Origin: Clavelina lepadiformis
Lineage: Eukaryota > Chordata > Ascidiacea > Aplousobranchia > Clavelinidae
DNA: 64,000 nucleotides
Assembly (NCBI RefSeq): GCF_947623445.1
Contig: NC_135240.1
Location: 10,974,001-11,038,000 of the forward strand
Direction: 5' to 3'
Below are positions 1-64,000 of the stretch, piece by piece. The translations under genes were made by a program, and so were the position numbers. Each line of letters opens with the position of its first letter. Position 1 is the stretch's first letter. The notes beneath the pieces are model-generated. The model saw nothing but the letters and a program-made list of their open reading frames with translations, did not search any database and was not told the origin of the DNA.

Positions 1-225
1 AAATCAACAACTCACATAACATTAACTCTGCACTTACGGGCCAAATTCGAGTTCCAAATATTCTCCAGAGTCAGAGTTTAAGAAAAAAGCTTCAACAACT
101 ATTAAATAATATATAAATTAATGTTTCTTAAAAATCTTTGCAAACTTAACAGGCCAATCAACTATCTTACCTGTATATTACAGTGATTAATTATTAACAA
201 TTCAATTACAGTATCTCAAAAACAC

Positions 226-403
226 CTTCATAATCCCATAATTGCCACATAGATTGACCAGATTCTCCGGTTGGTTTGGGATCATGGAAATATGGAGCTT
301 TAATCTCTATCTTCATTCCATCCTCACCTTCTTTTAACCACATTTTAACAGATGCATGGTCAATATCATCCCCATCCCATTGGTGTGCAATTGCAATTTC
401 CAT
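226..403 (-). CDS. UPF0462 / C4orf33 homologue, first coding exon (partial)
   Basis: Fifty-nine codons plus one base, reading leftward from an ATG at 403 to a GT donor at 225-224 (phase 1). The opening residues (MEIAIAHQWDGDD), the middle (IEIKAPYFHDPKPTGESGQ) and LWDYE at the exon end match the N-terminal pattern of the UPF0462 family (human C4orf33), in which an N-terminal HxWDG and a later APFFND...LWDYEVVEAFF are conserved. In that family a Val follows WDYE; splitting its GTN codon as G|TN places the donor exactly at GAAG|GTGTTT. Reading on past the donor gives only six further codons and a stop, supporting the splice. The rest of the gene lies left of the window. The family has no established biochemical function that I can name. 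Confidence 0.72.
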
Positions 404-1601
404 TTTAAATGAGATAGACCTAGCGCTATATTCGTTTTTAAAAAAATTATCTAAATGTAAGCCACAACAAGAAACATGCTAAACAAAAGCTGAAGTTAAA
501 AGAAAATTCTTACTTTTCTCTGTACAGGGAAAACCCCAATTTAACTATGTTTGTTTTTAACCTTTTTATATTTAGATTAGAAGTTGAAACTATCTTGTAC
601 TTAGTGTATAGACATCAAATTGGGCTTTTTGTTGCGCTCGATGTTTTCCGAAATTCAATTGTAGGTCTGTTCTAAGACATTCAATTATGATTATGTTTTC
701 TCGTCATTCTAGCTTTTTTATATTGATGAAATATTGTCTTGTTGTTTCTTTCATAGTTTCGGATACAATTTTTGCAATTTACCAACTTGCGTTGGTTTTC
801 TGTGTTTGGGCTCGCTTTCAGCCGATCCGCCGCACTTTGTAAAAGCATTTCCAAATTTTCAACAAATCAAGACAAGCCAAATGTGTCATTTCCAAGACTC
901 ATCCGTTTTCACATTGTAATCTACTGTATTCCTTCACAGATTTCAGCCGAAACTTCCAATGCAACTTCGGTCAAATATACATCACTGGATTTGTTCAAAA
1001 AGAAAGCTACTTTATTGGTGACCGTAAATGTCATGTTTAATTGGTTAGTGAAAATCGTTGACCAATATTGAAACACCGTAAATCAGATTTTTGAATCTTG
1101 TAATGGTTTATAACCGATTTAAATGATAAGCATTCATTTTACCTAAGGTGGGAAGCGATTACATAGTTAATATATACCCTTCCAAAAATTTCCATGTATA
1201 ACCTTTCTTTCACAAAGATTGTACAAGACGTTATCAGACAAGTCTTCACATGCTGCGTTTCTATAACCTGGTATGGAAAGGAATCCCTTGTGTTACGTTT
1301 TGTTGTCCTCACTCTTAGATTTACAGATTTACAGGCACATCTTTTGTTTAAAAACAATTTAGTTAAGTTTCGTTGACCTAGCTCATTTCAGGAGCTCCAA
1401 TACAAAACTGACCGTGCGACTACCTGTCGGACACAAGACAAAAAAAGACACATGTGCTTAATTAAGCACGAAAAAACGTAATCGGCCGCAAGGGAGAAAC
1501 GCATTAAATATAAGGCAAAAACAGGTGTAACACTTCTTTCTATATAAAGACCAACTTATTGTTATTCTTTTTGCGCTGGTTTGACATTAGCAAACAATTA
1601 C

Positions 1602-1680
1602 TTTTATCTAATAATAAACTAATAATAACAATAATAATAACAATAATAATAACTAATAATAACAATAAACTAATAATAAT
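1602..1680. repeat. TAA/AACAATAAT microsatellite
   Basis: Imperfect array of AATAAT/AACAAT/ACTAATAAT units, directly abutting the left end of the dispersed repeat at 1681. The second copy of that repeat at 8887 has no comparable array. Confidence 0.85.
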
Positions 1681-2200
1681 CTTGGGTTATCTCGTATAGG
1701 CCTACATCATCACCAAATACTTCTTATTAAGCATATACATTTGATATTAACACCAGGCGATGAGCATAGAAATGTATTAAATCTTTTACGTATACTCACT
1801 TCGCTTACAAATTACCCCAACTTCAGGAAAAAACGTCAACATTCATACATTCGTAATTGATAATGAAGTTAGTCTCAAATATTTGTTTGTTTGGCTTGCA
1901 GTTCTTCGCTTTGTAACAATGGCTGATATTCACTTGAATTTTGTATATCTCGAACATATATATCCAAACAATTATTATTTTTATTACTCCTTTTGCTTGG
2001 GGGTATATGCCATTCTACAAGTTACTTAGGCCTATGTGTATATGTAGCCTATATGTCATAGCAAACGGGAATAAACTTACTTGTAAAAAGTTAATAGGCC
2101 TATCAGGTACTGTATAAGTGTATTGACAATTCTGAAAATCTACACGTTGTGCAAGTGTAAAAGATTGATCAATAAATCAATTTTTTGCACCAAGCCTGAC
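1681..2200 (+). repeat. Dispersed repeat R1, copy 1
   Basis: About 520 bp matching 8887-9403 almost throughout, both copies beginning at CTTGGGTTATCTCGTATA and ending at ttttttgcaccaag(c/t)ctgacg. Differences are substitutions and short indels, including TAGGCCTA-containing insertions present only in this copy. No terminal inverted repeats or long open frame were seen, so the class is unknown; it could be a nonautonomous element or a segmental duplicate. Confidence 0.8.
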
Positions 2201-2202
2201 GT

Positions 2203-2695
2203 GATTTAGCTCCAATTAAGTTCAACAAAAGTATCCGTTGTTACAGCGGTATTTCCACATACAGCGCGGTTATAAAATAAACACAACACTATACTCCGGC
2301 ATTGAATTTTTGCCTTTTGGTTGCCGTGACGGTTCATTTTGGTGCACGGCAAGGATTTTGCTGCACGAGAAAAATATGATAGGAAACAGCGGAGAATCAA
2401 GATAAAACGCATCAAGAGAATAAGTGGCACAGCTATATAAACTAGGCAAAAAGATAAGAATTTCCTTCGTCCTGTGAGCCATGTTTTTCGACCACTCGGA
2501 CTATAAATGTAGGGGCACGTTTCGGGCAGCCACTGGGTCAAGCAGTCATTTAAAACTTGCAGGCCATGCAGCCTATTGCTTGGGGAGGGTGAAAGATGGA
2601 ACAGTAAGATATAACATGGTCGCGGTTTGCTCCTCCACGCCGCACTCACAAGCCGTAGAGTTTGCCATTTTCCATTTGTAGTTTACAGAGACGCC
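2203..2695 (+). repeat. Dispersed repeat R2, copy 1
   Basis: Begins with the tail of the 52-bp 'A' arm of the element at 12138 (gatttagctccaattaagtt), continues through a segment that is the reverse complement of 12275-12393, then runs colinear with 12754-13121 up to 'gagacgcc'. It follows directly on R1, so the two elements are nested or adjacent insertions. An open frame at 2481-2681 is also open in the other copy, but nearly all differences between the copies change an amino acid, so it is not under visible coding constraint. Confidence 0.8.
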
Positions 2696-3902
2696 GTTTC
2701 TAAAATTAAGTGACAGTTGAAAGAACTCATACAAGACTATACAGTACAGGTCTAAATAAAAGTCAACCATAAATACATAAATAAATGTATAAAATTGTTC
2801 TAAATGGAGAACTTAATTATCTAGCCATTTCACAGCATGTAGGTTAAGTCAAAAAAGGAAAGGTAAAATTTAGCATTTGGATACGTTGTAACAAAAATCA
2901 CAAACGCAACATGCAATTTTTCTTTGCCCTATGACACTGGTTGTTCCCATTTCAAGTCATTCTATACACTAGTACGGTGGGTGAGCAGTGAGCCGTGATA
3001 TTTTCTTGCTTTTAACCTTTCAATTTATGAATACAGTAACTTTTTCTATACTGTTGGCAATTCAGGTTTCTGGCGGCCCGTTACTCTGAACAACCGATCT
3101 AAACCTACAAAGAATTTTTTACACAACTATACACGTCACTACGACATGTAGTGATGACTTATGGTAATTGCAAGTTTTTTTTATAAAGATAAGTCGAACG
3201 AGGCTTGGGAATCGTAATATCTGCTTAAATAGCTAAGTATTCATGCAGCTAAACGTAGGCTTTTCTGAACCACTTTTATTGTTTCTTTGTTGACATTATA
3301 ATACGTCCCAAAGTGTTTTCGGCATGGTAAGGCTTCCTGACGCTATATTTGAACTTTGTTCAAACAATTTTTGTTTAGATATACTTCCTCCGAAGTCCGA
3401 ATGTTTGTTAATCGGTCTTGAATAAAAAAAAGTTTCTGAAGGTTTTTCTCTGCGATGAGTTCTCACCGCTATAAAAGTCCTGGTAACCGAGGATGTCGGT
3501 GTGCACTTTCTGTTGGATGTGTTTACTAGTGTTTTAGTAATTTCAGTTTTCATGTCATTATAGAAGTCTCGATATCAAACAAGCGATACTATTTCAAATT
3601 ACTTTTCTGGTGTCTGTAAATGGAAAGCAAGAAAATAGAAAGCAACGTCAAATAGATTTATGTTGGGAACGTACATTGCACATGCACAGTAGATGTCTAA
3701 TGTGATGTGATGCGATCAATCTTTCATTGTGTATAATCCGTTCAAACCATTGCTTGGCATAGTACATTTGTTTCAATAAGGAATTATATGAGTGTTGATG
3801 AAGTGATGAGTGATTCTGCGATAACTTTTTTAATTTGAACGTTGGAAAACTATTGGTAACAAGCATGTAGTGTAGATTACAGAAACACAGAATTATATAA
3901 GA

Positions 3903-6900
3903 ATGTATCACAAACTTTACTTTCTGGTATACGTGTTGATGGCCTGTCTAAGCTGTGCAATTGGAGAAGACTCATTCTACTGCACGCCTGTAGAAAATTC
4001 GCTTTACGGTAAATGTTGATCTGAATCCTCTATTTTTGTATGGTAATCATTATTACAAAAACGCTATTTAGACGAATTTATATTGACAAGGTCAATTACT
4101 GTGCATGACCCTGTATTTTTCAAATTTTTAATAAGATGTTCTAATCACAGATGATTGCAATTGTTCTGAAATGCAAAAAGACATTTCTTCTTTACAAAAC
4201 CAGAAATCAAGTAAGTTAAACTATTATAAAACATGATTTAAGAAATTGTATAACCTGTCTCCCTTGCAAGGTATTTGTGGTGCCCGCCTGTTGTTAAATG
4301 CAATGACATCAGATGTCTTCAGTTATAGTACTTCTTAATGACAAACCATCATGACATTAAATTATAAGCTCAAACCTTGTCATACTCTATTGTTATTTTA
4401 GTATTGTTTACTAAAACAATAGAAAGTAGATGTTGTCTGAACCGTGTTAACCAAATTTTAAAGTAAAATAAGAAACAGGATTTGGTTTGCCAATCTTAAA
4501 GTTAACACGAGCTTTCGCAAGCATAAACTTGCTTCTTCAGGTATAGCCTACTGTGAAATGTAGTTGTAATGTAAATGTATTAATGTTTGTATGTAATTAA
4601 TAAGGTAAATGTAATGTTTATTATAATTTACAGAACACCTGAAGAAGCAAGCTTATGCTTGCGAAAGCTCATGTCGAAAAATATAAAGTTAACTTTAAGA
4701 GTGCCAAACTACATCCTGTTTCTTATTTTAGTAGAAAGTAGATCGTTGTTGGCCCTGAATGGGCAATCCCATTTTTTGCTTGTTAATGCTAGGCAACATA
4801 TTGCATACATTATACACTCAATGACAAACTTGCAGTTTGATAACCCGGAAAAACTGCAAGCATTCAGCAAAGAAATTGGACGAAACTAGTTATACCTTTG
4901 TTTGCAATGGAGTTATTACATTAAAAAAATTACTTTAGAACAAGGATTTAGAAAAACTTTTTGCGCTGACTAAAATGGCCAATACTCTGTCAACTGTTAT
5001 GTTAAATAGTACATAGCCGAATAGGCTGATTAGCTTGGTGCAAAATAACGTCAGGTGGGTACCTTTTAACTTTGATATTTAATTATAGACTACATTGTTT
5101 CATACAACGTATAACTTATACATAGGATATACAGTAAGTTGGAGCATTTGCAAATGAAACAACGTATGAGTATACGGTACGGGCGCGGGTGTAAATAGAA
5201 AAAACGTGCCCGCTTAGGACTCTATAGTGAGAACCCAGCAATACATCTGCAGCGGAATAATTCCACCATAAAAGAGATAACAAGTTAAGAATAAAAACTT
5301 GTGGCTAATTTCAAAGCTTTTGGATAATTTTGAGAATTTGTTTAATTTGACCAATTTGAATTGAGTTAAACAAAAAATTTTGAAAAAGTTGTAGTTGGCA
5401 GCAACTCTTATTATATAGATTTTGGATTAGTTTGGGTTTGAAGAAGTATATCTAGAAGTGACCCAAATAGGCTACATTAAACTCAAAATCAGTTTAAATG
5501 AAGACTGAATAGACAAAACGGTTCCCTGGAGTTTTCATTGTTGTGTCGGTGACAGTTTCTCTGGTGATAAAAATCCCAGTTGCAATAAAATTGAAAGAAG
5601 AAGCACTCCAATATCATAAAATGCAGATGTTAAATAAAGCCAGCTGGGCTTCACCAAACCTGTTTGTGATTTATCATCTCTTTGTATTCTCTGCAACAGA
5701 TCGACCAAACATTGGATTTTATTTTCCAAGAAGTGACCAAACAGCGGACTGGGTTAGATACCATCCAAGATTTCCACAAATGAACGAAATCACTGCATGT
5801 GCTTGGGTCAATCCGGCCGATTTAAGAGAACGACGCGTCTTTTTCAGTTATGCTGTAAACAATCAAGAAAACGAATTTACCGTTTTTCTTGAAACTTCAA
5901 CTGTCCTTCAAGTTTGGGTGGAGACTACGGAACATTTAATGTCTTTCGATATTGCAGAAAATCGTGATGTACGTACAGTGATAACCCACACTCATTAAAA
6001 ATAACACTAAATAGTTAACTAACTAAAGTTTCATTAATTTCTTTTCGATGCATTTGAAACATTTTAAATCATTTGATGTTTTTATAAAAGTAATACAATA
6101 ATAATCTTTTGTGTAAACATAATGCAAATGTGGACAAAATTTTGATTTTTTCCTATTTTTCTTTTGAACTGATAGATGCACATTTGTGTCCAATACTCAC
6201 AGCCAACTTCTCGCATCACGCTTTATACAAATGGAGTATTCAGAGACGACACCCCTCTGTTAACTGACCACAGAGTAACAGGTGGAGGAGCTTTGTATTT
6301 TGGACAAGAACAAGATTCTCTTCATGGCGGATTCGTTGCATCTAAAGCGTTCAGGTATACAAAACAAAGACATGCACAATCAGTTTTTTCACAAACTTGT
6401 AACTGTCTTTGATCTAGCCAAATCTTTGATGAAAACATATCTATTAGATGTTGGGCAACTTATAGGGTCCGTCCGTCGCTTGTACGACCCGCGCAGAGTT
6501 TCTGTAAAACTTGAAATACTGCTCAAAGTTTGCAGCTGTTTTTTGCGGACCATCAAAAATCTAACTATAATAATTAATTCAATCAAAAAATATACCGCCG
6601 CATAGCTAACAGTCACTGTTTGTCTGGACTCAAGAGTTCAATTTTCAACCCAACTTATTATTTTATAAACAATTTTTTTGATGGTATACCTGATGTATCA
6701 AAGTTACGTACATTTGAGCATTCCATACGCACCTATGAATACTGCGAGCAAAGAAGGAGTTTTAAAACAGATAGAAAGAAGTTTGTTTAACCTCAATCCG
6801 GTGCCTACAAATTAAAGCGTTTTTAAGATCACAGAACCTGTTGTGGAACCAACGAAATGGCTCAAATTAATTATGACGTCATCATTTCTTACTGGCCCGA

Positions 6901-7396
6901 CTGTAAAAATTCAACACTAAAAGCGTTCCTCGAGTTCAAAAAGATTGTCCACCCTGGACCATTATAAACGGTAGTATTGTGGTTCTTAACGGCTGAAAGA
7001 GTTATAATGGTAAATTGTAGCAAAAATGGATGCATGATATTGATAACGCAAACCTTGCTTGATATGCTGCTACTACCCTAATGAGTAATGACTGTAAATT
7101 TCTGTTATTTGTGCTTCTGAGTTTACTCTTAGCGTTGTACTGGGTGCTCTTTATGTCTTTCGTTTTCACAAATTTAAAAAAAACCTTCTCGCTCACAAAG
7201 TATCATAATTTGTTCGCGCAGGGGTACGATTCATAACTTCATGATGTGGCCACGTATCTTATCTGCAGAGGAAATTTGGAAAATCGTCAGTAAATGCCAT
7301 TATCCGGTAGATGTCGTAGTTCAAACTACCATAGACAAAATTGAATGGAACGGTGAAGTTGGTTTACTTCATCCAGAGCAATGCATTACTCTTTGA
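3903..7396 (+). CDS. Secreted pentraxin-like protein
   Basis: Five exons: 3903-4008, 4151-4210, 5700-5968, 6176-6354, 7222-7396; phases 1, 1, 0, 2 agree at every junction, giving 262 residues. Exon 1 encodes a signal peptide (hydrophobic YFLVYVLMACLSCAIG) starting at the first ATG. Exon 2 is a short linker with two Cys. Exons 3-5 form the pentraxin/LamG-like jelly roll: IGFYFPRS start, ITACAW strand, a degenerate pentraxin signature HICVQYSQ at about residue 147 (the family pattern is HxCx[ST]Wx[ST]; the Trp is Tyr here), LYTNG, LYFGQEQDSLHGGF and a conserved MMWPRILSAEEI followed by C-terminal residues. Pentraxins are secreted, usually oligomeric, Ca-dependent pattern-recognition lectins; the role here is inferred. 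Intron 2 carries a MITE (4465-4729). AATAAA overlaps the stop codon (7396-7401) and recurs at 7498-7503. Confidence 0.85.
4465..4729. mobile_element. Long-TIR MITE in pentraxin intron 2
   Basis: Two arms of about 80-100 bp are near-perfect inverted copies: AAAATAAGAAACAGGAT at 4465 against ATCCTGTTTCTTATTTT ending at 4729, and gagctttcgcaagcataaac against gcttatgcttgcgaaagctc further in. No coding capacity. Both ends are flanked by TA-containing sequence (AGTA / TAGT), compatible with a TA target duplication, but this is not certain. Confidence 0.8.
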
Positions 7397-10295
7397 ATAA
7401 AGTTTTAACTTCTTGAAAAGGTGAACAATTTAATTAATAGATGAATGTGTAGCATGCTAAATGCTAAATGTGTAGCTAAGTATGAAAAAACGAGATAAAT
7501 AAAACGCTGTGCATTGAACATTCGTATAATTTAATTGATTAAGCCGATGATGTATCTGTCTCGAATTTGTGCTGTAGTTTTAAATAGTCCAGGATTTTTA
7601 GGTAGTAAAATAACTTTTGTGTGTTCATTACTATTAAAGTACAATCTGAATACGTCTGTTCCGTTTTACAACAATTAAGCTTTAGGTAAGCCATCATTAA
7701 CGACAGATGAAAGTTCGCAAAGATCTAGGCAACTAGGCATTTCAGTATCAAAACGAAGAAGTCGTAGAATATACGATTACAGCCTTTTTGTAGAACTACG
7801 ATATAGCAGTTATTTTGTCTTTTGTTTTGTTCTTGTTGCTCTTTTTTCGATTTTCTGTTTTCACGTAATGTTTTTCACCAAAAAAAGAAATTAGCTTTCA
7901 TATCTACTCCAATAATTCACTTATTTTCTGTCCAATAAGGCAGTAAGACTTAAATGCATCGTGCGTATAACCGAGCTTTATATCCTTATAAGTCAACAAT
8001 AACGTAAATTTTATAGTTCATTGTTTTTGCAGATACATAAACACTCGTAACAAATAGGCTTGCTATTTTTTTAAAGCATACCAGCAAAAAGATGATCTGC
8101 TTAAAGTGGTCATTTGATAAGTTAGTACAGTTACAGTACGTGTATTGCCAGAGTTAACTTGAGACTGATTTTGGCAAACCTGTAAAACGGTCAACCACAT
8201 TAGAGCAATAATTCTCATCTCACTCCAATTCACCGCAATCAGCTTTGAACAAACAGTTTATAGCCCACAGCAATTACATTTTCCAAGAACATGTCATTAC
8301 AAAGCTAACATTTCGGGACAAAAATTGTGTTATAGACAACTTGTACCGAATTGAAAATGATTTTGGCCGGGAAGATGCCAGGCATGACACCATAAAATAT
8401 CTGTAGCTATGACACTGCCAAAATGGAAAACTTGCACAAGCGATGCTAATTTGAGAGCATTTATAACTTATATATGTAGGCCTATTATACCTTAAACTAT
8501 TTTAGTTTAAACAGTTATTACCAGTAATTGTTTATTAAGCTGATCCTTTTATTTGTATATTATTTATTCTCGCAAAAACCGCAATGTTTGATCGCAATCA
8601 GAAGGATAGAAAAGTTACAAAAACAAGTATTACACATAAAGCAAATTCTTGGCGTACATTTTAAGAATTTTTGGTTTTCCTCCTTCGGTTCACTTTTTGT
8701 GTTTTTACTAAAAATCTGTTTGGAAAGTTTCATTTCATTTCAATAGTTTTTATAGATATAATTGCAACCGTTCTGCGATATAGAAATTTTGTATTTTATA
8801 ACAAGAATTGAAGTCAATCGCATGATGAATAAAATAAATGTAACGTCAACAAATTTAAACAAAAAATTAAATACCCTAACAGAAATAATCTTGGGTTATC
8901 TCGTATACACTATCATCAAAATTTCTTATTAAACATATACATTTGATATTAAGACCAGTCGTTGAGCATAGAAATGTATTAATTTTTTACGTATACTCAC
9001 ATCGCTTAGAAATTACCCCAACTTCATTATAAAAACGTCAACATTCATACATTCGTAATTGTTAATTGATAATGAAGTTAGTCTCAAACATTTGTGTGTT
9101 TGGCTTGCAGTTCTTCGCTTTGTAAAAACGGCTGATATTCACTTGAATTTTGTATATCTCGAACATATACTGTACATCCAAACAAATATTATTTTTATTA
9201 CTCTTTTTGCTTGGGGGTATATACCATTCTACAAGTTACTTATGTAAATGTAGCCTATATGTCATAGCAAACGGGAATAAACTTACTTATAAAAAGTTAA
9301 TATTAGGTACTGTATAGGTGTATTGACAAATCTGAAAATCTACACGTTTTGCAAGTGCAAAAGATTGATCAATAAATCATTTTTTTGCACCAAGTCTGAC
9401 GTTATCAAAATATTAATTTTTATTTTTAAGGCAAGTTACCGTATCATGGAAAAAGTTACACCGTCACAGTTATAATTCTGTTACAGTTACAGTATACATA
9501 ATTCCAAAATGTCCTCAAATAAACGAAATTACATTAATATTTGTTCTCGGTAAAATGAAGCTCATAGTTCCATTTTCACGACCTTATAAGAACGACATTC
9601 AGGAGCAGATTCACGGAACTGAAAATGCTTCAGGTTCGGAAGAACCTATGGAGAGTTACAAACACATTTAGAACGATGCCGATGCTATATCGGCAAGAAA
9701 CTTTGCAAACTTGCCTTGATTAGCAAAAAAAAAATTTTGTAAAACTGGTATTGCTGATGAGTAGATAGAACACACTGCAGTAAAGCCACTGGTGATGAAA
9801 TATTGATATTATAATAAATTAGCCAGGATCAAATGATTGTAAAAGTTGTGGGCAGCAAATATGTACAAGGTGATAAACATCAAACCAGCATTGTTCTGTA
9901 AACTATGATATGTAGGCCATAACGGCATGCAAACTACAACACACTATCATATTATATGTAAAGTTTTGAGATAATTAATGTGAACATTATTTTGTAACTG
10001 CTATTTATGTAAGACTGAAAGTGATATTGCTTGGCTTACCGTAGGCACAAGCGTTGTCCTTATGGCATACAAGCGGCGTGATAATAAAAAACATATAATT
10101 CTTTATAACTTATAATACGTACAACAGATGTCTCCCTGCAAAGTAAATTTTGATGGCATTCCAGAGTGTTTGAATAAAACCACAGCCACGAAAATATTTT
10201 CGTGTGTAAATTAAAATTGCCTTAAGCACAGGCAATTCCCTATCTTTTCTGCAATAAAAACGAGCGAGTACTTTGCGACCGGACGGACTTGAAAG
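7397..10295. other. Intergenic stretch
   Basis: Contains the second copy of R1 (8887-9403) and otherwise AT-rich DNA in which I see no exon, RNA gene or repeat. Small open frames near 8528 and 9059 fall outside genes or inside the repeat. Confidence 0.6.
8887..9403 (+). repeat. Dispersed repeat R1, copy 2
   Basis: Partner of 1681-2200, same orientation. It lacks the TAGGCCTA-bearing insertions of copy 1 and is not followed by repeat R2. Confidence 0.8.
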
Positions 10296-11647
10296 ATGTT
10301 CAAATTTGTTGTTTTGATTCTGTTCGTTAGCGCGCTTGGGCAGGACATCTTCCCGCCATCGCCTTTACGCTTATTAGAAGTTATCAACAGTGGACGTAAG
10401 TAGAAAACCCTCGATCTTAAATAAAATAACACACGAATGATTGTGAAAGTCGATTCCATAAAAAATACCTCAGTAATACGGATTTTTTTATGTTTGATAG
10501 TGTTCTAGGCCTGTTGTTGACAAAGTGCATTTGTGAAAATATATTATTTGCTGTAATAGGCTGCCTGTATCCTGCACCTCGACCTCTGAATGGATATTTC
10601 GTCTACAGATCAAATGCTAATGATATAAGTGTTGACATTGGAATTTATAAATGCAACACTTGCTACAGCTTGCTGGGCTCTGATCACAACGCATGCTGGC
10701 AAAGACGTTGGATATTTGCTGCCCCGACTTGTCGTCGTGTGTTATCTTTTATATTTTGTTGTAATTGTTTGTTTGTTTGTTTTTATCGTGAACTGCAACT
10801 TATATTTTCTCAAAAGTTTTTAAACAACAAAGTCGATGCGTCAATATCATAATACTTTGCATTCATCACGATTCAGGAAAAGATCCTTGTGCAACCAGCG
10901 TTGCTGGCCCGTGCATGAGTAATGCTGAGTGCGTGAGTTATGGATCAGGCATATACACCTGCATTTGCAGGAACGGATATTCTGGAAATGGAAAACGATC
11001 TTACTACAAAAATGCGTGCTTTACCTACCGCGGAATCAAAGGAATCGATGGGTGTTTAAGTGCGCATTACCACTTCATATCTTTATTGATTGGTGTAAAT
11101 TGCTAGTTCAATTTACTGTTTTAATCCTTAACTCACCGTATTGAGCTTGCCTTCATGACAGAGGATTGCGACACCACTGTTTTGGGCAATCCATCATTGT
11201 TGGACTCATACCCGCATGACGTTAAAGTTGAATGGACTTGCAAAGCTGGCCTCCAAGGATCTGGCACCGTTCGTTGCTCAAACGGACGTTGGGTCGGTCC
11301 TCTTCCGAATTGCTTGAGTAAGTAAAAGAATTTGTGTTTGAAACGCTGTTGTAACACGTACCCACACATACACATATAAACACCTAATATACAGCTTGAG
11401 TGTTGCTTCTGTTTAATACCTTGCAGTTACCTAAATTGTAATCGAATTTTAACTTCCAGGTTTATGCGCCCATCCTACTCGCCTGGATGTGGACAACGCC
11501 GATTACTGGCCGAAGAAAGAGAACTACGTGGAGACAGATCATGTGACGTGGAGATGTGATATCGGTTACTACGGCCCCGAAACTCAAAGTGTGTGCAACA
11601 GCAACGGTTCATGGACTGGCCACGTCCCGATATGTCGTCGCAATTGA
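10296..11647 (+). CDS. Secreted sushi-EGF-sushi-sushi protein, copy 1
   Basis: Five exons: 10296-10395, 10560-10736, 10877-11059, 11162-11317, 11460-11647, all junctions phase 1, total 267 residues. Exon 1 is a signal peptide (KFVVLILFVSALG). Exon 2 is a Cys-rich, atypical sushi (CCP)-like module ending in APTCR. Exon 3 is an EGF-like module (DPCATSV...CICRNGYSGNGK). Exons 4 and 5 are sushi modules (WTCKAGLQGSGTVRCSNGRW; VTWRCDIGYYGPE then SNGSWTGHVPICRR before the stop). One module per exon with uniform phase 1 is typical of modular extracellular proteins. The exon 3 donor (TTAA|GTGCGC) is weak, but its position and phase match the paralogue. Sushi/EGF proteins bind proteins or glycans outside the cell; the specific role is unknown. 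Confidence 0.83.
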
Positions 11648-12137
11648 TGAGAAATATAAGAAAAAAACTTTATGGTTATCTTGTAAATTAATACAAAACT
11701 TTTACATTGTACAGCATGTGTAAAATTGGCAACTTACCAGAAACGATTGTTGTTTTAAAAATATGTTTCACAAGTGATACTGATTACAGTGGTTAGGCGT
11801 GATACTCAGTATTGTGAATTCAGCCATTGACCATTTTGCATTCATACCGTGCAATGTACATGATCACATTTCTAGTGCTGCAAAAATGTGCTTTGCTGAC
11901 ATCTACCTGCTGGTTAAACGAAAAGCGCGTTCGTGGTATCATGTTGACTCGACTTGATTAAATTTAATTAAGTTCATTTTGGTTGCCTTGTAAACCCAAC
12001 TGACGTAACTTGCCTAAAATGTAGCAAACGCAATTTTTAATGCTTTGTTGAATGACTATGATTTTGACTTTTGCCCAAAAATTTGTTGCGCCAAGCGCAT
12101 GCGGTGTGGCGAATGTGCTGAGAACGACGATTGCGTT

Positions 12138-12189
12138 GGTCGGGTAATACTGTGTCTTACGGCTGCGATGATTTAGCTCCAATTAAGTT
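12138..12189 (+). repeat. Inverted repeat arm A
   Basis: A 52-bp arm whose perfect reverse complement lies at 12394-12445. Its last 20 bp also start repeat copy R2 at 2203. Confidence 0.95.
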
Positions 12190-12274
12190 ACGTCCCCCGG
12201 TCGTTGTCCCCCGGTCAGTTGTCCCCGGTGAGTTTGTTCGCGGTCAATTTCCCACGGTTAATTGTCGTGGAACC
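12190..12274 (+). repeat. Short-unit array B (ccccggtcagttgt type)
   Basis: Degenerate tandem of roughly 13-16-bp units resembling CCCCGGTCAGTTGT, each with a GGTCAA/TTGACC-like core. A near-perfect inverted copy B' lies at 12452-12535, and a related array is at 12673-12752. Confidence 0.85.
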
Positions 12275-12393
12275 GTGCACCAAAATGAACCGTCACGGAG
12301 CCGCAAAATTTCAATGCCGGAGAATAGTGTTGTGTTTATTTTATAACCGCGCTGTATGTGAAAATAACGCTGTAACAACGGATACTTTTGTTG

Positions 12394-12445
12394 AACTTAA
12401 TTGGAGCTAAATCATCGCAGCCGTAAGACACAGTATTACCCGACC
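12394..12445 (-). repeat. Inverted repeat arm A'
   Basis: Perfect reverse complement of 12138-12189. The 119 bp between array B and A' (12275-12393) is inverted relative to copy 1 at 2225-2345. Confidence 0.95.
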
Positions 12446-12451
12446 CACGCA

Positions 12452-12535
12452 GGTTCCACGACAATTAACCGTGGGAAATTGACCGCGAACAAACTCACCG
12501 GGGACAACTGACCGGGGGACAACTGACCGTGACGT
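12452..12535 (-). repeat. Short-unit array B'
   Basis: Near-perfect reverse complement of 12190-12274. The order A-B-C-A'-B' is not that of a simple hairpin element (which would be A-B-C-B'-A'). Confidence 0.85.
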
Positions 12536-12753
12536 AAATTTACCTAGAACCAACTGACCTTAAATCATATTATCAGTTAAATCATATTATCTCTTAAATC
12601 ATATAATTTGAATAAACAATAATGCTAATTTGCGTAAAAAATAAAAATAAAATGCGTAACGGTTGATTTGTGTCGCCGGCCAATTTGTTGCCGGTCAGTT
12701 GACCACGACCAATTGTCGCCGGTGAATTTGTTCACGGTCAATTGACGTGATCC

Positions 12754-13121
12754 CTTGGTGCACGGCAAGGTTTTTGCTGCACGAGAAAAATATGATAGGA
12801 AACAGCTGAGAATCAAGATAAAACGCATCAAGAGAATAAGTGGCACAGCTATATAAACTAAGATAAACTAGACCAAAAGATGAGAGTTTTCTTCTTCCTG
12901 TGAGCCATGTTTTTCGACCACCCGGACTATAGATGTAGGGGCACGTTTCGGGCAGTCACTGGGTCAAGCTGTCATTTAAAACTTGCAGGCCATGCAGCCT
13001 ATTGCTTGGGGAGGGTGAAAGATGGAACAGTAGGATATAACATAGTCGCGGTTTGCTCCTCCACGCCGCACTCACAAGCGGTAGAGTTTGCCATTTTCCA
13101 TTTGTAGCTTACGGAGACGCC
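12754..13121 (+). repeat. Dispersed repeat R2, copy 2 (right part)
   Basis: Colinear with 2342-2695, starting at 'ggtgcacggcaagg' and diverging after 'gagacgcc'. Preceded by a further GGTCAATTGACC-type array at 12673-12752. Confidence 0.8.
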
Positions 13122-14365
13122 AATTGCAGGTGGTTATGCCGTGCCCAGACCGTCCTCTGTAGCCAAAATCCGGTAGTGGTGACAAAGTCAGCATCTGTCA
13201 GGAAATGCGGTACAAATGGGTGTCTCGATTTTGCTGTAACTGTCAGACTTGCTTAATGGATAAGGTAAAAATTTCGAGTGGAGCAGGATAGCAGGTGAAG
13301 TGGCTCCGTTGCCGGACAAGCGAAGGAGCAAGTGGTTTTATTACAACGAAACTCAGCAGGATTTAGGCTATACCGGCAAGCATTTGAAGAGTATCCAATG
13401 GTGTGAGAGTCTGGCACCTAGTCACATTACGCAAGATTCTGTTTTTGACAATATCGATTTGGTGAGTGGGTGTACTGCGACACCAGACGGGTGCATAATA
13501 CTCAGCAATGGAGTAGATTAGGGCCAAAACTGTTGCACGAAAAGGAACCCACCAGTTTTTTTAAGCAAAGCGGGCCAGGAAGCAAATATCTTGCGTATAC
13601 TAACTCAAGATATGGGTAGTACGTAAGCGATCTGTCCAAAATTACTCCAAAGTATTAGGGGCCAGGACAGAAAAGCACAGATGTGCCGTTGATGTTAACA
13701 TTAAGCTAAGGTTTAAGCTTTAAGCTTACGACACTTTAACCACAAAATACGCAGTAACATGGAGAAAGTTTTGTGGTAAAGAAGACAACCATCTCATGGA
13801 ACATTTCTTGAGGACAAAACGGTGAGGTAAGCTTATTGTCGTCATTTATGTAATTTCCAATTTACAAAATTCCGGTTTGGTATAGTTTCTATTTTTGAAT
13901 TTTCGGTTTTTGTAATTTTGTTTTTTTCTGTTTTGAGGTAGGCTATTTTCTTACAGTTGCTAGTTATATTTTCAGAGGGTCCATTCATAATCTTGATAAT
14001 CTTGATAGTACAAGTAGCGTCACCGCTATTATGTATATTCTTACTAAACTTTAAGGTGGTTTGCTTTTTACGATAAGATAGGCATTTTGCAAATCGATAA
14101 TGTAGCCACGTATATTTTGGCTCTTGATTTAATTATTGGATAGAAAACAACACGGACGGCAAATACGTTGATTCATTAAGTTTGAGTGTAATTTAAGCAT
14201 TAGACAAACTTGAACGATAAGTGTAAACCCAAATTTAGAATCTTACTTTGTTACCACAAATGTTGCCAGAAGCACTCAAACGCAGTGCTTATAACAACGT
14301 AGGCCTATAACAACTTATAACACATAACAACTTCTGCACCAGGAGTTTTCTCGCAAAAACTAAAG

Positions 14366-16014
14366 ATGATAAAATACGTCATTGTTGTGATTTGCGCTGT
14401 AGCAGTAAGCTTAGCTCAGTATCTGCCGAATCGATACACACCGTCAAGTTTCCGCCTTGGTAAGTGGACTGTGTTTATTTATTAATTTACCTTTTGGATG
14501 ATTTTTTTTTACGATTCTTGTTTGTTTAAAAAGACTTAAGATGTTGCCTGAGTTGAAGTTCAATCATTCAAAGCAGTTACGGAATGGGACAGATGTTTGC
14601 TATGTTTAAAACAGTCATAATTTAGATATTTTAAAACGACAGGTTGTCACAGCAATCCACCTTTACCTTCATTTGGAAGAATAAAACGCTACAGTCAGGA
14701 GCACAACCTCGTTTACTACGCCTGCGATGATTGCTATACTTTGCGAGGTTACACTTACAACCAATGTTTGAGAGGACGTTGGCGACATCCGGCACCTTAT
14801 TGTCACAGTTAGTACGAAAACTAAGGTTGTTTTCCGGTACTACACACTACAGTGTAGTGACTACACTATACGTAAAGGCTGAAAGAGCAAGACAATAGTT
14901 ATACGTAATCAAGACTACCTCACAATTCTTGTTGATCACAGTAATGATAATCAAATTTTTGGAATAACAGGGAAAAATGCTTGCCAACTAGGCACAGATA
15001 GACCGTGCCACGAAAATGCCATTTGTCGAAGCTACGACGGCGGAAAATATACCTGCACTTGCAAGGACGGATATTCCGGAAACGGGAAAAATTCCCTTTT
15101 TAATGGCAAATGTGCGACATTCGTGGGGGAGATAAAAATCAACGGATGTGGAAGTCAGTAACATTTCAGAATGTCTTCATTGAAGCGAAAAAAACATTGT
15201 TTAAATAAAGTCCCTATCAAAAAGATTCCTATGTGCTTCATGCTTGCTTTGTAGAGAATTGCGAACCTTTTATGACTACTGGGATGCTTTCGCCGCTACC
15301 TAGAACTGATCATTTCGACTTCGCGTACATATATTGTTTACCCGGATATACAGCAGATGAAGTTATAGCGTTTTGCTTGTTCGGTCGTTGGCAGGAAGAT
15401 GTTTTATGCAAACGTAAGATGTTGTTATTGTTGTTTAAATGTTTGTTTGTTGTTTAACTTTTGTAAAAAATTTTCGTTGAAAACTGTGGTTATGGTATAA
15501 ATCACTTAAGTTTATTATGCTTGTAAACGCCATATCTTTACCCCAAAGCTGTGACTTGTACGGTACCAAGTGCTCCGCAAAATGGTACTGTGAGCCCATC
15601 CGCGGGTTTGATAAATTTTGGGAAAAGCGTGATGTACTCATGCCGAAGCAGCACAATGCTGATTGGTGCAGAAGTAGCAATTTGCAAGGAAAACGGAGAA
15701 TTTGATTTGCCACCTCCACACTGCTTGTAAGTGAACTGCTTGCAATATGCACAGATTCTTCGATTTTTGCCAACAAGCCTTTCTTTGACTATAAAATGGG
15801 TTTGTCAACCCAAAGTATTAAACTTTTTCCTATACCTTTTTCGTCGATACGTGGGTATTGTTGAGTAGTATGAATTAAAACTTCCTTTTGGATGTAGTCC
15901 GATATATGATGGAATAAATTTCTGTATATGGAGTAAAAACTTTCAGACAGGCATTATTTGCGTTATTGTTTCAGATACCTGGAAGAAGAAAGGATGTTGG
16001 AAGGAAGTGGTTAA
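14366..16014 (+). CDS. Secreted sushi-EGF-sushi-sushi protein, copy 2
   Basis: Paralogue of the gene at 10296 with the same exon plan: 14366-14459 (signal peptide KYVIVVICAVAVSLA), 14643-14807 (sushi-like), 14971-15153 (EGF-like, CTCKDGYSGNGK; 183 nt, the same length as its counterpart), 15255-15413 (sushi), 15549 onward (sushi, VTCTVPSAPQNGTV to PPPHC). Introns are phase 1. The 3' end is ambiguous: reading on from the last Cys gives Leu-stop at 15730, whereas a good donor (CTT|GTAAGT, exon end 15726) and acceptor (TTGTTTCAG, exon start 15975) would add a 14-residue tail with stop at 16014. AATAAA at 16127-16132 suits either. The gene converges on MARS2. Function beyond extracellular binding is unknown. 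Confidence 0.82.
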
Positions 16015-16554
16015 TAGCTTCTTAAACTTACCGAGACCATTCGTGTTACACATACTTTAGCTGTTTTGTAATAATAGCCATACAAAAAACTATAAAATGA
16101 TTGTGAAAGCTTCCGTTCAGCTGCAAAATAAAACAAAATCTTTGGCATGTGGGCAGAAATTGTTTTTTCATCCTTCTTTTTTAAGTTTGTCGAGAAAATC
16201 TTCTGTATTCGTCATTTATTGTGTAGACTTAACGACTGAAAGTGGCTGCTTGTCGTAGAACTTAATTAAAACCTAAACCGTTAATCTTTATTTCTTCAAC
16301 ACTATTGATGGAATGTACGTCTGATGAGCAAGCGTAAAGCGCTTACAGTAAATCGATGTCTCAAAATGAACTCGTTCGCTATAAAACTGTGTACGTGACG
16401 ATTAGTTTAAACACCGCACAGCTAATGCCGTCTGTAATCAACGTTTGGACGCAATTTAGGTTATTTCCGGCTGTTGCAAAGTTAAGCTGCGGACAACACA
16501 TTTCCAGATTAATAAGTAACCTTAAAAAATTAAGATTTTAATTTACTATGGAAA
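16015..16554. other. Convergent 3' intergenic region
   Basis: Between the 3' ends of the sushi gene (+) and MARS2 (-). Contains a plus-strand AATAAA (16127-16132) and minus-strand candidates: ATTAAA about 13 bp beyond the MARS2 stop (16542-16537) and AATAAA near 16290. No other feature seen. Confidence 0.6.
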
Positions 16555-19500
16555 CTACAAACGTTTGTATAACACTTTTTTATCAAACGCAAGTGGGTTT
16601 CCAACAAGGGGTTCCACTTTTCCGTCATGTTCTAGAAAGCTTCTTTCCGCATCTACCATGTTTCTTTTTTGGCGTGGAATGCTCAGTTTATTCAACAACA
16701 TTTCGGCCAGTTCTGGAATAAAAGGTTGTAATAAGATGCCAGACACTCGAAGACCTTCGTACACGCAATGCAGGAGAGTCTGCAGAAAGCGCAGTTGATC
16801 TGGAACAGACTTGTCGAGGGTCCAAAGCTGATTTCGATGAATGATAACATTAGCCTTTCTCACAACATTCATAATTTCTCCAATGGCATTGTAGAAATGG
16901 AACTCAAGAGCATGGTTATTAGCAATCCCTGGTAAATTTCGAACTAAATCAATAAATTCAAATTCTTTTTTCGATGCAACAAAACTGCTTACATAGTTTG
17001 GATTAGATGAAAAAATTTCTTGATGGAAGGGTGGGTAAACTTGTTCTGGGTTCAAATGTTTCGCAACAGCACGATTTAAACAGTTTCCCAAGTCATTAGC
17101 AAGGTCAGCATTCAAAACAGCATAGACCATTTCTTCTTTGTAGTCACAATTGTATTCAATGACACCTTGCCTTAGCAAGAAATATCGCAAACCCATCGGA
17201 GTTACCTTCTTTGCCATATCAAAAGGATCGACTACATTGCCCACACTCTTTGACATTTTAAAACTGTTCACAGTCCAGTGGGAATGCACAACTATTTGCT
17301 TTGGTAGTTTTAATCCAGCAGCAATTAGGAAAGCAGGCCAGTAAATTGCATGAAATTTGACTATATCCATTCCAACAATATGGCAGTCTGCAGGCCACAT
17401 GTCTTTAAAAATATCGTTGTTTACTTCTGGATATCCAGCTGCAGTTAGATAGTTCACCAAAGCATCCATCCAAACGTAAATAGTTTGACTTGGGTCGTTA
17501 GGTACTTGTATGCCCCATGGCACACGAGTTCTTTCCCTCGAAACTGACAAATCACCAACAGGTCGATCTAGTGTATCTAGAACAAGCTTTCTCATTTTTG
17601 GTGGATATATAGAATTAGGATTTTCATAAACCCAGGCCTTGACTTGCTCAACTAGTTCTGAAAGTTTGAACATATAATTCGTTTCCTTTGTCCATTCAAC
17701 CATCCTTCCAGTGTCTTTAAAAATATGATAAACTTTGCCGGAGTCTCTGTCTATAACCTGTTCGACATCCAAATCATTCACAAATGTTTCATCCGAAGTT
17801 GAATACCAGCCCTCATAATTCCCTAAATAAAGAAGGATCTTTACTTTAGTATAAAAACCAATGAAAATAACTTACTCTTCCAATATGATAAAATTACATC
17901 TACAACGCTTTGCGATGTAACACTTTCCATAATGCATGCTTACCCGCTTGACACTATCCCAAAATTTCAATGTCCAACAAAAAAAAATCATTAAGAAAAG
18001 AAAGATATGGAAAGAAAGATATCATAAAGAAAAAAAGAAAATATACAATATTTATAAATATGAAATAAAAAGCAACACAAGAAAATCTGGAATAAAAAAG
18101 TTCTTTTTGATAATACCAACTTCAAAGACAACAATTCCCACAATATTCGTAAGCCCATGGTACTTTGCTTTTTAGCAGCTCGGGATTTTGCAGATTTGTT
18201 TTAAGTCATTATGAGATTTTAAATTTTCATGAATTTAATACAGTCGGGATTCCATTCAAACGGGACTGAAGTTGATTAGGCTAAATTTTTCGAGATTATG
18301 CAGCGTGGGAAAGTATTTTTCAAGAAAGGGGGCGGTTCCCAATAAATCATTGCAACATGAAATATAGCAGATTTAAACTTGTGTCTTTAACTAGATCAAT
18401 GCAATTTAGTGCAAACAATTACCTTTGTAAATATACCCATTCGCATGAATTGTATTCCAGAAATTCTCAACAGCAACTTTATGGCGTTCATCAGTAGTTC
18501 TTATAAAATCATGATATTGGACATCAAACAGCTTCATCATGTCTTTAAATCTACGAAACGCAAAGCTTATTCCGTAATATATATATATATTATACATTCT
18601 GAAAAATGCATTTGACATTCCAGACTGTGTGATAGGATTTTATTCGTAATTAAGAAAAATTTAATTCAACCACCTCGCATGGATGATATGTCCATGAAAC
18701 TAAAATCTCAGTCTGGGTTAGATCAGCGCTTGGTATTAGTGTTGCAATCTCAATTTTCAAAAACCAGGTTTGACCAGCTTTTAATTTTTCACAAATAGAC
18801 CTAATTGATAATTTAATTGAACAACAAAACACGAAGATTAAGCTTCTCAATGCGAAGCATCATAAAAAATGTTTATACTATATCACTGATTTGGTACGCT
18901 TGAACGTTTTATGATACGTTTTTAATACTAGTACAGCAAACCGCCAGCAGCATGACCATCCCACCTGCAGTCACCACTTAGCAATGTAGAGCTAGAATAT
19001 TAAACTCAAATTGCACTTAGAGCCGCATTGGAATTTTCAAGTAAGAAGTGCACCAACAAATCAAAGATCTGTTTAGCCTAGTTACTGTATTTTAAATAAA
19101 TTAGGCCTATCTTTATTCTCGAGCGCAGACCCAAGCTTGGCTATGCTGTCGTTGTCAGCTTTATGCCATTTGCATTTTTTTCTATCTTACCATACTGAAA
19201 ATGACATAGCAAGTAACAAACAGTAATATCACGGTCGGTATTTTATAATAATCTATAACTGCTATTACTGAGATTTAGCCAAAGCAATACTTTTTTTTAT
19301 ATTCAGAGTAAAACCAGTAATAACCAGTTTCTCAAAAACTTGTCCTCGGTGATAACCAGTTTTCAAAATTCTGATTTTTAAGCAACCTTATTCAGCATAT
19401 ATTAACTTTGCTACAACTTTGCCATGTTAATGTGAAAAAAAGGGCCAATAAAAATAGCAAACCATTACAAAGTTATACATTGTTTGCTGAGCAAGAAAAT

Positions 19501-19929
19501 AATTCCTTACTTTTGTGCAAGATCATCACAGTATCTTTTTGGATTTTCTTGCTTGGCTACAGCAGCTTGCATCACCTTTGTACCATGTTCATCAGTTCCA
19601 GAAACCAGTTTAGGCTGACTTGTATTAACTGGGTATTTTAATTTCTGCCATCTACAAGCAGCATCTGCAATAGTAGCAGTATAAAGATGGCCAATATGAG
19701 GAACAGAGTTGACATAGAAAATGGGGGTGGTAATATAATAGCTCTTTGATCTTGATGTCAATATAAGTGTACAAGGAAGTTTATTTCGTAACAACTGTTG
19801 TAATTTTCCTAATCGAAAGTACTTTGCGTGCCTCCAGCAAGACTTCATAATTGCATTTGGTACGAACCTTAGCATGTTGCTGAAATAACAAGAGATGATA
19901 TAGACCAATACGATGGATTCATGCTTCAA
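16555..19929 (-). CDS. MARS2: Mitochondrial methionyl-tRNA synthetase
   Basis: Three exons: 19929-19511, 18550-18423, 17822-16555 (phases 2 and 1), 604 residues from the first ATG or 586 from a second in-frame ATG at 19875. The second start gives a better mitochondrial presequence (MLRFVPNAIMKSCWRHAKYF, basic and hydroxyl-rich), so I prefer it. Class I signatures are intact: HIGH (residues 78-81 counted from the first ATG) in YYITTPIFYVNSVPHI, SGTDEHG, DFIRTTDERH, EGWYSTSDE, and KMSKS at 371-375 in FKMSKSVGNVVDPFD. The enzyme charges tRNA-Met with methionine in the mitochondrial matrix. Length fits the roughly 590-residue animal MARS2. Exon 2 uses the acceptor at TTTCGTAG|ATTTAAAG, which joins QK to FKDMMKLFDV as the family requires; the open frame running further upstream is intronic. 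Confidence 0.93.
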
Positions 19930-20003
19930 AAATATTTATTAAAATTGAGTTGTACTTCATAAAATTTTTTTTTATGTAGCCATATTAACTAATATTCCTA
20001 CTG

Positions 20004-20165
20004 TTAAGTGGGTCTCTTATACTTTTGCACTCCGACTTGAAGGCCTGAATGTGAAAAAGTTATAAGGTAATAGAAAACGATATGACGTAATAATTCCTTA
20101 ATATACGATCCTGATATGGGAGTACAAAAGTAAAGTAAAAGAGTACAAAGAGACCCCAGTGAAGT
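20004..20165. repeat. Imperfect inverted repeat
   Basis: 'aagtgggtctcttatacttttgcactcc' near 20006 is mirrored, with mismatches and an insertion, by 'gggagtacaaaag...gagaccccagtg' near 20117-20160. Possibly a MITE; ends not defined. Confidence 0.4.
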
Positions 20166-20340
20166 ATCATGTCTATAAGTTGTACTTCTATAGAAAATGT
20201 TAAATCACATCACAGAACTTATCGCAGTCACATGGAAAGATGGACTAAAACGTTTTTACTTTTGCACACCTCCCTTAAAAACATAAAGGTTTAATGATTA
20301 TATTATATTGTCAATGATTATATTGTTGGTTACAGTGTTG

Positions 20341-20617
20341 GTATAACTTGGCAGGAAACATTAAGAAAAACCTAGAGAGAATGCAGATATCTTGGGGTGA
20401 AATTAAACAAGTTGCAGAAGGCAGACAAGTCTGGAGAAAAACTTGTAGCCCGATGTACCCAGATGACAAATGTGCAACTAAACTAGCAATAAAAAAGAGA
20501 AAGTATTCTCAAATACAGAAGTGTTGTTGTAACAACATGAATAGGTGTGAACAAGGTCATCTAATTGCAACAGGAATTGCTGCACTTAATTTCTTTTATA
20601 GTTGCAAGTGTTAAATG
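20341..20617 (+). mobile_element. Non-LTR retrotransposon 3' fragment
   Basis: An 88-codon open frame containing ISWGEIKQVAEGRQVWRKTC. This resembles the C-terminal end of LINE-type reverse transcriptase proteins, where a 'W..v...a.DR..WR' motif shortly precedes the stop. No reverse transcriptase core lies upstream, so this is a 5'-truncated copy. Assignment is from motif recall only. Confidence 0.5.
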
Positions 20618-21067
20618 TGTGAGAGTGTCATCACAGTAAGAGATACAAAGGCAATTGCATGCAGTGTCATTGAATTTGGTGTAACTTTGATTTCAACCAG
20701 TTTATGGTTCAATTACAAAGCTGTTTAAGTCACAAACAAGTGTAAAACATCAAAATTTTTCAATTACTTTCTGTCTTTTTACTCGCCTGTTAATTTTGGC
20801 ACAAGTTAGTTTAAGTCTGCTTAAATTTAAGCAACTAAAATGATACACTAAAAATACTACCAAGGTTAATAAAATCGAAGAACCCAATAGACAAAGATAA
20901 TACATAGATTGATGGCCAAGGTTAATTTCTGGTGGCATGATATTGCAATATTTATCCATGGATTGAGAAAAGTGTTTGTACAACTTATGGCAGAGCCACC
21001 TAAGTTGTATAAAAACTGAGCGTAAAGGTACAAGTGTTTACTTATGTTACGGAACTGAACTGAATAC

Positions 21068-21314
21068 ATAATGACCAATGTTCCCTCTAAGCTGCGCGCG
21101 TGCGCAAATGTGCACTGCTGACACGGTCTCCGCGCACAGAAAATCTGTGCTGTGCACAAGAAAAAAATCCAACCTGAATTGAAAATAAAATGAACGCATA
21201 ATAATGGCCACAGTTAGCACATCTGATGTTGCTCACAGTGGTCCAAGAGACCGCTCAGGGAGTTAGTGTGTTTGCTCAGACTCGTGAAAAATTAGAGGGA
21301 ACATTGATAATGAC
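21068..21314. mobile_element. hAT-type MITE with 8-bp target duplication
   Basis: A 231-bp element (21076-21306) bounded by perfect 15-bp terminal inverted repeats CAATGTTCCCTCTAA / TTAGAGGGAACATTG and flanked by identical 8-bp copies of ATAATGAC (21068-21075 and 21307-21314). An 8-bp duplication is diagnostic of hAT superfamily integration. No coding capacity. Confidence 0.93.
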
Positions 21315-21960
21315 ATATATCCCTATGTCATTATGTATACAATTCAGTAATAAATGAATACTTCTCAAGCTCCTGATTACCGAGCCTATCTGGGTGGAAT
21401 TTTCAAATGAAGCCAGTATTGCTCACCAAAATTTAACAGTAGCAGAAATTAACAGCGTTTAACGTCTTGCCCTGCAACTCTGTTGCACTTCTCTTTCATC
21501 ATCCAGTTTCACTAATCTCAATCAACTCATTGTTTGTTATTGTTACCATGTTACTGATGCGTATTTCTACTATCAGCTTTTAATTACCACATTGCATCAG
21601 TGTTTGAATTTAACTGTAACGCTTACTTTTTTCGTTTTTTTATTGATATTTGCAGGTTGGGTTTAGTGGTCTTTATCTATGCTAACCATTGATCGTCTTT
21701 ATCTTGTGTTAACATCATTCCTGCACGCTTTATGCTCTTGAGCTTTGCTGCTTTTTCCCGTCATTGTCTGCTGACTCAACTATGATGTTATGCGTTATAA
21801 TGGTTAGCATTTTATTTTTCGTTCCCCCACTGACGACGACGAAAATTAAATGATACAATACGATGTGCACTGTGTCATTTAGGTGAAGTTGAGATGCAGA
21901 TACTTTTCGAAATAGAGTTCTAATAGGGTATTCCCCTAAATGAACTAACCTTTTTGGTTA

Positions 21961-22001
21961 GTTAGTATTCTATGATACTAACAGTATCATAGAATACTAA
22001 C
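21961..22001. repeat. Perfect 19-bp hairpin
   Basis: GTTAGTATTCTATGATACT (21961-21979), a 3-base loop AAC, then the exact reverse complement (21983-22001). It is preceded by another small inverted repeat aactaacc-tttttg-ggttagtt. No flanking element was recognised. Confidence 0.9.
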
Positions 22002-24078
22002 AACCTGTATTACGGCAACAAATGGGACAACCATGCCGATAACGACAGCGTCCTGACATTAGATCATGCCTACAGATTACAGTCCTTCGTCTGCGAAAGA
22101 AATGTCATTTAAAGCCGCTGTATTTGGGAAAATACAACTCATAATAAAAGAACTTCGAAGTTATAGGCTACCAATACCATGACTAAGGACTGTAATATAA
22201 GCTCAACGTAATGTTTTTCAAATTTTTATTATGGTTCGTCTACAAAAATTCGCGCTTTTTAAGAACAGAGCAGCCTAAAACCATCATCACAGTAAGTTCA
22301 AAATGGCTGGAATATTTCCATGAAAGCAATAAGTTCTTGCACTTTTTCATACTTAACTAAATACGGTTTTGCTCTTAGGCCTATTGCAATATTTTTTATT
22401 TCGTTACCGTGTTCGTTTTATTCTTTTCATAATTTCAATTTTGGTACCCTTTCCTCGGCAAATGCTTATTGCATAGGCTGGTGATAGAAGATAGCGAAAG
22501 GAGCTATGTTGCTGCCCCAAGCACGCGTCTTTTGGGGCACCGGCCTTTTCCTGTAAGCAGTTTATACTAAGTTGAATTAAATTGTGCTAATTGTCATAAT
22601 TATCCCTTATTTCTAGGGAATTCTCGTACAGATCTAATGATTTAGAAATGTTATTAGTGTTTTATTTCGTGTGTTTAACAATAAGCATAGTGCTATATTT
22701 TGGTCGTGTTTAGTATGCGCGACCCATTTTTGATTACTTCGGAATTACGTCATCTGTTATTGCAACGCTCAATGCCTGAGTTCTGAGTGGCAGTCTGGTT
22801 TTTACAGTTTACCGAATGCAACTCTATTCTGTGCTCTGAAAACAGTAACCGTTTCATTAAGAATCAATAATATATCAATATTCAATTCATTGACAGTTTG
22901 GTTTTGGTACTGTGATGCTCAACTAGAATATCAGCGGTTAATGAACGCGTTATCAATGGAGTCAGACTAACGAACAATAGGTCTAGCAATAATTAACAAC
23001 AACGCGTTTAGTTAGTTCAAAATAATAGAGATTAGTTAAACTTATAAAATAAAATACTGTACCTATACTCTTTTTACAACGTAACAAGACACATGCATAT
23101 ACAATGGCTTGATTTTATTTAGAAATGTTGGCCAATGAACAAAAATACTGCTATGTATGCTGCACTCATAAATTAATTATCAAGTATATTCCTTGGAATA
23201 CAAAGTGATGACTTTCTGCTGATATAGGCCTACCACGTCAATGAATTATACCTTGTAATATTTTTTATGGTATTTCTTGAATTTTAAAATCGTATTTGTT
23301 AAGTCTCAGACTTTTTAAAACATAATTTAGCACAACATTTCAACTAAATTAGCAATGACCAAAGTAAATAACATAATAATTAATTTTAATTCGCGGCATA
23401 GGTTTAAAATTGGTTGTTGATAAATAGTCTACAGTGTAGACTCTACAGTCTACACTATGCACACAATTTGCTAAAAAAACGTGGGGTTTATCTGACCTCA
23501 AGCAAAGTTCCAACAAAGGCAAAAATGTAGTGAAAGTCTTCTCCATGAAAGTATCGGTTGAACAAAAACAATTAATAATTCAGTTGTAATCGTTAAGTAG
23601 CTATAACTATACTATAAGCGCGTTGACACTTTCAACTGATATACAAAAAAGTTACGATTTATAACTTCTGTGATGAGTGTACAATCTGTTTTCACCCTGC
23701 AACGATTCTAAGTTAATATATTCGGATTTTATGTATGATGAAATTCGATAAAAACTTTATCTTGGATTGGATTATATATCTATACAGAATACAAATAACA
23801 AAGTAAAAGCAGTTGATATAATTGTGTAGTTTGGTTATATAGAATAGCTCATCCTACGGTAAAAGGAAAAAGCCAGATTGCACTATTTGGACCCCAGAAT
23901 CATAATCATATGTACAAAGAAGTATGTGCAGTATAAAGCATAACAAGTATGAATAAAAATCGATAAAAGAATGGACGATATTTACGCAAAATATTGACTG
24001 CAATGAATGATAATACATATGTTTTGTTATAATTATTAGTGCCAATAACTTTTTTGTGGCTTTTACATGTTTGTCAAA

Positions 24079-26420
24079 TTACATGGGACACGCATTCGGC
24101 GTTATATCGCCATACACTCTGTAAGCTGAGTTCGTGTTTATGGACAAGAAATCCAAGCGCATTTTTCTGATACACCCAACATACTGGCTATCGGTTAAGA
24201 GACCTTCTATATACATTCCTGTGCTCCTGTCTGAAGAAAGAAAGAAAGAAAAATACTTTTAAGTAATTGGTATATCCGTATGTTAGCAGTGAGCAGGCCA
24301 AGTTAACTAAGTTAATCACAGTTTCAAATATGACTTAAACTCTAAACTTGGACTGTGCACAAATTGTATTTCTAATTCGACGCATACATGTATATACGAA
24401 GTCAAAAGTCAGTGTATAATTAAACTTACCAGGCACGCCACCAATGAAAAGAGGACCGTCTGTATAACAATTACTATTTTCGAGTGCTCCCTCTTCAATT
24501 GGTGTTACCAGATGATCGTCAACAGTTAAAGCAATAATGTTCTTTGCCTTGATTACTGAAACAAATACGTCATATTAGCCTACGCAGCCAAAACAAGGCA
24601 TCTCCACTTAAATCCCATAACTGTGAGATGAATACTAAAACTCTCTCACTAGGTGAATACTTTAATAGTCATACTAATAAATTTACCTCTTATTTTGTGC
24701 CACTGGCCATCGCATAGGTTTCTTCCAAACGTTGCAGGATTGTAACGCGAAAACAGAGTTTCACCTCCCTGACGTAATCGGGCTGCAATACGGCCCTCCA
24801 CCAACGCAAGATTAAAGAAATTCCCTACACGGCAGACATAATTTGTAGTGACACGAAAACAACCATGACAAAGTTTGAGGCTAAGATTATCTTGTAACTC
24901 ACCAGTCGATCCGCTCACAGCAAAGAGTACCCCACTTTGACTTCTTGGTTTTATTTCCAAGGAAACTTCCATGTTAGTAGCAACGTTGCAAGAATTCATA
25001 GCAATCAGGTGCGCAGAAGTAATCCCGTTACGATTGGGGAAAAACATGCCTAGAATGTCATAAAACGAAGTAATCTTAAGTTTAGTTTTGGGATGAAATT
25101 TTATTTGCAAGGTACGTACCGGGTTCAGTGCCTCCATCAAAGCAAGGCGTTACATTAATGCGAACAGCGGACGGGTTGCTTACTGAATCCACATTTACGC
25201 CATTTATCGTTGTATCTTGAATACAGCCCTGAAAGTCGACAAGGTTTTTCAGCTGAATTTGATCCGTGGCATGTCGCTTTGGTACAGCCTACACAGAATA
25301 ACACATTAATATTACAGACAGATTGAAGCATTTTAAAAGCATAAATTTCAGACAATCATTCTCCAATGAAAACTACTAACATGTTAACACTTATCTATTC
25401 GCAGCTGGCGTATCCTCCAAAAGTTAAAATGGTTCAAAATTTAAAACAAAATGCAGACATATTTTGCGAACAGCTAAAGTAGTCTGTGAGCTTACACAAA
25501 CCAAAATTATTATTCGTATTATGAGTTAATTATGAGCAACGGCTCACGTGAAGTCCTCCGATGTAGAATGGCATATTGGATGGGAAAGTCATCGATTCAC
25601 TAAACATTGTTGCTCGACCCTCAATGCTACCATCAAGCATTAACTGAGTGGTATTTCCTTTTCGTTCGAATGTGATTTTATGCCATGCTCCGTCGTTGTA
25701 ACGGTTAAGCGACTTAATTCTTGATCGTTCTTCACCAAACATCACACTGAAAGCAACTTTTCCCTTCATGAGATATACAGCAACGTGCTCGTGACACCTA
25801 ATCAGGGTAAAACAAACATAAATTCACCTTCTGCAGCATTTCGATTGGTCTTAAGTTCCATTAGTGGAAGTGCAAGTGCAGCCACGAGCACATAAAAAGT
25901 CAACTATATCCGTACCTCGTGTCAGACATAAAGAAAATAAGTCCTTGTTTCTCAGTAGTTCTGATACGCAAGGAATATCTCCAATTATGCGGATTGAATC
26001 GCTTCACAAAGTACTTTGAGTAGCCATCACCTAAAGTTGATGATATTTCAATTAAACTTGTTTGTCAAAGCTGCTTGCCATTGCACCAATTTTACAGATA
26101 TGCCCATGAATTACTATACTTAATACATCGCAGTATAGCCTCGGTAAGTCGACCATCCACGGGACCGTTGTCAAGTGGTCGTGTTATTGAAACGGAATAC
26201 TACACATGGCAATAGCATAAAAGATATTCCGGACAGGGTTGAAGCGACCGTGACACTGGAGTGGTCGTTAACCGGGGTTCTACTGTACTTTGAAACAAAA
26301 TACCTATGTATTTGAATCCACTTGAAGCAGGCTCGTAGGGCAAATAGCAATTTAGGTCATAGCCAGGATCATAGTCCGGAACAGAGGTCAATGCTACCAC
26401 CAGATCATTCGCCCGATTAC
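24079..26420 (-). other. Laminin: LG4 and LG5 exons
   Basis: LG4: 26420-26304, 26030-25916, 25797-25548, 25252-25120. LG5: 25049-24687, 24555-24430, 24230-24079. Landmarks: [93 protein letters not shown] and YVGCIRKM, with terminal CPM. In other laminins LG4-LG5 bind dystroglycan and heparin-like glycans and can be released by cleavage in the preceding basic linker. Confidence 0.9.
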
Positions 26421-29400
26421 CTGCCCTAGTTCTATGTCTTCGACCTTAAATAAATTGAAGTTTCACATCACAAATGGTGCTGTGTTTTGTTTCCACAGCC
26501 AAGTCCAATTACGCTTAATGTTAAAATACATCAAAAACATCTTGGATAATTTAAATTTCATACGTTTTCTTTTGTTTTTGCCCTTTTTCCCTTGTTTAGA
26601 GCTCCTTCGTGTTGAAACTTCACTAATGTCAAGAACATCTGGTGGTGGGCTAGCCTGCGGCCCGCAGGCATTAAATAACGGATTACCACCACATACTGTT
26701 CCGGCTACACCACACTTTAACCCTTCCGTCAGAAAATGCGGGTGATATCTGTCGCTGTTATAAAAAATATTCTTTTATTCGCGACTAAATTAAAATAATC
26801 TCTGATAAAGTTGTCAACGAAAACTAATGCGCTCAATACTGATTTAGAACGCAGTTTTGTGAGTATATCACCAATACATGCACCACATAGAGTAAACATT
26901 ACTAAGGCCTATATGCAGATACCCCTTAATGTATAGATTTTTGATACAGCCATGGAACATAGGTAAATGTTCAACGCCGCCAAGGAAAACGTTTACTCTA
27001 GAGTACAAAACTCTTTGGTTGGTATTTTGTCTTCGTCTCCTACTCAAGTCTTCAGGAAGGTCAGGAAGAAGTTCCTTGTTATCTGTCCGATCAACGCCGA
27101 GCTTAAGAAATCTACAAAAAAACTAATTTTATCATTTTTATTACTATCTACATATAGTTTAGAGAAATATAGTAATCTATTGCCTTATGAACCTATACTA
27201 CTGTAATTGGTGCAGGGCAATAAAAGAGCGCAAATTGGATCATCGACATCTGTCGCCCTATATCAGTGGTTCTCAGGCTTTCATGGTTCGTGGCACCTTG
27301 TTAATCAATAAAAAATGTGGATTGTTGATTGCAAAACACTATTTACATCACTACTGCTGTCTACTACTACACTATACTAACTATAGCATATACACATCTC
27401 GTGGCGCCCAGAAATTGCTACCAGGGCTCCCCAGCGGGGGCCATTGGCACCCGGTTTAGAAACTCTGCACTAATTCTATATATATATAATTCTTAGTAGG
27501 ATGGACTAATTGCGTAAACGTCAAGGTGCAAATTTGTTTCTAACAGCTGGTACAAAGGTACATGCTTTGTCACTTCAATGGTCGCGACCCAGCACACTGT
27601 GCATCAGGTCAACATGAATAAGGGCAAGGAAGCATTCAAGAAAAGAGACACTTGCGATAAGAATGCAAATAGTTCAAAAGTAATTCAGCTGCATTTATCA
27701 CCTTTTGGATTTACCTTATTCGGATTCGACATTGATATTCTTTAAGGTCTTTTTGAGTAAATAGAAAAATTACGATTGTTTAACACTGCCTAGAATGCTA
27801 ATCCATACTTTCACGCCAGTCCTATATTTAAGATTGCATCACTTTGTTCAGTTCATATTTTCCTACTCATTATTCACTTAGGAATTGATAAGACATATAT
27901 ATCTTGTGTGATACTGATAACTATGAAAATTCTGAATTTTTCATCAATAGATTGGGCCTGTGAAGTTATATGTTAAAGAAAATTGCTCAGGTTTGGAGAA
28001 AAACTGGCAACGTTCGAATCTCAGACAAGTTACAGGTCTGTGCTAGTTAAATGACTATCTTCTTCATACCTTAATAACTACATAAACACTGGAAGGGTTA
28101 GGTATATAGCAATTAACAATGCAAATAAATAATAAAAGCAACCTTTTAAATTTGTTTACACATTCACCGAAAGTAATATAGGTAAACAAAATGCCCTCAT
28201 TAATAGTAAGGTGAAAGAATTACTAACCCATCAGCTCTCCTGGCAAATATCACTTCATGATCTCTGCCATCAGCATAAAAACCATGAGATTCTAGCTCTC
28301 GTGCTCCATCGGACAAAACGATATGACCATCTCTAAAGAACACCGATACATGGCGGTCGGTCTGCAACCAGAGTAATACCACTGTCAGATGCTGTAGGTG
28401 GGCTTTTTTGTGTGGTCAATGAAATGATATTTAGGAAATTAACCAGGCCATGAACAAAAAATAAACAAGAAAAATGAAACAAAATGAAACGTTCTTCCAC
28501 TCACCTCTGGCCGTTTTACTCATAGGCTGCACCACAATATCTCTGTAACACGTACAACATTTCTACATCACTATACTATTCAAACTATTGTGTTATTTGC
28601 CTGACAGAACTTTCTCAATCACCCATCTCAATACCTGATCCTTTTCCATTTCTTACAACATTGACATAACGTTTGATATGTACAATTTTATTGTTTTTTT
28701 GTAAAATGACACTGTTCGCATAGACAACAAAAAACCGGATAACAAACGAAACGTTTTAAACTTTTGTTCTAATTTACAAGAAAATATTTCAATGATTGAT
28801 TTATTAAACTTGTTACGATTTTATATCAAACAAAATACACGGTTTATGAAGTCTATATTCACAGGGCTATAGCTTGCAAAGTATAACATGCAAAATTTGT
28901 GAAGCAAAGTGTACTAGAATAGTTATATACAGTTTAATTCCGAATACAAACGCATAGAAGCTGTGCATGTACCATCAATTTAGCACCACACATAGGTAAT
29001 TATTTTGCTGTACCATTTAGTTGCAGTAAGTACCATACAAAGTTATGTACAAATTATTTTATAATGCAAGATAACATATTTATAAAATGATTAGTTGGCA
29101 TACAATACATTCACCGTACAAAATGTGCTTGCTTGAAGCATCAACATCCATTTCACCACATAAAATATTACGTCGACACATGCAAATAACTGGGAACCTT
29201 ACGAACAGGCTTATCATATCTACATATCTATAAGTTATTCAAGTTATACATTTCCTATTTATATAATTTAAAATTTACTGACTGCAACATAAGCTTCATA
29301 TTTCTTAAATCTCATAGTAAAACTTTGTTGCTTCCCCGTACACAATTCTACCAATCCATTTGAGCAGTACGCTGAGCCTGAACATTATTTAGAGGAGCCT

Positions 29401-32400
29401 GTTCTGGAGCAGGTGGCTGTGCGGCCGCTCCAGAACTAGCAACTAGGCTGGATTTAAGCACAGTAGACACCACTGCAGCAAGCAATACTATACCGACGAT
29501 AACCCCGATGATAATCAGTACAACTGGCAACGCGCTGCTGCTTGTGCTTGTAGAAGCTTCATCAGCATTATTCTGTGGTGGGGCAGCATATCGTGCTGCT
29601 TCTCCTACCTTGTCTGGTACCACAAAGGAAGGCTCTCCTGCATTGTCATCTGCAGGCTCAGGCACATCTGCTGCAGGTTCTTCAGCTCCTTCTGACGGTG
29701 TTTCCTCAGAAGTCACTTCATTCTCCTCGGTAGCCTCACCTGCATCAGCATTACCAGCTGGTGGAACAACATTTGGTTGGATCATTTCCGAATCCAAACT
29801 ATCCTGTATTATTGAAAAACGAGCTTAGAATTATAATTAGTAATTTGTAACCACATTGTTTGCATTTACGTGAACATTGTATTAGGCTAGAACTTTGGTT
29901 AAAATCTACAGTTTGCATTATGATGACTAGCACAAGACATAGGAATTACATATACAATTGGCACAATCAGCATGCCTACATACCATTAGTTAGGAATTAT
30001 TACAGCTCATGCATTGGCATACAATAATTAACACTTACGTTTAGGCTTTACACAAGCACTATTCCGTACAGAGACGTGCAGGTTATGGAGTCGCATTTAA
30101 TACGCAAAAATGACACCTCACCACACCAAACGGTACATAGTTTGATATGCCATGTACACCTGGGCATCTTCAATAGCTGACTACTGTGCAACTGACATCT
30201 ATTCATCTATTCTACTAACAATTTTTCTTCAAAAATTGCTGCATACTTTAGTTATTCTACTTTCTTCTAGTGCTTGTAATAACAAAAATGATTTTAAAAT
30301 GATCTAAAAACATGCAGTTTATTAAAACAATTTATCCCATGCAAATTAATATGACATATGTTACAAGAGCATTAAGCCACGATAATTAAATTTTAATGTG
30401 AAAATGAAATTAGAAATCAACAATTAATGGCGTGATAAATATCAGTAACCACAATATATGTCAGGTATCAACAGGGTTGTAACCAAGTCAATTTTTTGTG
30501 ACTGGAGTCAATACCTTTCAACAGAAAAACTATTTTGACGTCACATTATGCGTTAAATTGGTAGCCGTTAAATTGGTAAAAAATAGGTCATAAACTGTCT
30601 ACGAATTAGTCTGGTTGATATTTTTACAAAGAGTTGTAATTTTTTTGAAAATGCTCCGTTTTTGTTACATGAAATGTTCTTTTTACCCTTCACAATAGTC
30701 ATAATATGACTCGAGTTATTTTGGACTTTTGACTCGAGTCAAGTCGAACCCTGTTGATACCTGAGTCAAGTCGAGTCATCAAAAAAGGTGACTCGAGTCA
30801 ATACAACACTGGGTATATATACTAAAACTAATTCGCTGATTGAGCATTTGATACCAAAACAAAAGGGCAAACGTTTACAAATACTATTTTAAAATATTTT
30901 CAGGCAAGTGACTACGCTGACTAAAATACTCGTAATTCATAAAAACGTGTACATAAAGTGAACCAAATTATGTGTTGCTGCAGTGTTAGAAGTTTGTGAC
31001 AGTTTATGTACGTGTATCAATGGAAGTTGACATGCATTCCAAATGAGTAGTAAGGGATTATAGATGTAAACAAATGCTATGGTTACAAAAAAAATACAGC
31101 CTATAAAGTGAGTCATGCAGGATGAAACAGCGCTGATTTAAGAGAATTAATAAAAATAGTAACAATAAGCATACATAACAACATCCAATTTTGCAATTAA
31201 TGTATGGCAATGCTAATTTTACAATCCAGCACCATGTGACACACTACATTTCTACCTCAGTTTCCTTGACACTAGCCACTGTGCCTGTTGCAACAGTTGA
31301 CCTTACAACGGTACCACCTTCAACCTCTTCAGCATTTGGCAAGGCTGTTGGTACTTTAATGTAATCGCTTCCTTGGAATTTCAACGCTTGCACGCTCTGA
31401 GAAAGTATTGTAATCAAATGATTAAAACTACAAATGTATGTCATGTAAACTACGAAGACAATTTATCAGAATGTTGGACATACATCTTTTGAACAGCCGG
31501 GGGACACGCCAAGCTTTTCTTTGGAATTCTGAATATCAAAGGTCTTGCCGTTAAAGTTTAGATCACGAATGCAGCCACGGTAGGAAACGTTCATACTGCT
31601 CAGCACTGAATTGAATCTAAGACGCAAAATAAAATTTACTGGAGTGTTTTGTAGGCACGTAGTGTAATACTTACACCTGTATTAGTATAGAAGTACAATT
31701 TACCATTTGGTAGTACAGCATACTTACTCTGGTTTAATATCTGCATGCCACTGTCCACCAAACCAAAGATCTCCTCTGACATCTATTGGAGTGTTTTCAA
31801 AGTCCTCATTCATAGCAATTGTGCTGTTTATATAAATATATTTGTATTAGCTATTCTGTATATTATTAACATTACTATAGTTAAAAAATGTGGTTGCTTT
31901 TCCCTAAAAGCAAGTGGTAATCATACACAATACAACTACTGCAGTATTTCACTGAATGATAAAACGTGTTTTGGAAAACAACATGTAAAACTGAATTGTG
32001 CGTTATAGTTTCAGATATTTTTTCTGAAATTAGCATATTACATGTTCAGAATCATTTCAACAACAAAATATGTTGTTTCACAAATAGACACTTTACTTAC
32101 TCTCCATGAAATGCCACTATGACTTTATGAAGGGCAGGTATAATGCCAGCTTTCATCAACAGCGCATATTTGCGTTTAGTTATCTCTGGAGAAGTTTCAG
32201 CAGTTGCATTCCTAGGACCATTCGTAAATCCAAAGTTCCAGGTTACAACCAATTTTCCATTCACCATCTCAACGGCAAAGAATTGTTCCTGAAACATACG
32301 TTTTTATTTACACTGATGAGCAACTTTAGAGTCATTTGCAGCCTTTAAAACTGTCTTGTTTGTGTAATAATTCAGGTGGCCCGGGCAAATATAATGAGAA

Positions 32401-35400
32401 ACTTACTATGCTTTCTCCAACAAGGAAGAGTAAACCATTTTCTTGCAGGGTTTCAAACCTGAAGCTAACATAGTGTGCCTTGGCATTCGCATCAAGATCA
32501 AGGAAGGGGGTGTCACCACGACCAATTCGAATATAACTTCCTCGTCCACTGAACCGCCAGGCTGTGTTCAATCCAAGATTTGCAGATCTATAATAATACC
32601 ATTGTTTAATCATTCTACTAATTAGCTACGGATTTAATTGCATTAATTGTCAATCTAATGCAATAGGAAGATTTCAGATGTATAGCTAAGTGCAAAGGGA
32701 ACTTAAATGGTATTAAAGTCATTTAGAAGCACAAGCTGTAGCATTAATAGAAATGTGATGGCCCTTACCCAGCTAAATTACCAGGAACAGTGACGACAAA
32801 ATTTGTTTCATGCCTTCATGATTGAAAGAAGGATTAATAATGAATTACAAGAAAATGAATGCAATTAGCAGCATAAAGCATGCATGGGTACTGAAGCAAA
32901 ATGAATGCAATATTGCATAAATCCACTGATGCTTGGGTGATATAGATACATGTTAACTAACTGTAAACATTCAAAATGAGTTGCAATGAAAATGACTTGT
33001 TATTAAACTCAATGTCTTTATTAGTTCATATTTTGTCTTGGCAAACGAGGCAGTGAGACAATGTGGTTTCTGGCACACTTACCCACTTGCTCCAGTACCA
33101 CTAATTATTATCAACAAAAAGTTTTTAGTTTGTAAGATAAAGTGGTAGAATTACATGCGACTACTGCAAAATACTACACTACTGCAAGTAAAAAAGGTTA
33201 ATTGCAGACCATTTGTACAAGATATTAATCACTTGATTTCTACAATTGGCAGACCGCATGAATTAGTTGTAAAATTTAAAAAATAAAATGCGTGCAATTA
33301 TTAAATAAAAATTAATCGAAATACAAAGTAAAGACAAACTTTATTGCATGTTACTGTGAAAATAATTATTCCCCGCATACCTTCCATAACAATTTCTTCC
33401 AGGAGATGGGCCTCTGTAGGCTTTAAAATTCCACAAACCAGCAGTTTCATTGTTTACTGTTGTCCTGCCTATGCACACATTGTTGACATTTCTCTGAACA
33501 CCATCAGGCGGCTAAAATGAATATAATATTGAAATTAAAATAAAATCAATTCCATACTAAAAAACAAAATTTGCAAATGCTACTATTAGTATTAGCACGT
33601 CAAAACACATAAAAGCAACTACTAAACGATTAGTAACCAATGTTAGTACCGTCGCTGGGTTTCCACCCACAAAAAAGTTGGAGCCGGCATGAGTCATGCT
33701 GGCTATCATATCGTCCTGATTGGTCGTTCCATCAGTTACTTCATAGGAATTGGCCGCATTACCACCATCTCCTCTACCATCTACTGCAATGGTTTCTACT
33801 TTAAGGACGCCCTGATTCCCTGACCTGGTTAGGAGAGAATGTGACTTTCACAGAAAGTGTGGCTTGAGCAATGCAAGTAAATTTTCTCTTAAATGTCATG
33901 ATGATGATGATGTGTGGAGTGATTTCTTTTATTGTGTCTAACTATCGCAATCAACATCCCTACTAAAAAGTCTCTAGCAGGGCCTTGCAATTTGTACATT
34001 TAACATCGTTTTTACACATAACTACATCTGCTTCCAGATCTAGGAAATCTCTTAAAAACAAACTGCTTTTAAAAGTACATAATTCAGTTTTCCATTTCCC
34101 TTCCCAGTTTTGTTCGTTAGTATATATCATTTAGCTATTCACTGCACTCATTGTAAGTGAGATTAACAGTCATTAGACTCAAAGAAAGGTGAATACAATA
34201 TTGAGTTCTAAGCAAATGAACAACACAACCCAACGTGGCAAAACCTTCAGTGACTACCAACTGCCATACCAAGTTGCTGACCTACCACAAGAAATATAGG
34301 ATAAGAGCCAATAAACATGGATGATTTTTCGCTCAATTTCATCCTCATTCGAGTTCGTTTATGATGTTTAGTATGAATAGATTCATCATAAAATTTTTTC
34401 CAAACATGTAAAGTTGTGTTATATCGAGACCTACTTAAAAAATCGTGAGTGATAACTGCAATGAAAGTGTTCATAATTTGATTGTGTTATGGTAAATGCA
34501 CAGTGCCAAGCTTGCAAAATATTCATAAAAAATAGATTCTACACATCAAGTTTTGTAGAATAATACTTTTCCTAAATTTTTTGAACATGCAAATAAGAAT
34601 GCATACCTTTGAATAACTATCGTGTGCCAGTTTCCATCATTAATTGGGACCTCACTTTCAAGCATTCCTTTACCTCTTCCAACCTTGAAATGGAATCGGG
34701 GTCTTCCATTGACAGTGTCAAGAGCAATAAAATCACTATCAGGATTCTACAATACAAATGAAATGTTGTTATCTTAGTTATTGGTCAACTAAAACAGATG
34801 CTTTAGGATTAGCTATATAGAGTAGTAACTTATGACATGGCATTCACAAACAGACAAATTTGCGAACTTTGTTCTTGCTTTCTCATAGATACAAATCCAT
34901 AGTATTTCCTAGCACTGCATGGTAATGGTCAAATGTGCTGCTGTGAACTTACATTTGAATCACCAAGGTAAAAGATTGCATTGTCTGGGCTGTCAGGAGA
35001 AACTTGAGCATCCAACTGAACATGAATGTTGGTGTCAAGGTCCTCGACAGCTTGTGGCATTCGTAGCTCAACATATTCAGTGTTGGGGTCATTCGTTGCA
35101 AATTGTATTGTAGATTTTACCTGGAAAATTGCCATCGTAATTACATTACTTTGACTTTTCAATTTACAGTTTACACAAGAGTAAAGGAGAATCAGTAAAC
35201 AAGCAAACCAGTTAAGTAAGATAAACTCACCATATTTGCTTTGTCTCTGGCCAGCAAAATCAACTTCTGTATATCATTGATCCTGTTAACCATCTGGTGA
35301 GTAGTTTCCAATTCATCCAATCGAGCTTTGGTTGTTTCAGCATTTGCAACAGCTTCTTCCATATTTGAAATAGTTTCTGGTAAAGCGTCCACTAAAACGC

Positions 35401-38400
35401 AAGTTCATGGTCAGATACATGAACTTGGCAGACTAAAGACAGTAAAAATTTAGTAAGTCAACTTACTGATTGCTCTGACTTCTTCCAGATCACGTTCAAG
35501 GTCGACGTTACCCTCAGGTGCATTCTCGATAGCACGCTGCAGATCATCAGCTTGTGCATCAGCTTCATCCGACAACCTGTTTGCTTCCTCAACCATATCC
35601 TCAGTTTCTCTAACTCGATCATTTACGTTGCCTAAAAATAAATATAGGCATAAAAAGTCAAAGTGCAGTATACAAACAAGCAAAAAATTGGTGATTCATC
35701 TGTTCCCTTTTAGGTGTTGACTAAGGCACGCAAGTTAAAACTGTGGTTCTTAACGCAATTAAAATAAGTTACCTAGGTTTAGATCGTCCAAGTCAGAATC
35801 AATTTTATCCAATTTACGACGAAGTTCATCTTTCATATTCTCAAGTGTATCCAGCTTATCCTTGGTATCCTACACAAATGCAAATTTTGACAAACTTTTC
35901 ACCATGTTGAGTTCTTCTTTTTCCTTATATTTCTGAAAAGCAAACTAGCCCAATAAATACCTCCATATCTTGGCTTAGTTTATTGAATTCTTTGTCTTGC
36001 ATATTCTGTGTTGCGGTGAGCAATTCACTGGCTCGATCATTAGCATCTTCAGCTTCACTACCAAGATTCTTATCTTCCACATTCATCTTAGCCTTTACTG
36101 CTTCCTACAATGTAAAAATTAAATAAATCTGAAAGTGGAAAAATAAACGCATCAATGCAAAAATCACCAAAAGAATCAAGTCAAAATAATACATTTCAAA
36201 ATGAATGTGTATTGTTTTACCAAATGAGCATCATCTGCTGCACTTGACGCCGCATTCATAGCGTTAACAATGTTTCGATATCTATTGGCTGCTTCTGGGG
36301 CACCTGAGTCATTCTTAGCAATAGCTTTAATAGCGTTAGCATCTTCTTCAAGCATTGCTACATGTTCGATACTCTGAAAAAGTAAAGCTGTTAGATCAAA
36401 ACCATTCGTACATATTTTCACAACATATGCATAAATTATAAAAATAAGTCAGATCAAAGTGTTAAACCGTTTTACTATGTATAACATACCTGATTTTTAA
36501 GTAACTCATAATGATTCATGTCTTCTTCACTGAACCAATCATTATAGTGATCTTGCAGCTGGTTATACGTATCTTCCAGTGAGGTAGCTAGATTATCTAG
36601 CTCATCAATTCCATCAGTGATAGGGCCATCAAGTAATTCAGTAGCCTTACTAATCGAGAAATCAGCATCATTAAGCAACTCATCAGCCATGGCAGAATCA
36701 GCATTGACATCTGTTCAAGAAAGTCTCCATAGTTACAAATTTCATAATATTAGACGAAACTTTGTCTTGGTGTTTGATGAGAGTATGAGCTAAAAAATTT
36801 AATGCTGCTTTAAAAAATGCCAATAATCTTACCATCGATAAGCTGGCTAAGCTGAGTGAGATTTTTTTGGTTAATTGCATTAGCTGTATTCGCTGCAATC
36901 GTTTTTTGTGTAGCATCATTAATTTTGTTGCGGAGATCACGCAATTTGTTGTGAGTGTCATTGAAATTATTGCTAAGTTCGCTGACACGTTGAGTTGCGT
37001 TTTCAGCTGGAGTTGTGAATTCTCCTTCAACTCGATCAAGCACTGGAAATAATATAAGCATAAAAAACATGTTTTTCCTAATTCACTTTACTGTCCACGA
37101 TTTTGATGCCGATATACTCAAGCAAGAAAAAATGTCTCACACTCCTGAGCTGCATTAAGTTCATCATCAGCAGTCTTCATCATAGGCGAGAAGTCTCTCT
37201 CCTGCATTCTTTCCAGCATCATTTGGGCATTTCTCAGTTTCTCAAAGTAATCATCAGAATCTCCAGATGATTCGGTATTCAGCTAGATGCATTTTACAGA
37301 ATAAACATTTTTCATGCCATGTTGAGTAGTAAGGGCTGGTTATTAACGGCAGTTTACACTTTGCATGAACAAATAAAACGTTTTTTTCCTACTTTGTCTA
37401 ACAAGTCCTGAGCATCCTTTTGGAACTGAGAGGCTGAATCGTTAAGGGCATCTGCATCAACAAGACCAGTATTGGTGATGTTTTCTGTCTTTGTGACTTG
37501 GTTGAGAAGGACATTTGTGCGGTTGCACATTTCTGAAGCCTGGGTACACATGTCCATAATTATTGAAAATGCAAGAAATAATGTAAACCAAACTCAATAA
37601 TGACATGCATATGTCAGACAATTTTATAAACTAACGTATCAGAAGAAAATGTTGTATTCAATAAAAAAATCATCTATAAAATGAAGTATAATTTTTTAAA
37701 TGTTTAGAAGGCAAATACCAAGCTTTGGCATATTTCATGCAAATTGCAAACGTTTCATGCATGTTGGTGATTTTACTTACTGCTGCTTCAGTTTGTGATA
37801 TCCGCGTGTCTAATTGATTAAAGGAAGGTGATCGGAAGTCACCAAAGGGCAAGGTGTCTGACAAGACCTCCTACAGTGACCAATTAAACGGAGGGGTCAA
37901 CCGCAATAATCAAACAAGAGACAAAAAGTCTCATATTAGAAGTATTCATTGAACAGATAGTTTTGTTCAATTAACAATACACACAGACAAGTTTGGATCA
38001 GCTATTTGATACAAACTGTTTCAAGAAACACTTTCTAATGCAAGGCCAGCATTTTTCTTATGTGAATAATCTGAAGCAGATAACAGAGCACACTCATCAG
38101 ACACATTTCAGTATCTTTTTTAAAAATTTGATTGAATAAAAACTTTGTGAAGCTTTGTATATACAGAATTAAACAAAATGTGCTGATAGTGCATTTTCAC
38201 TACTAAGCAAAAAGCAATTGCATAGCACAGCTAAACGTTTAAACCATTTGCTGACAAGCCATAATTATCATTTGATTCCAACCCAATTTAATAGACTTAA
38301 GAACAAATTCTAAGCTTCTACGCGAAAGCATTTTAACTGGCCAAACATTAGAAAGGATGCAGACTACTTCAGCATATAAATATATTGAGCATGCAACGAC

Positions 38401-41400
38401 ATAATTACTACTATGAAACAAAGCAAGTTCCCCCAAATCAATTGCACATTTGGTGAGGCAATAGTTTGATTTTGCATTGCAAACCATAGTTGTAATTAAA
38501 GTTTACAATACGACCTCTTGAGAACAATAATTTGATCCATTGGATCCACTACTTTGAAAATTTGAAGATACAAAAGCACACTTGTTGATTTCTATGCTGA
38601 AAAAATTTGTAGCGGAAACGAGCCAAAAACTCACGCTTTCTCCACTTCCAGATATTTCTTCTCCAAGTTCATCCAAACCGCCGTTAATCAAATTATTAAC
38701 ATTTGTTGAAGTTACTCCCATTAAATCTTCGTCCGAATCAAGTTTATCCTTCAAGAATATTATGAATGCTAACAAGAATGGTTTCCTAAAACATTTAGGC
38801 AAAAATTCCTTTAACCACTTACCTCCATGGCATCAACTTGTTCCTGGAGAGACTGCAGACGTTGAACGGCGAGCAAACCGACAGATATGTTTGAGAGTTC
38901 ACCATATGCATCAGTAACTCGTGTCGTTTCAGGTTCAATTTCATCCAAAAGATCATCGATGCACGAATCACATCCTAGTTTAAAGGAAAACAAAACATGT
39001 GCCTTATTAAACATTGCATTTTTATTCAGCCAAAATATTGACAAAAATGAACTACTACGTACTCGTGCACTCGGCTGCACCCAATTCTAGAATGTGACGA
39101 GATAGTTCACATTCATCACACTGAGCTCCAGTAATACCAGGGGGACATTCACATAAACCATTAGCTGGATTGCACTTTCCATTGTTTCGGCAATTGCAAG
39201 CTGCAAGGAAAAAACAATTTTCATTAATAACCTCACCTACAATAGATGTAATGACACTGTAGGCCTATGTGTGAAGTACATGGTCCAAGATGTCTGCATT
39301 ACTTACGCTTGCAACCCTCTGGCGAGTAATCCCAATAACCAGGAGCACATTTATCGCAACGAAGACCAACAATATTTGGAGCACAATCACACTGTCCAGT
39401 CTCAATGCGACATTCATCTCCTAAAGCGCCTTCAGCACATGCACAGCTACGACAGCCGGAACATGACTGAAAGTTCCAAAATCCTTAGAAAATGACAAAC
39501 AAAATGGTTAATATGCATTCACTCCAAACTCACAAAAGAGGTAGCACCACTTTTCCAAACTGCACCTTGCAAAAATAAAATAATAACAAATGTATTAATC
39601 TTCTTGTAGTTCTACATACCAGGTTCACATGTATCACAAAGTGCTCCAATAACATTGGGGCGGCAAGAACAGTGACCCATATCATAATCACAGGCTTCAG
39701 TTCCACATGAATTGCAAGAACATTCAGTACAGTTGCGAGCGACAATGGCATCACCATAATATCCATCGGCACAGCGCTCACAATAATCACCACCAGTGTT
39801 GAAGGCACAGTCTGTGCATTTGCCTTCAGAAACAATTAAAGTATTTTTATTGACAAGGTATTCAGAAACAAGCATAATCTAATGATGTGGAACAAACCAG
39901 TTAAGCTGTCACATGTTGGCATAACAAGATTTGGATCCAAATTTCCATGACAATTGCATGGTTTGCAGTCACCACCATAAACAGCTGGGTTGCCAAAGTA
40001 TCCTGATGCACAAAGTTCACACCGCTGACCAGTGTAACCCATTTGGCAGTGGCAAACCATTTCACCTGGGAAATAGGTTTAAGAGTCAGGAATTTAATAT
40101 ACAATAAAAACTACAGCACAGAAATGTATCTTTTATAATCGTAGCAAGTTAACATTAGTGCAACTTGACATTAGTGTTGGAAAATATTGTGACAATGCAA
40201 CATGTAGTTACCATCTACTTCTTCACAAGTGTCTGCAAAGTTTCCACCTTCCACTGGAAAGGGACATGGGCAAGGCTTGCAAGAATCAATCTCACCACTA
40301 GTGGCATTACCAATGTAACCATCTTCACAAACACCACAGTTTTCCCCACCCTGTAAAAAAGAGAAATAACGGCACTTGAAGCAAATGTATAGCCAACAAA
40401 TTATAAGGAGCAAGAGTTATTTCACAGGCGTAACTACTGCAAAAGTTAACGTAATAAGCAGTTAACTTTATCATGTATGACTCACAGTGTTGTGCAGACA
40501 CTCGTCACCATCTAGCAGGGCACCAGTATCATCACACCGTTTACAATTTGGGTAACAGTCACACTTCTCACAGTAGCCAAGATACGGGCCGCGGTCGCTT
40601 CTAAAATGACCATCGTCACAATACTGACACGAATGTCCATGGTAACCTTGAGAAAAACAAAAAAAAAATATGTAAATTACTGTGCAGTAATCACTGTTTA
40701 TTTAAAGAAATAATGAAAAGCAGCAAAGCAGCGATGTTAGTAGAAATTTAACATTATTTTAATCAAAATACTAGTGTGCATATAAAACTTCGATTGGTGT
40801 AACATTCAATCACTTCTATTACAAACCAATTGACTTATTTTACCAGGTGGGCAGGTACACTCTTCCACAGTTGGAATTCCAGGTGCAGATCCAACAGGGC
40901 GTCCATAATCAGTTGTGGTCATGACAACATCTTGCAGGGCGACAGTTGTCACACCAACTTCTGGGGAAGCCCTGATATGCAGAGCTTGCAGATCAGCAAG
41001 GACCATCATCATTTCTTCCCTGGTTACGGCATTGCCTTTACAAAAGGGCGGAAAATAATCAATGAGTGATGATCAAAACAATCCTTTTTCCGCCTAAACA
41101 TATTCTACCTACCACTGTCTTGATGTTGGAAATTTCTTTCACTGAGCTCAAGTTGAACATTTTCTAATGAAGCATCATTTACCCAACCAATTACCATATC
41201 ATTGCCCTGTCAAAAAGAAAAAACAATAAAACGTTTTACATCTCAGAAGTTAAGTTACATATAAACTATTGTGCTGCTTTTATCAAGTTTTCCAGCAAGT
41301 AGAAATTTCACAAAAATGACATTTTAACATTGTTTTCGTTTTGTTTCCTTACCTTTAAAATGAGATCCGGGATAATTCCAAGTAATGGAGCTGGTTGTGG

Positions 41401-44400
41401 GACGCTTCCACTGCTGCTGCCGGCTGCATCGCCTCGTCCCGGTTGCTCTGTGCTCCACAAAGTGGTGTAACGTAGTTTTCCACCATATGAACTAACTTGG
41501 TCTTCCAAATACGTCTATAAATAGGGATGCTTACACAATTCAGGATAGGGATGCTTACACAATTCAAAATAAAACTTTGCTTACTGTATATTAATTACAT
41601 ATACCGTATATAAATTGCAAAATTTACAGGTTAAATTTAATCTTTACCTTGGGTGCTGCCCAGTAAAGTCCTGGTTTGGAAGGATTTTCTGGACCACCAT
41701 TTTCTGCAATATTTACTTGCACAGTTCGTCCGTTGTTGGTGGAAGTCACTTCTGGACGGGGCCTGATAAAAGTATCAAATTATAGAAACTCTTTTAATTC
41801 AGTGTTATACAAAATTTTTAATGCTTCAAATGAAATATTATATTATGAAATATTTCCAAATACTATTAGTAATTGCAATGAGAGCACTTACTCCACGAGG
41901 TACAGCATTCTCCATTTTTCCATATCATAAATTTCAGTAGAAGGATATTGTGAGCTGCGACATTGGTCAGAAACACCAAAGCAGAAGCAAGACGTACATC
42001 CTTTGGGATTGTTTATGTCCAAGAAGAAAGTGCCCTAAAAAATTTTTTGCTAGGCGCTTTGCAGAATCAACGTAACAAACCCATAATTTTAGTTCTTCAA
42101 CATACCTCTTTGCACCTGTCACACTGCAGTCCTTCAACATTTTCTTTGCATCTGCTGCACTGTCCAGTTACTGGATCACACTTGTCAGAGATACTGCCAC
42201 GCTCATCACAGGTACATTGTTTACATTCAGGGAAGCCATAATAACCAAGTTCACACTGATCACATCTGTAAAAGAAGAACTGGGAAATTTAAATTTGACT
42301 TTTATTGGTAGTATAATGTACACAACTAATCACGTAGCAGATTTATGTGAGTTATACTAATTTACTTGCCTTTGTCCAGTGACATGCTCCTTGCAGTTGC
42401 ACTGCCCGTCACCAGGATTACAACCAGTGTCAGAGATATTGAGAACTCCATTAAGATTGCAGTCACATTCTACACATCCAGCCAATGGATGGAAGGAGTG
42501 AGTGAACGGTGCGCAACTGTTACAATCTGGCTTGACAGTATTGGGTGGACAAATACACTCGCCAGTTACGTCATCACACAGTGCACCACCACAGTCACAT
42601 TCACGACATTCAGGATATCCATAGAAACCAACCATACACTGATCACACTGTCGTCCGACAATGTGAACTTTGCAAGGACACTGACCGCCATAATCCTGAA
42701 TACAACAAAATATGCTAGGAGTCGGAAAGGGAAAACTTATGTTGCAAAGCTGCTTGAAATATTGCAAATTAAAATTTGAGAACAGGTATTAGAAATATAA
42801 AACTTACATTACAAACAGCATCGGCACCACCAACTGTTCCAGCTCCAGAGCAGTTACATTCAAGAGCACCATCATTATAATCAACAGTCAATGAAAAGAC
42901 ACTCTCCTGGCAAAACTCAGTCGGTGCATGCACCGTATCATAGAAGCTCTGCATAAAATCATTATTAACAGTTTTAAATCATCAACCAGTTTAGTTTTAT
43001 AATATATATAATTTGTAATTTCATTTACCTTTTGGCTATCAGTAGCACACTGTTCAATAAAGTCACTTGACTTATCAATCGGTTCAAGGTCAAGTAATTT
43101 TGGATTGTATTCTGCCTCAGGGACAGCAAGTACATACTGCACCCAGAATGACTTATCTGCCAACACACAATGAAAGGTAAATTCTGGGGCTACAAAAACA
43201 GTGTGAGCTACGGGAGCTGTTATTTTTAAAACTTACCCTCAGGAACATCCAATGTGACAGTTGTAGTTGGTACAGAAATGTCTGCTACAATGCCTCCATT
43301 ATCAAGCGTTACAACTGCTCGACAACCATCGCCGTGAGGACAATAAGTGACGTTTGCAGTACCAGGTGACGCCACACCACCATCGATCAGCACACGAGGA
43401 CTGAAACTTGTATGTTTCGGATTGTAGTAATGAACAAGGAAGACATACCTTTACCGATATGTAAAGACCAACAGTAAGTACTCATGGCATTGATTGCTCA
43501 TAGTTTTGCTAGAGGTAAGTTTGTTCAGTGCATAATGTTGAAACTTGCCTGCCCGGGTTTAATCTCATTGGAATCTGAAGTCTTGTCTGTCCTGACCCAG
43601 TATCATCAGCACCATCCAGGTACACCAGAGGTACTTTATCGTCATTGATCGTATCTGGCCGTGGCCCTGTGCTTGCATCTTCTGGGGCATCGTCAGGAAT
43701 AGGCTCTGCAACATTAACACGAGTACTTCCAACGGGGACTTTGTACTTGCCAGCAACGCATCTGCAACACAAGAAATTGAAATTATACTCAATAACCTAT
43801 TAAATAATAAAATAACAAATTTTTATCACTTTCATCATGACAGGTTGTTGCTTACTCATCAAACTTGGGCCCCTGTGTAGTGATGCATCTTGGTTTTGGT
43901 TCAACAAGTTCCATTGTCCAATCAGCAAGTGGAATAGCAGTCAATGATTTGACATAGAAAGAATTTCCGGCATCAGTTTGGACAGTTACTTTCATGGTTG
44001 GCAAGGATACATCAAAAACCTAACAATTATACTAGGTTATTAATCATTCTGTCTTCATTTCATAACTTCATTGACATAACATTAACATGAACATTAAAAC
44101 TTGTCTCATCACTACATAAATTTTGTTTCAGTGACCTTAACGTCATTAAGAACAGCCAATGCAACTTGTCGACACAAGAATGAATATGGACAAGAATAAA
44201 TGTTAAACTTTGCATCATCGTAAGTGTTGCCAGCTCCATCCGTCACCGTAACTCTGCCTTTTTGGAACCTTGGATAGAATTTATGAAGTTTACTAACGGA
44301 AATGGATGCCAAACATTTAGAAAAACTTTCTATTTAATTTTGTTGGCATATTAACAAATATAACGGTTTCATTCTTAATTAATAACCTTACCTATCTTCA

Positions 44401-47400
44401 GTGGATGCATATTCAAGTACAAGAACATATTTGCCAGCCTTTGGTAAAGTTATGTCAGTTGTAAATTCTCTATCGCCATCAACGCCAGTAGTGCCATCCA
44501 TGAAAAGCATTTCAGGATGTGCAGTTGTTGGTGCAGTGATTCTAAAGTAAATATTGCATTTTACATAAAGAAAATATGCTGATAACGTTATTGGATGTGT
44601 TATTTTATTATCCAAGAGTATGGCATAACCCAAAACTCCACAATTTTACTTACCTCCCTTCAGGGGCAGAATCAGAGAGTTCTACAGTGGTGAAAGCTTC
44701 AAGACTTGGATGGGTGAACATCACACATTCTTTTCCAGAATCACTCGCACTGGGCACACAAGGCACAGTAGCAGTCAGTCGGAGAATTCCAGGTTCGTAA
44801 TACTCAGATGGCATAAGAACAAAGTAGTCAACCAGCAAACCTAAAAGAAACATTTACAACACCAAGCCTGCAAACAGAACTTAAACTCACTTTCGTAATT
44901 TTTTTTTTATCTTACCGGGTGCAGCCTCAAGCACCACAGTCCAGGTTCCTCGGTTTAGTACAAACGGTGTTGGTACCGTTACAATACGTGGAGTTTGTGT
45001 ATTGGGGAAAGTGACAGAGTAGCTTTGTTCGGTACCTGTGATTTAAATGATTAATAATTAGAACCTAAACAGTTGCTTGGTAAAGGTACTCACAGTTGAT
45101 AGCTGCTTTAACTCACATAAAAACAGCAGTGAATTTTTATCTTTAATTTTACTTTAAGAGTTATTTCTATTGTACGGTAACTTAAATTTTATTGTTAATT
45201 GTTTATTTAACATTTCCGTTTAGTGTTTAAGCAACAATATCAAAGTGAACAGTTTTACATCATCATGCTATGACTATGAGCACAAAATTTCAAAATTTAA
45301 CTCACATACAATATTCTACACTCTCATGCTTTGTATAATATAATAATGACACACTAACGTATTGATGTGCTATGATTACTAATGTGCAAGAGAGAAGGTC
45401 ATAAAAACAAACAATTAGCAAGCATAGACTATTTTTCATGCTCAACAATCTCACTTTTTAGTGGTTACACCTTACCATACTCTGGCTGATTAGGTGAAAC
45501 AGTGACATTTGCTCTTGAAGCTGGACCGGTGTTGTAATAATAGAACATCAATCGATAAAGACCACTGTTGTGAGTGACTACCGGAACCATCACAGTAGGC
45601 TATATTGTGTTGTGAGTTTGTGATTAATCAGTAAAAATCAACTAAATACAGAGAATGCTTTTGCTATAATTCTAGGTAAAAGGAGAATTTCCATGAATTG
45701 TTTTGTTTCGTTACCCAATGCAGCGTAAACAAACTAACTATCATGGGTCTGCAGGATATATTGAATGTGGTGCAGGCTTAAGAATGGAAATGTGTGGAGG
45801 AAGCTACACAGAAGAAGCAAGCAAACGGAAACAAAATCAAGCAAGCAAAAACAAACACATGCAGAGCAAACTTTTAATAATAAAATAAATACAAACACAC
45901 AGTGACTTCAAAATTTTTTGGATAATGAAGGGCAAGCAGATCTGTCATGCACCATGCCCAGTTCGAAACAAGCTTGGGAACTTACAGTCTAGACAATCAA
46001 CTGAGTCTAATTCTGCTTCGGATGATGTCCCAAATGACAAAGTTCCACTTATTACTTCATCAGTTGGGTTAATGTAGTAAATTAATGCTCGATACAGGTT
46101 ATGTCTCGCTATAGTAATGTGCATTACTATAGTGGGCTGTATATTTGAAGTTAGTAAAAGAAAATTAGTCACCAAATCAATATAAAACCGTTTAGGGTAT
46201 AAATTTATGTCAACCAGTAGTAAGCAAAACCAAGTCACAGAAATATTATTACGCAAAAAATTAATATAACAAAAAATTTAAAAAGCGTTAAGCATTGCAA
46301 ACATAGTAAGCATTGCACTACATATTTAGCAGAGCTAAAGCAGAGAATTAAGTATAAAGAATAGAGCAATACAGCACAGGCTAATATGTCACCACAGACC
46401 TCAGTATATTTCTAATAACACTAAGTTGGATAACTTATAATATTGTATATATATGAGGTTATATATATATATACAACCTTATATGAACTACTAACTGCAC
46501 AAGGTAACCAACGATTCCTCATAACATGTTCAATTAAATTTGATTGATGTCAAAACAATTCCACATACCTGAACAACAGAATATTGGGCGTAACCGATAT
46601 AACTGAAATTGGGAAATTCCTCAGGGTTAAAACCAGCTCTTACAAATGTGTTTTCAGGCGTTCGTCCATCTTCTAGCTCATACTGGTTCTGGTACAACGT
46701 TGGATAATAATACCCTTCCAGTGCCCTGTGCAATAGCATAATGTTTCAGATACGTATTAACTTTCAATGATCAATTACACAAACCAACCTAAAGACAGAT
46801 AAATTGGCTGAACAAACCTAGTAAAATAGATTCTACCTGTTGCAACGACGTCCTCCAATACCAGTTTTACATTCACATTGTCCATTGCTCTTGTCACACT
46901 CAATGGTCATAGCACCCCCAACATCACATTGACAGCTTGTGCAGCCCAAATAGTTGAGCTCTTCAAGTTCATAGAAGCCACTAGCGCATTGAGAACAACG
47001 TTGTGTGCAAGTGTATGGTTTACACCAACATTGACCATCCTAAAACAAAACAAGGCCATTCAAGTTCCTAATTTCGATGTGGCGGTTATGTAATAAACGT
47101 AAACTACTAACTATTACCTCTCTGTCGCATTCACCAACACCATCCAAGGTTCCCTGGATGAAGCAGTTGCAGCTTATGCATCCCCGGTCAAGATCGTAAT
47201 GAAGAGGTTTGCACATGTCACAGTTCTTTCCAACAACATTCTCCTTACACTCACATTGGCCCTATATGAAAATTGAGCTTTGTAAACTAAATCAACAGTT
47301 ATTGTGGTGTGATGTAATTATTACAACTTACGGTGGTGAAAGCAAGACAGACACCAGGGACAACAGAAACAATGCCCCGAACATCACAACTGCACTCTTC

Positions 47401-50400
47401 GCATTTCGGAAAGTTGAAATAATCGGGTGTGCATGTGTCGCAAGCACGGCCCTGTACATTGTCTCGACACAAACAATCTCCAGTTGTTTGGTCACAAGTT
47501 GTTTTAAGGGAACCACGAACATTACAAGCACAGGAAAGACAGTTTGGATACCTAAATCATTAAGACCACTCATTTTAATGAAATAGTTAGATTATTGATA
47601 CCTGTTATAAAATTTCAAATAAATAATGACAATGCATTTAATTACTAAGTAATAACATACTAACTGATCCTAGATACTTTTCATTAGTGAATTCAATGAA
47701 CTTAACCTATTATCAGTACTTTTATATTTCACTTCATGAGGTAGTTTATCGCAAGAAATAATAGCATCCTGCAATAATGATGTATTGAGGTCTTACCCAT
47801 AAAATTCAGGAGCACACTCTTCACAAGCATTTCCTTGGTAGTTTGGTTTGCAGTTGCAACGACCACTGCCTGAGTCACACGTGTTGTTCAAACTTCCAGG
47901 TGCAGTGCATTCACACTCTATCAAAAACAAGGTGATTGGTATACAGCTATGCCAGTGTTAAGAAATCAAATGAGAAGTAGTAGGTTCAAGCTAAGAAACA
48001 AACCTTGACACAAAGGGAAACCAAAGTAGCCAGATTTGCAGTCATCACAACTGACTCCAGCATATTTTTCATCACAAAAACATTCCCCAGTTAATGAATC
48101 ACAAACCTGCCAGAATAATCATGATTATATCTTATCATGACAAATATTCAGAATCAGGACAGAGTTAAAAACAGTAAGCCAGTTAAAAGAAGATATTTAA
48201 CTTTACAATACGGAGTACGGACGTCGGTTTTACATATAATTATTTGTATAATATTTATACATTTATAGAAATAGAAACCTCATCAGTGGTTCCAATATCA
48301 CTGCATGGACAACGCTGGCAAAGTGGATAGTTGAAATAGCCAGGAGCACACTCAGTACAGGACTTGCCAGCAAAGCCATCCGCACAAGGGCAGTCGCCAG
48401 TGTATGGATCACATACATCTGAAGCCACCCCTTCCCCAACACACTCACAAGCTTTTGGAAAGAAAACACTAAGTCAGAAAGAGCTACAACATATTCGGCT
48501 TATTACTGACTGATATCTGATTTTAATTAACAGCTTCCAGTTTGAACACATTTTCGTGTTTTACCACTGATTTAATACAAACGATAAATTAAGTCAACAT
48601 TGAGAATTGAGTTAACTACATCATGGGAAAACACTTGACAATACATACCATCGCAGGTTGGAAAGAGATAAAATCCAGCTGCACACTCATCACAGTATTT
48701 TCCTGCAAAGTTGTATTTGCAAGGGCAAGCATCTCCGACTGGAAGGCACACATCATTTAATGTGCCATTGTAATAACAGTCGCAAGCTGTAAGATTTCAA
48801 AAAGTTCATTAACATTTTGAAGTAATCAACACCTTGTATATTCATGGCCAGCTGATGCTAAACCTTACAATACAACCAAATAATAATCCAAACTCATATA
48901 TGATATTGAAGTGGTACACTCATTTACTTAACTTAAATTTTGTGCATAAAAAGATAGTGTTCGAAACACACTGAAACTGTGTCATGGTGCCATAAAAAGA
49001 TAGCTTAAATCTAAAACAATCACAAGCACATATATACCACTTTCTTTCCAGACTGACAAAACTGTTCAAAGAAGAGGTCAACCACATAAAGGAAATACTG
49101 CTAAACCAATAAATTTTAAATGAAGTAGTATAACATTAAAGTAACATGAAAGTATAAAACAATTACTCACGTCTACATTCTGGGAAGTCATAGTATCCTG
49201 GAGCACACCTGTCACATCTGTCTCCAGCATATTGAACCTTGCAGTAGCAACGTCCAGTGGTAGGCTCACAGGATCCAATAGTATAAGCACTGTCACACTC
49301 ACAAGCTGTGTTAAAATAAAAAGTTTTTAACTGTATGCCTATTTGTGTATTTCAACTGAATAAATAACAAATGAATAAATAAGCGTTGTATGTTGCATGT
49401 TGGTTATCCACTGTCAAAACAATTTTGCACATGCAACTCATAGTAATGCAAAAAGTTAGATGTGTAAAAACATCCAATAATAATGTATTGGTGTCTTCTT
49501 ACAGTTGTTCTAAAACAGTGGTTCTTAACCAGGGGTCTGTGGAGCATTTTCAAGGTGTCCACAGAAACCTTTTTGTTTTTGAATTACAATTACACATTGT
49601 TTTCCATAAGCTAACAAGCTGTACATGAATTCGGGAGCAAATTTTGCTACTTGAGTTTACTTTAAAAAAAAACACAGGAGTCCACAATTGTTTCCATGGC
49701 ACCAAAAGCGAAACAAAAAGATTAAGAACCATTGCTTTCAGTTTAAAACATTCAAGCAACAGCTGCATGATAGCTGATGCTTTGACCAGACGTGTACAAA
49801 AACATGCACTGTGCATTGGGATGATGAAAAATGTAACACGTCAGAGATGGTACTTCATAATCTTCAGTCAGTGCCTCTTTGAAACCAGATGATGTGAATG
49901 TGCAAATGAAAAAGTCAGTAAGGCCTGATGACCGGACGTTTGAGGTGATTTTATTTGAACATTCCCATGTTTTCTTACATTCACAAAAAAGTGAAACTAA
50001 ACCCACGAACAAAATCTTTGACAAAAACTCCATCAAAGCTGTTATGTTTCCGATCTTTCCTTGGGTTTTCAAAGCTCGATTTCGTAGAAGATAATGGTAT
50101 CAAAAAATCTTCATCTATTTCACTTGGAGATCCAACAGAAGACAATGGCAATATATGAGAGTTACTTGCTGGAAAAATACTAGAGCTCACTGGGCCTTCT
50201 CCTGAGTTCTCATAAATAGGTTTTGGCACTCCATCAACATCTAACTGACCCGAGGAGGATGACACTTGAATAGGTAGGACGGTTGAATATCGATCAAATG
50301 CACTGGTGCTTTCAAAAGGAACTGTTCTCACAACATCACTTCCAAAAAATTCTAGTACTGTTGCTTGCATTTTGATATTAGCGTTATCTAATTCTGTGTC

Positions 50401-53400
50401 AACGTATTGCGTTCCCATAGTGGGAAATATGTTTCTGTTCCGATAAGAAGCGGTTTTAAGCACACCACTTCCGAAAAATTCTGGTGGGCTCACAAGAATT
50501 CCGATATTCTTGTGTAAGTCGGAGTTTGAATTTGTGATTTGAGAATTTGGGGCAACACCAACAGTGTTTTGGACATAGCTTGATGAAGCTGTTGAGGTTA
50601 CAAATATTTCAAAGAAATGTGTGTTATAAATAAAAATAAAACTCATCAAAACAAAAAGAAAAACAAAGCGATCCAATTGGACTAAAAACTGAAGTGAAAT
50701 TAAATATCAGATAGCTGAAACCCTACTTACGTCTGCATCCATTTGGATCACTAGGATCAATATCAGCTGGTCTCCAGTAACCACTGGCACACTGCTCACA
50801 GTTTATGCCGGCAGTGTTGTGCTGGCAATTTTGGCACATGCCACCTCCTTCATAGTTACCCAGCAAGTCAAGTGAGAGGCGACGAAGAGCAACATCCTCG
50901 TCATAAACACATTCATTGCTGTGTCCATAGCAGTTACAGGCTATAAACAAGATATTTCATCAATACTTAAATTAGAAAACATTATTACAATGAAACTTAG
51001 CTATAAATTCCACTATATTAGTATGAAACCTATGTAATTCACCGTGTTAAAAATCACCTTTATCATAACTGTATGATCTTAAACAATTATTTTAATTGTC
51101 AAAGTATGTACCTTCACATTCATTTGTTGACTCCGGCACTGCTGGTCGCCAAGCCTTCTGCACGAATCCAGCACAACAATACTCACAGCTATCACCACAA
51201 GTATTGTGGCGACATTCACATTTCAACCTTTCGTAATAAAACAACATTAAGGCAAAATTACAGTGTCCATCTCAATAGATGGTATGGTATAGCTTTCAGA
51301 ATGTATACCTAAACTAAAGAAAGACCTTCCACCATTTTATCTGGTCATTGACCCCAACCACTTGAGCCCTTTGGGTCCTTTTTCCACTTTGTGCGTTAAC
51401 CAATGTTATATATATGCATACAGTATTTACTGTTTTTGTGGTTTTACCCAAATTTGCAACTGTTTAGCAGGGCCATTAAACAGGATCAGGTGTTGTTAAT
51501 ATTTTACCCTCTAATGGCACTACAACAATAGCACAGTGGTATCGAGAATTAAACCAAGTTTGTACAATTGCAAGTCCAACACTTCAGCCAATACACTACT
51601 ACTGTAAGTTAACTAAGTTAGTTGATTTTCATTATGTTGAATCAAATGTGACTAAAACATAATCCATTATGTATTTACTTGTATTGATCTTGCGGGTCAG
51701 GTGAGCAGGTATCTGCATGTCCATTACATACACAGCGACCACCAATACTGATGTCCTTGATACTGTAGTAGTACTGCATACAAATTATTTCACTCGTTAG
51801 CAAAATAATAGGTCAGAAGTATATTTTTATTTTATCAAAATATTAAGTATGCATACTTAAAAATTGTATCAACATATGTCCAATTGTACATAGTTTAGGA
51901 AAGGGAGAATGGGTATGCAAAAAGTTGATTTTAGTTATTTAGGGTTGAATTGAAGATAGACTTAGATTAAAAGGTAGTTTTAGGTTAGGTTTAGGTTACT
52001 ATATTAAACCATTTAAGTTATAATCAGAAACTGTGAAAAATAGCTTTGAACGCATGATTTTTTCAGGTGAAATAGTGGCAACCAAAATGTTAACTTCTTT
52101 TGGACACTTACACGGCGAGTTACAGTTGGGTCCTGTTCAGATACTGCCATCAAATGTCCAAGAAGTGTTTTGGTTCGCAAAAAGCGAAGTCGCACGTCGG
52201 TAGCTTTGCTCCATTCTTGTAGAACGGTGGCATAAGAAAAGTTCTGGGCGCCAGGTCGGCCTTTCACCATCGACACAATCACCTGAAGAAATTTCATCAT
52301 TTAATTAATTAATAACAATTGGGAAGCTGGTCTTTGATACCTAATTCAATACGCCAAATCGTTTTACGTTAGGATGGTAAACTTAAAACAAGTATGAACA
52401 GCAAATCATTGAGGAAATCCGGTACGCAATTGACTTTAGCGATTCGGAAATAATTTTTTTTTTAAGTCAATGACGCACGACGATAAGTGCTGAACTATAT
52501 TTGGAGAGCGACGCAAAAAATTCAACACGGCAATCAAAAAGAATAGTTGGAAGCTGAATGTGAATTTAAAGGGTTACCTCTCCGTTTTCAAGCGGGACAA
52601 CACTGGAGTAATCAGACGTGCAAACTACGCTGTCATCTCTGGTAATCTCTTCCAAACTGTCCATTCCAAACAGATTGTAGCAATCGCTGTCAGTGTTGGC
52701 GAAATATTGCCATGGCTGATAGGTATGGCCATAATCAGAGGAATGTTCCAGAACCCATGTTCCAGCACGAGGTGAGTTGGCAAACTTGATCAGAACGTAT
52801 GCAACGTGAAACACCTGTCAAAACGAAAAGGTTTAAGATATTTGATCTGTGTGAAAAGATTATACATCAAATATAGCAGCTAAAATGCGCGGTTGTGGTG
52901 CATTAAACAATTGTACAAATTGGAAATGGGAACGGTAATATCGTAAATTGTTAGGATGGTTCTTTAGGGTGTGAAAGTAGCACGCTGTTCTAAATCCAGA
53001 AATTAGAACAAATGAAATTTTTACAATTAATTATCCACGGCGCATTATCAATTTACGCTTTTTGCCTTTCTCACTGAGAATTGGCACAATTGGCACTATA
53101 AAGCCCTTGAGCTAAAATCAAACCGCATGCCACAGGGCTAGCACTGTTTTGCCAAAAAAAGGAAACCGGCCGTACAAATGACTTTGGGTCTTCCTGCCAC
53201 AGGTAAGTTTAAAGATCATAGCATTCATACTGTAGACTTATAACGTAATTGGAGAAAGGCAGGAGCGGCGGCGGTCTGATAACCAGCGCCTGCTGTATTC
53301 GACAGGGCGGAAACCAATCAAACAGACACACCAACATCGGTCGGGTGGAGTTTGCGAAAGTAGACCCGCCATTTACGTTTACGATTACTTTGAGGTATTT

Positions 53401-54548
53401 AGGCTACTGCTATCATTTCGTCGTCAATCCTCTTTACATGTTTAGACTTGCACAAATGTAATTTAAACGGCGCAATTGTATTTATAGCACTGGAAGCATT
53501 TGTTAATTTAATATTTCCAACCAAACCAGCCCAATAAACCTAAATCCTATTAAAAGTAGTAGCCTGAATACTAAGTACGATGTACTGTACTTTGGGATAT
53601 TTGCATTGGTTTTGCCTTGTGAACAGTTTCTTTGGTACGTATTCATTGGTAATTTAATGATTTTAGAAGGTTTTTACTGACACATGCGCAACCCCAGGGG
53701 CGGAAAATTACGCGATTTGGTGACACTGACAGTCAGTGTCTTACAATTTACAACTACTTTACACATAAATATCAATCGTACTTCAGTGTATACAAAAAGG
53801 AAACACTGCAGTGTACCATTTCCCAATCAGGCGTTACTATGCTTAGTATGCTACAATCAGTTTCTATTCTGCTTTAACGATCCCACAAGATAGTTTATTC
53901 GAAGAGTGTTACCCAATTATGATCCAATCAATTAGAATCGTAAGTTCATGATGATATTGACATTAATGATGCAAGAAAAAACAACTCCTATCAACCAACC
54001 TGTCCAAGATGGATTGTTAGGTTGACCTTGTTGTATTCGTTTCCACGCGACAGGGGCGGACTCTGCCACCATTTCTCGGTTCCGTCAATTGCGTTCTTCA
54101 CAGGATGGCTTTTCTCTGGTATGTTCGAAGCACAGACATCGCAAACCTGTCCTTCGTGAAGACTTGTGCTATATTCGAAGTTGGTTCCGCCGGTCAATTT
54201 ACAGAATAAGTCTGGACCCTCTTGGCCACAAGTTGCAGTGGTATCGATTCTTTTACCTTAAGCACAAAACCCATAGTTAAAGATTGTTAATCGTCAGCAA
54301 ATGCATGCTAGCACAATACAAAATGCAACATTAGCATGACACCTCAACACACCATAAAGTAGATAACTAGTGAACTATGCTAATATACTAAGTGACCATT
54401 GGCACTAACAAAACTTACCGGTAGCGATGTTGAAATACGGTGGGCTCAAAACGTTCGGCGATTTTTCGCGGATGATAGGCGTATCACCATTAGTTACCTG
54501 CCCATTGCAAAAGCATAGCAAAGCCAGAGCTATCGCAAAGCGCAGCAT
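24079..54548 (-). CDS. Laminin alpha chain (alpha-3/4/5 type), full-length form
   Basis: About 70 exons reconstructed with consistent phases (coordinates under the domain entries), total about 11,088 nt or 3,695 residues. The ATG at 54548 begins a signal peptide ([15 protein letters not shown]). Order: LN, first LE tract, L4b, LE, L4a, LE, coiled coil, LG1-LG5, ending in CPM-stop at 24079. LN at the N-terminus and five LG modules at the C-terminus identify an alpha chain; having both an L4b-type and an L4a domain points to the alpha-3/4/5 (alpha-5-like) class rather than alpha-1/2. Secreted alpha chains assemble with beta and gamma chains through the coiled coil, polymerise through LN domains and bind integrins and dystroglycan through LG modules in basement membranes. 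Several predicted alternative exons are listed separately. Two introns appear to be GC-AG. Exact splice choices are inferred by hand. Confidence 0.93.
26131..26285. mobile_element. MITE in the LG4 intron
   Basis: 155-bp element with inverted ends CAGTATAGCCTCGGTAAGTC (26131) and the complement of CAGTAGAACCCCGGTTAACG (ending 26285), of the 'cggttaacgacca' family. It takes up most of the 273-bp intron between exons 26420-26304 and 26030-25916. Confidence 0.75.
27264..27467. mobile_element. hAT-like nonautonomous element (degenerate)
   Basis: Starts CAGTGGTTCTCAGGCTTT and ends GGTTTAGAAACTCTG, a degraded CAGNGGTTCTNAAAC terminal inverted repeat, with internal TCGTGGCACC / TCGTGGCGCCC. No clear target duplication. 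Located in a laminin intron within LG3. Confidence 0.5.
29348..29803 (-). CDS. Laminin alternative terminal exon with transmembrane helix
   Basis: 456 nt from a phase-0 acceptor (TTTTTCAATAATACAG, start 29803) to a TAG at 29348-29350, encoding 151 residues. The first 85 or so form an acidic Pro/Ala/Glu-rich stalk ([18 protein letters not shown]), followed by a hydrophobic helix at about residues 91-114 ([20 protein letters not shown], containing the GxxxG motif GVIVG), a Lys stop-transfer residue and a tail of about 37 residues. It lies inside the laminin gene between LG3 exons, on the same strand, and its phase matches the donor at 31256. The predicted product (about 3,310 residues) would be a laminin alpha chain anchored in the membrane after LG2 and half of LG3. 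AATAAA (28804-28799) lies downstream. No other first exon for it was found, but a separate short gene cannot be excluded. Confidence 0.68.
   Translation of the reverse strand, partial: DSLDSEMIQPNVVPPAGNADAGEATEENEVTSEETPSEGAEEPAADVPEPADDNAGEPSFVVPDKVGEAARYAAPPQNNADEASTSTSSSALPVVLIIIGVIVGIVLLAAVVSTVLKSSLVASSGAAAQPPAPEQAPLNNVQAQRTAQMDW
30463..30815. repeat. Inverted-repeat element rich in gactcgagtcaagtc
   Basis: Arms AGGTATCAACAGGGTT (30463-30478) and AACCCTGTTGATACCT (30747-30762) are perfect reverse complements, surrounded by many GACTCGAGTC/CAAGTCGAGTC words up to about 30815. It lies in the laminin intron just upstream of the transmembrane terminal exon. Class unknown. Confidence 0.65.
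32769..32813 (-). CDS. Laminin 45-nt cassette exon
   Basis: Forty-five nucleotides, phase 2 in and out, acceptor CTTCTTTCAATCATGAAG, donor GTAAGG; adds [15 protein letters not shown] to the LG1-LG2 junction. The flanking exons 33511-33381 and 32587-32407 also join in frame without it. Confidence 0.5.
33083..33100 (-). CDS. Laminin 18-nt cassette exon
   Basis: Eighteen nucleotides between an AG acceptor (AATAATTAG) and a strong donor (GG|GTAAGTGTG). Phase 2 in and out; would insert a Ser/Gly/Thr-rich SGTGASG-type linker between LG1 and LG2 without changing frame. Confidence 0.55.
35231..38974 (-). other. Laminin: coiled-coil (domains I/II) exons
   Basis: Exons 38974-38823, 38748-38635, 37870-37781, 37539-37393, 37282-37141, 37042-36833, 36710-36490, 36373-36221, 36104-35961, 35869-35773, 35631-35467, 35391-35231. 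Cys-poor, heptad-rich and acidic after the opening [13 protein letters not shown], which carries the two Cys that link the alpha chain to beta and gamma chains in laminins. This region forms the three-chain helical rod. Confidence 0.88.
39063..40646 (-). other. Laminin: LE tract between L4a and coiled coil
   Basis: Exons 40646-40486, 40350-40212, 40065-39898, 39823-39620, 39565-39534, 39466-39307, 39200-39063. Regular LE modules ([54 protein letters not shown]). The 39565-39534 exon is only 32 nt; it supplies [10 protein letters not shown] between EPG and [10 protein letters not shown], and phase requires it. Confidence 0.9.
40844..41762 (-). other. Laminin: L4a domain exons
   Basis: Exons 41762-41648, 41514-41353, 41206-41113, 41035-40844 (start in exon 42034-41892). 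Landmarks: [58 protein letters not shown] and VEECTCPPG at the return to LE sequence. This is the classic laminin IV type A globule. Confidence 0.9.
41892..42695 (-). other. Laminin: LE modules between L4b and L4a
   Basis: Exons 42695-42370, 42265-42106, 42034-41892. LE modules such as [20 protein letters not shown] and QCDRCKE, then the L4a entry [15 protein letters not shown]. The 42370 exon ends in a GC donor (CAAAG|GCAAGT); the acceptor at 42265 restores the frame as AG|A. Confidence 0.88.
45476..45599 (-). CDS. Laminin alternative exon 17b
   Basis: 124 nt, phase 0 in and phase 1 out, beginning [19 protein letters not shown]. Carries the same start (PT.VM) and LYR core as 17a. Including both exons shifts the frame and gives a stop (ACC TAA), so the pair must be mutually exclusive. 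Confidence 0.82.
45986..46136 (-). CDS. Laminin alternative exon 17a
   Basis: 151 nt, phase 0 in and phase 1 out. Begins [19 protein letters not shown] and ends in VDCLD before donor GTAAGT. Homologous in sequence, length and position to exon 17b, so it encodes an alternative version of the same strand region of L4b, with two extra Cys near its end. Confidence 0.78.
49516..49734. mobile_element. hAT-like MITE in a laminin intron
   Basis: Ends CAGTGGTTCTTAA (49516) and TTAAGAACCATTG (ending 49734) are inverted repeats with one mismatch, of the CAGNGGTTCT type common to hAT nonautonomous elements. Internal 'aggggtctgtggagca' and 'agtccacaattg' also fit. No clear 8-bp target duplication was seen. 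Confidence 0.7.
49981..50588 (-). CDS. Possible alternative terminal exon or nested gene in laminin intron 7
   Basis: An unusually long open frame for an AT-rich intron, open from 50676 to the stop at 49981. A plausible acceptor (ATTTGTAACCTCAACAG, exon start 50588) enters the frame in phase 1, the phase left by the preceding laminin exon (ending at 50731, donor GTAAGT), giving 201 residues of Ser/Thr-rich, Cys-free sequence and a stop. It contains an internal near-repeat ([14 protein letters not shown] and [13 protein letters not shown]) and ends in basic [10 protein letters not shown]...FTFL. If spliced this way the product would be LN plus the first LE modules plus this tail, analogous to the short laminin N-terminal (LaNt) proteins known from mammalian LAMA3. 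Alternatively an ATG at 50646 with a hydrophobic start ([15 protein letters not shown]) could begin a nested single-exon gene. Function unknown. Confidence 0.5.
51679..54548 (-). other. Laminin: signal peptide and LN domain exons
   Basis: Exons 54548-54419, 54256-54000, 52814-52578, 52282-52112, 51773-51679. Typical LN landmarks: [86 protein letters not shown] and [17 protein letters not shown] leading into the first LE module. LN domains mediate Ca-dependent laminin polymerisation. Confidence 0.92.
51900..52095 (+). repeat. Dispersed repeat R3, copy 1
   Basis: 'tatgcaaaaagttgatttta', 'ggtttaggtta' and 'ctgtgaaaaatag' followed by 'accaaaatg' recur in the same order and strand at 56278-56500, with substitutions between. 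It overlaps the 3' side of a laminin intron. Class unknown. Confidence 0.55.
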
Positions 54549-55484
54549 TCTGGCACTTAATTTGACTCGAATAATATAGCGGATCCTAATCCGGTCACTC
54601 TTTTCTCGCTGCTTGGTAAAAATATTTGCACAATTGTCGCAGACTGTCGCTTGTCGTCTACTTCTGCGAAATGTCGACGCCTTCCGAGTTGGTCTTCTGT
54701 CACAACCCGGTCATGCTTGACCGATTTTGAGAAAAAAGTGGTTCGCTTTCTTCTCTTTCTTTATCGTCAAGTTTTCGCAATTACCGGTCTCGCCGCGATC
54801 GCGCTTCAGGTTGCATCTTTTGTTCTCATTCATGGCAAGTTGGCAACGCAAAACAATAGAATTTAAACGAAACCTGGCTGCAGAAACACAATAACCACTT
54901 TATGGTTATAACAAGAAGAGTCCAAGACTTCTGCACATGGCAATTGTTTTATTGTATCGTCATAAAGACTCCAAGAGTCAAATCACTATGTTCATTGTTA
55001 AAAGGTAAGAAATAAATTCTCCAAAATGGAAACAATAAAAGTGTGAAACACAAACTAAAGTAAGGTCTGAATGGGCTAAAATGTTGAAGCAAGATCTACT
55101 AAGTTTTCTGCATTCGAAGGTACGTTGGTATGCGATTCATCAAAGCAAAAAGGTCAGCTTCCAAATAAATCCATCTTTGGAAAAGTGAGTATAATTGAAT
55201 TTAAGGCTACGACCAATCCTAACATAACTACGGTAATTCACAAAACTATCTTCTAAAAGCGAACCGTTTCCAACAGAAACGAAGACCTTGCAGCCGCCGT
55301 GCGTCAATTGCAATTTGCCCCAGATTATACAGATACTCAATCTACACGTTCGGAAATTTTTGGTGAAAAGTATGGCGAAAAATACCCCTTGTTTACTATA
55401 TATGAAATGAAGGTAAAAAGTGTACTAACTTAATTAGATTTTTTGGTAAAGCATTAACAAAATGTCGACTTATTTCGTCACTAG
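54549..55484. other. Divergent spacer between laminin and the 55.5-kb gene
   Basis: About 0.9 kb between the laminin start codon (minus) and the first recognised exon of the plus-strand gene. Probably holds the laminin promoter and the missing first exon(s) of the other gene, but no TATA box, initiator or exon could be identified. A minus-strand frame at 55140-55340 has no support. Confidence 0.4.
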
Positions 55485-58400
55485 CCAAAGCAATTGTGGC
55501 CTTTCGTGGTTGGGCGGAGTTGGAATAATTGCACCTCTCTTCGTGTTACTGAAGGCGACCTTTTGGATAACTTGTTTCAGACGTACAGAGAACTATTCGA
55601 GCAAGGATATGTGAGTCGTAAGACAGCCTATAATTACAAGAAGCACATGGAAATCATAGTCTGTAATAAGAGGGTAGCCTTTGTTGTCGTAGGAAACGCG
55701 CTTCCTATTAGACAAAGAAATTGCTTTTCCGGAGGTACGTTTTGAGAAAGTTTATACAAAGTCCCATTTAATAAGTTTCTTCACCAAATTTAGCAGGTAC
55801 AAACCCAAAAAAAGAAAGTAAAGGCTTGGTCTTGTTATAAGTAAAGGCTTGGTTTTGTGATAAAACTTGACCAACAGACACGTGGCAACGCGCATTGGTC
55901 AACCAGTTTGTACAGCTGGACTCGGCCACATCTCTGATATCAAGCCAAAACACGTTCTTTCTTTGCTGGATATAGACTGCGAGTCGGCTAACTCGACAAA
56001 TTTGGTGGGAGACAAATTTAACAAGGCGTGAATTTTATTTACTTGTCCTGAATTACGACTTTTGTAATTGCGTCAAAGCTATTTGCACAACAACGATAGC
56101 AGCGGTTTGAACCCTTAATCGAAATACTAAATCCTACTAGCACGTTGCCGCGAAGTCGTAAAACTCAATTGGTCGCATCTGTGTGGTTTTATACAACGCA
56201 TACTTTAATATAATAAAGCGAAAATTTCACCTTCAAGTCATGCAGACCGCTGTTAATATGGGCGGTTAGATTAGCAAAAATGATATGCAAAAATTGATTT
56301 TAAAAAATTATCAAGGTTTCAATTGAAGTTAGTTATTAATCTGAAGTAGATACAGATTAGGTTTAGGTAAATTTTGTTATTACATTTATGTAAGTTAGGC
56401 TTACGAGAGGCCGTGAAAAATAGTTTAAATTAAAACGATTGTAAGCCCTGATATAGCATCAAAATTAAATTCTCAGTTTTTCGGCGCACCAAAATGCTAA
56501 TATATTCCTATAAATAGGCAATTTGAAGACTTCCAGTTGATTCTTTGTTTAAAATTGTTTTGTGTTTGTGCCGTTGTGTGTGAGACTCGGATGGAAACAT
56601 GTTTCAGGGTGAAAAAGTGACAACAAACTATCTGAATGAACAATGCAGGATTCTCCGCGCCCATGCAATGATAGCCTACCCTAAACTAATTTGTTTTGCG
56701 TTCAAGGTGTTACGATTCACGACAAGCATTTACGAGACAGTGTTGATGTCTCGCACTAGAACTTGCTTGAAGAAACCGGCTGCAAGCCACTCGAACCATT
56801 CGTATTCCTCATCATCGTCAGATTCTGCTTCTATCACAGGTAAGAATCATATTTTCACTCCGTTTCGTCACATGTTTTTTAACAACTTGCTACAACAAAC
56901 GGGTAGCACAGGAATAATGTAAATCGTCGATGATTACTATTCAAGCCAGGAAGTGGTTACGTCTATATCTTAGGCAGCCCCGTGACCATTAAAGGTTATG
57001 GCTTCGTTTGATGAATTGCATCAATGGTATGAATGGAATTCGTTTTCAGCAAGCAGCGCTTCGCAGAGCGCGTAGAATAGTTAATTGATGAATTTCATAA
57101 TTCTATTTCGACAAGCAGTCATATGACTGCCATAAACCCGCAAGCAGAGGCGTAGCCAGGGGGGGAGGCGAAAGGGGCCATGCCCCCCCCCCCCCCCCCC
57201 CAATTTTTAAAGTTTGGATTCCGAAGTTGAACCTTTTGTTGAAAATATAATAAAATTGGTATACGTATTTGTATTGTATAGTTCCCTTGAACTCATCAAA
57301 TATTTGCCCACCCCAATTTTTTTCGGGCTACGCCACTGCCCACAAGCGTTATAACAATGAACCGAATGGCCTCATATACTGCAAGAGATTGTTTTAGTAA
57401 GCTTAATCTAATTCGTGCATTTTCAAACATGTTTTGCAGAAAACGAAAACGCTGATCAAGAATTGACCAAGGTAAGCTTTACCTATTACGGAACGTCTGT
57501 GGAACAACTTTGTCAAGTTTTAAAGAAGGACGGTCTTGCAAATATATCTCGGATCAAAATTTTTGAGCAAAATCCACATTTTCGCAAGAAGAACAAAATG
57601 ATTGCGTTTCCGAACCTAAAAGATTTGTGTGATAAACTCTGTAAAGACATAGTTCCGCCAACCCTGGTATTATTCCAAGACCGTGAATTTTTCCAAAATG
57701 AAAATCTCAATGTCGTCGATCTCGCCGGCAGACAAAGAACTGTCTTTAAAAGGTTAGAAGTTTATTTTAGTGTGACACTGACAACTGACACTCAATTTAT
57801 GCAGACTAGTCATTTACACTTTGTCTGCATAAATGAAATTCAAAAGTTTAGCCTGCACGCATATGATGTTAAACCTTATCAAGTGATAATACTCAAAGCT
57901 CGTCCAAAATGTACGAACTTGAAATGATGTGTTTTGTTATTTGCATGCTCCAGAAAATTTACGACTGGTAACATGTTTTGGTCCGGACAGCAAGACGAAA
58001 AAGGTTCGGTGCTCCGGCTAAAAGATGATGTGAATTCTATTTTAAGTCCTCTGAATCGCCACCTTCTTCTGGAAAAGAAACGCGCTCGAAGACAAAAACT
58101 TGCACGGCAGAAGGACCTGTAATCCTAATTGTTAATTATTATAAACTATTGTGACATTTACCTTGCGTAATTGAATCTTGTTATATGCATTTGCGTGGTA
58201 AACTGTAGTTATTCACGGTCCTTGCTATCTGCGGCTTCTGCTATATAGCAAATCTTGCCGAGATGAAATATGTTTTTTACAGGTACGCAATACTTCAAGA
58301 AATGTGCGCACAATCCAATGACCCTTACGAAAAGTGGTGGTTTAGGTTAAAAAATTTGACTAAAGTTGAAGAGCGATTACCTGAAGAAGATTCCCTCGAA

Positions 58401-61400
58401 AACAATTGCATATCTGATCAAAGCGTGGACTCTCTCGTCCTAAAGCCAAATGTAAGAAATAAAAAATTATCACCGAAACAAAAAAAAGAAAAAGCGATGA
58501 CAGATCTTCACACAACCAAAACGTCGGGGCCTATTGTAGTATCAAACCTAGAGGCTGTGGACAGCTGGAAGTAAGCAAATGTGATGGTATATGACTTGTT
58601 CGTATTTGTTTATTCCACCGAAAGTTCCAATGTATTTTTTTATGAAAAGATGCATATCACCAAGTTTTGTTGCGTTTGCATCCCATTTAATTACAATAGC
58701 TATACTTTTAAACAGTACACTTTTAAGGTCGTGTTGTACCAGGTTTATGTAAGCTATATCTAGCAACAAAAGTTATTTACAAGTTATTTCTTGTAAGATA
58801 GTCATTATCACTCGAGTCAAATAGCATGTATTTCGCCAGATGCGAGTGTGACATATGTACGGGAGCGTTTCTACGGAGTAGGTACGCAGTTCCTGGCGCA
58901 AGAAGAAGAAGAAACCTCGCTGGCGGCGCTGGTTTACCACAAAAAGGTCAGCGTCGGCTTGTAAATCGACGTGAGCGCTCCCAAGAGACCAAAAAGAAGA
59001 ATGGTAAACTTAACCAGACTTTCACAATCTCTGAAGAAGGTGATATACTAAAACTATGTCCAACGCTCTTAAACCTGTTCAATATAATTAATAATATCAT
59101 TATTATACGACTGCATATAATCTAAGTTTTTTTTTGTATACATAGAACTTGACGGTGATGATATAAAACCGTTAGTAACTATAAAAGAAGACATGGATTC
59201 AAAACATGCTAAGATAAGTCACTCAACCACATCAAAATTATTAATGGGACCAAGTTCAAGAAAACAGTAAGTTACCAATGGATAGTTCTTTGTATCGTAA
59301 AAAGTCTGATTTAACGAAATAGGTTTTAAACATATAAAGACTCCAATTGTAATGGCTTACTGCAAGCTCCCAGATTTTTTGGCTAAAAATGCACGTTTCA
59401 CTCATTATGATAATTATCATTCCAATTTTTATCTGCATTCTGCATCTGACAAATTAGAGCTTTAAAACACGCCAACTGCTTTGGGTAATTCTCAGGCTAA
59501 TAAACGACACCATCAACCATGCTGCCATCTGATTGATTTAAACAGATGTTTAATGCCCTACAAAAAACGTTTAACAAAATCAGAGAAATCTTGAGTTTTC
59601 AACCATACGCCTTCTGAATAAAAGTGCTAACAAATCGTCCATGACATTCACGAAATCATCTTCATATGACAACATGAATCCTAACAATTCGTAAGTTGTA
59701 CGGTGTATTTATAGACATCGGAAAGTAACAGTGGACCCAAACATTTGGTGGAGTTCAGTAAGCACATATACAACACCGTATTGGAAGCAGAAAAACGAAA
59801 ACCGGCCAAAATCGCAAGGTATTCCAATCAAGATAACGCAGTATAAATTAAAATGTAATATTTAAATTATACAATATGTCCACGTAAAATAAACTGTTGC
59901 AAATGTCCAGCCCTGGACAGATGTCACGGTATCCAGTTTCAGCAATAGCAGGCTGCCAACGAGTATTTATGTTATAACTTTAAATCTGCAGATTCCAATT
60001 TGATTGATGACATGAAAAACGATTCAGAAATTAAGTGTAGCACTAAAAGAGAAAACATAAATTCGAGGAAACTCAAACTTACCTACAGCTTTGACCGCTT
60101 GAAAAAGCAAAGGTCTATGAGGAGTTCGCAAGAAACATTTTCATTAAATGTACGGTATGGTATCACAGTCTTTTTTTCGGACTGAGGAATGTCTTTGCAC
60201 GACTTGAACTCGGCGATGCTTCGTCATCGCCCGAGCCCTTGTTACCGAGATTGTCAAGTGCAAGTTCCCATTGCATTTTTTGTAGGTTTTTTGATTACGT
60301 TTTGCACGAATTTAAAACTGCTCATCAGTACCACTGAGCAGAACCAAGCTTCGTTCATGTCTTGCCCAAGGACACTACAACGACAGCGCCATTGGGTCAC
60401 AGGCTAATCAAACCAAGGTCGCAAAATTAGGAGCCGAGTGCTCTTGCCGCTCCTCCGAGTGAAGCAATGTATTATCAAAAAGCAATGTTTAAGAGTATTT
60501 GTTTTCATATTAGCTGCTCGATATTGCAAGAATACCCAATTGGGCTTAATTTACCTTTAACTTAATGCTTCATTAGGCCTATAAAATAGGTTATCAGACC
60601 CATAAAGTTCGACATTCTTAGCAGCAATATTAACAAATTTTGCGGTTTCATTTTACAAGTAAAATTGAAAGGGCATTAAGAATAAGCAGTCGATAACAAG
60701 TTCTTTTAACTCTTCCCCAGACTACATATAAAAATGATGAAAAAACAAAACTCACGTCAGTGGAAACAACAACGTCTTCACTACTTGATGAGCAATCAGA
60801 GTCACTTGATATGACAGCACTTGGTGCACATGGAATAGTTTATTCGTGAGTTGTAACTTAGTACAAATTCTAATGATAATAAGGTATTAACAAGTTTGTA
60901 AAAAGTTTATTCAAGACAATAAAATTTTGAATGTATCTTTAAGATGAATTATATTTATTGTAAATGGCTTTACAGATACGAACCCGGAACGACTCACTGC
61001 TATACTAAACTCAATCTAAAAGAAGATGATCTCGAGAGTGAGGAGAAAGTAGGTTTAGCAAATAACTTGTTAAATATTACATTCAGGACTCGTACACCAC
61101 TTTTACGTTATTGAAGTCACGTTCTGCAAATACAGACAGTTAAGCCTCAACCAAATGAAGCTCAGGAAGCCAAATCGATTGGGGTTCCTCCTCAGCAAAA
61201 TGAGAAAGATCAAAACGAAACGCTCCAAGAACCTGAGCATGTGACAAAAGAAATTGCTTCTGAAGTGGAGCTAGTGCTGAGCCCTCCGATGAACGAGCTT
61301 CAATCTCCTGAAGATAAATGCAGAGATTTTTTAGCATCAAACCTGCCTAATCGTTCGGTGATTCAAGGTACTGACAGTCCTGTTTGTCAACATTTTGAGA

Positions 61401-61761
61401 ACATTGTGCCAAAAGAGTTTTCAACGTTATGCGTTGCGGCACTTCAGTCTTTCATTGTTCGACGTGAAACCCTTATGACAAGCAACACTTTCCAGGTAAG
61501 TTGAAACAAGTTTCAGTGCATATAAATAACACAATTTGTAATTTCAGCTTAAATTATAACGTTGGAGGCTTTGTTTACAATATGTATGTTGCCTGCCGTC
61601 TTGAAATGTAGTTCTACAATTAATAATTAATTAACCCTGCTAACTGATTTTAGCGGATTGAAAGCCTCACAGTGAATCGAATTCCACTATTTTCATATGA
61701 AGATAATCTCCAAGAAAACAAAAGAAGCCATGTCAACTTTATCAAGAGTGATTATACATAA
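55485..61761 (+). CDS. Unrecognised lysine-rich protein, 14 exons, 5' end missing
   Basis: Exons 55485-55734, 56585-56839, 57440-57752, 57954-58118, 58283-58570, 58840-59039, 59146-59266, 59586-59690, 59715-59818, 59992-60149, 60721-60845, 60976-61048, 61136-61495, 61654-61761; phases agree at all 13 junctions, giving 874 residues to the stop. The first listed exon opens from an acceptor in phase 0, so upstream exons with the start are missing. Visible features: an N-terminal helical part (DLLDNLFQTYRELFEQGYVS), a Ser run, a compact region (RIKIFEQNPHFRKKNKMIAF then FPNLKDLCDKLC...PPTLVLF) with at most a weak resemblance to a doublecortin-like fold, a helix (ILSPLNRHLLLEKKRARRQK), CECDICTGAF followed by a basic RRRR stretch, then a long charged low-complexity C-terminal half. 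I do not recognise the family. Introns hold a hAT MITE and a SINE-like repeat. Confidence 0.72.
56278..56500 (+). repeat. Dispersed repeat R3, copy 2
   Basis: Partner of 51900-52095, ordered landmarks 'gatatgcaaaaattgatttt', 'gattaggtttagg', 'ccgtgaaaaatag', 'caccaaaatgctaat'. Lies in the first recognised intron of the plus-strand gene. Confidence 0.55.
57137..57346. mobile_element. hAT-type MITE with poly-C tract
   Basis: A 194-bp element (57145-57338) with ends CAGAGGCGTAGCC / GGCTACGCCACTG, flanked by 8-bp near-identical copies CCCGCAAG (57137-57144) and CCCACAAG (57339-57346). The 8-bp duplication indicates hAT. It contains a run of about 20 C near 57182-57201. Confidence 0.88.
60182..60470. 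repeat. SINE-like repeat
   Basis: Contains 'catgtcttgcccaaggacac', a word I recall as common in dispersed short repeats of deuterostome genomes, followed by 'gacagcgccattgggtcac' and GC-richer sequence ending near 'cgctcctccgagtg', unlike the AT-rich surroundings. It sits in an intron of the plus-strand gene. No target duplication or A-tail was identified. Confidence 0.45.
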
Positions 61762-62287
61762 CGAAAGCGCGTTTTATGTTCTAGTCATCTAGTGCAACAA
61801 CTTCTGGGGTTATAAAAATACAACATAAAAAATATTGAGAATGGTGTAGGGGAAACCAGTGTAATTTGGACCCCTTAAGCAAAATCTTTGATAATAACGA
61901 AAGTCCTTGGTCGATTTCTTCCAAACTTCACTTGTTTATTCACATACATGAAAGGTACAACATAACGAAGTATCGGGCTTAAATAATTTAAACTGGAGGT
62001 GCACTACCAAATTAAATTTTTTCATGCTAAGGGTCCAATTTACACAACTGTTGTGTAAAATGGACCCCTTTCATTTTTGAACAAAACATACAACTTAATA
62101 TTCAATTTTATTCGGATAGCACCTAACTTCACTGTATAAGTTTCTAATTCAATGACACTGCTGGTAAATAGTCAATTTTAATTTTTTCAAATGAGGGGTC
62201 CAATTTACACAATGTGTGATTGTGCAATCTGGAACCATCGATAACTCACAAAAATAGAACAACCCATGCAAAAACAGAAACACACAT
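61762..62287. repeat. Transposon 3' flank with GGGTCCAATTTACACA subterminal repeats
   Basis: The motif GGGGTCCAATTTACACAA occurs at 62194-62212 and, shortened, at 62031-62047; inverted copies occur at 62051-62070 (TTGTGTAAAATGGACCCC) and 61859-61875 (TGTAATTTGGACCCC). They lie just beyond the transposase stop, so they are best read as terminal and subterminal repeats of that element, ending near 61856 (CCAGTGTAATTTGGACC). Confidence 0.65.
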
Positions 62288-64000
62288 TTACGAACAGTTG
62301 TCGCAGTAATAATACTTGGAATCACTAATATCAGCACATTCTTCATGGGCCCATTCCTTGCAGTTTTTGCATTGAATCCAGTCTTCATCTGCAGAATCTC
62401 CACACACCAGGCAGATGGAATTCTGTTTGTTCTCTGTTTTCCTTCCTCTCTTCTGTTTCGTTTTTTGTGCACCGCCTCTTTTTGTCACATCACTGTCTCT
62501 TTTATTCAGAGTGTTTTTATGAGGAGAACTTGTCAAAATTGTGGCGCGTGAAGATTTTCGCCGTTTGGTACCAGGATTCATAGATCGGATTCGCTTTGGT
62601 AGAGGGCTGATATCTGTGACAGTTACAACACTTTTTTTTTCTCAGAATAAGAAATGGATGAGAGTAAGCCTACAGGGCTGGCTTGCATGTCAGAAACTAG
62701 ATTGCTGGTTTCAGCTGTTTTGTTGATGCAAGCAGGAGTGGTGTTAACTGCAGTTGAGCTTGCATTTTCCACTAGAGCTGAGCTTGTGGTGGCGATTAGA
62801 TCATCTGAATTCTCAGCTGGATCGGGTTGATCTGTGACATCAGCAGCAGCAAAATCACCGTCATTAAAGACCAGCATATTAACTGGATAAATTCCGGCCT
62901 TTCGAAATCCATTCACCGCACAGCTAACATTTGCAGCTTTTCCGTATGCAAGACCAAACAAACGACAAATTTGAAACGCAGAGACTGCTCGTCCAGGATT
63001 TGCACGCAGCCACTGCTCAATTTGTTGATAATAATAGGTCTTCAGTGGTTTGAAAAAAGTTAAATCTAATGGCTGCATCCGATGACTGGTGTGTGGTGGT
63101 AATGAAAGCATAATAACACCACTTTTTGATGCCAACTCTAAAGCTTCGATATTGTGCGTGTGGCTTTTATGTCCATCTAAGATCAGCAGGACCCTCTCTT
63201 CTTGGCTAGGCTTTGCATGCTGGCTGAAGTGTTTTATCCATTCCAAGAATATGTCGTTGTTCATCCATCCCTTTTTCTGAAAAAAGGTTCAAAATTTATT
63301 ACGAACTATTGAGCATAGAGAGACTAACATTTTGTAAAGCAAAGCCAAATTTATGCACCATACAGTGATAATAAAACCAACTTTTACAAATAACAAATTG
63401 TCAGTATGAGCATAGTTTAATTAATTTATAGCCCAATTGGTTGAAACATTTGAAAACACTAGCAAACGTAAATAGTGCAGGCTATAAAATTTGACATCTT
63501 TAGCATCCCAGTGGTAACAACCACCATTTTGACAGTCCTACATAGATTCAATGTCGGCACACATAGCATCAACATAGAAAAGATGGGTTTTGCCTGGTAG
63601 GATTGCTAGACAATTAAACATGACTCACTTGACAAGTGAACATGCTTCCTGGAGGAGCTCCATCCTTCATACGCACTCGTGGAAAGATGAAGCCTGGCGG
63701 GACAAAATTTCCTGCTGCACTCATGCAGCAAATAACCGTCACATTTTGTCCTCGCTCTTGACTAGTTATCGAGCCAACTTGATGTTTCCCCTTCTTAGCT
63801 AAAACTTTTGACAATTTCTGAACAACGTTTATCCCAGATTCGTCCATATTATAAATTCTGGCAGCAGTTAAGTTGTTCTTTTCATAAATGTCATGAATGA
63901 GTTCAAAAAACTTAGCTATCTGTGGTTTGTTAAATCCGGATGCTCTCGCTAGTGATGTTGCCTCCGGGGATCGAAGAGATATTTCTGGATGCCTTTTCAG
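62288..64000 (-). pseudogene. Pogo/Tigger/Jerky-type DDE transposase with PHD-like finger, frameshifted, 5' end outside window
   Basis: Exon 64000-63629 (open to the window edge, donor CAA|GTGAGT) and exon 63276-62623 (acceptor TTTTTTCAG) join in phase 0. Motifs: YNMDESGINVVQK (first catalytic Asp), LLILDGHKSHTHN (second Asp), LPPHTSHRMQPLDLTFFKPL, typical of the DDE_1 family of pogo, Tigger and Jerky elements. The frame stops at 62623 just after an A9 run (62629-62637 region). The next frame is open from that run to 62288 and encodes a basic segment (PLPKRIRSMNPGTKRRKS) and a PHD-like finger (CLVCGDSADEDWIQCKNCKE with a following HEECADI and YYYCDNC). A single-base length change in the A run separates the two parts, so the copy is either disabled or the assembly has a homopolymer error. 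The DNA-binding N-terminus lies outside the window. Confidence 0.85.

What the first reader, a model, noticed from the sequence alone, without database searches (positions are those of the whole stretch)
29348..29803. Predicted membrane-anchored laminin alpha isoform
Laminins are secreted. Here a phase-compatible terminal exon inside the laminin gene encodes an acidic stalk, a 24-residue hydrophobic helix with a GxxxG motif, and a short tail, in place of the rest of LG3 and all of LG4-LG5. Phase, strand, acceptor and position between LG3 exons all fit. A laminin tethered to the cell that makes it would change how a basement membrane is nucleated. I know of no described laminin alpha with a transmembrane C-terminus.
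Basis: partly seen in the sequence, partly recalled or inferred. Interest (0 to 1): 0.88.

Follow-up and report, generated by a model that had tools for sequence, protein, structure and literature searches.

The report
Predicted membrane-anchored laminin alpha isoform
A sea-squirt laminin gene, whose product is normally released to build the sheet under tissues, contains a real, conserved extra end-exon that could tie the laminin to the membrane of the cell that makes it, but no RNA has yet been checked to prove that it is used.

Summary
Window 29803-29348 (-) is a 151-codon exon with a phase-0 acceptor: acidic stalk, 26-residue hydrophobic segment with GxxxG, 34-residue tail, stop. It lies in the phase-0 LG3 intron of a laminin alpha gene whose ordinary LG1-LG5 end is intact. 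It is coding: its codon score exceeds 230 of 230 intron windows, and one protein from an unnamed 108-kb ENA contig, P0001, shares the segment (22 of 26) and the tail (E 2.8e-16). Segment and tail are constrained, the stalk drifts. In its own genome the exon has no second copy and is P0001's only match. The paralogous laminin alpha has a 98-bp intron near the same site and no such exon.

Not shown: a transcript joining laminin exons to this exon, or that P0001 lies in a laminin gene; two searches with laminin exons found nothing on that contig. A nested independent gene is the main rival. Best reading: an alternative 3'-terminal exon giving a membrane-tethered laminin alpha with LG1-LG2, without complete LG3 and without LG4-LG5. 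No described equivalent was found.

The parts
29348..29803 (-). Alternative terminal exon: acidic stalk, transmembrane segment, predicted cytoplasmic tail, stop
   Evidence: open frame, codon bias, homolog P0001, no second copy found
29453..29530 (-). Transmembrane segment [26 protein letters not shown] (residues 92-117 of the exon)
   Evidence: KD19 3.48; 22 of 26 residues identical in P0001; helix in the model
29351..29452 (-). Predicted cytoplasmic tail, 34 residues, ending QMDW
   Evidence: Alignment to P0001, 0 of 5000 shuffles as good
31256..31396 (-). First LG3 exon (LG3a), phase-0 donor GAG|gtagaa; presumed splice partner
   Evidence: donor score 1.72, lowest of 19
31484..31616 (-). 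Last LG2 exon (LG2d), phase-0 donor GAT|gtatgt; alternative splice partner that would skip LG3a
   Evidence: donor score 6.16
28228..28361 (-). Second LG3 exon (LG3b) used by the ordinary isoform
   Evidence: LG3 with LG3a joined to LG3b matches Laminin_G_2, E 4.8e-7, residues 34-155 of the 178 given
24079..28361 (-). Remaining exons of the ordinary isoform: rest of LG3, basic linker, LG4, LG5, stop TAA 24081-24079
   Evidence: Exon model in frame throughout; LG domains
31484..35120 (-). LG1 and LG2 exons, retained in the predicted anchored isoform
   Evidence: Laminin_G_1 E 1.9e-29
28687..28938 (-). Candidate polyadenylation signals after the stop: ATTAAA beginning 28938, AATAAA beginning 28805 and 28692; base composition alone predicts about 1.5 of each in the 986 bases scanned
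   Evidence: Positions and G+C 0.316; expectation is my own arithmetic
52148..54710 (-). 5' end of the same gene: frame with signal-peptide-like start and laminin N-terminal domain exons
   Evidence: frame 54710-54405, read by eye; that frame has no Pfam match; Laminin_N matches, window 54000-54272, 52563-52850, 52148-52285

Best explanation
The exon is an alternative 3'-terminal exon of a laminin alpha gene. When the LG3 (or LG2) donor is joined to it and the transcript is polyadenylated in this intron, the chain ends as LN arm - LE repeats - coiled coil - LG1 - LG2 - (47 residues of unfinished LG3) - acidic stalk - transmembrane helix - 34-residue cytoplasmic tail. The laminin signal peptide puts the chain in the secretory pathway; the helix stops transfer (Lys ends the segment, N-terminal side outside), so an alpha-beta-gamma trimer would reach the surface already anchored in the producer's membrane, with its LN arms free to polymerise and without complete LG3-LG5. 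Shown: the exon is coding, conserved in one other genome and phase-compatible, and the ordinary isoform is intact. Inferred: the splice, the surface topology, trimer assembly, and the role as a membrane-fixed nucleator or sensor of laminin network.
For: Phase, strand and position. Codon use like the LG exons, 0 of 230 intron windows as high. Homolog P0001 with conserved segment, tail and stop but drifting stalk; its single match in the window's genome is this exon. No other copy found in the genome that could be its 'real' gene (one first-look candidate each). Without a separate first exon the protein has no signal sequence for its stalk; the laminin chain supplies one. An intron near the same place and in the same phase in the paralogous laminin alpha is 98 bp and empty, so the exon sits in what looks like an old intron. 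Precedent for intronic 3' ends in a laminin gene: LaNt alpha31 of LAMA3 (PMC9788559, passages).
Against: No RNA evidence. Donor at 31256 is the weakest of 19. Besides LG3b's own acceptor, at least 11 of the 152 AG sites scanned in the intron score better than this acceptor. Poly(A)-like signals are about as many as composition predicts. P0001 could not be placed in a laminin gene: two searches with other laminin exons returned no protein on its 108,254-bp contig. The intron holds one candidate separate first exon of a kind found in only 10 of 180 equal stretches. The exon has two strong donor-like sites inside it, 29740 and 29609. An unfinished LG3 stub may misfold. Stalk acidity is weak in P0001 (8 acidic, 4 basic).
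Confidence: 0.66

Rival explanations
1. The exon is the body of an independent small gene nested in the laminin intron. Its mRNA would start in the intron, or be made by spliced-leader trans-splicing to the acceptor at 29804 (trans-splicing in ascidians is recalled, not from a call), and start at the ATG at 29785 or in an upstream first exon. It would be a small single-pass membrane protein unrelated in function to laminin.
For: A candidate first exon exists: ATG at 31116, hydrophobic start [20 protein letters not shown], phase-0 donor at 31012; frames meeting the cut-offs set just below its values occur in only 10 of 180 same-length stretches of the window, so it is uncommon. Trans- and cis-splice acceptors look alike. 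Synteny of P0001 with laminin is unproven.
Against: Same strand and matching phase with laminin are unneeded coincidences (phase alone is 1 in 3). Started at its own ATG the protein has no signal sequence. The N-terminal part, including the start, is only weakly alike in P0001 (stalk-only: 41 of 2000 shuffles as good).
Confidence: 0.22
2. The acidic stalk is an in-frame cassette of the secreted laminin: exon 29803-29609 ends at the strong internal donor AAG|gtagga and continues to LG3b, inserting 65 acidic residues in LG3; the rest is intron read by chance.
For: Donor score 7.86 at 29609, phase 0.
Against: The stretch after that donor is the conserved part (segment, tail and stop); the stalk is the part that is hardly conserved.
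Confidence: 0.04
3. The exon is the end of a short LG-containing membrane protein made from an internal promoter of the laminin gene (LG1-LG2-anchor without coiled coil or arms), rather than of a whole laminin chain.
For: Phase-0 donors at several upstream LG exons allow it.
Against: No internal first exon was looked for among the LG exons; nothing seen favours it over the full chain.
Confidence: 0.07
4. Chance open frame without function.
For: The antisense strand is open too (29382-29828, 148 residues), as G+C is 50% here.
Against: Homolog with the same segment, tail and stop; codon score.
Confidence: 0.01

Closest known systems
Agrin, transmembrane form (TM-agrin)
   Same: A basement-membrane LG-domain protein made in a secreted and a transmembrane form from one gene (PMC9643518, passages)
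   Different: Anchor is N-terminal and chosen by an alternative first exon; here it is C-terminal and chosen at the 3' end
Usherin (USH2A)
   Same: LN, LE and LG domains with a single-pass C-terminal helix and a cytoplasmic tail that binds PDZ proteins; a short isoform has been proposed (PMC7317166, passages)
   Different: Not a laminin chain: 32 FN3 domains, no laminin coiled coil (recalled); separate gene
LaNt alpha31 (LAMA3)
   Same: Truncated laminin made by ending the transcript inside an intron of a laminin alpha gene (PMC9788559, passages)
   Different: Keeps only LN and LE; made by intron retention rather than a spliced terminal exon; no membrane anchor described in the passages seen
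Membrane versus secreted immunoglobulin mu chain
   Same: Choice between a secreted end and an acidic stalk plus helix plus short tail by alternative 3' processing (recalled, from no call)
   Different: Membrane exons lie after the secreted end in Ig mu; here the membrane exon lies before it
Neurexins
   Same: LG domains, stalk, helix, short tail with PDZ ligand (recalled)
   Different: No LN, laminin LE or coiled coil; not trimeric (recalled)

Membership tests
Laminin alpha chain (the gene) | LN domain at the N-terminus | tested here: met
   Laminin_N matches at window 54000-54272, 52563-52850, 52148-52285
Laminin alpha chain (the gene) | Laminin EGF-like repeats | tested here: met
   EGF_laminin E 1.8e-15 in 42357-42788
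Laminin alpha chain (the gene) | Five LG domains | tested here: met
   LG1-LG2, LG3, LG4-LG5 matches
Laminin alpha chain (the gene) | Coiled coil before the LG domains | tested here: inconclusive
   Heptad-like exons read by eye; Laminin_II gave no exon-level match in the genome (0 of 11 candidates)
Laminin alpha chain (the anchored isoform) | Transcript that joins LN to LG exons and this exon | not testable with these tools
   No RNA data held
Laminin alpha chain (the anchored isoform) | Complete LG1-LG3 and LG4-LG5 at the C-terminus | tested here: not met
   Exon would replace LG3 after 47 residues and all of LG4-LG5
Single-pass membrane protein | One hydrophobic segment long enough to span a bilayer | tested here: met
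   KD19 3.48; conserved in P0001; helix in model
Single-pass membrane protein | Membrane insertion and N-out topology | not testable with these tools
   Lys at the end of the segment, no Lys or Arg in the last stalk residues (sequence only)
PDZ ligand (tail) | C-terminal motif bound by a PDZ domain | not tested
   MDW end fits a class II pattern (motif recalled)
Conserved alternative exon in tunicates | Orthologous exon inside the orthologous laminin gene of a relative | tested here: inconclusive
   Homolog found but its source organism and gene context could not be read

The most novel reading that the evidence does not exclude
Some tunicates make a laminin trimer that is an integral membrane protein of the producing cell: alternative 3' processing swaps the receptor-binding LG3-LG5 end for a transmembrane helix with a conserved cytoplasmic tail, so the laminin network can be nucleated, and its tension or assembly read inside the cell, without integrin or dystroglycan as the first anchor.
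Probability: 0.45. Interest if true: 0.88.

Novelty: new variant of a known kind. Interest (0 to 1): 0.72.

Why it matters
Laminins are treated as secreted proteins that are held on a cell by sulfated lipids, integrins or dystroglycan (PMC11260871, passages). A laminin with its own membrane anchor and a conserved cytoplasmic tail would be a receptor and a matrix protein in one, fix basement-membrane nucleation to the cell that makes it, and show a 3'-end switch between a secreted and a membrane form in a core basement-membrane gene. It can be tested directly with existing Clavelina RNA-seq.

Tried and rejected
Tried without result: scans of viral contigs and genome contigs with P0001 and P0004 found no relatives; the short pattern gave 54 stretches of viral contigs, taken as chance matches and not examined. 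The donor scan of the intron was one column out of register and is replaced. Using contig length as a tag to place P0001 next to laminin exons failed: the EGF exon query (2 proteins of 3 candidates) and the joined LG4 + LN query (7 proteins of 7 candidates, all matched through the LN part) gave nothing on the 108,254-bp contig; since no LG4 exon was found from any source, this is inconclusive rather than negative. P0004 (LN exon, 93% identity over 36% of the query, longest contig 66,891) suggests that a close relative's laminin is in the database. Pfam on the exon and on P0001 gave only sub-threshold matches. In script 66 the paralog's LG3 exon was cut one base too long (it prints 97 for the intron; read it is 4919-5016, 98 bases), and its pairwise alignment to LG3 was too weak to use; the intron match rests on phase and on the nearby DG motif, by eye. 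Laminin_II and Glyco_hydro_6 searches of the genome gave nothing. The structure model is of low overall confidence and was not searched against structure libraries.

Searches for print (open-licence PMC only; subscription papers not searched): 3 papers listed; 4; 15 of 21 listed; 15 of 17; 12; 2; 10; 0 papers hold Clavelina lepadiformis and laminin. No title or displayed abstract start describes a laminin alpha with a transmembrane segment. The 4 papers were opened at the phrase: two speak of dystroglycan as a transmembrane laminin-binding protein or receptor, two cite one title on cell membrane-bound laminin-332 in cancer cells, which I have not read.
Full report
What is there. The window is G000:C1:10974001-11038000. 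The lengths of contigs C1-C9 (28.78, 26.53, 25.73, 25.07, 24.62, 20.77, 20.45, 19.51, 15.73 Mb) match the nine chromosomes of Clavelina lepadiformis kaClaLepa1.1 (28.79, 26.54, 25.74, 25.07, 24.62, 20.77, 20.45, 19.51, 15.73 Mb; PMC10884593, passages), so I take the window to be chromosome 1 of that ascidian. The totals differ a little (209.06 Mb in 95 contigs; 210.1 Mb in 102 scaffolds). A laminin alpha gene runs on the minus strand from a signal-peptide-like start near 54.5 kb (by eye) to a stop at 24081-24079. Laminin_N matches lie at 54000-54272, 52563-52850 and 52148-52285, laminin EGF repeats at 42357-42788, and LG1-LG5 in 20 exons from 35120 to 24079, which I joined by hand and which stay in frame to the stop. 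LG1-LG2, LG3 and LG4-LG5 match Laminin_G profiles; laminin alpha structures in the PDB match LG1 to the start of LG3 and LG4-LG5 best.

The exon. Within LG3, exon LG3a ends at 31256 in phase 0 and LG3b starts at 28361 in phase 0. With the two joined, LG3 matches Laminin_G_2 (E 4.8e-7, residues 34-155 of 178, profile 4-125 of 126), and the match begins within LG3a, so no LG3 exon seems to be missing. The exon 29803-29348 lies in this 2.9-kb intron with a phase-0 acceptor. It encodes 91 stalk residues (22 acidic, 2 basic), the segment [26 protein letters not shown], and a 34-residue tail. It is the most hydrophobic of the 41 frames of at least 100 residues in the window. Its codon score, 0.494 bit per codon, is above all 230 overlapping intron windows (maximum 0.069) and within the range of the LG coding sequence that trained the table (0.27-0.58); G+C by codon position is 0.69/0.49/0.32. 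A model from two aligned sequences shows one helix over the segment, pLDDT about 90, with the rest of low confidence.

Conservation. A search of 5.77 billion proteins returned one match at E<=10 among 386 candidates: P0001, 106 residues, one ENA contig of 108,254 bases, E 2.8e-16. Its organism is unknown. The segments agree at 22 of 26 positions; tail-only alignment scores 109 against a maximum of 53 in 5000 shuffles; both proteins end in QMDW at the stop. The stalks are only weakly alike (41 of 2000 shuffles as good), and the stalk holds a degenerate 38-nt internal repeat. So what is preserved is the membrane segment and what would be the cytoplasmic tail. In the window's own genome P0001 matches only this exon (69% over residues 39-106), and the exon itself has no second copy (the first look passed one candidate each time).

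The paralog. A second laminin alpha gene lies at C3:17.719-17.747 Mb. Its LG3 has a phase-0 intron within a few residues of the same place (by eye), 98 bases long, with no such exon. In the fetched 9.5 kb, the only two forward frames of 40 or more residues above the hydropathy cut used (2.2) are an acceptor-side extension of an LG3 exon and a frame beyond the last LG exon. The exon therefore appears peculiar to one of the two genes.

What was not shown. No RNA could be looked at. The donor of LG3a scores 1.72, lowest of 19 (range to 8.99), and the preceding LG2 donor, also phase 0, scores 6.16; either could feed the exon, and joining from LG2 would avoid an unfinished LG3. The acceptor scores 4.49, above 8 of 20 real acceptors (-0.85 to 9.04), but, besides LG3b's own, at least 11 of the 152 AGs scanned in the intron score higher. 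Two strong donor-like sites lie inside the exon (29740, 29609). AATAAA begins at 28805 and 28692 and ATTAAA at 28938; composition alone predicts about 1.5 of each. Whether P0001 lies in a laminin gene is unknown: two searches with other laminin exons found no protein on its contig.

How it would work. Inferred: joined to the laminin chain, the segment would act as a stop-transfer anchor with a Lys at its inner end and the tail in the cytoplasm. The chain would keep the arms and coiled coil, so it could still trimerise and polymerise. It would lose LG4-LG5 and complete LG3; in vertebrates LG4 binds sulfatide, heparin and dystroglycan, with further dystroglycan sites in other LG domains by isoform (PMC11260871, passages). 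The LG2 face that integrin alpha6 contacts in the laminin-511 complex would remain (PMC8241838, passages), so loss of integrin binding is possible but not certain. The basic stretch KRKRRRHR in the LG3-LG4 linker of the ordinary isoform (read) looks like a proprotein-cleavage site and is absent from the anchored form. The likely role is a membrane-fixed nucleator or sensor of laminin network on the producing cell.

Rivals. A nested independent gene is the serious one: the intron offers one hydrophobic ATG frame with a phase-0 donor (31116 to 31012), and such frames occur in only 10 of 180 stretches of the same length, so it cannot be waved away. A cassette use of 29803-29609 is allowed by a strong internal donor but goes against the conservation pattern. 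Chance is strongly disfavoured by P0001.

Known relatives. Agrin has secreted and transmembrane forms through alternative first exons (PMC9643518, passages). Usherin combines LN, LE and LG domains with a C-terminal membrane segment and a PDZ-binding tail (PMC7317166, passages). LAMA3 makes the short LaNt alpha31 by ending transcripts in an intron (PMC9788559, passages). None of these is a laminin chain with a C-terminal anchor, and the open-licence searches listed none by title or displayed abstract start; the four papers that hold 'transmembrane laminin' or 'membrane-bound laminin' mean receptors or bound laminin-332 (passages).

Verdict. Observation confirmed; interpretation likely but unproven at the one decisive step, the splice. 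I rate the isoform reading 0.66 and interest 0.72.

Noticed in passing
window, about 30470-30830: The intron between LG3a and the exon carries a dispersed repeat of about 330 bp: matches at 39 other places of the genome (52 further matching pieces; 40 of 164 candidates scored), with 18-nt perfect inverted arms at 30461-30478 and 30747-30764; MITE-like.
   Followed up: partly
G000:C3:17719274-17746596 (L070 covers 17739000-17748500): A second laminin alpha gene, with compact LG introns and no membrane exon seen in its LG3 intron.
   Followed up: partly
window 29557-29594 and 29740-29777: 38-nt direct repeat (71%) inside the stalk coding sequence ([11 protein letters not shown] / [11 protein letters not shown]), perhaps a sign that the stalk grows by internal duplication.
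   Followed up: no
window 16555-19935 (-): Methionyl-tRNA synthetase gene (tRNA-synt_1g E 1.1e-58 in 16555-17871), probably the mitochondrial one, next to laminin.
   Followed up: no
window 62623-63288 (-): DDE_1 transposase-like frame (E 2.5e-20) with a zinc-finger-like frame beside it (by eye).
   Followed up: no
window 31256-31396: LG3a lacks the usual F.FRT..GLLL core motif of LG domains (by eye; motif recalled); the LG3 of this chain may be unusual even in the secreted form.
   Followed up: no
window 29382-29828 (+): Antisense strand of the exon is also open for 148 residues, with a lower codon score in all three antisense frames.
   Followed up: partly
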